Shown here piece by piece: positions 1 through 64,000 of a stretch of DNA of 64,000 nt. Origin of the DNA: Chitinophagales bacterium (lineage in GTDB: Bacteria > Bacteroidota > Bacteroidia > Chitinophagales > Chitinophagaceae); NCBI GenBank assembly GCA_021323755.1, contig JAJPKJ010000064.1:1-64000 (forward strand), given 5' to 3'. A program made the position numbers and the translations under genes. Within the stretch, counting starts at the first letter, position 1, and the number at the start of each line of letters is the position of its first letter. The notes beneath the pieces were generated by a model that was given only the letters and a program-made list of their open reading frames with translations, was not told the origin of the DNA and made no database searches.

Positions 1-724
1 CTGGCGGAGATAACTCTGCATTAAAAGGTCTGAAAGGAGCCGGACCAACCCACATATCCCAATTTAAATTTTGCGGAATGGGTTCCTGCATTAAATAATC
101 GGGAATGGCGGCTGTGCCAACATTCACAAGTACTTCTCTTACATCACCTATATATCCATTGCGCACCAACTCGCAAGCGTGCCTGAAATTAACCCAGGAG
201 CGTTGCATGCTGCCTGTTTGCAAGATCACTTTGTTCTTATTTACTGCATTGACCATCGCTCTTCCTTCTTCAATGGAATGGGCTAATGGCTTTTCACAGT
301 AAACATGTTTTCCTGCATTTGCGGATGCAATGCTTGCTACCGCATGCCAATGATCGGGCGTTACAACAACTATTGCATCAATATCCTTTCTCAACAACAT
401 TTCTCTGAAATCGCCGTAACCGGCAATTTCATTATTGGTTCTTTTGTATTTTTTATAACTGTTGGCGACAACCGTCTTAAAAAGAGTGAGTTTTTGTGAA
501 TCTACTTCTGCGGCGGCGATTATTCTTGTCTTTTCTGCAAATCCATCAGCTAATCCCCGCGCCTGTTTGCCGGTGCCGATAAAACCTAAGGTTATTTGAT
601 CGCTGGGTGCAGTATAGCCGCTCCCACCCATTACAAAGCGGGGAATGATGCTGAGTGCAACTGATGCTTGTAAACCGTTTTTAAGAAATTGCCGACGGTT
701 GGATTGAAGGATCTTTTTTCTCAT
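1..724 (-). CDS. Gfo/Idh/MocA-family oxidoreductase, Tat-exported, 3' end beyond the window
   Basis: The start codon is at 724 and the reading frame runs off the left edge, so only about 241 N-terminal residues are seen. The N-terminus has a twin-arginine signal (SNRRQFLKNG) followed by a hydrophobic stretch, predicting Tat export. A Rossmann nucleotide-binding segment follows (ITLGFIGTGKQARG), then VVVTPDHWHAVAS and the EKPLAHS signature that carries the family's conserved Lys. Family members are NAD(P)-dependent sugar or polyol dehydrogenases; Tat-exported forms are common in sugar-degrading Bacteroidota. The substrate cannot be told. It is divergent from the small lipoprotein gene at 932. 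Confidence 0.88.
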   Translation of the reverse strand, partial: MRKKILQSNRRQFLKNGLQASVALSIIPRFVMGGSGYTAPSDQITLGFIGTGKQARGLADGFAEKTRIIAAAEVDSQKLTLFKTVVANSYKKYKRTNNEIAGYGDFREMLLRKDIDAIVVVTPDHWHAVASIASANAGKHVYCEKPLAHSIEEGRAMVNAVNKNKVILQTGSMQRSWVNFRHACELVRNGYIGDVREVLVNVGTAAIPDYLMQEPIPQNLNWDMWVGPAPFRPFNAELSPP

Positions 725-849
725 GATGGCTGTTTTGCAAAATGAAGTTAATATTTCTGTTTGATGAGATCAGAGATTATTAATGTTTTTTGAAATTGTA
801 AATGATCGAAATGGCTCATTTTTACAATTTTTTAAACAGTTATTCGTTT

Positions 850-857
850 TACCTTTG
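850..857 (+). promoter_or_regulatory. Bacteroidota -7 promoter element (TACCTTTG)
   Basis: This is an exact match to the phylum consensus TAnnTTTG. It lies 34 bases before the hairpin at 891-918 and 75 bases before the lipoprotein start at 932. No convincing -33 TTTG element is seen. Confidence 0.5.
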
Positions 858-890
858 CTATACTTTTTATTGTGAATGTTTTTAACCCGT

Positions 891-918
891 AGCCCTGTTC
901 CGAAGACAGGGCTTTTTT
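891..918 (+). terminator. Terminator-like hairpin in the leader of the small lipoprotein gene
   Basis: AGCCCTGT (891-898) and ACAGGGCT (906-913) form a perfect 8-bp stem with a 7-base loop, followed by a run of Ts to 918. It sits between the TAnnTTTG element at 850 and the start codon at 932. It could be an attenuator for the lipoprotein gene or the end of a short RNA of about 55 nt. The only upstream gene reads away from it, so it is not an ordinary downstream terminator. Confidence 0.5.
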
Positions 919-931
919 AAAATGTTGTAAG

Positions 932-1048
932 ATGAAAAAAGCGCTTGTAATAATCCTTTTTGTCAGTGTTGTTGTCGCGATTTTCTCGGGATGTGCAACA
1001 TCACAGCGTACCGGCTGCAAGGCCACAAGACAGATGGGTGGATATTAA
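932..1048 (+). CDS. Small lipoprotein, 38 residues
   Basis: The short ORF reads MKKALVIILFVSVVVAIFSG, then the lipobox Cys at residue 21, then a mature peptide of only 18 residues ending CKATRQMGGY. A Lys-rich start, a hydrophobic core and a lipobox (FSGC) make export and lipidation likely. The mature part has one further Cys (TGCKAT). Minimal lipoproteins of this type are frequent in Bacteroidota but their role is not known to me. The gene lies only 20 bp from the left boundary of the tRNA-Val island. Confidence 0.6.
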   Translation: MKKALVIILFVSVVVAIFSGCATSQRTGCKATRQMGGY

Positions 1049-1068
1049 TCAATTCAAATTATTATTTC

Positions 1069-1090
1069 TGGACTGTACTGAACATGAACC
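1069..1090 (+). repeat. Left attachment-like repeat (copy of the tRNA-Val 3' end)
   Basis: Twelve bases (1069-1080) are identical to 10959-10970, then 5 differ and 5 match again (GAACC), giving 17 of 22. The orientation is direct. This fits attL left behind when an element inserts in a tRNA 3' end and restores the gene at the other end. Confidence 0.65.
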
Positions 1091-1118
1091 TCAACTGAAA
1101 ATCAGTACTTTGAAATGT

Positions 1119-1139
1119 TTACTCATGATATACTCACTG
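1119..1139 (+). repeat. Subterminal island repeat, left copy
   Basis: TTACTCATGATATACTCACT plus one G matches 10836-10856 at 20 of 21 positions in the same orientation. It lies about 40-50 bp inside the left attachment-like repeat. It could be an arm-type recombinase site. Confidence 0.55.
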
Positions 1140-1435
1140 TGTGCTTGGTTCGTGTCCTGATTGACCTGATCAGTCCCTGGCAGGATAAATCTAAATCTCA
1201 ATTTTTCAAGAATCTTGCACCATTGGCTCAACATTGATTTGTGAATTTCGCGGGATGTTTATCTTGATACTTTCCCGTAAAGGCATTACACATTATCCTT
1301 GATACCTTGTTACCACTACTAACTCTTTTCCATTAATCATTAACATTATTCTTTAATCCTGTTCATGACAATGTTATTAGTCTAAGTTAAATTAGTTGTA
1401 TAAACATCTATTATTTAGCATTTGTTATAGGCATA

Positions 1436-1834
1436 TTATATTGGCCCCAAATCAAGCATTCCAAACTCGGGATCAACACCACTTCTAATATTATCACTCA
1501 CAGTCATATTTTGCTTATGTTTATTCCAGTCTACGATTTGAAAAGTTGGGTTATTTCCACTTCCATCAGGTCTTTGGCTTTCTATCCATAAATGATAAGT
1601 CTGCGGGCCAAACTGATAAGAAGCATGAATCTTAGTCTGCCAAATATTGCCGTCTGTCCCTAAATATGTTAACCATTCTGTATGCCCACACTGGTTACCT
1701 TTACTGTCATAAATTGTAAAATTTGGGTCGGATGTAAATAAAGCTACGTGTGATGGTTGGTCAAGAGATGCAGATAAATTCTCCCCCTTATCATCGATAT
1801 AATTAAATCGGGAAACCTGAACTGATGTGCTCAT
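1436..1834 (-). CDS. Hypothetical protein, 132 residues
   Basis: I do not recognise a family. The product is soluble-looking, with no signal peptide or membrane segment and many aromatic and polar residues (HTEWLTYLGTDGNIWQTK, SYQFGPQTYHLWIESQ), which suggests a beta-rich fold. The start at 1834 is the only plausible ATG. It is the first gene inside the island and stands alone, divergent from the membrane-protein gene at 2007. Confidence 0.5.
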   Translation of the reverse strand: MSTSVQVSRFNYIDDKGENLSASLDQPSHVALFTSDPNFTIYDSKGNQCGHTEWLTYLGTDGNIWQTKIHASYQFGPQTYHLWIESQRPDGSGNNPTFQIVDWNKHKQNMTVSDNIRSGVDPEFGMLDLGPI

Positions 1835-2006
1835 AATAAATTGTTTTGTTTAAGGTAATAAAGAAACTCGCTATTTTTTGTTAAAAGAAAAGATTTTTAA
1901 ATAGAATTCTCTTTATTGAAATATTTTTTGTTGATAGGATAAGGGTTTGTTATTACGATCAATCAGATTGCTATTTTCATAATTTTGGCTAACCAAACTA
2001 ACTTTT

Positions 2007-2726
2007 ATGGAGTCAATACTTCAATATATTTCTATTGCTTCGGGTATTATTATTACTATGAGCGTTGGAAGATTAAATCTTTACTTTAGGGAATATGATG
2101 CTCCAATTTTCAACTTGATTGTATTTTCTGATATTGTAACCTATTCCTTGGATTTGGTCTATAATCTTTGCCCACTTTTTTTTGCTACGGGTATAGGCTA
2201 TTTTTTCCTATTAAAACATTCGAATTGGCTACCTACTTCTGAATCTCATACCTATATTGTGATTATTTGGATCATCTTCGTCGTTTCTGTATTTGGAGCA
2301 ATTTATTCATCAAGATCATTTAAAGAGAGAGCTAAATATATAGTTCCCACACTTTGTACATATACTGCGATTGCATGCCTATTCTTCTTAAACTATTGCT
2401 ATAATGCCCCGAATCAAAATTTATCTATTTTCTTTGATAAAAAAGTTGACATTTTCTTAATTTTTAGCTTCGCCTTTTTTTACGTTAGAATAGATAGCAA
2501 ATACGCGGTGTACATGTTAAATAATTCCGGCATCAAAGGGGTATCTATAATAACATTTAAAGACAAAAATCAGCACCCGCATCAATTGAAAACAAATCAT
2601 GATCGATATATAATTGGCATCTTAACAAATTTCGTTCTGATTTATCATCAGAAAATAAAAAAAACAGAAATCATTCCAATGGACGTGATTGAGAGTATCA
2701 AAAGACCCAATTTGAACAAGAAATAA
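2007..2726 (+). CDS. Hypothetical multi-pass membrane protein, 239 residues
   Basis: Five or so hydrophobic segments are visible, at about residues 4-22, 36-70 (one or two), 82-101, 111-132 and 147-162. A soluble, Lys-rich C-terminal tail of about 75 residues follows (TFKDKNQHPHQLKTNHDRY). No family is recognised. It is an island gene, and its 3' end overlaps the convergent gene at 2648-2998 by 79 bp. A two-part membrane-plus-cytoplasmic-tail architecture is seen; any function is unknown. Confidence 0.55.
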   Translation: MESILQYISIASGIIITMSVGRLNLYFREYDAPIFNLIVFSDIVTYSLDLVYNLCPLFFATGIGYFFLLKHSNWLPTSESHTYIVIIWIIFVVSVFGAIYSSRSFKERAKYIVPTLCTYTAIACLFFLNYCYNAPNQNLSIFFDKKVDIFLIFSFAFFYVRIDSKYAVYMLNNSGIKGVSIITFKDKNQHPHQLKTNHDRYIIGILTNFVLIYHQKIKKTEIIPMDVIESIKRPNLNKK

Positions 2727-2998
2727 CCCGACATTAAATTATGCATTTCTGCGTCAGTCAACATTCTTTGTAATTCCCTATTCATTTCTGATTCATTCAT
2801 TGGTTCATCAAATTGCATTATTCTGTTGTAATGTTGGATGAAAGTTAGCAGCTTCATTTGCATTAACGATTTTAATGCTTTTTCTTCTCTTGAAGAATAT
2901 AGGATAAAATCCACTGTATCATTTGCGTTCTTTTCCAGTAATGCAGCAAATGACTTCTCTTTTTGAGAATGATTTTTGATTTCTATTTCCTTTTCCAT
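2648..2998 (-). CDS. Hypothetical protein with a hydrophobic C-terminal tail, 116 residues
   Basis: The N-terminal 85 residues are charged and helical (EKEIEIKNHSQKEKSFAALL, then NESEMNRELQRMLTDAE). The last 25 residues are strongly hydrophobic (FLFKLGLLILSITSIGMIS), which would make a tail-anchored protein. That tail is encoded antisense to the end of the 2007-2726 gene, so either the overlap is real or the tail is fortuitous read-through. No family is recognised. Confidence 0.45.
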   Translation of the reverse strand: MEKEIEIKNHSQKEKSFAALLEKNANDTVDFILYSSREEKALKSLMQMKLLTFIQHYNRIMQFDEPMNESEMNRELQRMLTDAEMHNLMSGYFLFKLGLLILSITSIGMISVFFIF

Positions 2999-3213
2999 AA
3001 ATCTTGATTTTAGGAAGCGAATATAAAGAGAGTTGGTTTTTTTGAAATGGTAATTGATAAAATTTCTAATTGTAGAATTTAATGAGATAGGGGTTTATAA
3101 TTAAATCAATATGATTGTTGTTATTGATTTTGGAGATTATTATTAACTTCCTGACAATTTTAACCTAAAAGACCCACCGAAATTTATCAAGGCTAATAAA
3201 ACAAATAATACTC

Positions 3214-3855
3214 ATGAAATTGAACAATCTTAAAAAGATCAATTATGAATCTTATGGAACCTTATTGATTGCCTATGGATCAATTGTTATTTTTATTTCT
3301 TGGGTTTTTCATGATGTAATTAATCCGGCATATAAGGATAGAAAGTTAGATCAACAATTTAATTTTTCTAATCTAAGAAATGCGGAATTAGGGGGTTTTG
3401 TTTTGGCACATTATTTAACATACCTGAATACTGATAGTTTAAAAATTAAGGAATATAACAGAGAAAAATTATTAGCTGAATTTGGAGCCAATGCAGAAAG
3501 AATAGATGGATTCAGATTGCCTATATATAATATTGGAATTGATGATGATAATAAGGATTTGTTGGAGTTTTTAAATGGTCTGTTTGCTGCCAATCAGAAA
3601 GCGGCAAAGGATTCAAGTATCAGAGGATTAGATAGTATAAATGCAAAATTGAATTGTCTTCATGATTTGACTTTTGAAAAATTAGATAAGAATCAATATT
3701 CAAATATTCAATTAAATTCAAAGAATGAGTACGAATCAGACCTAAAATATATTTTCTGTTATTTATGCGGCTCAGCTTGCTTTGCATGGGGTTTTATTCT
3801 TCGTAAACTGAGAGCTATAATTCGATGTTGGAAAATTCTTTTTGATATGAAATGA
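3214..3855 (+). CDS. Hypothetical protein with N- and C-terminal membrane segments, 213 residues
   Basis: One hydrophobic segment lies at about residues 15-33 (GTLLIAYGSIVIFISWVF) and another near 180-198 (YIFCYLCGSACFAWGFIL). They flank a polar domain of about 145 residues, so a hairpin-anchored protein with a soluble loop is likely. No known domain is recognised. It is convergent with the broken frame at 3858-4193, with almost no gap. Confidence 0.55.
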   Translation: MKLNNLKKINYESYGTLLIAYGSIVIFISWVFHDVINPAYKDRKLDQQFNFSNLRNAELGGFVLAHYLTYLNTDSLKIKEYNREKLLAEFGANAERIDGFRLPIYNIGIDDDNKDLLEFLNGLFAANQKAAKDSSIRGLDSINAKLNCLHDLTFEKLDKNQYSNIQLNSKNEYESDLKYIFCYLCGSACFAWGFILRKLRAIIRCWKILFDMK

Positions 3856-3857
3856 TT

Positions 3858-4193
3858 TTATTTATTCTTTTTGAACTTTAAGGTATATTCTTCACCGTGT
3901 ATTTCGCGGATTAATCCTCCTAATATTTCTTCACCGTACTTGATATAATAATTGATCTCATCATCATCAAGGCTAATGATTGAAACTTTCTCGTAATCAT
4001 CTTCTGATGGTTTCCTGCCTAAATAATGGGTTAGTATGAATTCAACTGTGGCAAATTCTGTCCAAAGCCATTCAGTTTTTTTAACTGAAAAATCAGGCAA
4101 TTCGTTCTTCTTTGGCGTACAGAGAAATTATTTGACAAATTCATCAAATTTCTCACCCGTATTATAATCTTCAAGATTTATTATTTGTTCCAT
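3858..4193 (-). pseudogene. Hypothetical protein gene interrupted by an in-frame TAA
   Basis: An ATG at 4193, 8 bp after the stop of the upstream gene, opens a frame reading MEQIINLEDYNTGEKFDEFV K and then TAA at 4130-4128. The same frame stays open to 3858, and the remaining 80-residue ORF has no ATG, only a TTG at 4100. The downstream part looks coding (acidic segments such as SEDDYEKVSIISLDDDEINY). This is best read as one protein of about 111 residues with a nonsense change. Two separate small proteins, or a sequencing error, remain possible. No family is recognised. Confidence 0.5.
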
Positions 4194-4201
4194 CGTTTTT
4201 A

Positions 4202-4762
4202 TTAATTTAATAATGATACTTCTAATGTTTTGATAGCCTTGATTTCCTTCATTCTATTATCTACGAGAGCAAACAACATTCCTTCGAGTTCATTATTAAA
4301 GCATTCAAAAGAAGAATTAATTTCATTTACTGATTCTCGGAGGGAGTTAACATAAGATTCTCTAATTGATTTTGCGTTATTTATGCTCTCATCTGTCAAT
4401 GAACCATTCTCATATTTAAGTTCAATATCAAATTGCACTTCATCATAGTTGTTATCAGAAGCATCAACTTTTGGGATAGATGCTGTTTGGATTTTAAAAA
4501 TATTAAGGTCTTCAACATTATATGGTATTGCATAATAAGCCCTTGCTCCATTGTGAACAATTTTTGCTCTTATTTTTTCAAAGTCAATAATGATTAGCGG
4601 CAAGTGATTTTCAGAAATTAATTTTGCTATAAAAATTAATTTATTTTCCGTAGTCAGGATGTTTCGTATTTCATTTTCTTGCTCAATTATTCTTTCTCTT
4701 TTTGCGTTTAAATAATCTTCAATAGAAATACTGTTAAATAGGAATTTGTCGTGATCTTTCAT
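4202..4762 (-). CDS. Hypothetical protein, 186 residues
   Basis: A cytoplasmic-looking protein with charged helices at the N-terminus (residues 15-40, YLNAKRERIIEQENEI) and C-terminus (SINNAKSIRESYVNSLRESV), and a central beta-like part. There is no signal or membrane segment and no recognised domain. It ends 8 bp before the broken frame at 4193, so the two probably form one transcription unit. Confidence 0.5.
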   Translation of the reverse strand: MKDHDKFLFNSISIEDYLNAKRERIIEQENEIRNILTTENKLIFIAKLISENHLPLIIIDFEKIRAKIVHNGARAYYAIPYNVEDLNIFKIQTASIPKVDASDNNYDEVQFDIELKYENGSLTDESINNAKSIRESYVNSLRESVNEINSSFECFNNELEGMLFALVDNRMKEIKAIKTLEVSLLN

Positions 4763-5080
4763 TTTTCGTCTTTTTGAATAGTTTAATTGTTATGTGCTAT
4801 CTAATATAATTATCTGGGAATTTGGCCAGGATGGATATTTTTCAATTTTTTTAGCAACTTTATTTTTGAAGGGGGTTTGCTTTGTAAAGTTGTGCAGTTT
4901 AACGGAGGGAATGATTTACGAAAGGCCACGCTTTGTCAATTTCCGCGGTTTGTGACATGGTGAATTATAAAGAAAGTTTTAGTTCGCAAATTTCTCATTA
5001 ATGATAATTTTCAGATTAGGTTCGATATAAATTCTCATTTTCGAGAAAAATTGGTTGTTCTTGTACTATTGTTATTCCTA

Positions 5081-5207
5081 TTTTGTCGTCTGTTTTTGTT
5101 TTTTGTTTTTGTTTTTGTTTTTTGTTTTCTGTTTGTGTTTTTGTTTTTTGTTTTTTGTTTTTGTCGTCTGTCGTCTGTTTTCTGTTTGTGTTTTTGTTTC
5201 TTTTGTG
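5081..5207. repeat. Low-complexity T/G tract with repeated GTCGTCTG units
   Basis: On the plus strand the tract is runs of 4-6 Ts separated by single Gs. It is punctuated by GTCGTCTG at 5085, 5163 and 5170, and by two copies of a GTTTTCTGTTTGTGTTTTTG block (near 5125 and 5177). This looks like slippage plus a partial tandem duplication. The minus strand reads as A/C-rich. Confidence 0.75.
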
Positions 5208-5280
5208 GTACAAAAAATTTAAAAATTTCTATTACAAAAAAAATTTCTTCAAAATTATTCTTATAGCTTTGTAAAAGAAA

Positions 5281-5305
5281 AACCGCCTGATGTACACAGA
5301 CGGTT
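5281..5305. terminator. Hairpin, terminator-like on the minus strand
   Basis: AACCGCCTG (5281-5289) pairs with CAGACGGTT (5297-5305) with one mismatch and a 7-base loop. On the minus strand it is followed by TTTTTCTTTT. No minus-strand gene ends immediately upstream, so it could be a leftover of a lost gene. Confidence 0.35.
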
Positions 5306-5472
5306 ATTATTTGGTGGAAGGGTCTCTGTTGAAATCAATTAACAAGCATGTTATTGAATAAGGCAGGGACTTCTTCTTTTAACAAAGGTAATTCACCTAA
5401 AATTATCAGGCAAATAGATTGTTTTTCTGGTTCTGGCTCACTTTTTATTGATTTGGTAAAGAAACTGTTACT

Positions 5473-6069
5473 ATGGATTACAAGGTCAAAAAAATACTTG
5501 AATTTCTTCAGGAAAAGGGAGTTGGAATACAGGCTAACATTGCCCCTATCTTGACAGACTTATTCCCGGTCAATAATCCGGATGATTTAATTCAGAGAAG
5601 AAATAGTTGGAATCAGATGTTTAAATTATTGGATGATATTAGAGAAAAAAATTTTGTTTCTTTTCATTTTCAACCAAATACCCTTTCTACTTCATTAATG
5701 TATAATACGATTTCAAATTTGCCTTTAAATATCTCAATAAAAACTGATGGAATCACTGCAATTGAAAACGAACACAAGAGGCTGCGAGAAATTCCTATTC
5801 AAGAATCAATTAATGAATTAAATGAAATAAATAAAGATGTTTTGCGGTCTACATTAAACTTAAATAATACTGTCATTCCACGTTTCAATAGCGTGCAAAG
5901 GTCTTTAACAGTAATTACGATAACAATAGCCTTCATTTCTTTCGTTGCAATTGCATTTTCTGCGTATTATTCTTCTAAAGCTCCTACGTCTACCGACATA
6001 CAAAAATTGGATAGTACTCTGCAAAAGAATTCAAGGCTGTTGGATAGCCTGCTTAAAAGACTTCATTGA
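5473..6069 (+). CDS. Hypothetical tail-anchored protein, 198 residues
   Basis: The N-terminal domain (1-135) is soluble and partly helical. One hydrophobic segment lies near 146-166 (LTVITITIAFISFVAIAFSA), followed by about 30 residues with a short coiled-coil-like repeat (IQKLDSTLQKNSRLLDSLLK). No family is recognised. It is convergent with the RES-like gene, only 11 bp apart at the stops. Co-function with that gene is possible but unproven. Confidence 0.5.
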   Translation: MDYKVKKILEFLQEKGVGIQANIAPILTDLFPVNNPDDLIQRRNSWNQMFKLLDDIREKNFVSFHFQPNTLSTSLMYNTISNLPLNISIKTDGITAIENEHKRLREIPIQESINELNEINKDVLRSTLNLNNTVIPRFNSVQRSLTVITITIAFISFVAIAFSAYYSSKAPTSTDIQKLDSTLQKNSRLLDSLLKRLH

Positions 6070-6080
6070 TCGTAATCAAT

Positions 6081-7013
6081 TCAATGAGGCTCAATTATTT
6101 CTCCATCTAAATTTCTTGCAACTTGCCTTCCGTCTTCAATTGTAATATAATAATGTTCGTCATCATAAAAAGTCCATTGAGGTACTCTTCCTTTCCATTC
6201 AATTAATCCATCATCAGAAATTGAATTAGCCCAGTCTAAAACATCAACATTATATTTAGCACCAGCAACGCTTTTGATTTCAATATATTCGACCTCTTTA
6301 AATATTAAACTTCCATGATCAACCACAGATTTCTTTATTGCAAAATTATCTGCATTTGCATTCATCTTGATTGTAGGGTAAAATAATCCAGCGAATTGCG
6401 CATAATTTTTATCATTTTCTTGAATGTTTTCGGAATGGTGTTTTTCTGCAATTGCAATCGTTAACTTTTTCAATTCTTCTTTATCATTTGGAATCTGTTG
6501 GCTAAATGCTTTAGCTAAAAAATTTTGAACCAATTTATTTTCTTCATTTAGCATTTCTTGTGGTTCTACTTCTTCATACCATTTGTGATCTCGATTTGCG
6601 TTTAGGTTTTTAAAGTTCTCTTCAGTATATCCAATACTATTAAATAATAATGTTTCAGTTGTTACCCAATAAGAAAGAGCTATTCTATCTCCTGGCTGTA
6701 GTCCTAATTCGTAAAAAGGAACCTGTCTATTCCCGGAGCAATAAAAACATTGTTCTCCTTGTCTATTTGCCCGATTCATTTTTGCTTTTTCAATAGGAGG
6801 ATATGATAACTCACTCAGTTTTTTAGGCTTTTCTTTATAAGGTACTCCTCTATGTAAGATTGTTCCCCTTTCAAAATGTGATGCTGATCCAATGAATCCG
6901 GTAAACAGAAGCCTTAATTTTTCTTTTATAGATTCGATAGTTGAAGCTCTCAAATCTGTCTTTTGAATTTCATCAATCCTTTTCATTAGCTCTTCTAATG
7001 GCGGTCTATTCAT
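6081..7013 (-). CDS. RES-domain-like protein, 310 residues
   Basis: Residues about 49-116 resemble a RES domain: an early Arg (ILHRG, R55), then an NRANRQGEQCFYCSG segment with the aromatic residues and Gly typical of the family, a downstream Glu (E102 in VPFYELG) and GDRIALSYW. RES domains occur in NAD+-consuming toxins paired with Xre/MbcA-type antitoxins, and also in longer stand-alone proteins. This one is longer than a typical toxin, and no antitoxin of the usual type lies beside it. The rest of the protein is unassigned. An exact TACATTTG promoter element lies just upstream (7033-7040). Confidence 0.5.
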   Translation of the reverse strand: MNRPPLEELMKRIDEIQKTDLRASTIESIKEKLRLLFTGFIGSASHFERGTILHRGVPYKEKPKKLSELSYPPIEKAKMNRANRQGEQCFYCSGNRQVPFYELGLQPGDRIALSYWVTTETLLFNSIGYTEENFKNLNANRDHKWYEEVEPQEMLNEENKLVQNFLAKAFSQQIPNDKEELKKLTIAIAEKHHSENIQENDKNYAQFAGLFYPTIKMNANADNFAIKKSVVDHGSLIFKEVEYIEIKSVAGAKYNVDVLDWANSISDDGLIEWKGRVPQWTFYDDEHYYITIEDGRQVARNLDGEIIEPH

Positions 7014-7315
7014 AAATCACTTTATTCTTTTGCAAATGTAAAAAGTATTGGTGTTTATGGATTTAAATTGCATGATTAGTCTTTACTATTACTTTCATGA
7101 TCACTACTTTATAATACTTGACGATTTTTTGATTCCTTGATATAAGATTTCCTAAAAGGCAATCAAGAATAAAAATTCAGATTACCTCTCAGGAACCTAA
7201 TTGATACTTGACGCTTCCCGTCATCCCATCAATAAGGAGAGACTTTTGATCTCCCAACTAAGATAATTTCAGTAACCTTAGTCTGTCTCGTCCTGAAAAT
7301 ACCTTACATGTGGTA
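7014..7315. other. Intergenic stretch between the RES-like gene and the IS
   Basis: No gene is seen. It contains the RES promoter element and, at 7288-7298, an 11-base copy (TCGTCCTGAAA) of the first bases of the IS left end. Confidence 0.5.
7033..7040 (-). promoter_or_regulatory. -7 promoter element (TACATTTG) of the RES-like gene
   Basis: An exact TAnnTTTG match on the minus strand, ending 20 bases before the start codon at 7013. Confidence 0.5.
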
Positions 7316-7340
7316 TCGTCCTGAAAGTAGTTGACAGTTT
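7316..7340 (+). repeat. IS left terminal inverted repeat
   Basis: Pairs with 8817-8841 in inverted orientation, 20 of 25 positions identical. Confidence 0.75.
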
Positions 7341-7478
7341 CTAGTGAGTTATTTAATTTCTGTTTTTCTATTTACAAAACAAAGGTTTTTTGCTGTGATT
7401 TTTCTCAATATAAAAACCTTAATCCTGATTTAGTTGTCAACACTGGAGGTTGTCTGATTCTTCTCATACTATTAATTA

Positions 7479-8393
7479 TTATATTTTTTGACCAAATTCT
7501 TCATCACCAAAATGAAAGGATTTGGTCAAAAAATTCTTTATTCGCGTATTCTTCCATTTCTTTTCTAATTCTCCTTGCTTCAAATGGGCTTGTTCTGGTG
7601 TGAGATAATTGCAACTCATGTGTGGGCGTTTTGTATTGTAAGCTTGAATACTCTGGGTAACTGCAATCATTGCTTCATCATGAGACCTAAATGTTCTACT
7701 CAAATTAAATTCAGTTTTTAAAATCCCATTCATTCGTTCAGCGATTTGATTTTCGTAACCGGCACCATCCTGTGTCATACTTATTGCAATGCCAGACTCT
7801 TTCAATTCTATGATATATTCATAACTGCAGTATTGTGTTCCGCGATCTGAATGGTGGATTAGTTCAGTTTGAAACTTGGACCTACCATTTAATGCCATGT
7901 GGAGTGCCTTTAGACAACCCTCCGCCGAAAGATAGGGGTAAAGACAATACCCGACAATTTTTTTGGAATACGCATCAGTTATTAATGATAAATAATTAAA
8001 ATCAAAACCTACACTGATGTATGTAATATCAGCAACCCAAAGTTGCTCAGATTGTGCTATAACTAAATCCTGTATAAGGTTCGGATATTTTTTCAGCCAG
8101 TGTCTGGAATTAGTTGTTTTTGGAGCGCCCCTTTTTTTTCTAATAAGCATTCCATTTTCCCTAAGCACATTGAATAACTTGTCCCTGCCAATTTTTATAC
8201 CATGCGTTTTGAATGGTTCTATCAAGCACATATACAATTTTCTGGTTCCGAGTCCGGGCAGCTCACGGCGCACCAGAGCTACTAGTTCTATTACAATATT
8301 TTGAACCTGGATTTGTTGATTTATATATTCTTCTCTTTTATAAAACGCCTGTCGTGATTTACCAAACAGTTTACAGAGATGACCGACACTCAT
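7479..8393 (-). CDS. IS3-family transposase, orfB (DDE integrase core)
   Basis: The protein has an HTH_21-like N-terminus (LGTRKLYMCL) followed by an rve-type catalytic core. The triad is D122 (WVADITY), D183 (HHSDRGTQY) and E219 (NQIAERMNG), with exactly 35 residues between the last two. The listed ATG at 8393 is internal: the frame is open upstream into the end of orfA, as expected for a product made by -1 frameshifting (KGWYQTVKVIKQKKLAK reads into MSVGHLC). It acts in cut/copy-out transposition of this IS. Confidence 0.92.
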   Translation of the reverse strand: MSVGHLCKLFGKSRQAFYKREEYINQQIQVQNIVIELVALVRRELPGLGTRKLYMCLIEPFKTHGIKIGRDKLFNVLRENGMLIRKKRGAPKTTNSRHWLKKYPNLIQDLVIAQSEQLWVADITYISVGFDFNYLSLITDAYSKKIVGYCLYPYLSAEGCLKALHMALNGRSKFQTELIHHSDRGTQYCSYEYIIELKESGIAISMTQDGAGYENQIAERMNGILKTEFNLSRTFRSHDEAMIAVTQSIQAYNTKRPHMSCNYLTPEQAHLKQGELEKKWKNTRIKNFLTKSFHFGDEEFGQKI

Positions 8394-8422
8394 CTTTGCA
8401 AGCTTTTTTTGCTTTATTACTT

Positions 8423-8800
8423 TTACTGTTTGGTACCACCCTTTTTTCTAATTGAAATTGAATATTCTTTCTCCGCAAAATCAAGTAAATGATTTAAACT
8501 GAATATTACTAGATTAGAATATTCAAGCGCTTTTTCGAATTCTTTGATTCGAATGTCTGCTGCCTTTAGGTTTTGTTTTTGTTCGTCAGTCATAGGAGGC
8601 AAAACTATTGCACCATTTTGCAATTGTTTCTGAAACTGCTTGATCCAAGATTGAACAACGTAGATACTTGGTAAATCATATTCTTCAACTACTTTTTGAA
8701 TATCCTTACCCTTGAAATAAACTTCAAAAACAATCTTCTCTTTAAATGCTTGGGTAAACTCGAACCGGTTAAAATGAGCTTCAAAATTTGAATTTTCCAT
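8423..8800 (-). CDS. IS3-family orfA, helix-turn-helix DNA-binding protein
   Basis: 125 residues with a helix-turn-helix region (FKEKIVFEVYFKGKDIQKVV, then SIYVVQSWIKQF) and a C-terminal leucine-zipper-like helix (ADIRIKEFEKALEYSNLVIF). It ends across the AAAAAAG heptamer at 8447-8441. OrfA normally binds the inverted repeats and forms the N-terminal half of the OrfAB transposase. Confidence 0.85.
   Translation of the reverse strand: MENSNFEAHFNRFEFTQAFKEKIVFEVYFKGKDIQKVVEEYDLPSIYVVQSWIKQFQKQLQNGAIVLPPMTDEQKQNLKAADIRIKEFEKALEYSNLVIFSLNHLLDFAEKEYSISIRKKGGTKQ
8441..8447 (-). promoter_or_regulatory. Programmed -1 frameshift heptamer of the IS
   Basis: The orfA frame reads A-AAA-AAG followed by GGT. 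Slipping back one base joins it to the open orfB frame (K-G-W-Y-Q). This is the usual A6G slippery site of the IS3 family. Confidence 0.7.
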
Positions 8801-8816
8801 ACAATTTTTGTTTGGA

Positions 8817-8841
8817 AAACTGTCAACTTATATCCGGACAA
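8817..8841 (-). repeat. IS right terminal inverted repeat
   Basis: Inverted match to 7316-7340; it reads TTGTCCGGATATAAGTTGAC then AGTTT on the minus strand. Confidence 0.75.
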
Positions 8842-8954
8842 GACCTGTTATAATCCATGTTCCTTACATGACCACAAAGCGGATTTACCAGACAATCTAA
8901 ATCTGGTCGGTGTTGATTGATGATTAAATACTGTTCTTGTGTAAGCTTTGCCAT
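8823..8954 (-). pseudogene. Fragment of a hypothetical gene cut by the IS
   Basis: From an ATG at 8954 the minus strand reads MAKLTQEQYLIINQHRPDLD followed by about 20 residues, then enters the IS end and stops at 8823. The sequence looks coding, and the IS insertion at about 8841 seems to have truncated it. The continuation on the far side (below 7316) is not convincing. No family is recognised. Its start codon lies inside the hairpin at 8950-8970. Confidence 0.35.
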
Positions 8955-8977
8955 ATACAGGATATATGGCTTTTTTT
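8950..8977 (+). terminator. Rho-independent terminator-like hairpin
   Basis: GCCATATA (8950-8957) and TATATGGC (8963-8970) form a perfect 8-bp stem with a 5-base loop, followed by seven Ts on the plus strand. No plus-strand gene precedes it. On the minus strand the stem holds the start codon of the fragment at 8954. Confidence 0.45.
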
Positions 8978-9001
8978 AGAGTTGATGTTATGTGTTATGA
9001 T

Positions 9002-9715
9002 TTATTTTTCTGATATTCCTACTCTTAACCTTTCATTGATCATTCTTCTAATTTCCTTAAAAATAGGAGCTAATTTTTCGTGCGCCGCAACTCCTTTGAG
9101 ATAATTTTCGTGAATCTTTGAATCTCTCTCCTTTATCAAATGTGCGATGGTAATGTTTCTTCCTATTTGAATCGAAGGAATTGCATTAATTTCATCATTA
9201 TAAGATAAAGCTTCAGATAAAGAATTCTTACACATGCTTTCAAAATCGAGTACTTTATCATGAAGGTCAATAAAAGCTTTAATCAAACTTTCATCTTCAT
9301 TATAATAGATATTTACAACTGCATGTAACTTTATGAATTCATTATAAGATCGGTTGATGATTTGGTTGCCTTCATAAGAATATTGCTCAAGAATGTTTAA
9401 AGATGGGAAATTTTCCAAGATGTTTACATACCACGTATTAAAAGCTGAATGATAATCCAATAAGGATTGCCTCATTTCTTTTTCAAAATTCTTTTTCCTA
9501 TCTGTTAAAAGTTGAATTTCAGACTTGACATTTTCAATTTTCTTTGTGATTTCTGCAATATCTTCTTTTGTGGCAAGATTTTTCCCTTTTTCCTCCGAGT
9601 AAGATTTAAAAAAGGCCAAATAGAATCCCAATATTATCAGGGCTGACTCTAAAATTATTTGTGCAATATTCATTGCTATTGAACTATTTTGAAGGTTTAT
9701 TTTTCCTTGATTCAA
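9002..9715 (-). CDS. Hypothetical membrane-anchored coiled-coil protein, 237 residues
   Basis: A single hydrophobic segment at about 16-36 (IAQIILESALIILGFYLAFF) is followed by a charged heptad-like region at 45-85 (GKNLATKEDIAEITKKIENV) and a helical soluble domain to the end. The ATKEDI-type motif after one membrane helix is familiar from many uncharacterised bacterial proteins, but I cannot assign a function. Its start overlaps the DUF4145 gene by 32 bp in another frame, so the two are translationally linked. Confidence 0.55.
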   Translation of the reverse strand: MNQGKINLQNSSIAMNIAQIILESALIILGFYLAFFKSYSEEKGKNLATKEDIAEITKKIENVKSEIQLLTDRKKNFEKEMRQSLLDYHSAFNTWYVNILENFPSLNILEQYSYEGNQIINRSYNEFIKLHAVVNIYYNEDESLIKAFIDLHDKVLDFESMCKNSLSEALSYNDEINAIPSIQIGRNITIAHLIKERDSKIHENYLKGVAAHEKLAPIFKEIRRMINERLRVGISEK

Positions 9716-10379
9716 CTGAATTTATCCAATGTTTTGTCCTCTCCTGTTTATCCAAATCGGAAATAATTAATCCTATCAATTCTTTTAAATCGCTCACATC
9801 ATATTCTTCAAAGAGTTTTTGATAATGCGATTGATCATTGCCTAACCAAGTTGCTCTTAAGAGAATTGCTTTCAATTCATCTTTGAAATAACTATTGACA
9901 ACTTCATTGAGCGTAAAAGAAATAATCTTATCTCTATCTTCAGGCTTTTCTTTGATCGCCCAATCCTTAACCAGGAATTCAATTGCTTTTCTGAATCCCA
10001 TTCCTGCAATTTCATCCAAACCTTTAAACTCTGCGATAAGACTTTGTTCGTAGATTTTTATAAATCTTGAATTTAATTCAACAATAACTTTAGGCCATTT
10101 GTCTAATTCAGGTGTTCCATCTAAGAAGCCAACAAACTCCGCTTGGTCGCCATTCACGTGTCTATGTGCTACATATTTTGCAAAAATGTACTTGAAACAT
10201 TCAGGATTTGGGCATTGCCAGATAGTTATTAAATCCAGCAAAGCATCACTTTCTTTGTTTATTTCAAAAAAAGAACTTTGATAGTTTGCAGCTATATGAT
10301 TGTGACAGTAGGGACAAAAAGAAATATCCCTTACATAATAAGCATTACTTTGATGTCTTACTTGCGAAACTCTTTCCAT
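9684..10379 (-). CDS. DUF4145 (HEPN-like) protein with a zinc ribbon
   Basis: Two Cys pairs (CPYC and, about 30 residues later, CPNPEC) form a likely zinc ribbon at the N-terminus. A helical domain follows, with GMGFRKAIEFLVKDW and the RATWLGNDQSHY motif. DUF4145 is related to the HEPN/KNTase-C fold, and such domains are frequent in defence-associated and RNA-cleaving proteins. A longer start at 10403 is possible. I prefer the ATG at 10379 because a TATATTTG promoter element lies at 10386-10393, between the two ATGs. It is paired with the membrane protein downstream. Confidence 0.65.
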   Translation of the reverse strand: MERVSQVRHQSNAYYVRDISFCPYCHNHIAANYQSSFFEINKESDALLDLITIWQCPNPECFKYIFAKYVAHRHVNGDQAEFVGFLDGTPELDKWPKVIVELNSRFIKIYEQSLIAEFKGLDEIAGMGFRKAIEFLVKDWAIKEKPEDRDKIISFTLNEVVNSYFKDELKAILLRATWLGNDQSHYQKLFEEYDVSDLKELIGLIISDLDKQERTKHWINSVESRKNKPSK

Positions 10380-10385
10380 AACCCC

Positions 10386-10393
10386 CAAATATA
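10386..10393 (-). promoter_or_regulatory. -7 promoter element (TATATTTG) of the DUF4145 gene
   Basis: An exact TAnnTTTG match whose last base is 7 bases from the ATG at 10379, implying a leaderless or very short leader. Confidence 0.4.
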
Positions 10394-10403
10394 ACAAACT
10401 CAT

Positions 10404-10958
10404 TACAGGCCAAACGCGGCCCTGATTATTTCCCCTTATCTTATATTGCCTGGAAAGAGATCGGCCAAATTTGGGCCAAAAGAATTAAATACAGGGCCAT
10501 TATCGCTAAACGGTTGTATCCTTCCTGGGAGTGCTAACGGTTTTATATATATGTATATACAGATTTGATCCCATTTGGATTATTCCGGGAATTTTTCTTG
10601 ATCTTTTCTTTTAAAGGAGTGAATCATTTTCTCATTGGAAAAGTTTTGAACCGGGTAAGGGCATTTGGGAAAGGGGAATATCCGTAGTTTGCTTCGTAAC
10701 CTTTTTGCGGCCTTTGAGTAGAAAATTTCCTTTGAAACCCAGGCCAGACAAAGGGTGTTGATTTGAGAGAGTTTATAGTGGATTGACTATCAATGTTTAT
10801 AGTCTCAAATCGTGAGTTACGAATATCATCGTAGGTTACTCATGATTTACTCACTGAATCTATTGCATCAAGATAAAGATGTTCGAACATGATGTGATTG
10901 AAAATGAATGAAGTAAATATTTCTATTGTACCTATTGGATGGATTTTTAAAGGCGGAG
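10404..10958. other. Right island end, no gene seen
   Basis: This stretch lies between the DUF4145 gene and tRNA-Val and contains the 21-base subterminal repeat and inverted GTGAGT/ACTCAC elements (10812-10855). A 7-bp inverted repeat lies at 10418-10424 and 10492-10498. An integrase gene would be expected here, but no convincing ORF or remnant is seen. Confidence 0.5.
10836..10856 (+). repeat. Subterminal island repeat, right copy
   Basis: Matches 1119-1139 at 20 of 21 bases in direct orientation. Its ACTCAC half is inverted relative to GTGAGT at 10812-10817. Confidence 0.55.
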
Positions 10959-10980
10959 TGGACTGTACTGGGCTCGAACC
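10959..10980 (+). repeat. Right attachment-like repeat, inside the tRNA-Val 3' end
   Basis: Twelve identical bases plus a matching GAACC block shared with 1069-1090. The T-arm and acceptor end of the tRNA fall in this segment, a usual integration target. Confidence 0.65.
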
Positions 10981-11033
10981 AGTGACCTCTGCTCTGTCAA
11001 AGCAGCGCTCTGAACCAACTGAGCTAACAGTCC
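10959..11033 (-). tRNA. tRNA-Val (anticodon GAC)
   Basis: A 75-nt cloverleaf on the minus strand. The acceptor GGACTGT pairs with ACAGTCC, the D-arm is GCTCAGTTGGTTCAGAGC, and the anticodon stem CTGCT/AGCAG encloses the loop TTGACAG, giving anticodon GAC. The T-arm includes GGTTCGAGCC. The discriminator base is A; CCA is not encoded. It reads valine GUC/GUU codons. Its 3' end borders the island. Confidence 0.93.
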
Positions 11034-11109
11034 GGATTAAATGTTAAATGTAGGGTTTCTTATCCAACGATTAAAGTTTCAGAAATCGTACATCTTATAT
11101 CTCATCTCT

Positions 11110-12342
11110 CTAAATTTTTCTTCTCTCAAGTTCTCGCTTTATCAATCCCAATTCTCGTCCTGTTTGTCCCGACATCGAGCTGTTTTCCTGTGCCCGGCGC
11201 ATTAAATATGGAATAACATCTTTTATGGGTCCAAAAGGTAAATACTTGCTCACACTGCATCCTGCTTTCGCTAAATTAAATGTAATGTTGTCGCTCATTC
11301 CATATAACTGTGAAAAATGAATATGCGGATGATCTAATGGCAGGTTTTTTTCTTGCAATAACTGGGTTGCATACAAATTACTGAACTCATTATGCGATGC
11401 AACGATCAACGCAATGCGATCGATATGATCAATACAAAAATTTACTCCTTCGTTGTAGTCTTTGTCAGTAGTTTCTTTATTCGGTTGTATCGGTGATACA
11501 TAACCGAGATCTGCAGCGCGCTTTCTTTCTTTTTCCATATAAGCGCCGCGAACCAATTTAGCACCGAGAACAAAATGGCGAAGCTCAGCTGCTTCTAAGG
11601 AATCTTTTAAAAATTTCAATCTGTCGTGCCGATACAATTGCACGGTGTTATACAATATCGCTTTTTCTTTATTGAATTGTTCCATCATTAAAATGGTGAT
11701 CACATCAACAGGATCCTGGATCCACGTTTCTTCCGCATCAACAAGAACACCAACATTTTTTTCAGCAGCAACTTTGCAAATGCGCAACATTCGTTCTTGC
11801 ACGCGCTGCCACTCTTCTTTTTCCTGGGCCGTCAATGATTCAAGTGCCTTCGCATATCTTTTCATTAAACTTCCGGCATTCAGCTCAACGGAATGATCTA
11901 ATTTTTCCAGCAATCCAAAACGCGCAAACCCGGTTACTTTAATACTCATAAAGGGAATGTTGGATTGGGTGGCTGCATAATTTATTACGCGAATGAATTC
12001 ATCACAGGCGTGATCAAATCCACTTTCACCATCTTCCCCACCTTCTACACCATAATCTAAAATAACCTGCACATTATATTCGCCTAATTTTTTAGCAACG
12101 GCGGCGGTCTCTTCCAGCGTTTCACCACCAACAAATTGTGAAAAAATAGTACTGCGAATAATGCCTTTAACCGGGAATTTGTTACGAATAGCCCACGGCG
12201 TTAGTCTGGTGCCCAATTTTACCAGCCACGTGCGACCCATTGAAGAAAAAAGAAAATTGGCCTTTTTTAATTCCTTGTCGTTTTTATATTCAAAAGCGTT
12301 CTCCGTATTATCAAAAGAAATATTTGCCATATTGTTAGTCAT
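11110..12342 (-). CDS. Proline dehydrogenase
   Basis: 410 residues. It catalyses FAD-dependent oxidation of proline to pyrroline-5-carboxylate, the first step of proline catabolism. Seen in the sequence are the PRODH TIM-barrel hallmarks KLVRGAYMEKERKRA, DAEETWIQDPVD and ASHNEFSNLYA, plus GQTGRELGLIKRELERRK at the C-terminus. It is a stand-alone enzyme rather than a PutA fusion, so the P5C dehydrogenase must be elsewhere. The first ATG (12342) is used; a second ATG 4 codons in is possible. A TACATTTG promoter element lies 20 bases upstream. Confidence 0.93.
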   Translation of the reverse strand: MTNNMANISFDNTENAFEYKNDKELKKANFLFSSMGRTWLVKLGTRLTPWAIRNKFPVKGIIRSTIFSQFVGGETLEETAAVAKKLGEYNVQVILDYGVEGGEDGESGFDHACDEFIRVINYAATQSNIPFMSIKVTGFARFGLLEKLDHSVELNAGSLMKRYAKALESLTAQEKEEWQRVQERMLRICKVAAEKNVGVLVDAEETWIQDPVDVITILMMEQFNKEKAILYNTVQLYRHDRLKFLKDSLEAAELRHFVLGAKLVRGAYMEKERKRAADLGYVSPIQPNKETTDKDYNEGVNFCIDHIDRIALIVASHNEFSNLYATQLLQEKNLPLDHPHIHFSQLYGMSDNITFNLAKAGCSVSKYLPFGPIKDVIPYLMRRAQENSSMSGQTGRELGLIKRELERRKI

Positions 12343-12361
12343 TCAAACATTCGATAGTGGG

Positions 12362-12369
12362 CAAATGTA
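12362..12369 (-). promoter_or_regulatory. -7 promoter element (TACATTTG) of proline dehydrogenase
   Basis: An exact TAnnTTTG match on the minus strand, 20 bases upstream of the start codon. Confidence 0.5.
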
Positions 12370-12572
12370 AGAAGGAAATTTTTTATGAACCAGAGTTTGG
12401 TAAATCCTTCCAAATGCGACATGTTCGATAGTGATGCATTTGCCCGCGATCATTTACCACGGACGATTCACTTTGGAAATGTCCAAATGTGCGAAGCAAT
12501 GAAATTCAATAGTTGCGATGCCAGGCGACTCACAATAAAAATATTTACTTACATTCGGTTACAATCATTTTT

Positions 12573-14243
12573 ATGAGAAAGTCTTTGGTCTTTTCAACTA
12601 CAATCTTATTTATTTTCTGCTCCTGTAAAACAAAACAACATTATGACACGATCATCCGTAACGGGATAATTTATGATGGAAGTGGAAATAAATCTTTCAA
12701 AGGCGATGTTGGTATAAATGGAGATACCATTGCAGCCATCGGCGATCTTTCAAATGCAAACGCCAGCAATGATATTGATGCAAAAGGAATGGCAGTGAGC
12801 CCGGGTTTTATTGATATGCAAAGTCAATCAATGGAATCATTAATACAAGACGGACGTTCAATGGGCGCAATTAAACAAGGAGTGACGCTGGAAGTTTTTG
12901 GTGAAGGTGATTCTATGGGTCCGTTAACCGATACACTGAAAAAAATTAACGAAAGACATCAGGGTGATATAAAATATAAAATTGAATGGACATCATTAAA
13001 AGATTATTTGGAATACTTGCAGAAAAAAGGCGTCTCCACCAATGTGGCATCTTTTGTAGGTGCAGCGACCATCCGCGAAAACGTTTTATTATTTGCTAAC
13101 CGCGCCCCGGATTCTGCGGAATTAGATAAGATGAAATCTTTAACGAAGCAGGCAATGGAAAATGGCGCGTTGGGAATTGGATCTGCACTAATTTATGCAC
13201 CCGGTGCTTATGCAAAAACAGATGAATTGATTGAATTGTGCAAAGTCGCTTCAGCATACAATGGCGCATATATTTCGCACGTTCGAAGTGAAGGAAATCA
13301 ATTATTGCAAGGAGCAGATGAATTGATAAAAATTTCAAAAGAAGCGAACATTCCGGCAATATTTTATCATCTGAAGGCTGCCGGGAAAAATAATTGGTAC
13401 AAGATGGATCTGTTGATCGCAAAAATTGATAGCGCAAAAAAAGCAGGGTTGGATATTTCTGCTTGCATGTACCCTTATACTGCAGGAGCAACTGGTTTTG
13501 ACGCTGCCATGCCACCGGCGGTTCAGGAAGGGGGATTGGATAAATGGGTGGAAAGATTAAAAGATCCATCGATAAGGAAAAAAGTGTTGAAAGAAATGGT
13601 GACACCCACCAACGACTGGGAGAATTTGTATCTGGGTTCCGGCGCCGATAATGTCATTTGTATCGGCTTTAAACAGGATTCCCTGAAATACCTAACTGGA
13701 AAGCGTTTGAGCGAGATCGCGAAAATGAGAAATAAATCTCCCGAAGAAACCATTATTGATCTGATAATACAGGATCATTCGCGCATTGAAGTAGTTTATT
13801 TTTTAATGAGCGAAGAAAATGTAAAAAAAGAGATCAAACTGCCATATACATCCTTGGGCTCGGATGAAGCAAGTATGGCGCCGGAAGGAATTTTTTTAAA
13901 GAATAGTGCACACCCGCGCGCCTATGGAACTTTTGCAAAAGTTCTTGGTCAGTATGTACGTGATGAAAAATTGATTTCGCTGGAACAAGCTATTCATAAA
14001 TTAAGCGGATTGGCAGCGCAGCAATTGCATATAAAAAAAAGGGGAATGTTGAAGGTTGGAAATTATGCGGATGTGATTGTGTTTGATCCGGCAACTGTTA
14101 ACGCAAACTCAACTTACGATAAACCACACCAGCTGGCAACAGGAATGAATAACGTTTTTGTAAATGGAGTCCAGGTCTTAAAAGATGGAATCCATAAGGG
14201 TGCCAAGCCAGGACAAGCCGTATTTGGCGAAGGAAAGAAATAA
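12573..14243 (+). CDS. D-aminoacylase-like amidohydrolase lipoprotein (HxH replaced by QxQ)
   Basis: 556 residues from the ATG at 12573; the upstream in-frame ATG at 12513 would bury the lipoprotein signal MRKSLVFSTTILFIFCSC. The amidohydrolase layout is clear: an N-terminal beta sandwich (YDTIIRNGIIYDGSG), PGFIDM, then YISHVRSEG, IFYHLKAAG and SLGSDEASM. These last supply the His, His and Asp seen in N-acyl-D-amino-acid deacylases. The usual HxH after PGFID is instead Q83-S-Q85, so the metal site must differ or be reduced. The protein is probably exported and lipid-anchored. It is followed by a dipeptide epimerase, suggesting use of D-amino acids or cell-wall peptides. Hydrolysis of N-acyl-D-amino acids is inferred from the family. 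Confidence 0.8.
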   Translation: MRKSLVFSTTILFIFCSCKTKQHYDTIIRNGIIYDGSGNKSFKGDVGINGDTIAAIGDLSNANASNDIDAKGMAVSPGFIDMQSQSMESLIQDGRSMGAIKQGVTLEVFGEGDSMGPLTDTLKKINERHQGDIKYKIEWTSLKDYLEYLQKKGVSTNVASFVGAATIRENVLLFANRAPDSAELDKMKSLTKQAMENGALGIGSALIYAPGAYAKTDELIELCKVASAYNGAYISHVRSEGNQLLQGADELIKISKEANIPAIFYHLKAAGKNNWYKMDLLIAKIDSAKKAGLDISACMYPYTAGATGFDAAMPPAVQEGGLDKWVERLKDPSIRKKVLKEMVTPTNDWENLYLGSGADNVICIGFKQDSLKYLTGKRLSEIAKMRNKSPEETIIDLIIQDHSRIEVVYFLMSEENVKKEIKLPYTSLGSDEASMAPEGIFLKNSAHPRAYGTFAKVLGQYVRDEKLISLEQAIHKLSGLAAQQLHIKKRGMLKVGNYADVIVFDPATVNANSTYDKPHQLATGMNNVFVNGVQVLKDGIHKGAKPGQAVFGEGKK

Positions 14244-14287
14244 TGTGAGCAGAAATGTTTTGTCTTCTGACTTTCAAAAAAATCCAG

Positions 14288-15385
14288 ATGAAGATCACAC
14301 AAACAGAAATCTATAAATTCAGTATTCCGATGCATCCATTCACGATTGCAACGGGAACGATGCATTTTGCGCAAAATATTTTTATTCGTGTTCATACTGA
14401 TGCCGGATATTATGGAGTAGGAGAGTGCTCGGCTTTTCCAATGATCGTTGGTGAAACACAATCTACCTGCTTTGAGATGGCAAAAGATTTTGCAGCGCTT
14501 TGGAAAAATAAGAACGCTATTTCCATTGAAGAACGCATGAATGAATTGAATGGGTTTACCGCCTTCAATCCCACAATAAAAAGCGCCTTCGATATGGCGT
14601 TGTTTGATATTGCTTCAAAAAAGGCAGATCAACCATTGTATAAATTTTTAGGGGGAAGAAAAAAAGAGATAGAAACTGATTTAACGATTGGTATTGATAC
14701 GCCGCATAAAATGGCGCAGCAGTCCATTGAATTTAAGAAGAAAGGAGTAAGGATAATTAAAATAAAACTTGGGAAAAATGGACAGGAAGATATTGAAAGA
14801 GTAAAACAAATTCGTCACGCGGTCGGTATGGAAATGAACTTACGCATTGACGCAAATCAAGGCTGGGACTATGATACGGCCAAAAGCGTCTTGGCGGAGA
14901 TCTCAACATTCAACATCCAGTTCTGCGAACAACCGTTGCGCCGTTGGGATGATGATAAACTTCCCGAATTAAGAAAAAATTCACCAATAAAAATAATGGC
15001 TGACGAAAGTGTTTTCGATCACTATGACGCGCAAAGATTGATAAAAGCGAATGCCTGCGATTATGTGAACATCAAGTTTGCAAAATCTGGTGGAATATCA
15101 GAAGCTGAAAAAATCAATTCAGTTTGTATGCAAAATAATATTCCGTGCATGATGGGGGGAATGTTGGAAAGCCGGGTTGCCTTAACCGCTTTTGTTCATT
15201 TTGCATTGGCCCATGATAATATTATTTTTTACGACATGGACACCTGCATGCTTGGTCATAAAATTGATCCGGTTGTTGGCGGAGTAAAATATAATGGCTA
15301 TTTTATTGAAGTGCCCGATGACCCCGGAATTGGTGCTGATGCCGAGCATGTGTTTTTGCAAAGCTGCGAAAAGATTATAATCTAA
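14288..15385 (+). CDS. L-Ala-D/L-Glu-type dipeptide epimerase (enolase superfamily)
   Basis: 365 residues from the ATG at 14288. The catalytic set of the muconate-lactonizing/dipeptide-epimerase group is complete: K158-x-K160 (IKIKLG), metal ligands D188 (RIDANQ), E214 (CEQPL) and D239 (MADES), and the second-face base K266 (IKFAKSGG). A DxD motif (YDMDT, residues 316-318) matches the one that binds the dipeptide amino terminus in this subgroup. It epimerises the second residue of a dipeptide, usually in murein peptide recycling. It lies 44 bp after the D-aminoacylase-like gene, likely in one operon. The exact dipeptide preference cannot be read. Confidence 0.88.
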   Translation: MKITQTEIYKFSIPMHPFTIATGTMHFAQNIFIRVHTDAGYYGVGECSAFPMIVGETQSTCFEMAKDFAALWKNKNAISIEERMNELNGFTAFNPTIKSAFDMALFDIASKKADQPLYKFLGGRKKEIETDLTIGIDTPHKMAQQSIEFKKKGVRIIKIKLGKNGQEDIERVKQIRHAVGMEMNLRIDANQGWDYDTAKSVLAEISTFNIQFCEQPLRRWDDDKLPELRKNSPIKIMADESVFDHYDAQRLIKANACDYVNIKFAKSGGISEAEKINSVCMQNNIPCMMGGMLESRVALTAFVHFALAHDNIIFYDMDTCMLGHKIDPVVGGVKYNGYFIEVPDDPGIGADAEHVFLQSCEKIII

Positions 15386-15392
15386 ATAAAAA

Positions 15393-15422
15393 AGGGAACT
15401 ACAGGGTTCCCTCTTATTTTTT
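15393..15422. terminator. Bidirectional terminator between convergent genes
   Basis: AGGGAAC and GTTCCCT form a 7-bp stem with a 6-base loop. A T-rich tail follows on the plus strand (CTTATTTTTT) and on the minus strand (TTTTTTATTT), serving the epimerase and the WXXGXW lipoprotein. Confidence 0.75.
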
Positions 15423-15434
15423 AGGTTTTTAATT

Positions 15435-15716
15435 TTACCAATGTCCACGGCGCCATCTATAGCCTCTTGCGCCATGTTCCCAACGCCCCGTTGTCCATGA
15501 CCTTCCCCCACGCCCGCGAGCCCAGTGACCGGCATGCCATACATAAGCACCGCCGCTCCAGGTCCAATCCCCGCCGATCCAGATATAATCCGGCCCAGGC
15601 GCCACGCCTTGAACGTCGACAACATCTGCAGGTTGAGAATCAACATAACCGGCCGCGCATCCTGAAAAAACGATCATTGAACAAATGATCAATGCCGATA
15701 AAACATATTTTTTCAT
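15435..15716 (-). CDS. WXXGXW-repeat lipoprotein
   Basis: 93 residues. A lipoprotein signal with lipobox FSGC ends at Cys20. The mature part carries four W-x-x-G-x-W units (WIGGDW, WHAGHW, WTTGRW, WRRGHW), matching the BcpO-related WXXGXW repeat family. These are short outer-envelope lipoproteins of unknown role. The C-terminus is rich in Arg, Gly and Trp. A sigma-54-like promoter overlapping a 12-bp inverted repeat lies upstream, close to the sigma-54 activator gene. Confidence 0.8.
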   Translation of the reverse strand: MKKYVLSALIICSMIVFSGCAAGYVDSQPADVVDVQGVAPGPDYIWIGGDWTWSGGAYVWHAGHWARGRGGRSWTTGRWEHGARGYRWRRGHW

Positions 15717-15758
15717 GATTGATATTTTTTTTGTTTACGATTATTATTTCTATCAAAA

Positions 15759-15808
15759 TAAAACCAACATCGTGCCATCGCTATAACACAAACATAATGT
15801 TGGTTTTA
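15759..15808. repeat. Perfect 12-bp inverted repeat around the sigma-54-like site
   Basis: TAAAACCAACAT (15759-15770) and ATGTTGGTTTTA (15797-15808) are exact inverses, 26 bp apart. One arm overlaps the -12 region of the candidate promoter. It could be a regulator site or an mRNA or DNA hairpin. Confidence 0.6.
15763..15777 (-). promoter_or_regulatory. Candidate sigma-54 promoter of the WXXGXW lipoprotein
   Basis: The minus strand reads TGGCACGATGTTGGT. The -24 half (TGGCACG) is perfect. In the -12 half the conserved G is at the right spacing, but the full TTGC is not matched. The expected start site is about 35 bases before the ATG at 15716. Confidence 0.5.
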
Positions 15809-15944
15809 CGTTATTTCTGACCAAAAAATTATCCTTGGGGGAACTTAAAATGTTGCATTACTTCCACAAAATAAAATGTGAAAATTTTATATTCGGTTAT
15901 GCATATCCGATAGTAAGAATTGAATTAAGCTGGTTTTTTTGTCG

Positions 15945-17351
15945 TTAATCCAACTGATAAGCTTTGATCTTATTGTATAATGTCTTTCGATCTATTTTTA
16001 AAATTTCAGCGGCTTTTGTCTTATTGAAATTCACTTGTTTGAGTACGTTCATGATAACGTTATATTCTGCCTGCGCAGCGCTATTCTTAAGATCGGGTTC
16101 TTTTGCCACACTAGTATTAGTATGATTGGTTTCCATTGTATAATTCAGGTCGGATTCGTGCTTATGGATTGTGTTGTTGATTATTTCTGCAGGCAGTACC
16201 GAATGATGCACTTTGCCTGATAATGTTAACAGGGCCGCACGACGAATAACATTCCTGAATTCTCGCAAGTTACCTGGCCATGAATAATTCAAAAATATCT
16301 GCATCACATCATCTTCAAAACCTTCCACCTCCTTATTTAGTTCTCTATTCGATTTTTTAAGGAAGAAATCCGCGAACATCGGAATATCATCTCGTCTTTC
16401 ATGCAATCGGGGAAGTATAATGGAGAATTCATTAAATCGATGAAAAAGATCTTCGCGGAACCTTCCTTTACGATAAGCATCCTGCAAATTTTCATTCGAT
16501 GCTACGATAATGCGGACATCAATTTCAAGTTCTTTCACGCCGCCAACACGCTTTATCTTTCTTTCCTGAATAACGCGCAGCAGGGCCGCCTGAATTTCAT
16601 AAGAAAGATTTGCCACTTCATCCAAAAACAGCGTGCCGCCGTTTGCCAATTCAAAATGCCCTTCTTTATCTGCCAACGCGCCGGTAAATGCGCCCTTTAC
16701 ATGACCGAATAATTCACTGCCTGCAAGATCTTTCGATAATGTTCCGCAATCCATTGCTATAAATGGCTTGTCTTTGCGTAAACTTTTTTGATGGATTGTT
16801 CTGGCAATGACTTCTTTTCCTGTTCCGCTTTCGCCATATAAGATGATGCTATAGTTCGTGGGAGCCACAAGATCTATCTGATTATAAATTTCCTTTGTTA
16901 CTGGCGCAACCCCTACAAGAAACGTATCATTATCAACAAATGATTTATTTGAATGCGAAGCCTGCTTGCCTGAATTATTTTCTGCATCACCAAATTGATC
17001 CATTGCCTTGGTAATAACATTCAATACTTCATCAGGAATAAGCGGCTTGGTAATGTAATCGTATGCCCCGGCTTTAATTACATCAACTGCGGTCTTGATG
17101 TCGGAGTAACCGGTTATTATAATTACAATGATAGCAGGATTAATCGTTTTTATTTCGCTCAACACCTGGCTTCCTTCTTTATCGCCAAGCCTGAAATCAC
17201 AAAGGACTACATCAAATTTAGATTCTTTCACTTTGGCAATTCCTTTGGAGCCATTGTGCGCAACATCAACTTCAAATCCTTTTCGTTGTAAGTATCGGCT
17301 TAACAAGCCACACATATCTACATCATCATCTATAATTAAAATCCTTTTCAT
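15945..17351 (-). CDS. Sigma-54-dependent response regulator, NtrC family
   Basis: 468 residues with a receiver domain (1-120; DDD at 8-10, phosphoacceptor D52 in CDFRLGD, K102). The AAA+ sigma-54 activator domain has Walker A GESGTGKE at 173-180 and GAFTGA at 220-225, the loop that touches sigma-54. A Fis-type HTH follows at the C-terminus (NKTKAAEILKIDRKTLYNKI). The GAFTGA motif is intact, so it should open sigma-54 promoters when phosphorylated. The CHASE3 kinase at 18368 is the likely partner. Candidate targets are the sigma-54-like sites at 15763 and 17637. Confidence 0.95.
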   Translation of the reverse strand: MKRILIIDDDVDMCGLLSRYLQRKGFEVDVAHNGSKGIAKVKESKFDVVLCDFRLGDKEGSQVLSEIKTINPAIIVIIITGYSDIKTAVDVIKAGAYDYITKPLIPDEVLNVITKAMDQFGDAENNSGKQASHSNKSFVDNDTFLVGVAPVTKEIYNQIDLVAPTNYSIILYGESGTGKEVIARTIHQKSLRKDKPFIAMDCGTLSKDLAGSELFGHVKGAFTGALADKEGHFELANGGTLFLDEVANLSYEIQAALLRVIQERKIKRVGGVKELEIDVRIIVASNENLQDAYRKGRFREDLFHRFNEFSIILPRLHERRDDIPMFADFFLKKSNRELNKEVEGFEDDVMQIFLNYSWPGNLREFRNVIRRAALLTLSGKVHHSVLPAEIINNTIHKHESDLNYTMETNHTNTSVAKEPDLKNSAAQAEYNVIMNVLKQVNFNKTKAAEILKIDRKTLYNKIKAYQLD

Positions 17352-17682
17352 AAAAAATGTAGTTTAAAGTTATTTGAAAAATTCCAATCGGTAACTACAA
17401 CGCCATATTATTATTCAAACAACACTAAAAACATCTTGCCAAATTGAAAAAACAGAGGAATTGTGAAAAAAATTAACAATGTTCTGCCTAAAAGGTTTAT
17501 CGGGTATGGAATTTGTGTAGAAAATAGTCATCAATGCGGGGAATTATTTTTACGTCTGGGATTTACATTTTTGTGAAAGATTTTTTTTTAATGTTTTTCC
17601 GTACTCAATTGTGCATCACTCACGTTATAGGGTTTGTGGCAGAAAAATTGTTTGGTTAATGTGAATGTGAAAGAATATAAAA
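17352..17682. other. Regulatory region between divergent regulator genes
   Basis: No gene is seen. It holds the sigma-54-like promoter for the 17683 gene near its right end. No TAnnTTTG element is seen for the minus-strand gene. Confidence 0.5.
17637..17651 (+). promoter_or_regulatory. Candidate sigma-54 promoter of the receiver protein gene
   Basis: TGGCAGAAAAATTGT matches TGGCACGNNNNTTGC at TGGCA and TTG with correct GG-to-G spacing. The last base is T instead of C. The ATG is 32 bases downstream. Confidence 0.5.
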
Positions 17683-18081
17683 ATGTTGACTTTGCAAATA
17701 CAAGAAGAAAATAGTGTTGACAAGAAAGAAGTAAAAGTCCTAATCGTAGATGATGAATTGGACATTTGTTACCTGCTGAGCGGGGTAATGCGGCAACGTA
17801 ATTTTCGAGCCGGCTTTGTTACTTCATTATCTGATGCGAGCATCGCATTGCGCAACGACACTCCTTCATTGCTTTTTTTGGATAATCGCCTGCCCGATGG
17901 CTATGGGCTTGATTTTGTTCCTTACGTAAAGAAAAATTACCCGGATATAAAAATTGTAGTTATTACTGCGCATGATAGTATCAATGACAAAAGCCGCGCC
18001 TTTGCCGGCGGAGCAGACCTTTTTCTAGGCAAACCATTAAACCGCGAGATAGTGAATAAGGCAATTGATCAGTTGGTTTAA
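17683..18081 (+). CDS. Single-domain response regulator
   Basis: 132 residues, a receiver domain only: acidic pair at 23-24 (VDDE), phosphoacceptor D67 (FLDNRLPDG), Thr in VITAHD and Lys in FLGKPL. A leader of about 16 residues precedes the domain. There is no output domain, so it probably acts by protein contact or as a phosphate sink for the neighbouring kinase. An upstream sigma-54-like site suggests it is induced by the NtrC-type regulator encoded divergently. Confidence 0.92.
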   Translation: MLTLQIQEENSVDKKEVKVLIVDDELDICYLLSGVMRQRNFRAGFVTSLSDASIALRNDTPSLLFLDNRLPDGYGLDFVPYVKKNYPDIKIVVITAHDSINDKSRAFAGGADLFLGKPLNREIVNKAIDQLV

Positions 18082-18181
18082 CGGTTATTCAAATTGATTC
18101 CGATTACCCGAAATGTTTTTTATTGATTCGCGCCCGCAATTTTGGAGATCATTTGCTTTAGAACTCTTAAAATAAACAACT

Positions 18182-18331
18182 ATGGGAAATTTACTCTATC
18201 TGATCGCCGTGATTTTGATAATAGCCTGGTTAATCGGTTTTTTAGGATATCATGCCGGCGGCATCATTCACGTTTTGTTGGTCATCGCCGTAATCGCCAT
18301 ATTACTGCGCATTATCCGCGGCGCCAGTTGA
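18182..18331 (+). CDS. lmo0937-family small membrane protein, 49 residues
   Basis: The short ORF reads MGNLLYLIAVILIIAWLIGF, then LGYHAGGIIH and a second hydrophobic helix ending in RIIRGAS. Two membrane helices with the GYHAGG turn match the lmo0937 family of small stress-associated membrane proteins of unknown function. It sits 100 bp after the receiver gene in the sigma-54 locus and may share its regulation. Confidence 0.75.
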   Translation: MGNLLYLIAVILIIAWLIGFLGYHAGGIIHVLLVIAVIAILLRIIRGAS

Positions 18332-18367
18332 TTTGATCGATAAATCATATCGCTATTAATGCTTTTG

Positions 18368-19786
18368 CTAACCATAATTGAGCGTGATGGTGAACGTTGT
18401 TCCAACACCTACTTCGCTTTCCGCACTGATTTGTCCGTTATGGGTAAAGATGATGTTTTGGGTATTGGTGAGCCCCAGCCCGGTTCCTTTTGATTTATTG
18501 GTAAAATAAGGTTCAAATAGTTTTGACATGGATTCTTTATCAATGCCGGAGCCATTGTCAGAAATTTTTACGATGCACTTATTGTTTTCATGAAGCGTTA
18601 TTAACGTCAGCACCCCTTTATCATGTTCCATAGATTCTACCGCATTGACAATAATATTTAAAAATGCGATCTTGATTTTTTCCTTATCTACCAAAATGTC
18701 GCATATATCTTGTGCATATTGTTTGTTTATAGAGATGTTGTATAATTGAATTCTGTCTTTCGCGAGTTCCAGGGTCTCATCCAAAATATCATTGACCGAA
18801 ATTCTTTCAGCACTCAATTCTGTTGTCTTTGTGGAATCAAGAAGATCTGTAATGAGTTGATTAATGCGATTACTGTTGCGATGGATCATCTCCAGCATAT
18901 TTGTCGTGTCGCTGTTATTATTGCCGTTTAATTCGATCTTTATCTGGTCTGCAGCAAGATTTATATTAGTGAGCGGGTTTCTCACCTCGTGAGCGATCGT
19001 TCTTGCAATTCTTCCGGTTACAGCAAATTTTTCCATACTGCGCATTTGTATCAGCTCTTTATTCGCAGAAGCCAGCTCGTCAATTCTTTGTTTCAATTGT
19101 TCCTGGTAGACATTCACTTTTTCATCAGCTTTTCTTCTCGCTCTGTTTTCTTTAGCATAAGTGTAAAATCCGTAAACAACAAGAAAGAAAGCGAGTAGAA
19201 GAGAAGCCATGATGATGTTGTTCATAATGTGAAACTGCGCATTCATCTGTTCTTTTCTTGTTTTCAACAATCCTTCTTCAGAGATTTCAATTTCTTTTCC
19301 AATCAATTTAATTCTTTCCATAATGACATGACCGAAATAAGCCTGTATCTTAATGCTATCGTTAATCTCAAAATTTCTATTGGAATAATAATCCATAGAG
19401 GAATTAAAAATCTGAAATTTTTTTTCAATCAGCTGATTGATGGTGTTCAGTCTTTGTTGTTGTTGCGGATTATCAATTGTTTCTCTTTTCAGTGCCGAAA
19501 AAAACGAATCCGTTAAGAACTTGCTTTGCTGATATGGTCCCAGAAGCGATGAATCTTTTACAACAATATATCCGCGAAATGCTGACTCTGCATCTTTTAT
19601 TGATGATAATAATCTTTCTGTATTAATAAGTACGCGATGCGTGTGATTCACGAGTTTTGATTCATTCAAAAAATCGTGATTTGCATAAATGGTGAGAAGA
19701 TAGGAGATCAATAATAAAAAGAAGGCGGTTATGTAGCCGATCCTCACCCGAATATCCGAGGCAAATTTCTTAATAGCTGTCTTCAT
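18368..19786 (-). CDS. CHASE3-domain sensor histidine kinase
   Basis: 472 residues. TM1 lies at about 16-35 and TM2 at about 189-208. The periplasmic part between them has CHASE3 features (ERLLSSIKDAESAFRGYIVV). A coiled-coil linker is followed by HisKA with H266 in HEVRNPLTN and an HATPase domain with DNGSGID and KGTGLGL. It should sense an extracellular cue and phosphorylate the NtrC-type regulator and/or the lone receiver nearby. Pairing is inferred from proximity. Confidence 0.93.
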   Translation of the reverse strand: MKTAIKKFASDIRVRIGYITAFFLLLISYLLTIYANHDFLNESKLVNHTHRVLINTERLLSSIKDAESAFRGYIVVKDSSLLGPYQQSKFLTDSFFSALKRETIDNPQQQQRLNTINQLIEKKFQIFNSSMDYYSNRNFEINDSIKIQAYFGHVIMERIKLIGKEIEISEEGLLKTRKEQMNAQFHIMNNIIMASLLLAFFLVVYGFYTYAKENRARRKADEKVNVYQEQLKQRIDELASANKELIQMRSMEKFAVTGRIARTIAHEVRNPLTNINLAADQIKIELNGNNNSDTTNMLEMIHRNSNRINQLITDLLDSTKTTELSAERISVNDILDETLELAKDRIQLYNISINKQYAQDICDILVDKEKIKIAFLNIIVNAVESMEHDKGVLTLITLHENNKCIVKISDNGSGIDKESMSKLFEPYFTNKSKGTGLGLTNTQNIIFTHNGQISAESEVGVGTTFTITLNYG

Positions 19787-20000
19787 GCTTTATTAATTAG
19801 AACAATTACCTGCAAATTGTGGACTAATTTTCACGTTTGGCGAAAACATTCCTCAGTTTTTGCCTAAAAAATAGTGAATTACTCCGAAAATACAGGGAAA
19901 AACAGACTGGTATGACAATTGTAATTATTTATTTGAAACCACGAAAAAGAGAATTGTGCAGAAAGAAGAAAAGTAGTCAGGCAAAGGCTATGCAGAAGCA

Positions 20001-20147
20001 TTAATGTTTCAGATGCTTACCTCCTTTTTTAAAAATTTTGATCGTACTCTTCAGCATAAATAAAATATCGCTCAATAAATAGTAGGTTTCGGTTTTAGGG
20101 TTTAAAAGGATGCTATCCGGGCATCCTTTTTTTATTTGTGTAATCAT
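20001..20147 (-). CDS. Possible 48-residue small protein
   Basis: The frame reads MITQIKKGCPDSILLNPKTE, then TYYLLSDILFMLKSTIKIF and a basic tail (KKGGKHLKH). Composition is plausible for a real peptide or the remnant of a larger protein's C-terminus, since a hydrophobic-amphipathic helix followed by Lys/His looks purposeful. It starts 41 bp below the stop of the glycosyltransferase gene. The 10-bp hairpin at 20104-20130 lies inside it, which argues against it. Confidence 0.25.
   Translation of the reverse strand: MITQIKKGCPDSILLNPKTETYYLLSDILFMLKSTIKIFKKGGKHLKH
20104..20133. terminator. Terminator-like hairpin after the glycosyltransferase gene
   Basis: AAAAGGATGC (20104-20113) and GCATCCTTTT (20121-20130) form a perfect 10-bp stem with a 7-base loop and further Ts on the plus strand. 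On the minus strand it could end the glycosyltransferase transcript, whose stop is at 20188. Confidence 0.5.
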
Positions 20148-20187
20148 GAAATATTTTTAAAAGGGATAGAAAACAATAAAGATTGAA

Positions 20188-21333
20188 TCAGCTGAACATT
20201 TCTGCGTACTGTTTCTTATAATTATTGGTGACCGATAATTTCCCTGCAAAATCCAGGGCGGAAGCAGACCATTGGGTAAATTCTTCCTGAACCATAGCCG
20301 CGGCATTATTTAAAGCACAAACAAATTCATGGTGATGGTTTAAGGGAAGATCCCATCCTATTTTTGCCTGTAAGAGATTATGCCATGGCGTTTTATCAGT
20401 AATGATTACCGGCCGTCCGGCGCAAAATGATTCTATTATTGAATAACCATAATTTTCCCCCAGGGTAGGTAAAATCATGAAATGATTTTCGAACAAATAA
20501 TTTTTTATTTTTTCATTTGATACTTCACCGACAAAAGAAACTATAATATTCTCCGGCAAGGACAAGGTAAGTTTTCGGCAATATTGATAATAAGATTTGT
20601 CTTCGATCGGGCCAACAACAGTCAGTTCAATTTTTTGTGTAAGCTTTTTTACACATTCAATGATAAAATGCAGGTTTTTTACAGGATGAATTCTGCCTAT
20701 AAAAACCAATTTCAGTTCGCCCGATTTTTTGTTTAATGGTAAAATATTTTCTTCCGGAGTTGGTGGAATGTCTTGGATCAGGTCAATATTCTCAACATCA
20801 CCAAAAATTTTTCGGATGTCTTGTTTTTCCTGTTCATCAGTTGCGTGGAAACCAATACCACTGCTTATTTTAAATAGCTTCAACGTCTGTAAAAAAACTT
20901 TCTTCTTTGCCGGTTTGAACTGGAGCGCGCTTTCTTTGAGCATTCCTCTTGGAGATAAAATAATTCTTGAATTTATGGATCCGCAACGCCGCATTAATAA
21001 AGGGTAGATGGTGAAGTACAATGAGTACATGCTGTTCAGGTAAACATAGTCCGGATTTATTTGACGTAGCTGTTTTGCGATTTTAAACCAGGTTAATTTT
21101 TCAGACGACGCGTAATATACTTTTACATTTTTAGAAAAATCAATCCATTGGTTGGAAGTAATGGTTGCATAAGATGATGAACTGTTATGATCCCTGTCTG
21201 AAGTGAATATATAAACATCATATTCTTCTTTCAATAACATGGCTAGATTATGACAGGCGCGTATTGGTCCGCCGGCTTTAAAACCAGGATAAAACCATTG
21301 GGTCATGATCAAAATCGACTTTCTACTCTGCAT
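20188..21333 (-). CDS. Glycosyltransferase, GT4-like
   Basis: 381 residues, GT-B fold. The N-terminal domain has MTQWFYPGFKAGGPIRACHN. The C-terminal donor domain has VFIGRIHPVKNL and the E-x7-E pattern (ENYGYSIIE) before FCAGRPVI. No signal or membrane segments, so it is cytoplasmic. It transfers an activated sugar in surface-polysaccharide or glycolipid assembly; donor and acceptor cannot be read. It stands alone, not in a visible polysaccharide cluster. Confidence 0.9.
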   Translation of the reverse strand: MQSRKSILIMTQWFYPGFKAGGPIRACHNLAMLLKEEYDVYIFTSDRDHNSSSSYATITSNQWIDFSKNVKVYYASSEKLTWFKIAKQLRQINPDYVYLNSMYSLYFTIYPLLMRRCGSINSRIILSPRGMLKESALQFKPAKKKVFLQTLKLFKISSGIGFHATDEQEKQDIRKIFGDVENIDLIQDIPPTPEENILPLNKKSGELKLVFIGRIHPVKNLHFIIECVKKLTQKIELTVVGPIEDKSYYQYCRKLTLSLPENIIVSFVGEVSNEKIKNYLFENHFMILPTLGENYGYSIIESFCAGRPVIITDKTPWHNLLQAKIGWDLPLNHHHEFVCALNNAAAMVQEEFTQWSASALDFAGKLSVTNNYKKQYAEMFS

Positions 21334-21439
21334 ATTCTTAATACAAAGATTTTTTTATGCTGCTGATTTGCAGTGTACATAATATGCACAGTATGTGAAT
21401 AAAGAAGGGTGGAGGAGGGAAGTAAAGAAGGAACGGGAC

Positions 21440-22384
21440 CTACTTTATTATACAATAGCAGTAGCGGAATAACTTTCCCTGGAAATCGAAAGGGGTGGTG
21501 GCTTTGGTAATGTCTTTAACAGAACTCGCCGCTATAATTTCTTTATCGAGAATAAATTTGCGGTAGTTAGTGCTGAAATAAAGCACTGCCGATGGTTTCA
21601 TGGATCTCAATGCCCGGTTAATAAGTGTTGCGTGGTCCCGTTGAATGTCTAGGAAATCTTTCATTCTTTTGCTGTTGCTGAAAGTTGGCGGATCCATAAT
21701 CACCATGTCAAAAAAATCTTTCGGCAATTCATTAAGATATTCTTTTACATCAGCATGAACAAAATGATGTTTTTTTTCATCGAGCAAATTATTTAGGACC
21801 ATGTTTTCTTTTGCCCAATTAAGGTATGTTTTGGAAAGGTCAACGGAAGTGACGGTTGCTGCGCCTCCGGCTGCTGCATAAACAGAGAATGATCCGCTAT
21901 AGCAAAATAGATTCAGCACATTTTTATTTTGCGATTCGCTTCTTACCATGCTCCTTGTTATGCGATGGTCTAAAAATAAACCGGTGTCAAGGTAATCCGT
22001 GAGGTTTATTTTGAATTTTAAGTCAGCTTCATTCACTACAAAAAATTCCTGCTCCGCATTCAGTTTTTCATATTGATCAAGCCTGTTCGTTTTTCTTTTT
22101 CTTTCGCGTAAATAGATTTTTCCTGGTGAAACTCCTGTTATGTCACTTATTATCTGTAAACATTGCTTCAACCAAATTTCATGTTCTTCATCACTCATTT
22201 TGTGATGTCTTCTGTATTCGGCGAGATAGATTTTGTCCTCATACAATTCGATACAAAAAGGGAATTCAGGCAGGTCATGATCATATATACGATAACAGGA
22301 AATATTTTGTCGTTTCGCCTGTTTATTAATATGACGAAAGACTTTTGCCAGCCGGTTACGAAACATGGAAAATTTTTCCTGCAT
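21440..22384 (-). CDS. Class I SAM-dependent methyltransferase, RlmK-like
   Basis: 314 residues. The SAM-binding motif is VLNLFCYSGSFSVYAAAGGA with the acidic partner SVDLS, and the catalytic-region motif is IMDPPTFSNSKRM. This layout matches the RlmK (C-terminal half of RlmKL) and RlmI group that methylates 23S rRNA; RlmK makes m7G2069 in E. coli. The N-terminal 120 residues form a small domain of the same family. It starts 4 bp after the MFS gene, so they share a transcript. Confidence 0.85.
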   Translation of the reverse strand: MQEKFSMFRNRLAKVFRHINKQAKRQNISCYRIYDHDLPEFPFCIELYEDKIYLAEYRRHHKMSDEEHEIWLKQCLQIISDITGVSPGKIYLRERKRKTNRLDQYEKLNAEQEFFVVNEADLKFKINLTDYLDTGLFLDHRITRSMVRSESQNKNVLNLFCYSGSFSVYAAAGGAATVTSVDLSKTYLNWAKENMVLNNLLDEKKHHFVHADVKEYLNELPKDFFDMVIMDPPTFSNSKRMKDFLDIQRDHATLINRALRSMKPSAVLYFSTNYRKFILDKEIIAASSVKDITKATTPFDFQGKLFRYCYCIIK

Positions 22385-22388
22385 TATT

Positions 22389-23600
22389 TTACTCGTAAGT
22401 TTTATTCTTTCTTAACCATCTGAATCCAAAGGAAGCTGAAATACAGACTCCTGCTGCCACCCACCACAACGCTCGAAAGTTGAAATGCTCTGCAATTTGT
22501 GCACCTCCTGATGGACCCAATACCTGCGCAGTGGACCAGGCAATGGTATATAAACCGGCATATTGACCGCGATTGTTTGGTGATGTTCGCGAAATCCAAA
22601 ATGAATTCATAAATGGCATCGAAAGCATTTCACCAATGGTAACGATGATCATACAAATTACTGCCATTGCCGCCGTCGCGGGCAATACATTCAATAATAG
22701 ATAAGAAATGCCAACCACTAAAATTCCATTGCTTATGTAAAAGAGATTTTCTTTTCTTCCCTCCATTTTAAAAACGATCACCATTTCTATTAGCGCAATG
22801 AGTATTCCATTCAATGCCATTAATAAACCGATAAAAAACTCATTGAGGTGTCGGAATTGCTTGTAATAAACAGGAAGTGTTGTGAACAATTGAAAAAAAC
22901 ACATCGCAAACAAAATCGTAAATGCTATAAAGAACAGGTAGCCATAATCGTTATATGCCGATCTGACTATTTTATTCTTGTCATGCTTTTTTTGATGTGT
23001 GGCTTCATTGTTTGTTGGCGATAAAAAATAGCGGAGCAGAAAAGCAGCCAACAAATTTGTTCCACCATCGACCCAGAATAACAAGTGATAATTTATTGAT
23101 GCAAGGATCCCGCCAATGGCGCCACCAACTGCCCAACCCAAATTAATGGCAAGTCTGTTGAGAGAATAGGAACGTGTTCTGTTTTCTTCTTTGCTATAAT
23201 GGGCGATGGCGGTCGAATTTGCCGGTCGAAAAGCTTCGTTGACGAGACTTAAAATGAAAGTGAACAAACAGATGAGCGGGAAACTTTTCATTTGACCCAA
23301 TACGATGAACATGATTCCGCCGCCGGTTAATGTGATCAATTGTACCGGATAGAACCCTAGTCTATCCGTAAGCCTTCCCCCAAAAAAACCGCCGCAAACT
23401 GCGCCCAGCCCAAACAGACCCATTACTAAGCCGGCCTCCCCAATGCTATAACCCATGGAAGGCTGGGTGAGATAGATGGTCATAAAAGGTATAACCATCG
23501 TTCCGCTTCTATTCACCAGCATTACAAAAGATAGTAACCAGGTTGAACGTGATAATCCACTATATGCATTTCGATATAAAGAGTAAGCGCGGGTCAGCAT
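22389..23600 (-). CDS. MFS transporter
   Basis: 403 residues with about 12 hydrophobic helices. The signature between helices 2 and 3 is GGFFGGRLTDRLGFYP, a canonical MFS GxxxDRxG loop. Resembles drug/sugar-type efflux members; the substrate is unknown. A TAAATTTG promoter element ends 8 bases before the ATG. Confidence 0.9.
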   Translation of the reverse strand: MLTRAYSLYRNAYSGLSRSTWLLSFVMLVNRSGTMVIPFMTIYLTQPSMGYSIGEAGLVMGLFGLGAVCGGFFGGRLTDRLGFYPVQLITLTGGGIMFIVLGQMKSFPLICLFTFILSLVNEAFRPANSTAIAHYSKEENRTRSYSLNRLAINLGWAVGGAIGGILASINYHLLFWVDGGTNLLAAFLLRYFLSPTNNEATHQKKHDKNKIVRSAYNDYGYLFFIAFTILFAMCFFQLFTTLPVYYKQFRHLNEFFIGLLMALNGILIALIEMVIVFKMEGRKENLFYISNGILVVGISYLLLNVLPATAAMAVICMIIVTIGEMLSMPFMNSFWISRTSPNNRGQYAGLYTIAWSTAQVLGPSGGAQIAEHFNFRALWWVAAGVCISASFGFRWLRKNKTYE

Positions 23601-23608
23601 TGTTCCCG

Positions 23609-23616
23609 CAAATTTA
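23609..23616 (-). promoter_or_regulatory. -7 promoter element (TAAATTTG) of the MFS operon
   Basis: An exact TAnnTTTG match, so close to the ATG at 23600 that the leader must be only a few bases. Confidence 0.45.
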
Positions 23617-23679
23617 CAAAGAAAGAAAATTCAAGTCGCAGGTTTCTGAAGACCGCTAACTGGCAACTGCTAAACGATA

Positions 23680-24351
23680 CTATTTACCGCCAAAAACTTT
23701 TTTCAAGAGATCTGTTGCTTGTGCTGCCGGATTTTTCCGGATATTTTTTTCTTCAACAGCAACATAAAAGAAAATGCCTTCGATCGCTTTTTGAGTTGCG
23801 TAAGATGTGAGATCTGGGTTTATTTTTTTTACGAACGGGATTTTGTTGTATGTATCAAAAATGTCTTTCCAGTATTTTGTTGCATCTGTTTTTTTAAGCG
23901 ATGCATCAACAATTGGTTTAAATGCAACGGTTAATTGCGGAGTGGTTGTCTTTTTAAGATAAGAAGTAGCTGCGGTATCCGGTCCACGAAGAATTCCGAC
24001 TGCATCTCCGATACCCATACTCGTTATTGATTTAATAAAAATGGGCGCCGCCGATTTAGAGGCATCTTCTGCAGCACGGTTCATGCTTAGAATAGCATTG
24101 TCGCACATTTGCCCCATTCCCATACCGCGTAATGTCTTCTCTACTTTTTGTGCTTCCGGGGGTAACAAAATTTTTACTGCAGCATCTTTAAAAAAGCCAT
24201 CGACAGCAGAAAGTTTGTCGGCACTTTTTTGAGCGCCGATTTTCAAAGCGTCTTTCAAACCGTTCGCAATTTCGTCGTTACCTAAATTAATTTGCGCATA
24301 AGAAAACACCAGTGAACAAAAAGCCAGAGATAAACAAAGAATTTTTTTCAT
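23680..24351 (-). CDS. DUF4197-family secreted protein
   Basis: 223 residues with a signal peptide (MKKILCLSLAFCSLVFSYAQ). The mature protein is all-helical with family features (EIANGLKDALKIGAQKSADK, VKILLPPEAQKVEKTLRGMG, GDAVGILRGPDTAAT). DUF4197 proteins are envelope proteins of unknown function, and the length is typical. It is a single gene with its own promoter element at 24375-24382. Confidence 0.88.
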   Translation of the reverse strand: MKKILCLSLAFCSLVFSYAQINLGNDEIANGLKDALKIGAQKSADKLSAVDGFFKDAAVKILLPPEAQKVEKTLRGMGMGQMCDNAILSMNRAAEDASKSAAPIFIKSITSMGIGDAVGILRGPDTAATSYLKKTTTPQLTVAFKPIVDASLKKTDATKYWKDIFDTYNKIPFVKKINPDLTSYATQKAIEGIFFYVAVEEKNIRKNPAAQATDLLKKVFGGK

Positions 24352-24374
24352 AGTTACATTTTTAAATTAACGTG

Positions 24375-24382
24375 CAAATTTA
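24375..24382 (-). promoter_or_regulatory. -7 promoter element (TAAATTTG) of the DUF4197 gene
   Basis: An exact TAnnTTTG match on the minus strand, 24 bases before the start codon. Confidence 0.45.
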
Positions 24383-24493
24383 AAACAAATTGTTAAGCGG
24401 ATTTAGGTATTAATTAATATTTAAGATTTAATAGTCGACAGTTGTCTGTGCCTCAGGATCTTTATAATCCCATAGGTTCATATTTCTCCTCTT

Positions 24494-24934
24494 TCATTTT
24501 TCCACCCATTCAAATTCTTCAGCTTTTGGCATTTTATCAAAGACACTTGCAATTTGTTCAGGTGGAATGGCGAGTTTTCTTTCAATAGTATTCAACCATG
24601 CCCCGTCAATATTAATGATCGCAGACAATGTGGTTTCATTTTTATAAATCTGATGACGCATACTCCATCTTGAAAAGTCTCTTCTCGATTTTATCACCTG
24701 CACATCAATGGATATATTATCTCCCATTTTTATTTCTCTTTTAAAAATACCTTCTTCGCGAAAAATTATGGGACCAAAATGTAAGGCTTGCATGATAGCA
24801 GTTGTTAACCCATGTTCTTCTAAATAACTTAAACGGCAATAAGCTCCATAGTCATAATATACAGAGTGTCGTAAATGAAAATTAGGATCAAGATCTGCCC
24901 AACGAACTTCAGGATGTTTAATATATTGCTCCAC
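24494..24934 (-). CDS. Acyl-CoA thioesterase, hotdog fold (YbgC/FadM-like)
   Basis: 146 residues with the 4HBT layout: RWADLDPNFHLRHSVYYDYG contains the Asp-x-x-x-x-x-x motif of the active site, followed by the central helix and FKREIKMGDNISIDVQVIKS. It hydrolyses acyl-CoA esters; chain preference is unknown. Cytoplasmic and monocistronic. Confidence 0.8.
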   Translation of the reverse strand: MEQYIKHPEVRWADLDPNFHLRHSVYYDYGAYCRLSYLEEHGLTTAIMQALHFGPIIFREEGIFKREIKMGDNISIDVQVIKSRRDFSRWSMRHQIYKNETTLSAIINIDGAWLNTIERKLAIPPEQIASVFDKMPKAEEFEWVEK

Positions 24935-25009
24935 GAGAATTTGATTTTAAAAAGGCTAAAGTTATTGGATAAAAAATATTTTATGTAACTTTCTGAAAGA
25001 ATAAAATGA

Positions 25010-25348
25010 ATGCCTAGAAAATTGCTCACCATATTTTGCATGCTGCTAATGATGCTATTTCATTATGGTAGAATGATAAATTACTGGAGTTGTGAGTTGA
25101 TCCACATTAATAATAATACTGACACGACCTGCGATTGTGAGAAACAATCTAAAGATGCTGCAAACGATACGCAACAATCCTCTTCGCAAAAATGGGTAAA
25201 AGAGAGATCGGAAGATTTGTTTTCCGACAAGAAATATTTTTCCATCGCTTTATTGTTTTCGGAAGTAAAAGATCCGATCAGCATTAATAAATCAATTGGT
25301 TTGTCTTCAGGTTTTAATTCTTCCGTTTTTCAACCTCCGCGTTGCTGA
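25010..25348 (+). CDS. Small exported protein of unknown function, 112 residues
   Basis: The N-terminus is hydrophobic (LLTIFCMLLMMLFHYGRM), probably a signal peptide or membrane anchor. A CELIHINNNTDTTCDCEK region follows with three Cys, then a polar part rich in Ser, Asp and Lys. No family is recognised with confidence. It precedes the thioredoxin-like lipoprotein gene by 117 bp on the same strand. Confidence 0.5.
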   Translation: MPRKLLTIFCMLLMMLFHYGRMINYWSCELIHINNNTDTTCDCEKQSKDAANDTQQSSSQKWVKERSEDLFSDKKYFSIALLFSEVKDPISINKSIGLSSGFNSSVFQPPRC

Positions 25349-25465
25349 TCAACATATTCATCATCCGTTCTGAAATTTATTTCGGACAATTAACTTTTCT
25401 GGTTCCAGGATAAGCCTTGCTGCATGCGAGGCGATCTGCATTTATTTATCACTAAAAATCAATTT

Positions 25466-26368
25466 ATGAAATTCTTATTATCATATTTCATCGGTATTAT
25501 TTTTATCGTTTCTGATTTTGGATGTCAACCAAAGCTATTCCCGCATACTGCATTTAATAAAGAGTCAACTGACAGTCGTGGAAATTTGATGCTATTAGGT
25601 CAATGCAAACGAGAACGATTACAGCAAAAACCATTCAGCGATTGGTTCATAAAAAATTACAATGATTATGTTGTTGACTCATCAACCGCTGATAAATTGA
25701 GACCCATGATGCAGGGAAAACATTTTGTTATATTCATGGGAACATGGTGTGGAGATAGTAAGAGAGAAGTGCCACGCATGTTTAAGATATTTGATTATTG
25801 CGGTATAAAATCTTCCCAAGTAGATTTAATAATGCTCGACAATCGAGATTCTGCGTACAAACAAAGTCCGGATCATGAAGAACGCGGTTTCAATATTCAT
25901 CGCGTTCCCGATTTGATCGTCTTCAATGATAAAAAAGAAATAAAAAGGGTCGTGGAATCCCCGGTTGTTTCAATTGAAAAGGATTTATATGCAATTATTA
26001 ACGGTGATATGTACACGCCAAATTATAAAGCAATTTCATTTTTGATTGGCTTGCTTAATAACAAATCAAGCCGGGATTTGGAGAATGATTTACCTGCATT
26101 AACCAATCAAATAAAACCACTGGTCAGCGGACCTGCAGAATTGAATACTTATGGTTATGTGCTAATGGCGGCGAAACAAATGGATAAGGCAAAATGTATT
26201 TTTGATCTGAACACACGGCTTTATCCAGATGATGCAAATGTTTTTGACAGCTTTGGGGAATATTATTTTAAGATCGGCGATAAAGTTCATGCTAAAGAAA
26301 ATTATCAAAAAGTTTTACAACTAAAGCCTGATAATGAAAATGCAAAAAAAATGTTGGGACAACTGTAA
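25466..26368 (+). CDS. Thioredoxin-fold lipoprotein with a C-terminal TPR
   Basis: 300 residues from the ATG at 25466; the upstream in-frame ATG at 25424 would extend in front of a lipoprotein signal (MKFLLSYFIGIIFIVSDFGC). The thioredoxin-like core has GTWCGDSKREVPRMF, so the active-site motif is W-C-G-D-S with one Cys only, a variant of CxxC. Residues 205-295 form TPR-like helices (YGYVLMAAKQMDKAKCIFDL, then GEYYFKIGDKVHAKENY). With one Cys, a role in disulfide reduction is uncertain; a mono-thiol or binding role fits. Confidence 0.8.
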   Translation: MKFLLSYFIGIIFIVSDFGCQPKLFPHTAFNKESTDSRGNLMLLGQCKRERLQQKPFSDWFIKNYNDYVVDSSTADKLRPMMQGKHFVIFMGTWCGDSKREVPRMFKIFDYCGIKSSQVDLIMLDNRDSAYKQSPDHEERGFNIHRVPDLIVFNDKKEIKRVVESPVVSIEKDLYAIINGDMYTPNYKAISFLIGLLNNKSSRDLENDLPALTNQIKPLVSGPAELNTYGYVLMAAKQMDKAKCIFDLNTRLYPDDANVFDSFGEYYFKIGDKVHAKENYQKVLQLKPDNENAKKMLGQL

Positions 26369-26410
26369 TAATAAGTTAGCTCAACAAGCGTTTAGGATAA
26401 GCAATTATCT

Positions 26411-26418
26411 TATTTTTG
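26411..26418 (+). promoter_or_regulatory. -7 promoter element (TATTTTTG) of the FKBP gene
   Basis: An exact TAnnTTTG match 21 bases before the ATG at 26439, inside the region after the TPR lipoprotein stop. Confidence 0.45.
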
Positions 26419-26438
26419 CACTTCAAAAAAAGTTGATA

Positions 26439-27134
26439 ATGAAAAAAGTTCTGGTTTCGATATTGGTAATAACAAACTTGTTCGCCTTTGCCCAGGTTAA
26501 GAAAAAAGCCACTGCTACAAATACCCAACCGATTTTAAAAACGGCGAATGATTCATTGAGTTATGCGCTGGGAATGTCTGCAGGTAATTTCTATAAACAG
26601 CAAGGCATGGCAAATATTAACACGGCTCTTTGCACAAGAGGTATGAATGATGTGGTCAAAAATGCGAAGCCTTTATTTAGTGATCAGCAGGTCAATTCAA
26701 TTATCATGGCTTATGTTCAAAAAGAAAATGCGGCAAAAGCAGCAGATAACAAAAAAGCAGGCGCTGCATTTTTGGAAGCAAATAAGAATAAACCGGGCAT
26801 TATTGCGTTGCCAAGTGGTTTGCAGTATATGGTTTTGAAAGAAGGTACTGGCGCCAAACCAACGGCAACTGATAAAGTAAAATGCAATTATGAAGGTTCG
26901 TTGATAGACGGAACTGTTTTTGAAAGCTCGTATAAAAACGGACAACCCGTTGACTTTACTGTAAATGGTGTGATCCATGGCTGGACTGAAGCTTTACAAT
27001 TGATGCCAGTGGGAAGCAAATGGAGATTGTTCATTCCCTCAGATCTTGCTTATGGAGATCAGCAAGCGAGTCAGTTGATAAAACCAGGTTCAACATTAAT
27101 TTTTGATGTGGAGCTTCTTGAGATTCTTAAGTGA
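26439..27134 (+). CDS. FKBP-type peptidyl-prolyl cis-trans isomerase
   Basis: 231 residues from the ATG at 26439; longer starts would precede the signal peptide MKKVLVSILVITNLFAFAQ. An FKBP_N dimerisation region is seen (SLSYALGMSAGNFYKQQGMA) and then a full FKBP domain (YEGSLIDGTVFESSYKNGQP, GWTEALQLMPVGSKWRLFIP, YGDQQASQLIKPGSTLIFDV). It is exported, so it should aid folding of envelope proteins. Confidence 0.93.
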   Translation: MKKVLVSILVITNLFAFAQVKKKATATNTQPILKTANDSLSYALGMSAGNFYKQQGMANINTALCTRGMNDVVKNAKPLFSDQQVNSIIMAYVQKENAAKAADNKKAGAAFLEANKNKPGIIALPSGLQYMVLKEGTGAKPTATDKVKCNYEGSLIDGTVFESSYKNGQPVDFTVNGVIHGWTEALQLMPVGSKWRLFIPSDLAYGDQQASQLIKPGSTLIFDVELLEILK

Positions 27135-27158
27135 CCATTAATATTGGCTTCGAATAAT

Positions 27159-27188
27159 AAACCCCGGAATTTTTTCGGGGTTTGTTAT
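27159..27188 (+). terminator. Rho-independent terminator of the FKBP gene
   Basis: AAACCCCG and CGGGGTTT form an 8-bp stem with a 9-base loop and a T-rich tail. Confidence 0.75.
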
Positions 27189-27193
27189 TTTTG
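27186..27193 (+). promoter_or_regulatory. -7 promoter element (TATTTTTG) of the HI0933 gene
   Basis: An exact TAnnTTTG match ending 6 bases before the ATG at 27199, overlapping the terminator tail. It implies a nearly leaderless message. Confidence 0.4.
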
Positions 27194-27198
27194 ACAAC

Positions 27199-28428
27199 AT
27201 GCAACAGAAAAAGACATTGATCGTGATTGGCGGCGGAGCAGCTGGATTTTTTTGCGCAGTGAATGCGGCGCGCATGAATGATGGATTGAAAGTTATAATT
27301 GTGGAAAGATCTTCCAAATTATTAAGCAAGGTAAAAGTGAGTGGCGGCGGGCGGTGTAACGTTACGCACGCGTGCTTTGACATTAATGATATGATGAAGC
27401 GATACCCTCGCGGAAATCATTTTGTAAAGAAATCGTTTCATCAATTTTTTACCAGCGATACCATTGAATGGTTTAATGAAAGGGGCGTCGGGCTTAAAGC
27501 TGAAAATGACGGTCGAATGTTTCCCGTCACCAATTCTTCACAAACCATTATTGAATGTCTTATTAAAGAAGCGAATAAATTTGGCGTTGAAATATTAATG
27601 AACAAACAAATTGATAAAGTTGAAAAGCTGAAGGATGTTTTTAATCTCACCACCCACGATTCTAAAATTCTGACCTGCGACTTTCTCTGCATTGCGTCCG
27701 GCGGCTATCCAAAATCATCCATGTTTGAATGGTTGAAAAATCTAGGTCACTCAATAGAAGAACCTGTTCCTTCTTTATTCACCTTTAATTTGCCCGATGA
27801 TCCCATCGTAAAATTGATGGGCGTTTCCCTTGCCGACGCGCGTATAAGAATTCTTGGTTCAAAATTATCAGAGCAAGGTCCGTTATTGATCACGCATTGG
27901 GGATTGAGCGGGCCGGCAGTCCTGCGACTGTCAGCATGGGGAGCCAGGGAACTTGGTATCAATGATTATCATTTTAAGGTTTCAGTAAATTGGGTCCCAG
28001 CATACAATGAAAATCAATTACGTGAATGGTTTCAGGAGCTGAGAATGGATAATGCTTCGCAAAAAATCATTAATAAGAATAATTTTGGAATACCTCAGCG
28101 TTTGTGGGAACATCTGGTCAATCGGGCGGGTATAACGGAAAATATGCGTTGGTCCGATTTGCCCGTAAAACTCCAGCATATGCTGATACAAAATTTAACT
28201 GCACAGCAATTTGAGGTAAAAGGGAAAACAACTTTCAAGGAAGAATTTGTAACCGCCGGTGGAATTAAACTTTCGGAGATAGATGCCAACACGATGCAAA
28301 GCAAAATCATTCCCGATCTGTTCTTCGCTGGCGAAGTAATGGATGTTGATGGAATTACCGGTGGGTTTAATTTTCAACACGCATGGACGAGTGGATTCAT
28401 TGCGGCAAAAACCATTTCAGGAAAATAG
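27199..28428 (+). CDS. HI0933-family flavoprotein (NAD(P)/FAD-dependent oxidoreductase)
   Basis: 409 residues. The FAD-binding GGGAAGFFCAVNAA motif is at the N-terminus, with the family's KVSGGGRCNVTH and the C-terminal GEVMDVDGITGGFNFQHAWT block. The family (YhiN) has a Rossmann FAD domain and no defined substrate. Convergent with the esterase gene, 45 bp apart. Confidence 0.9.
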   Translation: MQQKKTLIVIGGGAAGFFCAVNAARMNDGLKVIIVERSSKLLSKVKVSGGGRCNVTHACFDINDMMKRYPRGNHFVKKSFHQFFTSDTIEWFNERGVGLKAENDGRMFPVTNSSQTIIECLIKEANKFGVEILMNKQIDKVEKLKDVFNLTTHDSKILTCDFLCIASGGYPKSSMFEWLKNLGHSIEEPVPSLFTFNLPDDPIVKLMGVSLADARIRILGSKLSEQGPLLITHWGLSGPAVLRLSAWGARELGINDYHFKVSVNWVPAYNENQLREWFQELRMDNASQKIINKNNFGIPQRLWEHLVNRAGITENMRWSDLPVKLQHMLIQNLTAQQFEVKGKTTFKEEFVTAGGIKLSEIDANTMQSKIIPDLFFAGEVMDVDGITGGFNFQHAWTSGFIAAKTISGK

Positions 28429-28473
28429 ACACAGATCTATACTTTATAAAAAATATCAAACCAATTCTTTCTT

Positions 28474-29346
28474 TTATTCCTTTTTGCTTGCTGGGTATAG
28501 CAGCCTAAACGCATTGAACACTGCCTGGTGCATTATTGTAGCGTGATTTTCCAAAGGCAGATAATCAAAATATATATTCAGGTTCTTTTTGTCAGCAGAC
28601 TTCAATTTATCGGCTAATAAATTCGCATCAACTTCTGCAACATGAGGGAAATCGCTAGGCGCGAGACCTTCTTTTCCAACTCCGATATACACTTCTGTTT
28701 GCCGCATAAAATTTTCTTGCAAAACCTTTGGCGATTGATTTAATAAAGAACCATTATCCCACCAAAGGCTTGGGCTGATGATGATGTATTTATCAAACAA
28801 GGATGGCTTTTTGTAAAGAATTTCTGTCGCGAGGAGTCCGCCCAGTGACTCTCCGATTATTGTTTTTGAAGAAGTGGTTTTATAATGCTGTTCAATAAAA
28901 GGTTGGAGTTCTGTTTCAATGAACGAAATGAAATTTTCAGATTTTCCGGTTGTAGGATATCTTTTTTTATCTGCTTCAATTGTGGTTGGATAAGTGAAGT
29001 CTCTTTTCCTGTCTGTGTTTGCGATTCCGACCACAATTGATTTTGGCATACGATCTATCCAGGGAAAATTATTGAATTGAACAATGCCAGCGACATGAAT
29101 GAAATCTTCATCAGCAGAACCATCTAATAAATAAATAACAGGGTAACTTATCGTATCTTCTTTATTATATCCCTCAGGGACATAAATATTCAGAATTCTT
29201 TTTTCATTGAGAATCTTTGATTGCATTTCGGTGATCACACCAAGAACAAAGGGTTTGGTATTATCCGGTTGATTTTTTTTGTTTGATTGACAAAAAATGT
29301 GAGGAGATAAAATGAAAGTCGCAAAAACGATCGCAATTATTTTCAT
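28474..29346 (-). CDS. Alpha/beta-hydrolase, putative esterase (enterochelin-esterase-like)
   Basis: 290 residues with an N-terminal signal (ending near HIFCQSNKK). The esterase-D/Fes-type layout is seen: YPVIYLLDGS, then the nucleophile motif GESLGGLLA (Ser in GxSxG), an IDRMPKSIVVGIANTDR segment and a C-terminal LENHATIMHQ with the His. Hydrolyses an ester in the periplasm or outside; substrate unknown. 20 bp after the next gene upstream, so likely one operon with it. Confidence 0.85.
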   Translation of the reverse strand: MKIIAIVFATFILSPHIFCQSNKKNQPDNTKPFVLGVITEMQSKILNEKRILNIYVPEGYNKEDTISYPVIYLLDGSADEDFIHVAGIVQFNNFPWIDRMPKSIVVGIANTDRKRDFTYPTTIEADKKRYPTTGKSENFISFIETELQPFIEQHYKTTSSKTIIGESLGGLLATEILYKKPSLFDKYIIISPSLWWDNGSLLNQSPKVLQENFMRQTEVYIGVGKEGLAPSDFPHVAEVDANLLADKLKSADKKNLNIYFDYLPLENHATIMHQAVFNAFRLLYPASKKE

Positions 29347-29366
29347 GAGCCTGATCTATAAATTTT

Positions 29367-29783
29367 TTATTTCTCCTCTTGTTTTTTAAATACGCAAAGA
29401 AAATACAGCGGCTTTCCCTTTGTATCAAATGCTTCAGGATAAACGTCTCCTTTAAGATTGTAACAAATCGTCAGCAAGCCATTTTCCAATTTGTAAATAG
29501 CGGTAAAATGTTTTCCGGTATTCACACCTTCTTTTCCATAAATATCGAGCCTGCCGTCGTCAAATTTAGCAATGCCTTTGTCAACACTTTCAGCAGTAAA
29601 AGTGTAAATGGTGTCGCGGATAACCAATCGCTGAGTGGCAAATGAAGATTCCGGAAGGGCAGCTCCGTTGATTTCCTGCTTTATAGGAGCCCAAGTCCCG
29701 TTCAATAGATTTTCCGGAATGGTACTTTTTGGATCAACCAACGAGGCGCAGATGCAAAATAGGAGTGTAGTTAGAAGTCGCAT
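29367..29783 (-). CDS. TIGR03067-like secreted protein
   Basis: 138 residues with a signal peptide. LLNGTWAPIKQEINGAALPE and LYFLCVFKKQ match the lipocalin-like TIGR03067 pattern (G-x-W near the N-terminus and a final beta strand). Function unknown. First gene of a likely two-gene operon with the esterase. Confidence 0.7.
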   Translation of the reverse strand: MRLLTTLLFCICASLVDPKSTIPENLLNGTWAPIKQEINGAALPESSFATQRLVIRDTIYTFTAESVDKGIAKFDDGRLDIYGKEGVNTGKHFTAIYKLENGLLTICYNLKGDVYPEAFDTKGKPLYFLCVFKKQEEK

Positions 29784-29932
29784 AATGTTTGAAATTTTCG
29801 AAAGAAAGTTATGATTTACTGCTGTAATATTCTTAAAAAATCTAAACTTAGACCGGATTCCGGGTCGAATTCAGGCTCGAAACCGGCTAGAAATAAGCCT
29901 TCAAAAAACCTAAAAAATCACCTTGTTTTTAT

Positions 29933-29940
29933 TATCTTTG
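29933..29940 (+). promoter_or_regulatory. -7 promoter element (TATCTTTG) of rpsA
   Basis: An exact TAnnTTTG match 36 bases before the rpsA start. A CCCGAA/TTCGGG inverted repeat follows in the leader (from about 29946 to 29966). Confidence 0.5.
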
Positions 29941-29975
29941 CAACCCCGAATTAAAACCTTCGGGATTTTAAATTT

Positions 29976-31907
29976 ATGTCTGAAAACAATATTATTAACG
30001 CGCCTGCCGGACAGGCTGGCGAAAACGCTGAGGCACAGGAACCAACTGCAGTAGCTGCAGAGGTTACAGCGACAACAAATGAACCTGCGCAAACGGTGGT
30101 TGAGCAACCGCAAACTGCTCATGACGATTTTGACTGGAGCATTGACAAACGCAATGTTGCCGCTTACAAAAAAGACGAAAAAGAAAAGTATGACAAAGTG
30201 TACGAAAACACTTTTGTTACGATCACCGACGGCGAACTTATTAAAGGTTCTGTTGTGGGAATGACAAAAACGGATGTTGTGGTTAATATCGGTTTTAAAA
30301 GTGATGGCTTGGTTTCTCTGAATGAGTTTCGCGATTTACAGGGAATGAAGATCGGGGATGAGGTTGAGGTGATGGTTGTTGAAAAAGAAGACCGCGAAGG
30401 TCATCTTCATCTCAGCCGCAAACAAGCGCGCATTACGCGTGCATGGGAAAGAATTGTTGAAGTTCATAAGACAGGCGAGGTGGTCACCGGTATTGTTACC
30501 AGCAAAACAAAAGGAGGATTGATCGTTGATGTGTTTGGCATGGAAACATTCTTGCCCGGTTCTCAAATTGATGTAAAACCGGTAACGGATTATGATCAGT
30601 TTGTTGGAAAAACAATGGAATTCAAGGTGGTGAAAATTAATGAAGCCATTAAGAATGCTGTTGTTTCTCACAAAGCGCTTATTGAAAGTGATATCGAAGC
30701 ACAACGTGCAGAGATAATGAGCAAACTGGAAAAAGGTCAGGTGCTTGAAGGAACAATCAAGAATATTACCGATTTCGGTGCATTCATGGATCTTGGTGGA
30801 TTGGACGGATTATTATACATCACCGATATCAGCTGGGGTCGCATCAGTCACCCTAGCGAAGTATTGAAACTGGATCAAAAATTACAGGTTGTTGTATTGG
30901 ATTTTGACGATGGAAAGAAACGTATCAGTCTCGGTCTAAAACAGCTTACTCCGCATCCTTGGGATGTTCTTTCAGAAAATATAAAAGAAGGTGAAATTGT
31001 CAAAGGCAAGGTGGTGAATATTGAAGATTATGGTGCTTTCTTGGAAATATTGCCTGGCGTGGAAGGCTTGGTTCACGTTAGTGAAATAACCTGGGCGAAT
31101 ACACCGATCAACGCAAAAGAATTCTTCAAATTGGGCGATGAGCACAAAGCGAAAATTGTTACGCTTGATAAAGCTGCCCGCAAAATGAGTTTGTCTATTA
31201 AACAACTCAGCGAAGATCCATGGAGCACGATCGAAACAAAATTCCCTGTCGGAAGCAAACATACCGGTTTAGTAAAGAACATTACGCCTTATGGTGTGTT
31301 TGTTGAATTATCTCCTGGCATCGGCGGAATGATTCACATCAGCGATCTGAGCTGGCTTAAACGTTTCAGTCATCCTTCTGAATACACAAAGGTTGGACAG
31401 AACATTGAAGTGATCATTCTCGGCATCGATAAAGAAAATCGCAAATTACAATTAGGTCATAAACAATTGGAAGAAGATCCATGGAATGCGCTTGAGCAAA
31501 CATTTGCTGTGGGCAGCATTCATGAAGGAACCGTAGTTCGTAAGGACGATAAAGGCGCTTTGGTTCAATTGCCTTATGGTTTGGAAGGATTTGCCCCCAA
31601 CCGTCATCTTGCAACAGAAGATGGTAAACAGATAGGCGCTGATGAAACTGCACAGTTTATGGTGATTGAATTTGATCGCAATGAAAAACGCATCGTTCTA
31701 TCTCATACCCGCATCTGGGAACAGGCAAAAGCGGATGAAAAAGAAGCAGCAAGAAAAGAAGAAAGAGCTGATGCTGACAAAACCAGGAAAGCAGTGAAGA
31801 CAATTCAAAGCAAGGTTGAAAAAACCACATTGGGCGATCTGGGAACTTTAGCTGAGATAAAAGAAAAGTTAAAGCAAGAAGAGAAACAAGGTGGCGAACC
31901 TTCATAA
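29976..31907 (+). CDS. rpsA: 30S ribosomal protein S1
   Basis: 643 residues with six S1 RNA-binding repeats after an acidic 60-residue N-terminus. The repeats begin near residues 80, 165, 250, 335, 422 and 510, each with the V-x-G-x-V opening (VLEGTIKNITDFGAFMDLGG is the clearest). S1 binds mRNA and helps initiation. The charged C-terminus (KADEKEAARKEERADADKTR) is an extension. A hairpin in the short leader may serve autoregulation, as S1 represses its own mRNA in other bacteria. Confidence 0.95.
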   Translation: MSENNIINAPAGQAGENAEAQEPTAVAAEVTATTNEPAQTVVEQPQTAHDDFDWSIDKRNVAAYKKDEKEKYDKVYENTFVTITDGELIKGSVVGMTKTDVVVNIGFKSDGLVSLNEFRDLQGMKIGDEVEVMVVEKEDREGHLHLSRKQARITRAWERIVEVHKTGEVVTGIVTSKTKGGLIVDVFGMETFLPGSQIDVKPVTDYDQFVGKTMEFKVVKINEAIKNAVVSHKALIESDIEAQRAEIMSKLEKGQVLEGTIKNITDFGAFMDLGGLDGLLYITDISWGRISHPSEVLKLDQKLQVVVLDFDDGKKRISLGLKQLTPHPWDVLSENIKEGEIVKGKVVNIEDYGAFLEILPGVEGLVHVSEITWANTPINAKEFFKLGDEHKAKIVTLDKAARKMSLSIKQLSEDPWSTIETKFPVGSKHTGLVKNITPYGVFVELSPGIGGMIHISDLSWLKRFSHPSEYTKVGQNIEVIILGIDKENRKLQLGHKQLEEDPWNALEQTFAVGSIHEGTVVRKDDKGALVQLPYGLEGFAPNRHLATEDGKQIGADETAQFMVIEFDRNEKRIVLSHTRIWEQAKADEKEAARKEERADADKTRKAVKTIQSKVEKTTLGDLGTLAEIKEKLKQEEKQGGEPS

Positions 31908-31926
31908 TTAATGCTAAAAAAATCAT

Positions 31927-31957
31927 AAAAAGCGTCTTGAAAAAGGCGCTTTTTTTA
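31927..31957 (+). terminator. Rho-independent terminator of rpsA
   Basis: AAAAAGCGTC and GGCGCTTTTT pair over 10 bp (one G-U) with an 8-base loop and a run of Ts. Confidence 0.85.
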
Positions 31958-32030
31958 TTTAGGGAAAAGTTCATTGCTCAAGAACTCTCAACGATTAACC
32001 ATCAACTAATTTTCTTTATCTTCATGCACC

Positions 32031-33017
32031 ATGAAAAGAATATTAATCATCGTATTCCTGTTCTCTGCTAAGATTTTGCCTGCGCAAACGGTAACCGGCT
32101 CCTGGTTTGGTACTGCAGATGTCGTTCTATCCGGCATTCACAATAATTATCTTACCGAACTGATTATTAAACAAAAAGGAGATGAAGTTGAAGGAACTTT
32201 TGGCTATTATTTCAAAGATACTTACCAGAGTTTTTATGTTCACGGAACTTACAATGTGAAAACGAAGGAAGTGATCATTCCCAATATTCCGATCATTTTT
32301 TACAATACCAATTCAACGGTCAACAGTATTGATTGCAATACTAATTTCCGCGGAACTTTATTTGTGTCGAAGGTAAAAACGGCATTGAATGGTTTTTTTT
32401 ATAGCGATGGCAGATATAAATACACTTGTCCTGACCTGCGTGCGAGCTATACCCTGAACATAGACGAAAAGACCGATAGCATTTTGCAAAATACAATTGC
32501 CGGGAAAAAATTCTGGCAGCCGCAACCCAACGATTATATCGTATCGGCAACGGAAACAAAAAAAGAGCAACAGGCTCCTCCGGATTCTGCAAGCGCCGGA
32601 AAACCCACACTAGCATCCGTTGATAATGCTCCGGTAAAAGAGGATGCAAAAAAGATCACTGAATCATTTGAAAAAAGAAAATCTATATTAAGTAAGGAGA
32701 TCATCGTTGAATCAGATTCCATCCGCTTGAGTTTTTATGATAACGGAGATATTGATGGGGACAGCATTTCAGTTTTCCTTAATAAACAATTGGTATTGAC
32801 ACACCAGGGATTAACTGCGCGCGCGATAAATATTTTTATGAAATTAGACACTACTAAAGAAATAAACGTGATTGATATGTTTGCAGAAAACCTTGGCACC
32901 ATTCCCCCAAACACTGCATTAATGGTGGTCACCGACGGAGTAAACCGTTATGAGGTGTACATGAGCAGCAGCCTGACCCAAAACTCAATGGTCAGGGTTA
33001 GAAGAAAGAAAAAATAA
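32031..33017 (+). CDS. Secreted protein of unknown function, 328 residues
   Basis: Signal peptide (MKRILIIVFLFSAKILPAQ). The N-terminal half is a beta-rich domain (TGSWFGTADVVLSGIHNNYL); a Pro/Ala/Lys linker near 190-215 leads to a C-terminal beta domain (IRLSFYDNGDIDGDSISVFL, then TIPPNTALMVVTDGVNRYEV). That C-terminal module resembles one I have seen in many Chitinophagaceae secreted proteins, but its role is unknown. Confidence 0.6.
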   Translation: MKRILIIVFLFSAKILPAQTVTGSWFGTADVVLSGIHNNYLTELIIKQKGDEVEGTFGYYFKDTYQSFYVHGTYNVKTKEVIIPNIPIIFYNTNSTVNSIDCNTNFRGTLFVSKVKTALNGFFYSDGRYKYTCPDLRASYTLNIDEKTDSILQNTIAGKKFWQPQPNDYIVSATETKKEQQAPPDSASAGKPTLASVDNAPVKEDAKKITESFEKRKSILSKEIIVESDSIRLSFYDNGDIDGDSISVFLNKQLVLTHQGLTARAINIFMKLDTTKEINVIDMFAENLGTIPPNTALMVVTDGVNRYEVYMSSSLTQNSMVRVRRKKK

Positions 33018-33027
33018 GTTGGCAGGC

Positions 33028-33432
33028 TTAGGGCAACTTTGCGTAAACGGTTGCATAAGGGATATCGCAGCATCGCGGCGGCGTGGAAAGAGTCAACAAG
33101 TTTCCTTCGATTTTTAAAGAGTCTGTAATATCAGCATAACTTGCTGAATCGAAATCCAAATGCAAGAGATACTTGTTGGTTCCTGGAAAAACATTTATTA
33201 TCTGGTATTTCCCGGTTGGATCGGGTGGTGTAGGATAGATCATCTTAAAAGTCATATCAGGGCTAAATTGTATAATATTTCCATTGCCTGCGGCATATTT
33301 TATGTCTCCATCGAATCCACCAATCACTTCTCTCAATTCCCAATTGCCCGCAACGGATAAATTGGGTTGATTGGTTTTTTTGCAAGAACTTATTAGAATC
33401 AATACGATTAAAATTTTCGCTAAGAATTTCAT
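33028..33432 (-). CDS. Lipoprotein of unknown function, 134 residues
   Basis: From the ATG at 33432 it reads MKFLAKILIVLILISSCKKT, a lipoprotein signal with Cys17; a longer start at 33453 adds 7 residues. The mature part is beta-rich with a lipocalin-like GNWELREV motif (GxW), followed by DGDIKYAAGNGNIIQFSPDM and C-terminal TPPRCCDIPYATVYAKL. Likely an exported lipocalin-type protein; no further assignment. Confidence 0.6.
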   Translation of the reverse strand: MKFLAKILIVLILISSCKKTNQPNLSVAGNWELREVIGGFDGDIKYAAGNGNIIQFSPDMTFKMIYPTPPDPTGKYQIINVFPGTNKYLLHLDFDSASYADITDSLKIEGNLLTLSTPPRCCDIPYATVYAKLP

Positions 33433-33501
33433 AAGTCTTTTATCGCCTGACAAATTGAAATAGAATTTCGTTGCATTGTTTCATTTTATTTGAATTATAT
33501 A

Positions 33502-33855
33502 TTAGCTATGGGGCACATCCTCCAAACGATAATAAATTTTCAAACCTCTTTCCCGGGCAATGCGTACATCTTCGTCTGCTCCCTTTGATTTACCCTCAAG
33601 ACGAAATACCGCATCGCATTTTGTAAGCAGTCTGTGTGCAACGGGATACAAGATTTCTTCATAAGCTTCATCGCCGGGTTTGACAGAACCTGCCAGATGA
33701 AGTAATGGCAAGGCGACCCATTCGCCAATCATCGGTATATGTCCTAACCGAAATAATGGCAATGCCATCGATTCCAGTTTGCTTAAATTTTGCTGCATGA
33801 GTTTTGGATCATCATTGGTGCCGCTTCTGTATGGACCTGCAATAAGTATTAACAT
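33502..33855 (-). CDS. DUF4406-like protein (nucleoside deoxyribosyltransferase fold)
   Basis: 117 residues from the ATG at 33855; a longer start at 33876 exists. MLILIAGPYRSGTNDDPKL is typical of the DUF4406/nucleoside-2-deoxyribosyltransferase-like fold (GPYxxG), with GADEDVRIARERGLKIYY at the C-terminus. Family members hydrolyse or transfer N-glycosidic bonds, or have unknown function. A perfect 16-bp palindrome lies just upstream (33866-33881). Confidence 0.65.
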   Translation of the reverse strand: MLILIAGPYRSGTNDDPKLMQQNLSKLESMALPLFRLGHIPMIGEWVALPLLHLAGSVKPGDEAYEEILYPVAHRLLTKCDAVFRLEGKSKGADEDVRIARERGLKIYYRLEDVPHS

Positions 33856-33865
33856 GATTTCTAAT

Positions 33866-33881
33866 TTTCTTTGCAAAGAAA
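33866..33881. repeat. 16-bp perfect palindrome before the DUF4406 gene
   Basis: TTTCTTTGCAAAGAAA. The symmetry suggests a dimeric regulator site; it lies 10 bases upstream of the ATG at 33855. Chance in AT-rich DNA cannot be excluded. Confidence 0.35.
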
Positions 33882-33921
33882 GAAAATTAAAATTTTGAAA
33901 AAATTAAGATAGATTAAGAAC

Positions 33922-34503
33922 CTAGACCTTTGCTTTATTTTTTCTCAAGGCACTTAAGAACTCTGGCGTTATGCCTAAATACGATGCGATTTGTTTTTGA
34001 GTTATCTTTTGTGCGATCTGGGGATATTTACTCAGGAAGCTATCATATCTTTCTTCTGCGGATTGCGATAAGTTTTGCAGAATTCTTAATTGTTCTCGGA
34101 TATAAGCATTCTGCATTAATATTCTAAAAAATTTTTCAAATTTAGGCACCTTAACAAAGAGCATATCAAGATTTTGTTTTGTGAGCTGAAACAGGCAACT
34201 ATCTTCTATAGCTTCAATGTACATCATGGCCGGTTTTTGACCAACAAAACAATACATGTCTGTTATCCACCAGTCAGCTATGGCAAACATAATGGTTGCT
34301 TCCTTATCTCCCTTATGGTTATAAAAAGCTCTTAGTGCACCCGAATGAACGTAATTGATATTTTTGCAGATTTCTCCTTCTTTCAACAAGCGATCTTTTT
34401 TAGCGATCTCTTTGTATTTCAAAAGCGAAATAAAGTATGCCGTTTCCTCTTCATTCAGCGAGATATGCTTGCTGATATTTTTCAGGATTAGATCTTGCGT
34501 CAC
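33922..34503 (-). CDS. Crp/Fnr-family transcriptional regulator
   Basis: 193 residues. A cyclic-nucleotide-binding-like beta barrel (KDRLLKEGEICKNINYVHSG) is followed by a C-terminal winged HTH (ITQKQIASYLGITPEFLSAL). This is the Bacteroidota-type short Crp/Fnr regulator. The effector is unknown. It is the last gene of the parE-parC run, 14 bp after parC. Confidence 0.88.
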   Translation of the reverse strand: MTQDLILKNISKHISLNEEETAYFISLLKYKEIAKKDRLLKEGEICKNINYVHSGALRAFYNHKGDKEATIMFAIADWWITDMYCFVGQKPAMMYIEAIEDSCLFQLTKQNLDMLFVKVPKFEKFFRILMQNAYIREQLRILQNLSQSAEERYDSFLSKYPQIAQKITQKQIASYLGITPEFLSALRKNKAKV

Positions 34504-34517
34504 TATTAATTACATTT

Positions 34518-37037
34518 TTATTCAAACAATTCTCCCTGTTTATTATCTCCTTTTTTCTTTTCCCATTCCATCTCAATACTCTTTGTAAAATCAACGAGTT
34601 TGCTGCCTACTGCTTTCCAGCCCATTACTTCAGCAATTTTTACAACTTTAAATTTAGCTTTGCGAACCTGTGAACCGCGACCGCTCTGTACAACAAGAAT
34701 GGGTTCATCTACTGTTGTTACTTCTCTCAATTCATTTCCATCACCTTCCTTGATGAAAAGAAATTTATTATGCAATGTTGTCGTTTCAATTTTAAACCGT
34801 TTGATGTTGTACTGCAATTTTTCTTTGTCGAGATAAACAGCGGTCACAATTTTTTCCGGATTGAACTTTTCTATCAATTTTATTTTTTCACTTTCGAAAC
34901 GCTGGGTTAATTCAGCATCCGTGATCTCATAGTTACCGTCATCATAAACCACCAGGATTCTGTCGTCACCTTCAAAGCTGCCAAGAAATTCTCCTTTCTC
35001 TTCCGTATTCAACCTTCCGAAAGTATCGTCAAACCAGAGTTTACGCCCGCTTAATGTGGCTTTGCCGGCTTCTTTGAACTTTACGGTTTTTATGGGATAT
35101 TTGGTCACCTGGTTTCCCATGCTGCTCCTTCCTTTAATTTCAAGGTCAGCAAAATTGAATTCAAATTCTTTAATGCGTGCGGAACAATTCGGGCTTAAAA
35201 TCACCTTTACAGTTTCAGCCTCACCGTTAGGGTTAACCGTAAAATAATGCACTTTCGTTTTTTCTTCATTTTTTGTGAGATCGTATTCCTTATCCCTGGT
35301 AATTCCCGTTACATTAAAACGTTTTGCATAACTAACACCGCTTTTCCCGTCGGTATAGATCATATTGTAGGTGGTGCGCTCATCATTTTTTTGAAAAATG
35401 GCGATATGAATAATGTCTTTTCCGATAAAAGTCTTATCGGCCACTTTCACCACTTTCATTTTCCCCGCTTTGGTGAAGGCGATAATGTCATCCAGGTCTG
35501 AACAGTCAACAACAAATTCGTCTTTCTTCAAACCGGTGCCTATAAAGCCATCTGCCCGATTCACATATAATTTGGTGTTCGCAATGGCAACTTGTTTAGC
35601 CTGTATGGTATCGAATAATTTAATTTCTGTTTTGCGCTCTCTTCCTTTTCCGTATTTCTTTGATAAATTTTCATAATAATCAACAGCAAAATCAACAAGA
35701 TTATTCAGATCGTGTTTTACCTGTTTGATTTCGCCATCCAACGCTTTTATCTGTGCATTCAGTTCCTCAATATCTAATTTATAAATTCTACGGACAGGCT
35801 TCTCTGTTAGTTTGATAACATCTTCTTTGGTGATATCTCTTTTTAATTGTTTTCTGAAAGGAACAAATGCTTTAGCGATAGCGTCTAAAACTTTTTCCCA
35901 TGTTTCGTGTTTCTTTTCGAGCTCTTTATAAATTTTTTCTTCGAAGAATATCTTTTCTAAAGAAGTGTAATGCCATTTATCCTGTAGCTCTGCTAATTTT
36001 ATTTCAAGTTCTTTTCTTAATAATTCTTTTGTATTGTCAACAGATATTTTCAAGAGATCATGTGCGCCAAGAAACTGTGGTCTGTTTTCGCTGATCACGC
36101 AGGCATTTGGAGAGATGCTCACCTCGCAATCTGTAAATGCATACAATGCATCGATGGTGATGTCGGGTGAAATGCCGGGAGCCAGATCAACCTGAACTTC
36201 TACCTCAGCAGCTGTATTACCGGTTACTTTTTTGATTTTTATTTTTCCCTGGTCATTGGCTTTGATGATGGAATCGATCAGTTGCGATGTTGTAATTCCA
36301 TAAGGCACATCCTTAATAAGTAAAGTCTTTTTATCAACTTCTTCTATATGCGCCCGAACCCTCACTTTGCCGCCACGTTTACTATCGTTATAGTTGGTGA
36401 TATCGATCATTCCGCCGGTCTGAAAATCGGGATATAATTCAAACTTCCTTCCGCGCAAATGTTTTATGGAAGCTTCACATATCTCGCAGAAATTATGAGG
36501 AAGAATTTTTGTTGCCAATCCAACGGCAATTCCTTCTGCGCCTTGGGCAAGCAGCAACGGAAATTTCATTGGCAATACAACTGGCTCATTTTTTCTTCCA
36601 TCATAACTCAATTGCCATTCGGTTGTTTTTGCGTTGAATGCTACTTCCAAAGCAAATTTTGATAATCTTGCTTCAATATATCGTGATGCTGCTGCTTCAT
36701 CGCCGGTTCTTACATCACCCCAATTTCCTTGCGTCTCTATTAAGAGGTCTTTCTGACCCAGATTAACTAAAGCATCACCAATGCTGGCATCTCCATGCGG
36801 ATGATATTGCATTGACTGACCAATTATGTTCGCCACTTTATTGAATCGCCCATCGTCCATTTCTTTCATGGCGTGCAAAATGCGGCGCTGCACGGGTTTC
36901 AAGCCATCTTCTACCGCCGGCACAGCACGTTCGAGGATTACGTAGGATGCATAGTCGAGAAACCAGTTCTTGTATTGACCGGTTATCCCTGAATCATTTT
37001 GGTGGAAATCTTCTCCTGTATTTTTAGACTTTGCCAT
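34518..37037 (-). CDS. parC: DNA topoisomerase IV subunit A
   Basis: 839 residues. The GyrA/ParC N-terminal domain is seen with PVQRRILHAM, the active-site Tyr120 (AASRYIEARL) and the GQSMQYHPHGDASIGDAL block; the CAP-like and coiled-coil parts follow, then a short C-terminal beta-pinwheel lacking a clear GyrA box. Partner ParE is encoded in the same run. It decatenates chromosomes at cell division and is the target of quinolones in many bacteria. Confidence 0.92.
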   Translation of the reverse strand: MAKSKNTGEDFHQNDSGITGQYKNWFLDYASYVILERAVPAVEDGLKPVQRRILHAMKEMDDGRFNKVANIIGQSMQYHPHGDASIGDALVNLGQKDLLIETQGNWGDVRTGDEAAASRYIEARLSKFALEVAFNAKTTEWQLSYDGRKNEPVVLPMKFPLLLAQGAEGIAVGLATKILPHNFCEICEASIKHLRGRKFELYPDFQTGGMIDITNYNDSKRGGKVRVRAHIEEVDKKTLLIKDVPYGITTSQLIDSIIKANDQGKIKIKKVTGNTAAEVEVQVDLAPGISPDITIDALYAFTDCEVSISPNACVISENRPQFLGAHDLLKISVDNTKELLRKELEIKLAELQDKWHYTSLEKIFFEEKIYKELEKKHETWEKVLDAIAKAFVPFRKQLKRDITKEDVIKLTEKPVRRIYKLDIEELNAQIKALDGEIKQVKHDLNNLVDFAVDYYENLSKKYGKGRERKTEIKLFDTIQAKQVAIANTKLYVNRADGFIGTGLKKDEFVVDCSDLDDIIAFTKAGKMKVVKVADKTFIGKDIIHIAIFQKNDERTTYNMIYTDGKSGVSYAKRFNVTGITRDKEYDLTKNEEKTKVHYFTVNPNGEAETVKVILSPNCSARIKEFEFNFADLEIKGRSSMGNQVTKYPIKTVKFKEAGKATLSGRKLWFDDTFGRLNTEEKGEFLGSFEGDDRILVVYDDGNYEITDAELTQRFESEKIKLIEKFNPEKIVTAVYLDKEKLQYNIKRFKIETTTLHNKFLFIKEGDGNELREVTTVDEPILVVQSGRGSQVRKAKFKVVKIAEVMGWKAVGSKLVDFTKSIEMEWEKKKGDNKQGELFE

Positions 37038-37039
37038 AA

Positions 37040-37402
37040 TTATTTTATTGACTTTTTACCGATCTCTCCCAGATGTGTGAATGTAAATCCTGTTTCATAT
37101 TTCAGCCCATAACCCAGCATTCTATCCATTGATGAGTGACCGAATAAAATGATTCCGGTCAATTGCAGCAGTTCATTGTGTACATAAATCCCTGTAACAT
37201 ATGTTATCAGTGCGATCCCTTTGTGATGAACGATATTATAACCAAATGCCCCGACCCTGTTGCTCACCAGGTATCCGATCATGCTTGCATCCGGCAGTAA
37301 AATTAATGCAAGATACCACCACCACGCAAAATGAAGTTGCGAAAAAAGAAAAATGCTGAATAAGAACATGGCTAATTCTTCAATTTTGATGGTGGTTTTC
37401 AT
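37040..37402 (-). CDS. DUF4260-family membrane protein
   Basis: 120 residues, mostly hydrophobic. Family motifs are LLPDASMIGYLVSNRVGAFG YN and IVHHKGIALITYV, and GHSSMDRMLGYGLKY near the end. About four membrane helices. Function unknown. It sits 2 bp before parC and is part of the parE-parC run. Confidence 0.85.
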   Translation of the reverse strand: MKTTIKIEELAMFLFSIFLFSQLHFAWWWYLALILLPDASMIGYLVSNRVGAFGYNIVHHKGIALITYVTGIYVHNELLQLTGIILFGHSSMDRMLGYGLKYETGFTFTHLGEIGKKSIK

Positions 37403-37412
37403 GGGTTGAGTT

Positions 37413-38753
37413 TTATTTGATTTTTACTGCAGGAATTTTTTGCTGATATTGATAGAGGATCAAACTTTCTATTTTGCCGTAGATATCTTTGACGAACTCA
37501 ACTTGGGTATCTGCCAATTTCATAAAAAAGAAATTTTCTCTTTCAGCAAATAACTCATTCTTCTGCTGCCCGGTCGCTTGTAAAATAAGTTGTCCGTTCT
37601 CCAACGAAATCATGAGGATGAATTTTGATGACACCTGATATTGTCCGGTGTATTGTTTCAATATTGCAGTATCTACACTGATCTCAGTGCGCGGCTTTGG
37701 AAAATCATAAGGCTGCTGATTAAGAATTGAATTGATATTTTCAGCGATTTTAGGAAGCCCCGGCGATTCTTTATTATCTAGCAGGATGATGCATATTCGG
37801 TCTGTTGGAATTCTGGCGATAAAACTTGCAAAACCGGGAATTCCTCCTTCATGCATCACCACTTTTTTGCCATACGCTGAATCTATGACCCAACCATACC
37901 CGTAATTTGATATGAAAGGAGTGAATGCTTTTTGTAATGAAGAATCATGCATGATTTTACGGGTGTATAAAGCGCGGTCCCATTTATAGAGATCACCAAC
38001 TGTTGTATAAATAGAACCGGCGGCGTAAGATACAGATGAATCAATAATTGCAGCGGCTTCTGCCTTTTCGGGATTGACCCTGAAATAGCCCGTTGCCTTA
38101 TTTTGATTTTTTAGTTTTTTAAAATCAAATCCGGATCTTGTCATGCCTAAAGGCTTGAAAATATTTTCCTCAATAATGGTGAAATAAGATTTGCCGGTAA
38201 TTTTTTCAATGATGTATCCCAGCAATACATATCCTGAATTGCTGTAATTATATTTAGTTCCAGGAGAAAAATCAAGCGGTTTATTTTTGAATAAGGCAAT
38301 CAGGCTATCTGGTTTCAAGGGATTTGAAGACTTGTTCTTCATGAAATCTTCATCATTGGTATAATTGTAAATTCCCGAAGTATGTGTTAACAAATTTTCA
38401 ATAGTAATGCTATCACCATGTGGATAATCAGGAATATACTTTGATAATTTATCCTGCAAGGAAATCTTATGTTGTTCCTGTAATTGAAGGATAATTGCTG
38501 CAGTGAATTGCTTGGTCAATGAACCGATTTGAAAAGCAGTATTTGTATCATTCAAGGTTCTTGCGGCGATGTTTTTATATCCATATCCTTTTTGCAACAG
38601 TACATTTTCTTTTTGGGCAACAAGCACTACGCCATTAAAAGAATTTTGTTTTGCGTACTGCTTCATCATCTCATCAATTTCCTGTGCAGGCGTTTGCGCA
38701 GAGATATTAAATGAAATGGCACCGGTCAATAAAAACAATACGATCTTTTTCAT
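37413..38753 (-). CDS. Serine hydrolase, beta-lactamase class C-like
   Basis: 446 residues with a signal peptide (ending SAQ, about 20). The SxxK nucleophile is S78-L-T-K81 (IGSLTKQF), the second motif is YSN at 170-172 (YNYSNSGYVLLGY), and a later H-x-G motif is in MHEGGIPGFAS. A C-terminal domain of about 110 residues follows. Family members are periplasmic peptidases/esterases or beta-lactamase relatives; substrate unknown. The gene lies in the parE-parC run. Confidence 0.9.
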   Translation of the reverse strand: MKKIVLFLLTGAISFNISAQTPAQEIDEMMKQYAKQNSFNGVVLVAQKENVLLQKGYGYKNIAARTLNDTNTAFQIGSLTKQFTAAIILQLQEQHKISLQDKLSKYIPDYPHGDSITIENLLTHTSGIYNYTNDEDFMKNKSSNPLKPDSLIALFKNKPLDFSPGTKYNYSNSGYVLLGYIIEKITGKSYFTIIEENIFKPLGMTRSGFDFKKLKNQNKATGYFRVNPEKAEAAAIIDSSVSYAAGSIYTTVGDLYKWDRALYTRKIMHDSSLQKAFTPFISNYGYGWVIDSAYGKKVVMHEGGIPGFASFIARIPTDRICIILLDNKESPGLPKIAENINSILNQQPYDFPKPRTEISVDTAILKQYTGQYQVSSKFILMISLENGQLILQATGQQKNELFAERENFFFMKLADTQVEFVKDIYGKIESLILYQYQQKIPAVKIK

Positions 38754-38762
38754 GTACGCTAC

Positions 38763-39605
38763 TTAAGCAGACTGGGATTCCGTTTCAGGGATGGTCACTT
38801 TTAGCTTTATTTCGAAATCTTTCATCCGTTTTAATTCTCCCTGGACATCATAATTGCCCGAAGCCAATATCAATTTCAATCTCCAGAGAAGAAATGCATC
38901 GCCGGTAATAGTGGTTGCCTTATGCAAAAATGTTCCGATCAATTTTTGCGCAGTCTGCCAATTGGCCGTGATGAATTTTTTTATCTCAGCATCATAATAA
39001 TCATAATCGTATTGAACCAATTTTTTCCCGCCTTCCAGCATGCGAACACCTTTTTCTTCATTGCATAATCTTGTCCATTCATCGGGATCGACTTCAAATT
39101 CGCTGAGCGTTATTGGTCTTGCTAATTTTTTTGCCTTCAAAAATTCTTTTCCAGGAATATTAAAAAGATTGACGGGGTAAAAAATATTTCCTTTCTCATT
39201 GATGAAAGGGAGATTATTGAGATAGAGAATAAATATTCTTCCCTGGAAATCTTTGAGTTGGCTCATCAGCCAATAATAACCGCTTACATCGTGCTTATTT
39301 TGTGCTGCCCATATCCAGATAATTTCTACCGGATCATTTTTTAGTTTTTCAACCAGGGCTTCAACCACTTTCTTATCATCGGGAACTGAACCATTATCAA
39401 CGGTTCCGGCATAGTCGCCATCAGCTAAAACATCACGCCACCATTGTCTGCGCGACTCCCATCCTTCTGAAGAGAAAATATCTTTCAACGGACCGACCGC
39501 AAAATCATCGGCAATTTGTATTATTTCTCCTTGTAAAGAATGATCAAGTTGAATCGCTTCATTCAAAACATCAACATCATTCTTTTGAAAAACTATGTGA
39601 ATCAT
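38763..39605 (-). CDS. DUF1835 domain protein
   Basis: 280 residues. MIHIVFQKNDVDVLNEAIQL is the DUF1835 start; the DFAVGPL and RRQWWRDVL motifs follow, with a C-terminal part of DUF3658 type. Function unknown. Cytoplasmic. Between parE and the serine hydrolase, with 24 and 9 bp gaps. Confidence 0.85.
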   Translation of the reverse strand: MIHIVFQKNDVDVLNEAIQLDHSLQGEIIQIADDFAVGPLKDIFSSEGWESRRQWWRDVLADGDYAGTVDNGSVPDDKKVVEALVEKLKNDPVEIIWIWAAQNKHDVSGYYWLMSQLKDFQGRIFILYLNNLPFINEKGNIFYPVNLFNIPGKEFLKAKKLARPITLSEFEVDPDEWTRLCNEEKGVRMLEGGKKLVQYDYDYYDAEIKKFITANWQTAQKLIGTFLHKATTITGDAFLLWRLKLILASGNYDVQGELKRMKDFEIKLKVTIPETESQSA

Positions 39606-39629
39606 TTTTAATCAATAATTATTTTATTC

Positions 39630-41528
39630 TTAATTTTTTACTGCTACCTCTTCGGCAAGATCAATCTCCACTTTTAAATTATCAATAATAAACTCCTGCC
39701 TTTCCTGGGTATTTTTTCCCATGTAATATTCAAGTATTTGCTGAATATGAGTCTCTGGCATTACCAGTACGGGTTCTTTCTTCATATCCGCCCCGATGAA
39801 TCGCGCAAATTCATCGGGAGAAATTTCTCCCAAACCTTTGAAACGCGTAATCTCCGGTTTGCTCCCTAATTTTTTCATTGCAGTTTGTTTTTCCGTTTCA
39901 TCATAACAATAGATCGTTTCTTGTTTATTACGGACACGGAATAAAGGTGTTTCTAAAATAAATACATGACCATTTTTTACGAGGTCAGGGAAAAATTGCA
40001 AAAAGAAAGTCATCAGCAATAATCGAATATGCATTCCATCAACATCCGCATCGGTGGCAAACACAATATTATTATAACGAAGTCCTTCCAGCCCATCTTC
40101 AATATTCAATGCATGTTGCAACAGATTGAATTCTTCATTTTCATAAACCACTTTTTTCGTTAAACCAAAGCAATTCAGTGGCTTTCCCCGCAAACTAAAT
40201 ACAGCCTGCGTTTCAACGTTTCGAGCTTTGGTTATGCTTCCACTTGCAGAATCACCTTCTGTGATAAAAATGGTGCTTTCTTTTTGTCTTTCAATGATCG
40301 CGTCTTTATCTCTTCCTGTCGCCTCGTCATTATAATGAAAACGACAGTCACGCAATTTTTTATTATGAAGATTTGCCTTTTTTGCCCTTTCGTTGGCAAG
40401 TTTCTTTATTCCCGCTAAATCTTTTCTTTCTTTTTCACTTTGCTCAATTCGTTTTTTTAGTGCATCTGCGGTAGCAGGATTCTTGTGCAGGTAATCATCC
40501 AGTTCTTTTGCCAGAAAATCATATACAAAGTTTTTCATGCTTGCACCGCCTTCTTCAACATATTGTGAACCAAGTTTTGTTTTTGTTTGCGATTCAAAAA
40601 CAGGTTCCACAACACGAACTGAGATCGCAGCCACAATACTTTGCCTGATATCAGAGACATCATAATCTTTTTTATAAAAATCGCGAATGACTTTTACGAA
40701 TGCTTCACGAAATGCCTGGTGATGCGTGCCTCCTTGTGTAGTAAACTGTCCATTCACAAAACTGAAGATCTCTTCACCATAATCATTATTGTGAGTGATC
40801 GCCACTTCTATATCTTCCCCTTTTAAATGAATGATGGGGTATTGCAATTCGTCTTCATTCGATCTGCGTTTCAGCAGGTCAAGCAATCCATTTTTTGAAA
40901 CATATTTTTTGCCGTTGTAACTGATCACCAACCCGGCATTCAGGTAACAATAGTTCCAAAACTGGTTATCTAAATAATCATTATTGAAATGAAAATTCTT
41001 GAACACGGATTCATCGGGAATAAAAGTGATGAGCGTTCCGTTTCCTTCGGTAGTTTTTGTTTCTTTATATTCTTTGATCAGTAGGCCTTTTTGAAACTCT
41101 GCTGTTTTTTCTTTGCCTTCTCGAAAAGCGCTCACTTTAAAATAATGGCTGAGGGCATTCACTGCTTTTGTTCCAACGCCATTCAAGCCAACTGATTTCT
41201 GAAACGCTTTGCTGTCATACTTTGCGCCGGTATTGATCTTGCTAACAGCATCAACCACTTTCCCTAACGGTATTCCACGTCCATAATCCCGCACAACAAC
41301 AGTTTTATTATCAATGGTAATGTCAACTTGTTTGCCGTAACCCATCGTGTATTCATCGATGCAATTATCGATCACTTCTTTCAGTAACACGTAAATGCCG
41401 TCATCAGCGCTGCTGCCGTCGCCGAGTTTGCCGATATACATTCCCGGTCGCACGCGAATATGCTCGCGCCAGTCAAGACTTTTAATGCTTTCTTCTGTGT
41501 ATTCAAAAAGGTTTTGTTTCTCTGCCAT
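39630..41528 (-). CDS. parE: DNA topoisomerase IV subunit B
   Basis: 632 residues. GHKL ATPase motifs are present: [19 protein letters not shown] and [13 protein letters not shown]. The TOPRIM motifs EGDSASGSI and [10 protein letters not shown] supply the metal ligands. The length is ParE-type rather than GyrB with an insertion. It forms the ATP-driven decatenase with ParC. The leading gene of the run; a TATATTTG promoter element lies about 160 bases upstream. Confidence 0.93.
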
Positions 41529-41838
41529 TCTTCATTTAATTATCAATTAATAATTATGAATTATTAATCTTTGGTAATCAACAATTTTTTGCTCTTCAGC
41601 ACCCTTGCTTCGGAGTCTTGTCTGAACAAATTCTATTCAGTTTTCGTTCTTAGCGCGAGGCTCATTGCTAATCGCTTTCCCTTAAACGCGCAAATATAAA
41701 CAAACCGAATCAGAGGCGCATTTTAACATTTATACACAATAGTGAATAAAATTATTGTCGCTAAAACAAAAAAACTCCGCATATATTTTCTGTACTTCAG
41801 TGTTCTGAGGTAAAGAAAATCAAACCGTACATTCGCTT
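41529..41838. other. Divergent promoter region of parE and the ABC ATPase gene
   Basis: No gene is seen. It holds the minus-strand TATATTTG element at 41691-41698; no clear element is seen for the plus-strand gene. Confidence 0.5.
41691..41698 (-). promoter_or_regulatory. -7 promoter element (TATATTTG) of the parE run
   Basis: An exact TAnnTTTG match on the minus strand. The leader to the parE ATG would be about 155 nt. Confidence 0.45.
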
Positions 41839-43293
41839 ATGGCAGAAAAATTTCTGGAATTCGAAAATGTAACCGTTCAGTTTGGAGGAGAAAAAATTCT
41901 TGATGATATCAACTTTGCCATTCAAAGCAATGAGCAGTGGGCCATTTTAGGTCCATCGGGAAGCGGAAAAACGCTTTTGGCAAATACAATTGCAGGAAGA
42001 AATTTTTATTCAGGGAAAATTCATTATCACTTTCCAGTAAAAAAGAATGATAAAAGCACCATTTTAATTGTTGAGCAACAGCATCGTTTCAAAAATCTTT
42101 CCAATACCAATGATCTGTATTATCAGCAGCGATTCAATAGCTACGATTCAGAACAAACCATTACTGTTCAACAAGCATTAAAGGTACATTTTGCAGGGGA
42201 AGATTTCATTAATAAGGAATGGATAGACAAACTTCATGTTCGCAGTTTATTGGATGAACCGTTGATACAATTATCAAGTGGCGAAAACAAAAGAGTTCAA
42301 CTTGTTATGGCGCTTCTTGAAAATCCTGAATTATTGATACTCGATAATCCATTTATCGGATTAGATGTTGAAGGAAGAAAGACGCTTCATCAAATTATTA
42401 AGATCATTTCACAAAAGGGGATCCAGGTACTATTGATCAGTTCAAGCAATGAAATTCCGGAAAGCATTACACATATTGCCGGCCTTGAAAAAGGAACGCT
42501 GAATTTCGCGGGTCAAAGAGATCAGTTTTCTTTATATAACAGTGCTAAAAATCAAGATCACCGATTAAAGCCAGAATTATTGAATCAGCTTAAACCCTTG
42601 ACAGAATTCGATTTTAGTATTGCTATAAAAATGATGAACGTAAATATCAAATATGGCGATAAGCAAATTCTTCATAACATAAACTGGGAAGTAAAAAAAG
42701 GCGAACGATGGAATTTATCCGGACCGAACGGAGCAGGGAAATCAACATTATTGAGTTTGGTGACCGCAGACAATCCGCAAGCTTATGCCAATGAAATTTA
42801 TTTATTTGATAAGCGAAGAGGAACCGGCGAAAGCATTTGGGACATCAAACAAAAAATAGGTTTCGTTTCTCCCGAACTGCATTTGTATTTTGATTTTAGC
42901 GCGACCTGCTTTGAAGTGATTGCATCGGGCCTTTTTGATACAATCGGATTATTCCGGCAATTGAATGAATTGCAAATAGAAAAAGTTTCTTTGTGGCTGA
43001 AATTATTTCGGCTCGAAAATGTAATATCCAAAAGATTACCTCAAATCTCCCTCAGCGAACAGAGAAAAACATTACTTGCGCGGGCGCTTATCAAAACACC
43101 ACCCCTGCTCATTCTTGACGAGCCCTGTCAGGGATTGGATGATGAACAAACTGAGTATTTCAAAGAGCTTATTGACCAAATTTGTACAGCTTTCAACTCA
43201 ACCCTTATTTATGTAAGTCATTATCAAAATCAAATTCCGGAATGCGTGAATGATTTTTTGAACCTGGAAAATGGCCGTGTTGTCAATAAATAA
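41839..43293 (+). CDS. ModF-like double ABC ATP-binding protein
   Basis: 484 residues with two ABC ATPase domains in one chain. Domain 1 has Walker A GPSGSGKT (38-45) and signature LSSGENKRVQL with Walker B LLILDNPF. Domain 2 has GPNGAGKSTLL, a degenerate signature (ISLSEQRKTLLARAL) and Walker B LLILDEPCQGLD. No membrane segments. This arrangement matches ModF/PhrA-type proteins of unclear role, possibly in molybdate or repair contexts; no permease is nearby. The gene stands alone. Confidence 0.85.
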   Translation: MAEKFLEFENVTVQFGGEKILDDINFAIQSNEQWAILGPSGSGKTLLANTIAGRNFYSGKIHYHFPVKKNDKSTILIVEQQHRFKNLSNTNDLYYQQRFNSYDSEQTITVQQALKVHFAGEDFINKEWIDKLHVRSLLDEPLIQLSSGENKRVQLVMALLENPELLILDNPFIGLDVEGRKTLHQIIKIISQKGIQVLLISSSNEIPESITHIAGLEKGTLNFAGQRDQFSLYNSAKNQDHRLKPELLNQLKPLTEFDFSIAIKMMNVNIKYGDKQILHNINWEVKKGERWNLSGPNGAGKSTLLSLVTADNPQAYANEIYLFDKRRGTGESIWDIKQKIGFVSPELHLYFDFSATCFEVIASGLFDTIGLFRQLNELQIEKVSLWLKLFRLENVISKRLPQISLSEQRKTLLARALIKTPPLLILDEPCQGLDDEQTEYFKELIDQICTAFNSTLIYVSHYQNQIPECVNDFLNLENGRVVNK

Positions 43294-43343
43294 ATTGAAG
43301 CATTTATTCTTTTTGTTTTTCTGTCAATTACTTAAATTTAAGA

Positions 43344-45608
43344 ATGCCAAAGCTTCTGCTCATTAATATCTTTCTTTTATTAATCCTTTGTAATAATGGG
43401 ATTGCGCGCACTTATACAGATGAAGAAGCAAAATCTGCATGGAACGAATTGAAGAAGAAAACAGTGAATGAAGAAAATTTCCGGCAGTCCTGCGATTTGA
43501 TCCAGGACGTTGGACAAACCAATATCAGTCTCGCTTATCAATTTCTTGCAGAGTATTATTCCATTATTAAACCAATCGGAAACAAGCATTGGGTGCATGT
43601 TTTATTAATGAATTGGGCGAAAGCCAAAGAATCATTAACGGCATTTGATGAAGCCGATTCTTTATACAAATTGGCCAGGGCAAATGCAGCAAATAATTCG
43701 AGAGAATTTGATGAAGCTTTGGTCGGAACAGTGCTGATGTACCTGGAATGGGGGAAAGAAGATTCGCTAAAGAAATATCTATCAGCGGCTGAAAATTCCT
43801 GCAAAAAAAATAATGATGCTGAAGATCTTTCTTTTGTCTACACTTTCAAAGGCTTGTCGAAAATGGACGATACGGCGTCGTTAAGAAGAAATCTAGATAC
43901 TGCGATTTCTCTTACGCAAAATCTTTCTGACAAAAATGCGCTGTTCACAGCAAAATATAATCGTGCGGTTTTTTATAGTCAGTTTAATTTGCAGCAACAG
44001 GTGATGGAGTTGGATGAATTGCTGGAGTTATCAAAGGATTCTACTTTATCGATAAAGCCAAAACTGTATGAACGGACCGCCTTTTCTTTTCGAAAACCTG
44101 TGCCCAGCATTTATTATCAACTAATGCTCGTTAACCTATTATTGACTGATTATGATAATGCAGGAAAATTTGCAGAGCTTTTTTATGATGCAACTGTGAA
44201 ATCCAATCCTGGCGGGGCTCAGGCGGCGCCGTTCAATTCGGTGATGGCGATGGTGAAAGCATATCAGGGCGAATATGCTGATGCGAAAAATTATCTTTCA
44301 CAAAGTCTTTCTTTATACAAACTGCCTGAAAATAAAATTTCCTACCCGACTTATCACCTTGCAGCTGGCATGATCGCGGAGCATGAAAATAAATTTGACG
44401 ATGCTTTAGGACATTATGAAATGGCTTACAAAAACGGCAGCATGGCTTATGGCTTGCATCTGATGCCGCCGGAAGTTTATTATGCGCATGAATTGATCCT
44501 GAACAAACAATTGGACTCATCACAAAAACTATTCGCCCAGCTTGAACCCATTTTAAAAACACGCACTTATTCTGCTATCGGTTTTTACTATTACAAATAT
44601 TTTGCTGAATTGATGAAAGCGAAAGGGGATAATATTGCCTACAATAAAGCGATTGAACGTTTTTATTCAATAAAAGATTCTTTGTCTGGTATCAATCGTT
44701 ACCGAGCAATACAGGAAGTAGAAACCAGAATGCGCGTGCACGATAAAGAACAGCAAATAAATAGGCTAAATGATGAAAATGCTGCCAAGCAAAGAGAGCT
44801 TCGACAACAATGGATCGGGTTAATCATTTTCACTTCGCTTGCTGTGATTATCATTTTATTGTTGATCGCTTATGCCAGAAATCAAAATCACAGAAAATTA
44901 CAGGCAGAACAGATCGCGAAACAAAATGAAATTCTTCAGCAGGACAAATTAATAGAGATGGAAAAACAGCACCGCATTGAAGTGATGCAACGCGCCATTG
45001 ACGCGGAAGAAAATGAACGGTATAAAATTGCCGATCAGTTGCATGATGAAGCAGGAGGGATGTTGGCGCTGGCTTCGTTGAATATTTCATCTGCCCTTGA
45101 AAAAGGGAAAGATGATGCGCAATCGCGGGAAAAAATTGAAAAAGCCCACGAAATATTGACTGATGTTTCTTCTACCATTCGCGATATCAGCCACAGACTT
45201 ACTCCGCTCGTGATAGAAAAGTGTGGATTCAAAAAATCAATTGAAGACATGGCGCACAGTGTCAATCTTTCAGGTAAATTAAAAGTGCAAACTGTTATTG
45301 TCGGTTTTGAAAATGATCATAAATACCCGATAATATTATTGAATAACCTTTACAGGATTTTACAGGAATTGTTGCATAATATTTTGAAACATGCGCAGGC
45401 AAGAAATGCCCTGATCGAAATCGTAGAACACGAAAACGTCATTTCCGTGATGGTTGAAGATGACGGCATTGGCATAACTGATTTGCCCGTCTCCAAAGGC
45501 AAAGGACTCGAGTCTATTAAATCGAAAATTGCGTATCTTAACGGAAAGATGGAAATTGAGAAAAGGAAAGATAAAGGAGCACTGATCGTGATGGAAATTA
45601 ATGTTTGA
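43344..45608 (+). CDS. TPR-containing sensor histidine kinase (HisKA_3 type)
   Basis: 754 residues: a signal sequence (about 1-22), a periplasmic helical TPR-like region (about 30-470), one TM near 490-512 (LIIFTSLAVIIILLLIAYA), a coiled coil, then HisKA_3 with the phosphoacceptor in IADQLHDEAGGMLAL and an HATPase_c with RILQELLHNILKHAQA and DDGIGI. The partner is the LuxR-type regulator 18 bp downstream. The signal sensed is unknown; the TPR region may bind a ligand or partner protein. Confidence 0.9.
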   Translation: MPKLLLINIFLLLILCNNGIARTYTDEEAKSAWNELKKKTVNEENFRQSCDLIQDVGQTNISLAYQFLAEYYSIIKPIGNKHWVHVLLMNWAKAKESLTAFDEADSLYKLARANAANNSREFDEALVGTVLMYLEWGKEDSLKKYLSAAENSCKKNNDAEDLSFVYTFKGLSKMDDTASLRRNLDTAISLTQNLSDKNALFTAKYNRAVFYSQFNLQQQVMELDELLELSKDSTLSIKPKLYERTAFSFRKPVPSIYYQLMLVNLLLTDYDNAGKFAELFYDATVKSNPGGAQAAPFNSVMAMVKAYQGEYADAKNYLSQSLSLYKLPENKISYPTYHLAAGMIAEHENKFDDALGHYEMAYKNGSMAYGLHLMPPEVYYAHELILNKQLDSSQKLFAQLEPILKTRTYSAIGFYYYKYFAELMKAKGDNIAYNKAIERFYSIKDSLSGINRYRAIQEVETRMRVHDKEQQINRLNDENAAKQRELRQQWIGLIIFTSLAVIIILLLIAYARNQNHRKLQAEQIAKQNEILQQDKLIEMEKQHRIEVMQRAIDAEENERYKIADQLHDEAGGMLALASLNISSALEKGKDDAQSREKIEKAHEILTDVSSTIRDISHRLTPLVIEKCGFKKSIEDMAHSVNLSGKLKVQTVIVGFENDHKYPIILLNNLYRILQELLHNILKHAQARNALIEIVEHENVISVMVEDDGIGITDLPVSKGKGLESIKSKIAYLNGKMEIEKRKDKGALIVMEINV

Positions 45609-45626
45609 TTGATCAAAGAAAACACC

Positions 45627-46256
45627 ATGCTCAGAATTGTCATTGCAGATGATCATCCGTTACTGGTTGATGGATTAAAAAAAGTGCTTGAAGAAATTGA
45701 AGGAGCACAGGTCCTGGCTATTGCCGGTAATGGTAGAGAGCTGATCAATATTCTTCGCACAACTGTTGCCGATATTGTCTTTCTTGACCTGCAAATGCCA
45801 AAAATGGATGGAATAGATTCTTTAAAAGTATTGCGAAAAGATTTTCCAAAACTAAAGATCATCATCTTTTCAAATTACGGGCAACCTAAATTAATACGCG
45901 AAATAAAAAATCTTGGAGCGAATGGCTATCTTCTGAAAAATGTTCCTTCAACAACATTAAAACAAGCTGTTGTTGAAATTGCGAATGGAAATACCTGGTT
46001 TCAGGATCTGCATCCTGAAGTGAAACAATCTGAATTACTCACCAATGAATTCATAAAGAAATACCAGCTCACAGAAAGAGAGACCGAAATAATCGGGAAA
46101 ATTGCGCAAGGACTTACAACAAGAGAGATCGCTAGTGAACTATTCCTGAGTGAATTCACCATTAACACACATCGAAGAAATATCTGCCGCAAACTCAACA
46201 TTTACACTCCTGTTGGGCTGATCAATTTTGCCAAAGAGCATGGATTGGTTTCCTGA
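45627..46256 (+). CDS. LuxR/NarL-type response regulator
   Basis: 209 residues from the ATG at 45627; an upstream TTG is possible. A receiver domain has DD at 8-9 and D54 (FLDLQMPKMDG). The C-terminal LuxR HTH is LTERETEIIGKIAQGLTTRE then IASELFLSEFTINTHRRNIC. It is the cognate regulator of the TPR histidine kinase. Targets are unknown. Confidence 0.93.
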   Translation: MLRIVIADDHPLLVDGLKKVLEEIEGAQVLAIAGNGRELINILRTTVADIVFLDLQMPKMDGIDSLKVLRKDFPKLKIIIFSNYGQPKLIREIKNLGANGYLLKNVPSTTLKQAVVEIANGNTWFQDLHPEVKQSELLTNEFIKKYQLTERETEIIGKIAQGLTTREIASELFLSEFTINTHRRNICRKLNIYTPVGLINFAKEHGLVS

Positions 46257-46402
46257 TCTTTTAAATATACTTAGAACTAAGTATTTGACGCAGATGATTT
46301 CAATAGGAACTTTAATCTGAAAATTTCGTTTTCCTTTTTTTAACTGTTTTGAACTGCTGACAACAAACAAACCCTTTACTTTATTCTAATATCCTTACAA
46401 AT

Positions 46403-46418
46403 CCATTTGCCCAAATGG
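46403..46418. repeat. Inverted repeat before the beta-barrel gene
   Basis: CCATTTG-CC-CAAATGG, 7-bp arms around two bases, 30 bases before the start at 46448. It could be a regulator site. Confidence 0.35.
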
Positions 46419-46447
46419 CAATTAGGCAACGTTAAAAAAATTAAGCA

Positions 46448-47221
46448 ATGAAAAAAATAAAAAAATTCGGACTACTTCTTTTGATCTTAATTGGCCTATT
46501 TGTGCAAAATGCGTGTATAGCACAAAGCACTGGCCCGAATCCAGCTCAAGCCAAAATCTTGCAATTTATAGATGCTTCTTTTGATCTGATCAAAATAAAC
46601 AACAAAGGCGAATCATTTGTGGATGAAAAAGACAAACCTGCGGTAAGTTTTAATATCGGATATAATTTGTGGGTTCCTCTGGTTAACGGTCAACATCTCC
46701 AGCAGCTGGGAAAAGATTCAGAAAATTCGCCAGAAAGCATCGCTTTTGACAAAATTGCAAATAACTATAATCCAGAAGCCTCCAATAAAACAAACGGTTA
46801 TTTCTTTCTCTCATTTTCACCGGAATTCATTGGGAAAAACAGCAATCAAACAGGCGATGGCTATTCCACTCATGTAAGTCTATATTATTTAGAACTACCC
46901 ATTCTTATTAATTATGCTTTGCCAATGAAAGATAATGATGGGATGATCCATTTTGGAATTGGGGTTTATGCAGCAGCAGGCCTTTTTGGAAAATTTAGTG
47001 GTAATGGCTTTAGTCAATCTGTAAAATTCGGAAGCTCTGATAACGATGATTTAAAACGAATGGATTATGGAATTGCCATTAATGCCGGGTACAGTTTCTT
47101 GAAAAAATGGGATGCTTCCATTAATTATGATCTCGGTCTAAGGGATGTGAGTGCAACCTCACCGGATCCGTCGACAAAAATAAGCGGATTCTCACTCAAT
47201 ATCGCCTACCGCATTCATTAA
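46448..47221 (+). CDS. Outer-membrane beta-barrel protein, PorT-like
   Basis: 257 residues. A signal peptide runs to about 25 (QNACIAQS). The mature part has alternating strands with aromatic ends (YNLWVPLVNGQHL, YLELPILINYALP, IHFGIGVYAAAGLFG) and ends with a C-terminal aromatic-His strand (SLNIAYRIH), a typical barrel ending. PorT-like members are outer-membrane proteins; specific role unknown. Confidence 0.7.
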   Translation: MKKIKKFGLLLLILIGLFVQNACIAQSTGPNPAQAKILQFIDASFDLIKINNKGESFVDEKDKPAVSFNIGYNLWVPLVNGQHLQQLGKDSENSPESIAFDKIANNYNPEASNKTNGYFFLSFSPEFIGKNSNQTGDGYSTHVSLYYLELPILINYALPMKDNDGMIHFGIGVYAAAGLFGKFSGNGFSQSVKFGSSDNDDLKRMDYGIAINAGYSFLKKWDASINYDLGLRDVSATSPDPSTKISGFSLNIAYRIH

Positions 47222-47553
47222 TATTATTCGATGGATCCATGCTCCCATTTATAACTGCAAGCAAGGTGGTTTCTTTATAAGCTAAGCGTTGGCAATAATG
47301 CCTGCGCTTTTTTTATTCATATAAGCCATTGATTATTAGCTCTAAATGCATCTGAATAAATAAATCGTCGTACAAGGTCGTTTTCTTTTTTTCGATAATT
47401 GACAAATCCGTAAATTTGATTAATCGTTTTTGTAAATAGCCAATAAATAGCCAACTTACCTAATTACGATTTTGATTAACCCTCACTTACATTCCCATTA
47501 GTTCATTACCAACTGCCCGTTAATTCTTTTATTAATTTTTTAAACTGTGAAGT
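47222..47553. other. Intergenic stretch after the barrel gene
   Basis: It holds the terminator at 47284-47314. No other feature is supported, and no gene is seen. Confidence 0.5.
47284..47314 (+). terminator. Terminator of the barrel gene
   Basis: AAGCG and GGCA pair with TGCC and CGCTT around an ATAA loop with a two-base internal mismatch, followed by a run of Ts. Confidence 0.65.
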
Positions 47554-47823
47554 ATGTACTCGTATGCATTGCTGGAGAAGAATTGTTATTACCTGGTGCA
47601 GGAAAAAGAAGAAGAGGCTATCGCGCTCATTAAAGTAAATTTTGAAACCGACCATTGTCTGCATATCTCAAAATATGATGAAGCAACTGCTTTGGAATGG
47701 AGAAAAAAAACTGATCCTATTTTCGATATTCTGGAATTGCTCGATGATGATAAAGTGAAAGCATGGGAGGCACTCTATAAAGATAATCTCGGTACTTATA
47801 ATTATGAGGAAGACGAAGATTAG
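47554..47823 (+). CDS. Conserved small protein of unknown function, 89 residues
   Basis: MYSYALLEKNCYYLVQEKEE is followed by an acidic, helical body (ALEWRKKTDPIFDILELLDD) ending EEDED. Cytoplasmic, no family I can name. Two bp separate its stop from the convergent flippase gene. Confidence 0.6.
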   Translation: MYSYALLEKNCYYLVQEKEEEAIALIKVNFETDHCLHISKYDEATALEWRKKTDPIFDILELLDDDKVKAWEALYKDNLGTYNYEEDED

Positions 47824-47825
47824 AT

Positions 47826-49337
47826 TTACGCTTGATCTTTGATCCCCAATCTTTTTTTGATCGTTTGCCAAACCGGAGCAACATCCGGCGATAGTTTCAA
47901 ATAAATTATTGCCGGAAGATATATTATTGTAAATGTTGCGCTGCGTAAAATGATCCATAAAATCCCTTCGTGACTACGGAATAAATAATAACAGACCAGA
48001 AAATCAACCGCTACCAGCAGTAAGGTATACACTGTTTTTGCATCGAATGGTTGCATCTTGAATTTTCTCAGCAGAAAAATATAGCGGATAAGGTTATAAG
48101 TAGCAAATGAAATAAGATTGGCAATCGCCGGACCGATGATGCCGGTTGTTTTTGCAAGAATATAGGTTAATGGCAAATTGATCGCCAGCAAAATAATTCC
48201 CGTAATAAAATCAAAACGCCAGAAGGTCGATGTGCCGATGATCTGCGCATTCACTCCTGTACCCATATCAATAATGCAATTTAATCCGAGAAAGAAAAAA
48301 ACAAAGCGCACATCCAAATAATCTTTCTGCAAATGAAATGCAAAAATGGCATCTGAGAAATTCAACCAGATCAGCACAAATATTCCTGCGGAAAAAATCA
48401 GCTGGTTAATGGAAGAGCGGTGATATACGAGATTTATCTTTTTATAATCCTTGTCTTTCCATGCTTTTGATAACGGCGCGAGGGATGCGGCAATAATTCC
48501 ACGTTGTGGCGCTTGCATTAAACTCGTCATATATTGCGCTAAAATAAACGGAGCTGCATCGGCCAATCCTTTTGGCATCACCGAGGCAAGGACAATAGGC
48601 GCGAAAACCGTGGCAATATTATGCAGCAACGCGCCACTCCAGATAAAACCCGCAAGCGTAAAAATTTTTTTCTTGAATTTTTTTGTAACGCGACTTATTG
48701 AAAATGTGAAATGAAGTTCTTTTTTGGCGAGAAGATAAATGAAAAGGGTCAATGCAATTATAATGTAACCGATAGAATACAGTTTGATAAAAGGATCAAA
48801 ACCTTTTAGCACTCCGGTTATAAATAAAATAATCAATATCGTGGTAAATAAACGAAACTGAAATTCTTTTAGATAATTGGTGAAAACCGATTCCTTCAAC
48901 TGCCAGGCATAGGCTTCAAGTAATGAATAGACCATCAATCCATAGCCGAAAGGAAATATCCAGTAATAATATTTTACCAATTCTGCGGAGTGTTCTCCAA
49001 ATTTTCTGATCACCAAACTTTTAAAAATAATACCGCCGATTATTACCAGCACAAAACCTGTTTTTGCAATGGTTAATGCCCAGGTCATCAAATCGTTCTT
49101 CTTTTTTGGGAGATTATCGTTGTAATAAGGATAGAATTTATAAATGTAAGCTTGCATCCCCAGGTTGGCGACGGAATACATAACATTGGCGATGGATATA
49201 AAAAGCCCGGTAAGTCCATATTCTTCCGGCGTAAAGCCCCCCTGCCGAGTAAAAAGGTAAGTGTTCAAAGCGCCTAATGCAAAACCCAAATAAACAATGC
49301 CGGAAGAAAGAATGCTTTGGCGCCTGATTGTACTCAT
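47826..49337 (-). CDS. Polysaccharide flippase-like membrane protein (Wzx/MVF type)
   Basis: 503 residues with about 12-14 hydrophobic helices and charged loops, typical of the MOP/Wzx superfamily (YLGFALGALNTYLFTRQGGF, NIATVFAPIVLASVMPKGLA, NAQIIGTSTFWRF). Such proteins move lipid-linked oligosaccharides across the inner membrane. Substrate unknown; no polymerase or glycosyltransferase gene is adjacent. Confidence 0.8.
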   Translation of the reverse strand: MSTIRRQSILSSGIVYLGFALGALNTYLFTRQGGFTPEEYGLTGLFISIANVMYSVANLGMQAYIYKFYPYYNDNLPKKKNDLMTWALTIAKTGFVLVIIGGIIFKSLVIRKFGEHSAELVKYYYWIFPFGYGLMVYSLLEAYAWQLKESVFTNYLKEFQFRLFTTILIILFITGVLKGFDPFIKLYSIGYIIIALTLFIYLLAKKELHFTFSISRVTKKFKKKIFTLAGFIWSGALLHNIATVFAPIVLASVMPKGLADAAPFILAQYMTSLMQAPQRGIIAASLAPLSKAWKDKDYKKINLVYHRSSINQLIFSAGIFVLIWLNFSDAIFAFHLQKDYLDVRFVFFFLGLNCIIDMGTGVNAQIIGTSTFWRFDFITGIILLAINLPLTYILAKTTGIIGPAIANLISFATYNLIRYIFLLRKFKMQPFDAKTVYTLLLVAVDFLVCYYLFRSHEGILWIILRSATFTIIYLPAIIYLKLSPDVAPVWQTIKKRLGIKDQA

Positions 49338-49378
49338 GAAAATTTACAAAAATTTACAGCAAAGATGCATTCTTTTAT

Positions 49379-51019
49379 TTAATCCACTTTTTGAACTTTG
49401 ATGTAGAAATTTTCATCAACGGAAAAATTACCTGCATCAGTTTTTTTCATGCTTTGCCATTTCTCTGTTGGTTTTATCCACGTTGTTTTTGCATCAACCA
49501 GTTTTACCGCCATATTAAATCCTGCAACGCAATTTGTCCAGCGATAAGAAATATCATCGGCGCCCACTTTATATTCAAGCACAGGGATTTTTGTCGTTCT
49601 TAGATACTCATCAAAGACTTTTGAAAAATCAATTCCCGATTGTTTGCTGATGTAATTTTCGATGTCTTTACTATCAACCGTTTTATGATAAAAAGTGGAA
49701 TTGATCCCTCTCCATATCTGCCTGAACTTCTCATCATCATTAATAACCTGTCGAATGGTGTGCAACATATTGCCGCCTTTATAATACATATCACCCGACC
49801 CTTCTTCATTGACTCCATAATGGGCAATAATGGGTTTATCATTGGCTATGTTTTTTCTTATGCCGATGCAATATTCATTTCCTGCCTTAACGCCGAACAC
49901 ACAAGTTGTGTAAAGCGTTTCCGAATAATTGGTGAAGCCTTCATGCACCCACATGTCGGCGAGATCATTTGTGGTAATGCTGTTGCCCATCCACTCATGA
50001 CCGCTTTCGTGCACAATAATAAAATCCCATTTCAATCCCCATCCTGTTCCCGAAAGATCTCTGCCGAGATAACCTTCCCTGAAACGATTGCCATAAGCCA
50101 CGGCACTCTGGTGTTCCATGCCAAGATGCGGCGCCTCAATTAATTTATATCCATCTTCATAAAACGGATAAGGACCATACCAGTATTCAAAACACTTTAA
50201 CATCGTATCAACTTCCTGGAACTGAATTTTTGCTTTTTCAAGATCATAATCCAGCACCCAATAATCGCAATCTAATTTTCCTTTCTCGCCATTATAATCT
50301 TCATGCCAGGTGACATATTTGCCGATGTAGGGAATGATATCATAATTATTTATGGGATTTATCACTTCCCATTTGTAGGTATCTGTTCCGTTATTGTTCG
50401 ATTTTTTTTCTTTTAATCTTCCATTGGCTACAGCAATCAGGGTATCCGGCACCGTTATACTCAGGGAAGCCCCGTTATCAGGTTCATCGCTTTGATGATC
50501 CTTGCATGGATACCAAACACTTGCTCCCAGTCCCTGGCAGGTAACGGTCATCCAGGGTCTTCCTAATTTATCCTTTACAAAACTCCATCCGCCATCCCAA
50601 GGAGGGCGTACGGCAAGCCGCGGGAACCCATCATAACTGATATAGATCGTTTCTGTACTTCCCGCCGCTAATGATGAAGGGAATTCAACATGATAGAGAT
50701 TTCCTTCGCGTGCAAATTTTAATTGTTGATTATTCCAGCTAACTGAATTTATTTTTAAAGGCTCCTGCAGATCGATCTGCATGATCATTCCTGGCTTTAT
50801 GACTTTGAAGGTGATGGAATTACTGCCGGTAATAAACTTTTTTTCGTAGTCAGGCTTCACCCAAATATCATATCGTAGTACATTCCACCATGCTCTTTCG
50901 GGGGTAATGGTCCCGCGCAGGGTATCTGCATGTGTGAATTGCTTGGTATCAGCCTGGGCAAAACAAATCTGAATAATAAGAAGAGATAAAAGGGAAAGAA
51001 AAAAATTAATCCTTTTCAT
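49379..51019 (-). CDS. M1-family zinc metallopeptidase
   Basis: 546 residues with a signal peptide. The zinc motif is HESGH at 337-341 with the third ligand E360 (WVHEGFTNYSE), and GMEHQS (300-305) stands in for the GAMEN exopeptidase motif. It should be an exported aminopeptidase that removes N-terminal residues from peptides. It is shorter than full-length M1 enzymes because the C-terminal helical domain is reduced. Divergent from the peptide-binding lipoprotein. Confidence 0.92.
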   Translation of the reverse strand: MKRINFFLSLLSLLIIQICFAQADTKQFTHADTLRGTITPERAWWNVLRYDIWVKPDYEKKFITGSNSITFKVIKPGMIMQIDLQEPLKINSVSWNNQQLKFAREGNLYHVEFPSSLAAGSTETIYISYDGFPRLAVRPPWDGGWSFVKDKLGRPWMTVTCQGLGASVWYPCKDHQSDEPDNGASLSITVPDTLIAVANGRLKEKKSNNNGTDTYKWEVINPINNYDIIPYIGKYVTWHEDYNGEKGKLDCDYWVLDYDLEKAKIQFQEVDTMLKCFEYWYGPYPFYEDGYKLIEAPHLGMEHQSAVAYGNRFREGYLGRDLSGTGWGLKWDFIIVHESGHEWMGNSITTNDLADMWVHEGFTNYSETLYTTCVFGVKAGNEYCIGIRKNIANDKPIIAHYGVNEEGSGDMYYKGGNMLHTIRQVINDDEKFRQIWRGINSTFYHKTVDSKDIENYISKQSGIDFSKVFDEYLRTTKIPVLEYKVGADDISYRWTNCVAGFNMAVKLVDAKTTWIKPTEKWQSMKKTDAGNFSVDENFYIKVQKVD

Positions 51020-51047
51020 TTGCTAAATTTAATTCGTGTTTATTTCA

Positions 51048-52697
51048 ATGAAGATAATAAAACCTTTTGCACGGCACCTTATTAAATACATAAACGGTTG
51101 GATATTTTGTGTGTGTTTGATGGCATGTCATTCTGCTGATCATCATGAAAAAAAAGTTTTTCATTATAATGAGCAAACCGGCATTGCCACGCTCGATCCG
51201 GCATTTGCAAAAAATCAATCGATCATGTGGGCTGTCCATCAGCTTTATAATACATTGGTCGAAACGGATAATGAGCTTCACATCATGCCGTCATTAGCGA
51301 AAAGCTGGGATGTTTCTGCCGACAGATTGGTGTATGTTTTTCATTTGCGCAGCGATGTTTTTTTTCATGATAATGATGCATTTCAAAATGGACGAGGTAG
51401 AAAATTGAACGCGCATGATGTTGTCTATAGCTTCAAAAGAATCATTGATAAAAAAACGGCAAGTAGCGGCGCATGGATATTTAATAACAGGATCGACTCT
51501 CTTATTCCCTTCAAGGCGATTGATGATTCAACCTTCCAATTAAAATTATCGAAGCCCTTTAACCCGGTGCTTGGATTGTTAAGCATGGAATATTGTTCCA
51601 TTGTTCCGCATGAAGTGGTAGATCTTTATGGAAAAGATTTTCGCAATCACCCTTGTGGAACCGGGCCTTTTGAATTCAAATCATGGGAAGAAGGTCAGGA
51701 TATGATCTTATTAAAAAATGAAAATTATTTTGAAAAAGATAGCAGGGGAAACAGGTTGCCCTATCTCGATGCGATCAAAATAACTTTCTACGATAATAAA
51801 GCCACGGAGTTTTTGTTATTTCAACAAGGCGAATTGGATTTTATCAATGATATCGATCCATCTTTTAAAGATGAAGTGCTGAATAAGAATGGAGATTTGA
51901 AAAAAGAGTGGCAGCGAAAAATAATCTTATCAAAACATCCGTATCTCAACACGGAGTACCTTGGGATTTTGGTTGACACGAGCAATGAGTTACTTAAAAA
52001 CTCTCCGTTACGATTACAGAAGATCCGTCAGGCCATTAATTGTGGATTTGATCGGAGAAAGATGATGATCTATTTACGAAATTCAATCGGCATTCCGGCC
52101 GAGAGCGGGTTTGTGCCGGCAGGTTTGCCATCATACGATTCATCTGCTGTAAGAGGCTATTATTTTAATGTGGACAAAGCGCGCAAACTATTGACTGAGG
52201 CGGGTTTTGCTGATGGAAGAAATCTACCGGAAATAAAACTGATGACAATTGATACTTATTCCGGTATCGCATCATTCATTGCCAAACAATTGGAAGAGAT
52301 CGGTATTAAAGTCCAGGTCGAAGTTGTACAAAAGAGTCTATTGCTGGAAGAGACTGCAAAATCGCAGGTATTATTTTTTCGCGGAAGCTGGATCGCTGAT
52401 TATCCCGACGCTGAGAATTATTTGAGTGTATTCTATTCAAAAAATCCCGCACCGCCAAATTACACGCGCTATAATAACCCTTTGTTCGATAAATTATATG
52501 AACAATCACTGATCGAAAAAAATGATTCTGCAAGAAATAAATTATATCAGCAAATGGATCAGATCATGATCAATGATGCGCCTGTTGTTCCATTATGGTA
52601 TGATGAAGTAATCCATTTGGTAAATCCATGGGTAAAGGGATTTGAACCCAATGGTTTGAATTTGCTTGAATTGCGGAAAACGAAAATAGAAAAATAA
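51048..52697 (+). CDS. Peptide-type ABC transporter substrate-binding lipoprotein (SBP_bac_5)
   Basis: 549 residues from the ATG at 51048; a longer start at 51036 is possible. The N-terminus ends in a lipobox-like LMACHS. The SBP_bac_5 fold is seen with TLDPAFAKNQSIMWAVHQLY, AKSWDVSADRLVYVFHLRSD, NAHDVVYSFKRIID and HPYLNTEYLGILVD. It would bind oligopeptides or similar solutes. No permease genes are seen nearby. It is divergent from the M1 peptidase, so peptide use may link them. Confidence 0.88.
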   Translation: MKIIKPFARHLIKYINGWIFCVCLMACHSADHHEKKVFHYNEQTGIATLDPAFAKNQSIMWAVHQLYNTLVETDNELHIMPSLAKSWDVSADRLVYVFHLRSDVFFHDNDAFQNGRGRKLNAHDVVYSFKRIIDKKTASSGAWIFNNRIDSLIPFKAIDDSTFQLKLSKPFNPVLGLLSMEYCSIVPHEVVDLYGKDFRNHPCGTGPFEFKSWEEGQDMILLKNENYFEKDSRGNRLPYLDAIKITFYDNKATEFLLFQQGELDFINDIDPSFKDEVLNKNGDLKKEWQRKIILSKHPYLNTEYLGILVDTSNELLKNSPLRLQKIRQAINCGFDRRKMMIYLRNSIGIPAESGFVPAGLPSYDSSAVRGYYFNVDKARKLLTEAGFADGRNLPEIKLMTIDTYSGIASFIAKQLEEIGIKVQVEVVQKSLLLEETAKSQVLFFRGSWIADYPDAENYLSVFYSKNPAPPNYTRYNNPLFDKLYEQSLIEKNDSARNKLYQQMDQIMINDAPVVPLWYDEVIHLVNPWVKGFEPNGLNLLELRKTKIEK

Positions 52698-52698
52698 A

Positions 52699-52726
52699 AG
52701 CGGGGCATAATATTTTACACCCCGCT
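52699..52726 (-). terminator. Terminator hairpin between convergent genes
   Basis: AGCGGGG and CCCCGCT form a 7-bp stem with a 14-base loop. The minus strand is followed by TTTTATTTTT, so it best serves the 52751 gene. Confidence 0.6.
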
Positions 52727-52750
52727 GTGCAAACGATCTAATCTATAAAA

Positions 52751-53056
52751 CTAAAACTTGTTTTTGTCTCCTTGCTTGTTCATCTGTGGAATCTTTCTTT
52801 CTGTTTTTCCCGAATCATCATCTTCATGTTTTCCGGGAGTTATTTCATTTTCATCTTTTTGATTCTTCCAGTTTTGATTTGAGCCCTGCTGTTGATCTTT
52901 ATTTTGCTTTTGTTGCGAACTACCTGATGGATGTTGATTCTGCTGATTCTTTTCCGTCATTGACTTTTGCTGACTCGATGAACCCGACTGATTATTCTGG
53001 TTCTTGTCTTTTTTTTCAGTTGCCTGATCTTTCTGCATATTCTCATTCTTTTGCAT
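52751..53056 (-). CDS. Low-complexity hydrophilic protein, 101 residues
   Basis: Almost entirely Q, N, K, S, D, E and G, with no hydrophobic core (SSSQQKSMTEKNQQNQHPSG, KHEDDDSGKTERKIP). It looks intrinsically disordered. Such proteins in Bacteroidota can be stress-related, but I cannot assign a family. A loose sigma-54-like site lies upstream at 53102-53116. Confidence 0.55.
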   Translation of the reverse strand: MQKNENMQKDQATEKKDKNQNNQSGSSSQQKSMTEKNQQNQHPSGSSQQKQNKDQQQGSNQNWKNQKDENEITPGKHEDDDSGKTERKIPQMNKQGDKNKF

Positions 53057-53101
53057 AATCTGAAATTTTAGTTGTTTGAAAATATTTTCAATAATAAAAT
53101 T

Positions 53102-53116
53102 TCAAAAATGATACCA
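53102..53116 (-). promoter_or_regulatory. Weak sigma-54-like site upstream of the disordered protein
   Basis: The minus strand reads TGGTATCATTTTTGA: TGG, A and TTG fit the consensus with correct spacing but four consensus bases differ. It is listed because of its position, about 35 bases before the expected leader. Confidence 0.2.
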
Positions 53117-53300
53117 GCGAATATTTAAAGGGGAAGACCGTTAACAACCCTTAAATAAAAAAATGTTAAGTGGCTCATCGTACCCAATGAGTAGATAATT
53201 TTCTACGTGGGAAATCTTAAGGGATAGCTTGCGGTCCGATGTCGGAATTCAGAACGAAGAGTTTGTCTCAGCTTCTCTTACCGACTCCGGGTTTGAAGTG

Positions 53301-54719
53301 TTATGGAAATATTCCTAACTCTGCATAGCTCGTTCCTACTTTATTAATTGCCACGACATAGGCGGCTGTGCGCATATCTGGAATTTCCGTATTTGCTTTC
53401 CAGCAATCCATTATTTCTTTAGTTGCTGCGCTCATCGTTTCTTCCAACCCACTGTACACTAAATCCACTTCATCAGCGCCATGCATAATAAATTCTTTTT
53501 CTTTCTTTTCAATTTTTTTTCCAGTCAGCTCTTCAATTTGACTGATTATGTGCATGTTCATGTTTTCTGTGAAACGTTTTTCCATTCTTCCGTAACGAAC
53601 ATGACTCAAATTTTTCAGCCATTCAAAATAGGAAACCGTGACGCCTCCGGCATTTAAGTACATATCAGGGACAACCAAAACACCTTTTTGAATGAATACT
53701 TCGTCTGCATCCGGGGTGAGCGGACCATTTGCCGCTTCCCCGATTATTTTTGCTTTAACACGTGGAGCATTTTCTCCATTAATAACATTTTCTAAAGCTG
53801 CAGGAATCAGAATATCACAATCCAATTCCAGTGCATCGCCGGAGTGTGCAATATTAGTTGCTCCCGGAAAATTTAAAATCGATCCTGTTTTTTTTCTGTG
53901 TTGAAAAACTTCTTCTTCATTTAATCCATCAGAATTCATTATCGCGCCTTCATATTCTGCAAGTGCAATAACTTTAGCGCCACCTTCCCGGAAAAATTTT
54001 GCGGCATGGTAACCTACATTTCCTAATCCCTGCACAACAACTCTTTTTCCCTTAACGCCGGGTGATAATTTCAATTTATCCATTACGTCTTTCATGCTGC
54101 AGACTTCGCGGATGCCGTAAAAAACACCTAGTCCTGTAGCTTCGCGGCGACCACGAACACCACCTTGTGAAACTGGTTTTCCCGTTACACAACCCATCGC
54201 GTCAATTTCTCCCGGACGCATGCTCATGTAGGTGTCGAGTATCCATGCCATTTCTCTTTCACCGGTACCATAATCTGGTGCGGGCACATCAGTTCCTGGT
54301 CCGATAAAATTTTTCTTTATTAATTCAGAAGTATAGCGACGCGTGATTTTCTCTAATTCATATGGAGTATATTTTTTTGGATCGATGCTGATTCCTCCCT
54401 TAGCTCCGCCGAATGGAACATTAACGATAGCGCATTTGTAAGTCATTAAGGCGGCCAAGGCCATCACTTCATCCAGGTTTACAGAAAGTGAAAAGCGAAT
54501 ACCGCCTTTACTTGGAGATTTGTGCTGGGAATGTTGAACACGATATGCTTTTATAACTTCTATCTTATCACCGATCTTAACGGGGAAGAACATGCGGTAA
54601 ACAGAATTACATTGCTTGATCTGTTCGAGTAGGCCTGAATCCCAGTTGGTGAATTTTGCTGCTTTATCAAAACTTTTTTCAACAGCTTCAAAAAATTTGT
54701 ATTCGGTTGGTGCTGCCAT
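53301..54719 (-). CDS. gdhA: Glutamate dehydrogenase (Glu/Leu/Phe/Val family)
   Basis: 472 residues. The substrate-binding Lys block is [20 protein letters not shown], with [20 protein letters not shown] and the NAD(P)-binding [17 protein letters not shown]. It interconverts glutamate and 2-oxoglutarate plus ammonium. It is the last gene on the strand, after the ccm genes, 75 bp below ccmD. Confidence 0.9.
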
Positions 54720-54794
54720 AAAATATTTATTGGTTAATGATTTTATTTTAATGAAGTCCGGTTTCAGCAGTCATAAGCAACTTCCTGCCTCAGA

Positions 54795-55019
54795 CTATTT
54801 TTCCATTTTGGTTATTTTCCTGTCCAGTCTCGCAACATACAAGATCAATCCTGCCAAAATGGTCACCAGAACAGCAATTACAACATAAATTTTTCCATCC
54901 GCGCGTAAAGCATCTGCCATCTCTGGTTTTTTATTTGCAGTACTGTCTTGTGCAAATGCAGTGATGCACATCAATAAACTTATAACGGTGATCAGTACAC
55001 TAAAAATTCTTTTCTGCAT
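54795..55019 (-). CDS. ccmD: CcmD-like small membrane protein
   Basis: 74 residues: a signal-like N-terminus, then one membrane helix (YVVIAVLVTILAGLILYVAR) with a basic tail (LDRKITKMEK). It overlaps the ccmC 3' end by 20 bp, as ccmD often does. It links CcmC-CcmE in haem delivery; the family is short and variable, so the call rests on context. Confidence 0.7.
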   Translation of the reverse strand: MQKRIFSVLITVISLLMCITAFAQDSTANKKPEMADALRADGKIYVVIAVLVTILAGLILYVARLDRKITKMEK

Positions 55020-55683
55020 TTTGTAATTTTTTTTCTGATAATAATTGTAGGCGTATACGCAAAGTGGTTATCCAAGTTCCTAATAAGGTCCAGCCCGGAA
55101 TAGCCCCGAACCAAAATATGACGCGCATTCGACTGTCAATATCACCTGTATTCAACGCAGGATTACCCATGCCACCGGGATGCAGACTTTCCACTAATCT
55201 TGGAATGATCCAGATCGTGGGAAACAACATGGCAAAGGCAAATATGTTGTACACCGCACCAATGCGCGAGCGTTTATCAATATCGGTAATGGAATTGCGC
55301 AATACGAAATAAGCGAGATAAATAAGCAAGGCAATGGCTGCACCAATTTGCTTCGGATCATTGCTCCAGAACGCTCCCCAGGTATACCTCGCCCAGATAG
55401 CGCCGGTGGTTAATCCCAATGCGCCAAAAACGATTCCGGCTTTTGCATATTCAACAGCATAAATATCGAAACCGATATTGTTGGTACGAAGATATTTGAT
55501 GGAATAAACAACGGAGATAATGAAGAATATCATCATGCTGAACCACATGGCAACATGAAAATAGAGGTTGCGGATGGTTTCGTTGAGGATGGGTTTTACA
55601 GGAACTCCGCCCAAAAACCCTGCGATAAAGGTGTAGAGTAAAAAGATCACGCACAATATTTTCCACCATGTACTACGAAGCAT
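55000..55683 (-). CDS. ccmC: Haem exporter subunit CcmC-like (cytochrome c maturation)
   Basis: 227 residues, six membrane helices. The WGAFWSNDPKQ segment stands where the tryptophan-rich WWD haem-handling motif lies, in a Bacteroidota-type form, and helix IALLIYLAYFVLRNSI follows. With CcmB and CcmD it delivers haem for cytochrome c assembly. A TATTTTTG promoter element lies at 55766-55773. Confidence 0.88.
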   Translation of the reverse strand: MLRSTWWKILCVIFLLYTFIAGFLGGVPVKPILNETIRNLYFHVAMWFSMMIFFIISVVYSIKYLRTNNIGFDIYAVEYAKAGIVFGALGLTTGAIWARYTWGAFWSNDPKQIGAAIALLIYLAYFVLRNSITDIDKRSRIGAVYNIFAFAMLFPTIWIIPRLVESLHPGGMGNPALNTGDIDSRMRVIFWFGAIPGWTLLGTWITTLRIRLQLLSEKKLQNAEKNF

Positions 55684-55994
55684 AAAGTATTCTTGGTGGT
55701 GGTCATGATGAACCGGGAAATAGCAAGCAAACCATTACTGCGATTGACCACCGGAATTTGGAACGCAAAAATAGGGTAAAGCGTATCAATTTAATTACAA
55801 TTCCATAAAAAAACTTACGAGTGTTAGTTTTGGCAAAGGTGGATAATCTGAGAAAATGGTAAGGTAAAATGGGTTCTTGAGAAAAAACGGATTGTCACAA
55901 CAAAATCAAAATCATGAACATTCTTACATCTAAATAGTCTTTTATTTTCCTCTTCTTGCAATCACTGGTTGATAGATTAATTTATTTTATTCAT
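55684..55994. other. Intergenic stretch upstream of ccmC
   Basis: It holds the TATTTTTG promoter element and otherwise nothing I can support. Confidence 0.5.
55766..55773 (-). promoter_or_regulatory. -7 promoter element (TATTTTTG) of the ccmC genes
   Basis: An exact TAnnTTTG match on the minus strand, 83 bases before the ccmC ATG. Confidence 0.4.
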
Positions 55995-56324
55995 TCATTG
56001 CCATTTGGATGAATAAATGATACCCTCTGAATCTAAGCAGAAGATCTTTACACTGATATGGGGATTGGATTTTTGAGCGACCACATGCAGATAACCATCA
56101 GGTCCAGTATATGACTGACCCGGTGTTCCTGAAACTAAAGTATCAATATAAATTAATACTAATCCATTTTTTCCATCAGTATTTATTTTTGACGGATAGC
56201 CGTAATGTTGAAGAAGTTCATCCTTCGTCTTTCCGATCCATACCTTCATTATTTTACTTCTGCTTTTACAATTAATAAAAAAGAAGAATATTATTAACAA
56301 TGATAATGAAATCAGCTTTTTCAC
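55995..56324 (-). CDS. BamE-like small lipoprotein, 109 residues
   Basis: Signal MKKLISLSLLIIFFFFINCK ends in a lipobox Cys19. WIGKTKDELLQHYGYPSKIN resembles the BamE/SmpA pattern (W-x-G-x-x-x-D-x-L-x-x-x-x-G-x-P). A beta strand ends the protein. Between ccmB and ccmC, but no link to cytochrome maturation is shown. Confidence 0.55.
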   Translation of the reverse strand: MKKLISLSLLIIFFFFINCKSRSKIMKVWIGKTKDELLQHYGYPSKINTDGKNGLVLIYIDTLVSGTPGQSYTGPDGYLHVVAQKSNPHISVKIFCLDSEGIIYSSKWQ

Positions 56325-56391
56325 GTGACATAAAATTTACATCATCAAATACCTGCAAGTTTTATTTAGATCTCTCAACAAAATTATTCTT

Positions 56392-57108
56392 TTAATCTTT
56401 CCACAAAAAAGGAAAAAGAATGATTGCCAGCACAACAATCATCACATCAAAAGAGGCGAGTAATAAAATAATAAAAGTCAGTCCGCTTTGGAGGACACTT
56501 GAAAATGCAATGCTTGATAATTTGATCAATAATAATAATTGCGGAATGATCAATGGAAACCCCATGATGGCCATTAATGCTGCGCTCTGTTGAGCGCGCG
56601 CTGCAATGGCTGCTAGAAATGTAAAGACCAAACTTAAACTTATGCCTCCAAAACAACTGATCAATACAAATGTAAACGGACTTTCCAAAGGACTTCCCAA
56701 TAATAATTGAAAGAGTAAAAAGCTCAGCAAGCTCATCACGATCATCAATGCGCTATTGAACAAGAGTTTGGCAATAATAAACTGCCTTGCGCCGGCAATG
56801 GAGTAAAAATACAATAGTCGCCCTCGGCTTTCCTGTAAAAAGCTTTTTGCCACAGCATTAATGCAAATGAATAATTGTATCATCCAGAAAAGCGCTTTCC
56901 ATATGGTTTCTTCCGGCTGTCCCATCACCATATACAAAACAAAAATGGTTGAAGCAACATACAACAGTACACCATAAAAAGAATACTGCTGGCGGATCTC
57001 CAGTAATATGTCTTTTTTAAAAAGAGTGAAAATATGTTTCAGCTGTCCTGGAATAAAAAAGATTTGTGCAAAAATAGTGTATGCCCATCTTATATTTGGA
57101 TAAGCCAA
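56392..57108 (-). CDS. ccmB: Haem exporter CcmB-like membrane subunit
   Basis: 238 residues with six membrane helices. FKKDILLEIRQQYSFYGVLL is the N-terminal CcmB motif; SFLQESRGRLLYFYSIAGAR is the conserved loop. It acts with CcmA and CcmC in cytochrome c maturation. No ccmA gene is visible here. Confidence 0.88.
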   Translation of the reverse strand: MAYPNIRWAYTIFAQIFFIPGQLKHIFTLFKKDILLEIRQQYSFYGVLLYVASTIFVLYMVMGQPEETIWKALFWMIQLFICINAVAKSFLQESRGRLLYFYSIAGARQFIIAKLLFNSALMIVMSLLSFLLFQLLLGSPLESPFTFVLISCFGGISLSLVFTFLAAIAARAQQSAALMAIMGFPLIIPQLLLLIKLSSIAFSSVLQSGLTFIILLLASFDVMIVVLAIILFPFLWKD

Positions 57109-57286
57109 AAATTAATGAAATGAGATCATTTCCTTATCTATTCTGTATGGGCCCCACCTTTAGAGAAAAAACCGGGTCTGGGAGGGTCAGCAATACTATT
57201 CTTCTGAATAAAGCCCTTCTTGAACCCATTTTTTCAAATTTTAACAACTTCAATGCAGCCGGGCAACCGCCAGGTCTTCAAATTAT

Positions 57287-57862
57287 TCACGCTTCTTCTC
57301 CTTTGTAATAGCAATTCCTGCATCTGGGTTCGTAAATATTTTTTTCTCCTAAAACGATCTGTGATCCATTATCGGTTTTGCGGTAAGAATAATTGGCGAT
57401 GTTCCCGCATTTTACACAAATGGCGTGCAATTTGGTAATGTAATCTGCTTTGGCGAGAAGATTAGGAATTTGTCCAAACGGTTTGCAGGTATAGTCCATA
57501 TCCAAACCTGCAACGATTACGCGAATCCCGCCTAATGCAAGCTGGTCGCAAACATCAGGCAGATCGCTGTCGAAAAACTGTGCTTCATCAATGCCAATCA
57601 CATCGGCATTTTTCCCAAGCGCCAATATGATCTTTGAATCTGCAATAGGAGTGGAGACGATCGCATTCTCGTCATGCGACACAATATTTTTCTCATGGTA
57701 ACGTATGTCCATATCCGGCTTGAATATTTCAACATTAAGGCTGGCAATTTTTGCACGTTTCAGCCTGCGGATCAGCTCTTCCGTTTTGCCGGAAAACATG
57801 GAGCCGCAAATGACCTCGATCCATCCGCGCCGCTCGTTTTTTATATTTGGTTCAATAAACAT
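57287..57862 (-). CDS. tdk: Thymidine kinase, type II
   Basis: 191 residues. Walker A GSMFSGKT (20-27), the catalytic GIDEAQFFD segment and the C-terminal zinc Cys pairs (CVKC and CRNC) are present. It phosphorylates thymidine in the pyrimidine salvage pathway. Length and motifs are canonical. Confidence 0.95.
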
Positions 57863-57925
57863 AGAGCTTGAGAAATTGTTATAATTTTATGATCCTTATT
57901 ATTTAATAAAAGCTTGTTGTAAATC

Positions 57926-58600
57926 ATGGAACGATTGCAGGAATTAATCAGCAAATTAAAGGAACAATTTGAAGAAAATGCTCCGGCATCTCAATTGCTT
58001 TTAACAACTCAGTTAATTCAGAGCGAATTATTTGCAATGAACCAGCAACCGGCTTCAAGGCTGGGCACCGCCAAAGTAGCTGTGGTAATGCCCACATCAA
58101 TGAAGATAAATATCACCGAAAATGTGACCGCGGCGAAGCATGAACCTGTGAAAGAAATAAAGGAAGAGAGACCAAAAACCGTGGTACAACCTGTAAACCA
58201 GCCGGATGATCATTGGGCCTATAATAAAATGGCTGATGTACCAACGCTTGCACAACATCGTCCTCCCAAAGAACTTAATGATTCCATTGGTAGCGACCAT
58301 GTTTCTCTAAATGAAAAATTGAAAGCCGATACAAAAGAATTGGCATCATCTCTAAAGCATAGTCCTGTTCAGGATTTAAAAAGAGCGATTGGCATTAATG
58401 ACCGTTATTTATTTATCAGCGAATTATTTCGTGGAGATGAAGCCGTCTATGAAAGAAGTATTAAGACCATCAACAATTTTGGAGTTTTATCGGAAGCTGA
58501 ATATTGGATGGAAAGAGAATTAAAAGTGAAATTGGGATGGGACAATAATAAAAATATCACCCAACATTTTTATGATGTCGTTAAAAGACGATTTGCCTGA
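57926..58600 (+). CDS. Conserved hypothetical protein, 224 residues
   Basis: A charged N-terminal helix (MERLQELISKLKEQFEENAP), a variable central linker, and a C-terminal domain (DLKRAIGINDRYLFISELFR, then SEAEYWMERELKVKLGWDNN). No signal peptide. I have no family name. Its end overlaps the convergent Kdo transferase gene by 31 bp. Confidence 0.6.
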   Translation: MERLQELISKLKEQFEENAPASQLLLTTQLIQSELFAMNQQPASRLGTAKVAVVMPTSMKINITENVTAAKHEPVKEIKEERPKTVVQPVNQPDDHWAYNKMADVPTLAQHRPPKELNDSIGSDHVSLNEKLKADTKELASSLKHSPVQDLKRAIGINDRYLFISELFRGDEAVYERSIKTINNFGVLSEAEYWMERELKVKLGWDNNKNITQHFYDVVKRRFA

Positions 58601-59862
58601 ATATACTGCATTATTTTTTCTGTAGCCCCTCGCTTTGAATACACATAATCTTTTGCCGCTTTACAGGTTTGATAATATTCTTCCGGATCAGTTAGCAAAC
58701 GATCAAAGGCCGATTCAACTTCCAGCGCGCTATCAACAACAATTCCGCCGCCACAATCTGCAAGCTCAATCGCTTCAATATATTTTTCGATCACTGGCCC
58801 ATAAACTACGGGTTTGCCATATACTGCGGCCTCAAGTACATTATGAATGCCATCATCACCAAATCCGCCACCAACATAGGTAATGGTAGCATATTTGTAT
58901 AATCGCGAAAGCATACCAATGTTATCAATGATCAAAACGTTTGCGTCATTTTTCATCAGCCATTTACTATCAGTCATATTTTTTTCAAGCACGGAATAAC
59001 GAATGCTTCTTCTGAATAAAGATTCAACTTCTCTCAAACGTTCTTCATTTATTTCATGCGGCGCGATAATAAAATTTATTTCAGCATGTGCATTGGCATA
59101 ATGATCCAGTTCTTCCTCATCTTCTTCCCAAGTACTTCCGGCTATAATAACCGGGTTATTTTTATTGATGAAATTTTCAATTACAGGGAATGAGGTTTCT
59201 TTTTGAGCGATCTCAATTACCCGATCAAATCTTGTGTCATTACTGATGGTTATGTTCTCCGAAATCCCGATCATTGATAATATTTTTTTTGAGTCTTCCG
59301 TCTGAAGAAAAAAATGGGAAAAGGAATGCATCATCTTTCGATGCAAACTCCCATACCATTTCAAAAAAACATAATCAGGATAAAAAACGGCAGACACGAG
59401 TAAAACGGGGATATCTCTTGTTCTTAATACATCCAGATAATAATACCAATATTCATATTTGATCCATAACACCAGCTTTGGATTGATAAGATCAATAAAT
59501 TGCTTGGCGTTTCTTCTTGAATCTGCAGGCAGATAAGTAATATAATCTGCGCCGGTATAATTTTTCATTACTTCATATCCTGAGGGAGAAAAAAAGCTGA
59601 TCACAATCTTTGCATTTGGATAGCAAGCTCTTATTTTTTCCAGGACCGGTCTTCCCTGTTCAAATTCGCCAAGCGAAGCGGCATGCATCCAAACGACTTC
59701 ATTGTTACCGGGAATAAATGAAGAACGCAATTTATCAAAGACATTCTTTCTTCCTTTAAGCAATAGTTTAGCCTTAACATTCCATGGCGAAATAATGTGG
59801 GCGCCCGCGCTATATAGCAACAGAAAAATATTATAAAAGAAAATTCCCAAATTGAACATCAT
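58570..59862 (-). CDS. waaA: 3-deoxy-D-manno-octulosonic acid transferase
   Basis: 430 residues from the ATG at 59862 (59859 is also an ATG). An earlier ATG at 59883 would place the TACATTTG promoter element (59869-59876) inside the coding region. One N-terminal membrane anchor (FFYNIFLLLYSAGAHII) is followed by the GT-B Kdo-transferase layout: WMHAASLGEFEQGRPVLEKI, IKYEYWYYYLD and ITYVGGGFGDDGIHNVLEAA. It transfers Kdo from CMP-Kdo to lipid A precursor in lipopolysaccharide core synthesis. Confidence 0.9.
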   Translation of the reverse strand: MMFNLGIFFYNIFLLLYSAGAHIISPWNVKAKLLLKGRKNVFDKLRSSFIPGNNEVVWMHAASLGEFEQGRPVLEKIRACYPNAKIVISFFSPSGYEVMKNYTGADYITYLPADSRRNAKQFIDLINPKLVLWIKYEYWYYYLDVLRTRDIPVLLVSAVFYPDYVFLKWYGSLHRKMMHSFSHFFLQTEDSKKILSMIGISENITISNDTRFDRVIEIAQKETSFPVIENFINKNNPVIIAGSTWEEDEEELDHYANAHAEINFIIAPHEINEERLREVESLFRRSIRYSVLEKNMTDSKWLMKNDANVLIIDNIGMLSRLYKYATITYVGGGFGDDGIHNVLEAAVYGKPVVYGPVIEKYIEAIELADCGGGIVVDSALEVESAFDRLLTDPEEYYQTCKAAKDYVYSKRGATEKIMQYIQANRLLTTS

Positions 59863-59868
59863 TAGGGG

Positions 59869-59876
59869 CAAATGTA
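59869..59876 (-). promoter_or_regulatory. -7 promoter element (TACATTTG) of waaA
   Basis: An exact TAnnTTTG match on the minus strand, ending 7 bases before the ATG at 59862. Confidence 0.45.
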
Positions 59877-60150
59877 AATCCAATATTTTAAGTTAGCATT
59901 AATGTACCATTTTGCCGTTGTGCAAACCGTATTTTTGATTTAGGTTTGTGCCGCAAAAAAACGCGCTTTTATTGAAAAATGTTTCCGGAATTGCGGTTTT
60001 TTAGAATCACCCTTTTTGCTCAAACGCATTGCTTTTGAAAGGATTAATTCAAATGGTTGCAATATTTCTGAATAGTTAAGCGTTAGGTTATTTAGTAATT
60101 GAAAAACACCTGAAACTGGCTTAGAAAAAGCTTAATCTTAAACCATTAGT

Positions 60151-61485
60151 ATGAAAATTGCTGTTGTAGGTACTGGATATGTAGGTTTGGTTACCGGTAC
60201 TTGTTTTGCTGAAACTGGGAATGATGTTACTTGTATAGACATCGATGTCAACAAGGTAAAGAAACTTACTTCCGGTCAAATTACCATTTATGAGCCGGGT
60301 CTTGAAAAGCTTTTTCTTCGAAATGTAAAAGAAGAAAGACTTCATTTCACTACCAATCTGGAAGAAGGCATTATTGATGCCAAGATCATCTTTCTGGCAT
60401 TACCAACTCCACCTGGCGAAAACGGGTCTGCAGATTTGAAATATGTGTTGGGTGTTTCTGAGAATATTGGAAAAATCATTAGTTCCTATAAGGTCATAGT
60501 TGATAAAAGTACAGTGCCTGTTGGTACTGCAGAAAAAGTGCATGCAGCTATCGCAAAAAATTATGGTGGCGAATTTGATGTGGTATCGAACCCGGAATTT
60601 TTACGTGAAGGAGTGGCAGTGGAGGATTTTATGAAACCTGACAGAGTGGTGGTTGGAACCGGCTCTGACCGCGCAAGAAAAGTTTTGGATGAATTATATA
60701 ATCCTTTTGTTCGCCAGGGCAACCCGATAATCTATATGGATGTTCGTTCGGCAGAACTGACCAAATATGCAGCCAATTCCTTTCTTGCTGCAAAAATTAC
60801 TTTTATGAATGAGATCGCACAGTTGTGCGAACGTTTGGGGGCTGATGTGGATATGGTTCGTCGCGGTATAGGCAGCGATGAACGGATTGGCAAACGTTTC
60901 TTGTTTCCGGGAATCGGATATGGCGGAAGTTGTTTCCCAAAAGATGTGCAGGCATTGGTGAATTCTTCTAAAGAAGCAGGGTACGATTTTAAGATTTTGA
61001 ACATGGTAATGGATGTGAATGAAAAACAAAAATTGCATCTTGTTCAGAAAATAAAAAAATATTTTAAAGAAGATCTTAAAGGAAAACATTTTGCATTATG
61101 GGGATTGGCATTCAAACCCAATACAGATGATATTCGTGAGGCACCCGCATTATACATTATTGATGCGTTACTAAAAGAAGGCGCTACATTGTCTGTTTAC
61201 GATCCGGAAGCAATGAATAATGTAAAAGAATTATTGGGAGATAAAATTCAATATTGCGACAACCAATACGATGCCTTAAAAAATGCAGACGCATTGATCA
61301 TTGCCACGGAATGGAATGAATTCCGCACTCCTAATTTTTTAAAGATTGTAACTACGTTAAAGAATAAAGTTATCTTCGATGGTAGAAATGTATTTGACAT
61401 TAATGCGATCAGGGAACTTGGATTTTACTATGAAAGTATCGGGCGGGCTACTGCCATTCCTTTAAATGGAAATTATCATAAATAA
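60151..61485 (+). CDS. ugd: UDP-glucose 6-dehydrogenase
   Basis: 444 residues. NAD-binding GTGYVGLVTGTCFAETG, substrate-domain motif VVSNPEFLREGVAVEDF and the catalytic Cys in GYGGSCFPKD. It oxidises UDP-glucose to UDP-glucuronate, the substrate of the decarboxylase downstream. First gene of the nucleotide-sugar cluster. Confidence 0.94.
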   Translation: MKIAVVGTGYVGLVTGTCFAETGNDVTCIDIDVNKVKKLTSGQITIYEPGLEKLFLRNVKEERLHFTTNLEEGIIDAKIIFLALPTPPGENGSADLKYVLGVSENIGKIISSYKVIVDKSTVPVGTAEKVHAAIAKNYGGEFDVVSNPEFLREGVAVEDFMKPDRVVVGTGSDRARKVLDELYNPFVRQGNPIIYMDVRSAELTKYAANSFLAAKITFMNEIAQLCERLGADVDMVRRGIGSDERIGKRFLFPGIGYGGSCFPKDVQALVNSSKEAGYDFKILNMVMDVNEKQKLHLVQKIKKYFKEDLKGKHFALWGLAFKPNTDDIREAPALYIIDALLKEGATLSVYDPEAMNNVKELLGDKIQYCDNQYDALKNADALIIATEWNEFRTPNFLKIVTTLKNKVIFDGRNVFDINAIRELGFYYESIGRATAIPLNGNYHK

Positions 61486-61586
61486 TAAATTTGCTCACAG
61501 TTTACGCTGATGAACACAGAGATAGATCAAATCGTCAAAATGATCTGTGCATATTCAAATAATCTGTGAGAGCCAAATAAAACTAC

Positions 61587-62570
61587 ATGAAGAAAAAACG
61601 TGTACTCATTACCGGTGCTGCCGGTTTTTTAGGTTCACATTTATGCGATCGTTTCATCAAAGATGGATTTCATGTTATTGGAATGGACAATCTCATCACC
61701 GGCGATCTCAAAAACATTCAGCATCTATTTTCTCTAGAACATTTTGAATTCTATCATCACGACATCACCAAGTTCATCCATATTCCCGGTGAATTGGATT
61801 ATATTCTTCACTTTGCTTCACCGGCAAGCCCGATCGATTATTTAAAGATTCCCATTCAGACATTGAAAGTTGGGGCAATGGGTACGCACAATTGTCTTGG
61901 ACTGGCGAAAGCAAAAAAATCAAGAATATTGGTTGCTTCTACCAGTGAAGTGTATGGCGATCCGTTGGTCCATCCACAGAACGAAGAATATTGGGGAAAT
62001 GTGAATCCAGTTGGGCCCCGTGGCGTTTATGATGAAGCAAAGCGTTACATGGAATCCATCACTATGGCTTACCATTCTTTTCATAATATAGAAACGAGAA
62101 TTGTTCGCATCTTCAATACCTACGGTCCGCGTATGCGATTGAATGATGGACGGGCACTGCCTGCATTTATTGGTCAGGCATTGCGTGGAGAAGACCTCAC
62201 CGTTTTTGGCGATGGGAGTCAAACGCGTTCGTTTTGTTATGTTGTTGATCTGGTTGAAGGAATTTATCGTCTATTGATGAGCGAGTATCATTTGCCGGTC
62301 AATGTTGGTAATCCGGATGAGATCTCTTTAAAAGAATTTGCCGAAGAGGTGATCGCTTTAACGGGTACGCATCAAAAAATCATTTACAAACCTTTGCCGG
62401 TTGACGATCCAAAGCAGCGTCAGCCAGATATTACCAAAGCAAAACAGATTTTAGGATGGCAGCCAAAAGTAAATCGCAAAGAAGGATTGAAGATCACCTA
62501 TGAATATTTCAAATCATTATCTTCTGAAGAATGGCATAAACTACCGAAAGAATTCGAGAGCAGAAAATAG
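61587..62570 (+). CDS. UDP-glucuronate decarboxylase (UDP-xylose synthase), SDR family
   Basis: 327 residues. [14 protein letters not shown] is the NAD motif, STSEVYGDP and the catalytic YxxxK (GVYDEAKR) follow, with [10 protein letters not shown] typical of UXS. It makes UDP-xylose from UDP-glucuronate. It follows ugd by about 100 bp, so the pair can convert UDP-glucose to UDP-xylose for surface glycans. Confidence 0.9.
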
Positions 62571-62584
62571 AAAATGAAAATGGA

Positions 62585-63865
62585 ATGTATCAGGAACTTT
62601 TAGATAAGAAAAAAAAACTGGCCGTAATTGGGTTAGGTTATGTTGGACTACCTATTGCGCTTGAATTTGCAAAAAAAATTGCTGTAATTGGTTTTGATAT
62701 TAATGCAAAACGAATTGAGATGATGCGCAATCATGTTGATCCGAGCAAAGAGCTTGCGGCATCAGCCTTTGAAGGGAAAGATATTTTTTTCACCGATGAA
62801 ATTGATGCGCTAAGGCAAGCGCATTTTTTTGTTGTAGCAGTTCCTACACCCATCAATAAACACAATCTTCCCGATCTAAAACCTTTGGTGAGCGCCTCGG
62901 AAACGATTGGCAAAGTATTAAAAAAAGGCGATTATGTTGTGTATGAATCAACTACCTATCCTGGTTGTACAGAAGAAGATTGTTTGCCGATACTGGAAAA
63001 GCTTTCTGCCCTGCAGGTTGGCAGAGATTTTAAGATAGGTTATTCTCCCGAGCGCATTAATCCGGGCGATAAAAAAAATACCATAAGGACAGTGGTAAAA
63101 GTGGTCGCAGGCTGTGATGACGAATCGCTGGAGGAAATTGCCAAGATTTACGAGCTGGTTGTTGATGCCGGCGTTCACAGAGCGCCGTCGATAAAGGTTG
63201 CAGAAGCAAGTAAAGTGGTAGAGAACACGCAGCGCGACCTGAACATTTCATTAATGAATGAACTGTCATTGATCTTCGATCGCATAGGCATTAATACATT
63301 TGATGTCATTGAAGCGGCAAGTACGAAATGGAATTTTTTAAAATTCCAGCCCGGTTTGGTGGGCGGTCACTGTATAGGTGTCGATCCCTATTATCTTACT
63401 CACAAAGCGGCTGCTTTAGGTTATGAATCCAAAGTGATCTCTTCCTCCCGATTCATTAATGATGACATGGCAAAATATGTGGCCAGAAAAATAATTACGC
63501 ACGTCCTTCGCCTGGGCAATAATCCTAAAGTATTGGTTAAAGGTGTTACGTTCAAAGAAAATGTGAGCGATATTCGCAATTCAAAAATTGTTGATACGGT
63601 TAAAGAATTATTGGCTTACAATATTAAGGTTGACGTGGAAGATCCATTTGCTGAAGAAGAAGAAGTTTTTGAAGAATATGGGTTGCATCTTTCAGAGAAC
63701 GGGGCAAAAGATTATGATGCTGTAATCATCACTGTCCCGCACGATCAATACAAAAAATTGGATAATGATTATTTTGCTTCCATTACAAAACCCGAAGCCT
63801 TGATTGCCGATCTGAAAGGCATTTATAAAAATAAAATTACAAACAGAAAATACTGGAGCCTATAA
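62585..63865 (+). CDS. Nucleotide-sugar dehydrogenase (UDP-HexNAc/UDP-GalNAc type)
   Basis: 426 residues. [16 protein letters not shown] at the N-terminus, [20 protein letters not shown] in the centre and [15 protein letters not shown] with the catalytic Cys. This pattern is of the WbpA/TviB group, which oxidises UDP-N-acetylhexosamines. It is a second dehydrogenase distinct from ugd in the same cluster. Its stop overlaps the next ATG by one base (TAATG), so the genes are coupled. Confidence 0.9.
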
Positions 63866-64000
63866 TGACAGATTTTGCAAAAAAGATAATGATCACTGGC
63901 GGCGCAGGTTTCATCGGCTCGCATGTGGTAAGGTTATTCGTTCAGAAATATCCCCAATATTTTGTCGTGAATGTGGATGCACTCACCTACGCCGGCAATC
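63865..64000 (+). CDS. rfbB: dTDP-glucose 4,6-dehydratase-like protein, 5' end only
   Basis: The visible 45 residues read [20 protein letters not shown] and then [25 protein letters not shown], typical of RmlB-type SDR dehydratases (NAD motif [17 protein letters not shown]). The gene runs off the window. It would open rhamnose or deoxysugar synthesis, but other SDR NDP-sugar enzymes are possible. Confidence 0.75.

Follow-up and report, generated by a model that had tools for sequence, protein, structure and literature searches.

A probable att-flanked, CIME-like island without a recognised integrase at the tRNA-Val(GAC) gene of a Chitinophagaceae bacterium

The Chitinophagaceae contig JAJPKJ010000064.1 carries a 9.9-kb block, probably foreign, flanked by a tRNA-Val gene on one side and by a copy of the end of this tRNA on the other. 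We consider it probable that this region (positions 1069-10958 of the window, i.e., of the whole 64,000-nt stretch of DNA that was analyzed) is an att-flanked island resembling a cis-mobilizable element (CIME), which has lost its integrase and is probably immobile. The ends of the island and the genes flanking it are the following:

2 to 724, minus strand: 5′ part of a gene that we take to encode a Gfo/Idh-type oxidoreductase, truncated at the contig end (left flank; orthologues patchy in the orthologue search)
932 to 1048, plus strand: 38-codon lipoprotein-like ORF (left flank; sequence reading and homologue search)
1069 to 1090: displaced copy of the tRNA 3′ end (attR-like)
1119 to 1139, plus strand: putative arm-type 21-bp repeat TTACTCATGATATACTCACTG, 38 bp inward of the left core
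10836 to 10856, plus strand: putative arm-type 21-bp repeat TTACTCATGATTTACTCACTG (tandem TTACTCA, period 11), 102 bp inward of the right core
10959 to 10970: core repeat at the tRNA 3′ end (attL-like)
10958 to 11033, minus strand: intact tRNA-Val(GAC), putative integration target, with its 3′ end facing the island (tRNA call and Infernal, 10959-11033, 66.3 bits)
11110 to 12342, minus strand: presumably a proline dehydrogenase-like gene (right flank), a conserved neighbor of tRNA-Val(GAC) in the genus

The core repeat, TGGACTGTACTG, is found at 1069-1080 and 10959-10970 in direct orientation, and GAACC follows both cores at the same offset (1086-1090 and 10976-10980). An intact tRNA is thus accompanied by a displaced 3′ fragment, on its 3′ side and in the same direction, as expected of an island integrated in a tRNA gene. 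These repeats had been described in the initial annotation, but they proved to be stronger than noted there: the two copies of the core are the only ones on both strands of the 4,082,095-base assembly, and they exceed the controls. Relative to the 3′-terminal 22-mer of the tRNA, the left copy matches 18 of 22 positions, including all 12 terminal bases. When the island was shuffled 3000 times by a first-order Markov model, 18/22 was never attained (the best score, 17, was obtained in four shuffles) and the exact 12-mer was present in a single one. On the reverse strand of the regions downstream of 87 tRNA-Val(gac) genes (window included; variable lengths; 1.2 Mb in all), 18/22 was never observed, one region reaching 17, another 16 and all others at most 15. 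The 49 tRNA hits of the genome yielded 42 tRNAs with testable downstream sequence, among which the longest exact match to the tRNA 3′ suffix was at most 8 bases in 40, 12 in the window and at least 22 at tRNA-Asn (reverse-strand maximum: 10). The margin is smaller for the 22-mer score within this genome, as a score of 17 is attained by two further tRNAs on the forward strand (at most 16 on the reverse); these two matches are due to chance or to neighboring tRNAs. The exact core comprises only 12 bases, and four of the five bases between the core and GAACC differ between the two copies. Core repeats of 8-60 bp are described as usual for integrative and mobilizable elements (IMEs) with tyrosine recombinases (PMC5704250). 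The distal copy also carries a G after the discriminator, a position occupied by C in 87 of 88 tRNA-Val(gac) genes (the lone exception lies at a sequence end). Beyond the tRNA, the Rfam search returned nothing at the gathering score.

A second pair of repeats lies inside the cores. The two 21-bp repeats differ by one mismatch (20/21) and constitute the sole same-strand pair of 21-mers with at most one mismatch in the 64-kb window when low-complexity sequence is set aside. Searching the genome revealed no further site within two mismatches; up to three mismatches, it contains both island sites and one site with three mismatches. A tandem arm repeat taken alone was rejected as a weak mark of integration, given that one is also present in 71 of 1253 background windows, in 5 of 93 windows from within the island and at 9 of 85 further tRNA-Val loci. 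Too imperfect for this tandem-arm test are the left arm and the tRNA-side arm of the island of a congener (locus L368 of genome G021), which is integrated in tRNA-Asn. This island is bounded by a 44-bp core repeat and encodes a 456-aa integrase; its tandem arms share one orientation and lie inward of the cores by 49 bp and 127 bp. The two islands are alike in having cores derived from the tRNA end and tandem arms of one orientation at both ends, with one arm near its core and the other ~60-80 bp further in. However, the congener's island differs by its integrase, its tRNA-Asn target, its 44-bp core, another arm sequence with a period of 12 bp (11 here) and a cargo that looks by eye like a restriction-modification system. 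A shared end repeat comparable to this arm-like pair was found neither at two other family tRNA-Val loci, L042 and L051, nor in the tRNA-Asn island of our genome.

The repeats coincide with a break in composition and gene content, which is apparent from the GC-content of the island (0.320) relative to its left (0.405) and right (0.382) flanks and from a rare gene encoding a 310-aa protein. The lowest GC-content among 87 windows of island length taken rightward is 0.368. The island contains the following features:

1436 to 1834, minus strand: 132-aa ORF with no confident family (ORF list, profile searches)
2007 to 2726, plus strand: 239-aa hydrophobic orphan protein (profile searches), membrane-like by eye
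2648 to 2998, minus strand: 116-aa ORF overlapping the gene of the 239-aa orphan (ORF list)
3214 to 3855, plus strand: 213-aa orphan (profile searches), hydrophobic ends by eye
3858 to 4100, minus strand: 80-aa ORF, judged by eye to be probably the 3′ part of a gene broken by an in-frame stop
4202 to 4762, minus strand: 186-aa orphan, with weak matches to PADLOC PDC-S54 (6.2e-6) and a phage structural PHROG (7.4e-4)
5473 to 6069, plus strand: 198-aa orphan (profile searches), C-terminal hydrophobic stretch by eye
6081 to 7013, minus strand: 310-aa protein, probably a divergent RES-domain protein judging from its homologues
7315 to 8848, minus strand: IS3-family insertion sequence with ORFs 7479-8393 and 8423-8800 (ends approximate, by eye)
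9002 to 9715, minus strand: 237-aa membrane-anchored coiled-coil-like protein with weak matches only, including an Rz-like spanin (0.0024)
9684 to 10403, minus strand: protein of phage family phrog_1305 (5.1e-32), DUF4145-like (3.4e-4, below the Pfam cut-off)
10404 to 10835: stretch without any ORF of at least 60 aa at the tRNA-proximal end, candidate site of a lost integrase

The 310-aa protein presents no Pfam match of its own, the RES family (PF08808) included. Its homologue L288 (38% identity) matches RES below the cut-off of this family (0.022), but the remoter homologues L289, L291 and L292 exceed it (overall, three of five homologues above and two below). Toxins with a RES domain hydrolyse NAD+. 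The gene was not found in any congener searched, but 6 of 195 other genomes contain it; comparison of the protein with solved structures returned nothing credible. ORF 7479-8393 of the insertion sequence matches NF033516 (2.5e-65), and two short partial relatives of this IS3 element exist elsewhere in the genome. With respect to the packaging or helper-interference genes of phage satellites, the one strong PHROG match is phrog_1305, a family of the DNA-binding class, with 45 phage records and 14 plasmid records. The weak matches to the virion structural protein and to the spanin were read as coiled-coil similarity, and no viral relatives of two island proteins were confirmed in viral_contigs. 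We detected no relaxase or conjugation families among 10 ORFs searched in Pfam, PHROGs and PADLOC, nor among 8 of these and the two IS ORFs in NCBIfam.

A tyrosine integrase, which would be expected of an island integrated in a tRNA gene, was not recognised, in agreement with the initial annotation, and neither was a remnant: an HMM of 13 congener integrases gave best E-values of 0.57 and 0.066, both on the coiled-coil-like ORF (9005-9721), which were read as noise. An integrase specific for tRNA-Val had also been proposed to be sought elsewhere in the genome. None was recognised there: the genome encodes two PF00589 proteins, both Xer-type recombinases (one passes the XerD cut-off, and the other, XerC-like, narrowly misses its own), and no PF00239 resolvase. 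Because the assembly consists of 75 contigs, an integrase could sit in an assembly gap. In the family, tRNA-Val(GAC) is a target of integrases, as three members among 80 other loci scanned carry an integrase or a remnant there. The congener locus L043 contains an intact, Pfam-supported 510-aa integrase just after tRNA-Val(GAC); L051 and L042 contain integrase remnants and 21-bp repeats of the tRNA end. Since the integrase or its remnant adjoins the tRNA in L043 and L051, positions 10404-10835 are the candidate place of the lost gene. We did not take the near-tRNA repeats at L200, L202, L242, L047 and L041 for islands.

Taken together, the 21-bp pair, the GC step, the ends of the tRNA-Asn island of the congener, the integrases at tRNA-Val in the family and the recombinase searches support the earlier view of an element integrated in a tRNA whose integrase is absent. 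We suggest that the element became integrated at the 3′ end of tRNA-Val(GAC) when a tyrosine integrase recombined the final ~12 bp of this tRNA (attB) with an identical core on the circular form of the element (attP). The tRNA would have regained its end from the element, leaving the original end at 1069 as the displaced copy. The two 21-bp repeats would be arm-type sites of the integrase, whose gene would later have disappeared, most likely from the side of the island next to the tRNA. What persists would be the core and arm sites with the cargo, namely the phrog_1305 protein, the RES-like protein, orphan membrane-like proteins and IS3. CIMEs are described as decayed integrative and conjugative elements (ICEs) or IMEs that have lost their integration genes and kept both attachment sites (PMC5704250). 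The island resembles them in that both attachment sites are retained, judging by sequence only, and that integration and transfer genes appear to be lost. In contrast to the CIMEs described in that source, it shows neither a conjugation or mobilization gene that would mark its parentage nor a functional partner in tandem. No intact relative of the island was found among the matches listed in a DNA search of 294 family genomes or in a search of 195 genomes with the 310-aa protein.

The initial annotation had left the choice between a satellite moved in trans and a relic. The relic is the likelier of the two. We consider it unlikely that the island is a satellite that never had or needs an integrase of its own, its core and arm sites being under selection and its movement depending on the integrase of another tRNA-Val element. 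The preservation of cores and of arms alike at 20 of 21 positions is consistent with such a satellite, as are the integrase adjoining tRNA-Val in L043 and a second integrase-less island held by tRNA-Asn in the same genome. However, the retention of the arms may only mean that the loss was recent, no helper integrase was recognised in this genome, and the IS3 insertion and the probably interrupted gene suggest decay. Moreover, the two candidate places scored in the genome yielded no further copy of the island.

The left copy does lie 20 bp after the stop of the lipoprotein-like ORF, as initially noted, but the claim that this flank is core-like was not supported. The contig begins at base 1 of the window, which leaves a left flank of only 1,068 bp. 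The 38-codon lipoprotein has no homologue at E 1e-3 or better among 328 loci from other genomes, and Gfo/Idh orthologues at 64% identity or more were found in 3 of 31 relatives, each on a contig without the tRNA-Val. More distant Gfo/Idh paralogues (25-37% identity) occur in 14 of the 104 compared loci in which tRNA-Val(gac) is present, which leaves room for a remote association between the left flank and the tRNA-Val locus. The proposed search for an empty site was not successful: the left flank adjoins tRNA-Val in none of the 328 loci, and the nearest relative is at 84% identity by proline dehydrogenase. The search covered the proline dehydrogenase loci of 29 relatives (tRNA-Val(gac) in reach in 20), 20 longer downstream regions, 60 more family regions, 80 named genome loci and the left-flank orthologues; some loci stop too close to the tRNA for adjacency to be judged (e.g., 324 bp in G013). 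BLAST matches of the left flank to the 328 loci were limited to Gfo/Idh-type coding sequence, with no match for the remaining part (725-1068). In the DNA search of the 294 genomes, which scored two candidate places per genome, the matches listed were confined to tRNA, IS3 and short stretches of a repetitive or coiled-coil kind. In relatives, tRNA-Val beside proline dehydrogenase is conserved and its 3′ side is variable. The variability of this side, the lack of an empty site and the unsupported core status of the left flank would all fit an ordinary accessory region, built by homologous exchange or illegitimate insertion and surrounded by repeats due to chance. Nevertheless, the GC step falls together with two repeat pairs that are independent and themselves coincide, which makes this explanation very improbable. 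Finally, the left copy almost certainly does not represent what remains of a second tRNA-Val gene in tandem: the family does contain nearby copies, relics or end repeats of tRNA-Val (L202, L200, L242, L047 and L041), but within ~200 bp of the tRNA and not 9.9 kb away, no similarity was seen by eye beyond 22 bp, and arm-like repeats adjoin the left copy.

The att-flanked island resembles the 10K genomic island of Riemerella, another ~10-kb island of Bacteroidota at a tRNA gene with mostly hypothetical cargo and flanking direct repeats (PMC6764341). The latter is described as carrying a tyrosine integrase with an NBU1-like domain, a 53-bp repeat and a tRNA-Arg target (PMC6764341), whereas we observed a 12-bp exact core, tRNA-Val and no recognised integrase. 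Islands mapped by Islander are likewise delimited by an intact tRNA and a displaced 3′ fragment in the correct order and orientation, but candidates without an integrase ORF are discarded according to its description (PMC4383910). Att-flanked islands without an integrase therefore escape this mapping, and the tRNA-Val island would presumably be filtered out. In an E. coli survey, 68.0% of the cases at one defence hotspot are reported without a detectable mobile element, many holding integrase or recombinase genes (PMC10121019). Our genome, in which no element-type integrase was recognised, offers two integrase-less islands and a terminal-repeat signature, TTACTCATGATWTACTCACTG, as a search key. 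Together, these make it testable what share of "unexplained" accessory DNA entered via tRNA genes and then lost its integrase. More speculatively, and with low confidence, Bacteroidota might harbor "ends-only" tRNA islands, in which cargo, often defence genes, lies between a tRNA-end core and arm-type sites and owes its mobility to passing tRNA-specific integrases, as MITEs depend on foreign transposases. Besides the tRNA-Val island, candidate cases are the tRNA-Asn island of the same genome, which lacks a tandem arm at its distal end, and a 2.3-kb AbiEi/AbiEii pair of a related genome, located between 21-bp tRNA-Val repeats beside an integrase remnant only.

The block at 1069-10958 is best read as an integrase-less, att-flanked island at tRNA-Val(GAC) that resembles a CIME (cis-mobilizable element). 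The window is the beginning of contig C62 in a source assembly of 4,082,095 bases and 75 contigs (99.81% complete). The last 12 bp of the tRNA recur in direct orientation at 1069-1080 and no further copy exists in the assembly, which bears out the exact duplication of the tRNA 3' end reported in the initial annotation. The ends of the island present the following features:

1119-1139: arm-like repeat TTACTCATGATATACTCACTG, 38 bp inside the left core
10836-10856: arm-like repeat TTACTCATGATTTACTCACTG, 102 bp inside the right core, same orientation as the copy at 1119-1139
10958-11033, minus strand: tRNA-Val(GAC), intact

Over 22 bp, the distal copy matches the tRNA 3' end at 18 positions. This score was never reached in 3000 shuffled sequences, and the exact 12-mer was present in one of them. 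Across 87 tRNA-Val(gac) regions, the top 22-bp score was 17 on the reverse strand; on the forward strand, five regions scored at least 18: the window itself and the loci L042, L051, L200 and L202. L042 and L051 both score 20 and each carry 21-bp exact repeats, and the scores of L200 and L202 (respectively, 20 and 22) correspond to tRNA-like copies within ~130 bp. Among 42 tRNAs of the same genome, the suffix match was at most 8 for 40, and two other tRNAs scored 17/22 overall. The base following the discriminator is a C in 87 of 88 tRNA-Val(gac) genes; the distal copy lacks this C and deviates at four of the five bases immediately inside the core, both of which count against the island reading. 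We consider it extremely improbable that this copy is the relic of a tandem tRNA-Val gene.

Our search recognized no integrase in the island, as the initial annotation had reported from the sequence alone. The tRNA-Val-targeting integrase that it proposed to look for elsewhere in the genome did not emerge: PF00589 retrieved two proteins, one above the XerD cut-off (348 bits) and one with XerC as best match (320.4 bits; cut-off 335.15), and PF00239 gave no match. A survey of 20 family members other than the source genome found PF13102 matches in all 20 (1-14 per genome), the weakest of which (~300 aa) may be Xer proteins. An integrase could be hidden in a gap between contigs. A satellite or a relic had been proposed; the island without integrase stands and, of these two origins, a relic is the most likely.

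The tRNA-Val island is one of two in this genome without a recognized element integrase. On contig C53, the 3' half of tRNA-Asn(GTT) is repeated exactly over 43 bp, 11,679 bp downstream:

G000:C53:170000-189900 (L295): second island, at tRNA-Asn(GTT), 11.7 kb, core repeats at L295 4871-4913 and 16550-16592

Its GC-content is mostly 0.31-0.35 with one patch of 0.39-0.42 (outside, 0.38-0.43). Its restriction-modification cargo consists of an endonuclease of HindIII type (3.3e-44) and a pair of DNA methylases; it also encodes two ATPases, one of the AAA class (AAA_21/AAA_15), for which AriA is the top match in PADLOC, and one of GHKL type. No integrase was recognized in it. The arm-like ATTTGCATAGAATTTGCA lies at its tRNA-side end; no arm was recognized at the distal end. 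This island serves as a positive control of our approach, and its presence suggests that integrases have been lost repeatedly in this lineage.

Integrases or their remnants were found at tRNA-Val in 3 of the 80 other loci scanned. L043 (genome G009) carries an intact 510-aa integrase on the tRNA side (PF00589, PF17293 and PF13102), L051 (G034) an integrase remnant on the tRNA side (2.6e-6), and L042 (G024) a remnant just past the distal repeat (4.6e-6) that PF13102 detects as well. The L043 tyrosine integrase (1707-3239) begins ~260 bp past tRNA-Val(GAC), and tRNA-end matches reach at most 9 bp within 18.4 kb. In L051, where the remnant immediately follows the tRNA, 21-bp tRNA-Val(GAC) repeats bound a 2.3-kb AbiEi/AbiEii pair (~2541-4957), and a terminator-like hairpin was seen by eye after both tRNA-end copies. 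In L042, the 15.7 kb (1607-17328) that separate tRNA-Val(GAC) from a copy of its end (21 bp) contain small ORFs as well as very long ones, of up to 1711 aa; SMI1-like immunity genes suspected by eye were not confirmed by Pfam.

Arm-type sites are known for integrases in general. In the 64 kb, 21-mer pairs on the same strand that differ at no more than one base form three groups: the arm-like pair and two T/G-rich low-complexity groups. Genome-wide, allowing three mismatches adds one site, at 3 mismatches, whose 3-kb locus has no tRNA. The right copy has a pair of TTACTCA units with a spacing of 11 bp, the second of which is altered at one base in the left copy. Comparable terminal pairs were looked for and not found in L042, L051 and the second island, so the suggestion that these repeats are arm-type sites depends on the uniqueness of the pair and on one comparator, L368. 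This locus of a congener (G021) harbors an element at tRNA-Asn(GTT), whose neighbour is a GTPase gene that we take to be HflX. The element's tRNA-end repeats measure 44 bp and are separated by 13.8 kb; an integrase-like protein of 456 aa is encoded at its distal end, and tandem arms of period 12 in the same orientation lie 49 bp and 127 bp inward of the cores. Its integrase was independently detected by PF13102 (G021:C10); its score with our congener-integrase HMM is by construction, since the 13 sequences used include the integrases of L368 and L043. The ends of the island in the window follow the same plan, but with near and far arms swapped, so the lost integrase gene would have lain at the tRNA side of the island, as do the integrase of L043 and the remnant of L051.

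A tandem repeat of period 11-13 was found within 200 bp of tRNA-Asn in 11 of 18 relatives' loci (9 of them at 44-46 bp), relative to a background of 71/1253 windows; this test misses the tRNA-side arm of L368 and the left arm of the window, both too imperfect. These repeats possibly belong to one family of arm-type sites, located at a hotspot that is conserved. Across the congeners' tRNA-Asn(GTT) loci (L357-L374; 11 of 18), the units vary and include TTTGCCAGTAA, TTTGCAAACAA and TTTGATACATAT.

A proline dehydrogenase-like gene adjoins tRNA-Val(GAC), and this pair is conserved among relatives (tRNA within reach in 20 of 29 loci fetched via the gene). No empty site was found, which counts against the island reading: when the left flank was compared with 328 loci of other genomes, all matches were to coding sequence of Gfo/Idh type. 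Close Gfo/Idh orthologues (≥64%) occur in 3 of 31 relatives, never on the tRNA-Val contig, and distant paralogues (25-37%) in 14 of 104 tRNA-Val loci.

The island is of an ordinary kind with an unusually clean end anatomy. CIMEs are defined, with core repeats of 8-60 bp, in PMC5704250; Islander demands an integrase (PMC4383910). Related treatments cover a Riemerella 10K island (PMC6764341), E. coli defence hotspots (PMC10121019), and hitcher elements and CALINs (PMC11389934). Among the papers listed in a literature search, none dealt with this tRNA-Val island, as judged by titles and abstract openings.

The GC-content of the island is 0.320 (left flank, 0.405; right flank, 0.382), and the minimum among 87 windows of island length to its right is 0.368. 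When 294 family genomes were searched at the DNA level, with two candidate places scored in each, the matches listed were confined to the tRNA, the IS3 element and two stretches, one rich in T/G and one coiled-coil-like, which is weak proof of the island's absence elsewhere. Of 195 other genomes, 6 encode the 310-aa protein (6081-7013, minus strand), and no congener is among them; the protein has no Pfam match. RES is above the cut-off in three of its five homologues and below in two; because only the homologues match, we infer through them that the protein is RES-like. The tRNA-proximal gene (9684-10403, minus strand) is a member of phrog_1305 (5.1e-32), and relatives of it occur in phage records (45) and plasmid records (14). 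Genes for a relaxase, for conjugation or for packaging were not recognized with confidence in the island; a virion structural family (7.4e-4) and an Rz-like spanin (0.0024) gave weak matches, which were attributed to coiled-coil similarity.

An IS3 element interrupts the block. Overlapping its end, a sequence of 56-140 bp (7284-7423), in which two motifs resembling CGTCCTGAAA are spaced by 28 bp, recurs on two other contigs of the genome (G000:C58:12754-12893 and G000:C45:34553-34608) with 80-84% identity, and no transposase part was matched at these copies. Finally, at 3858-4194 (minus strand), an ATG-started frame was seen by eye to stop after 21 codons and to be followed in the same frame by an 80-aa ORF, which is probably a pseudogene.
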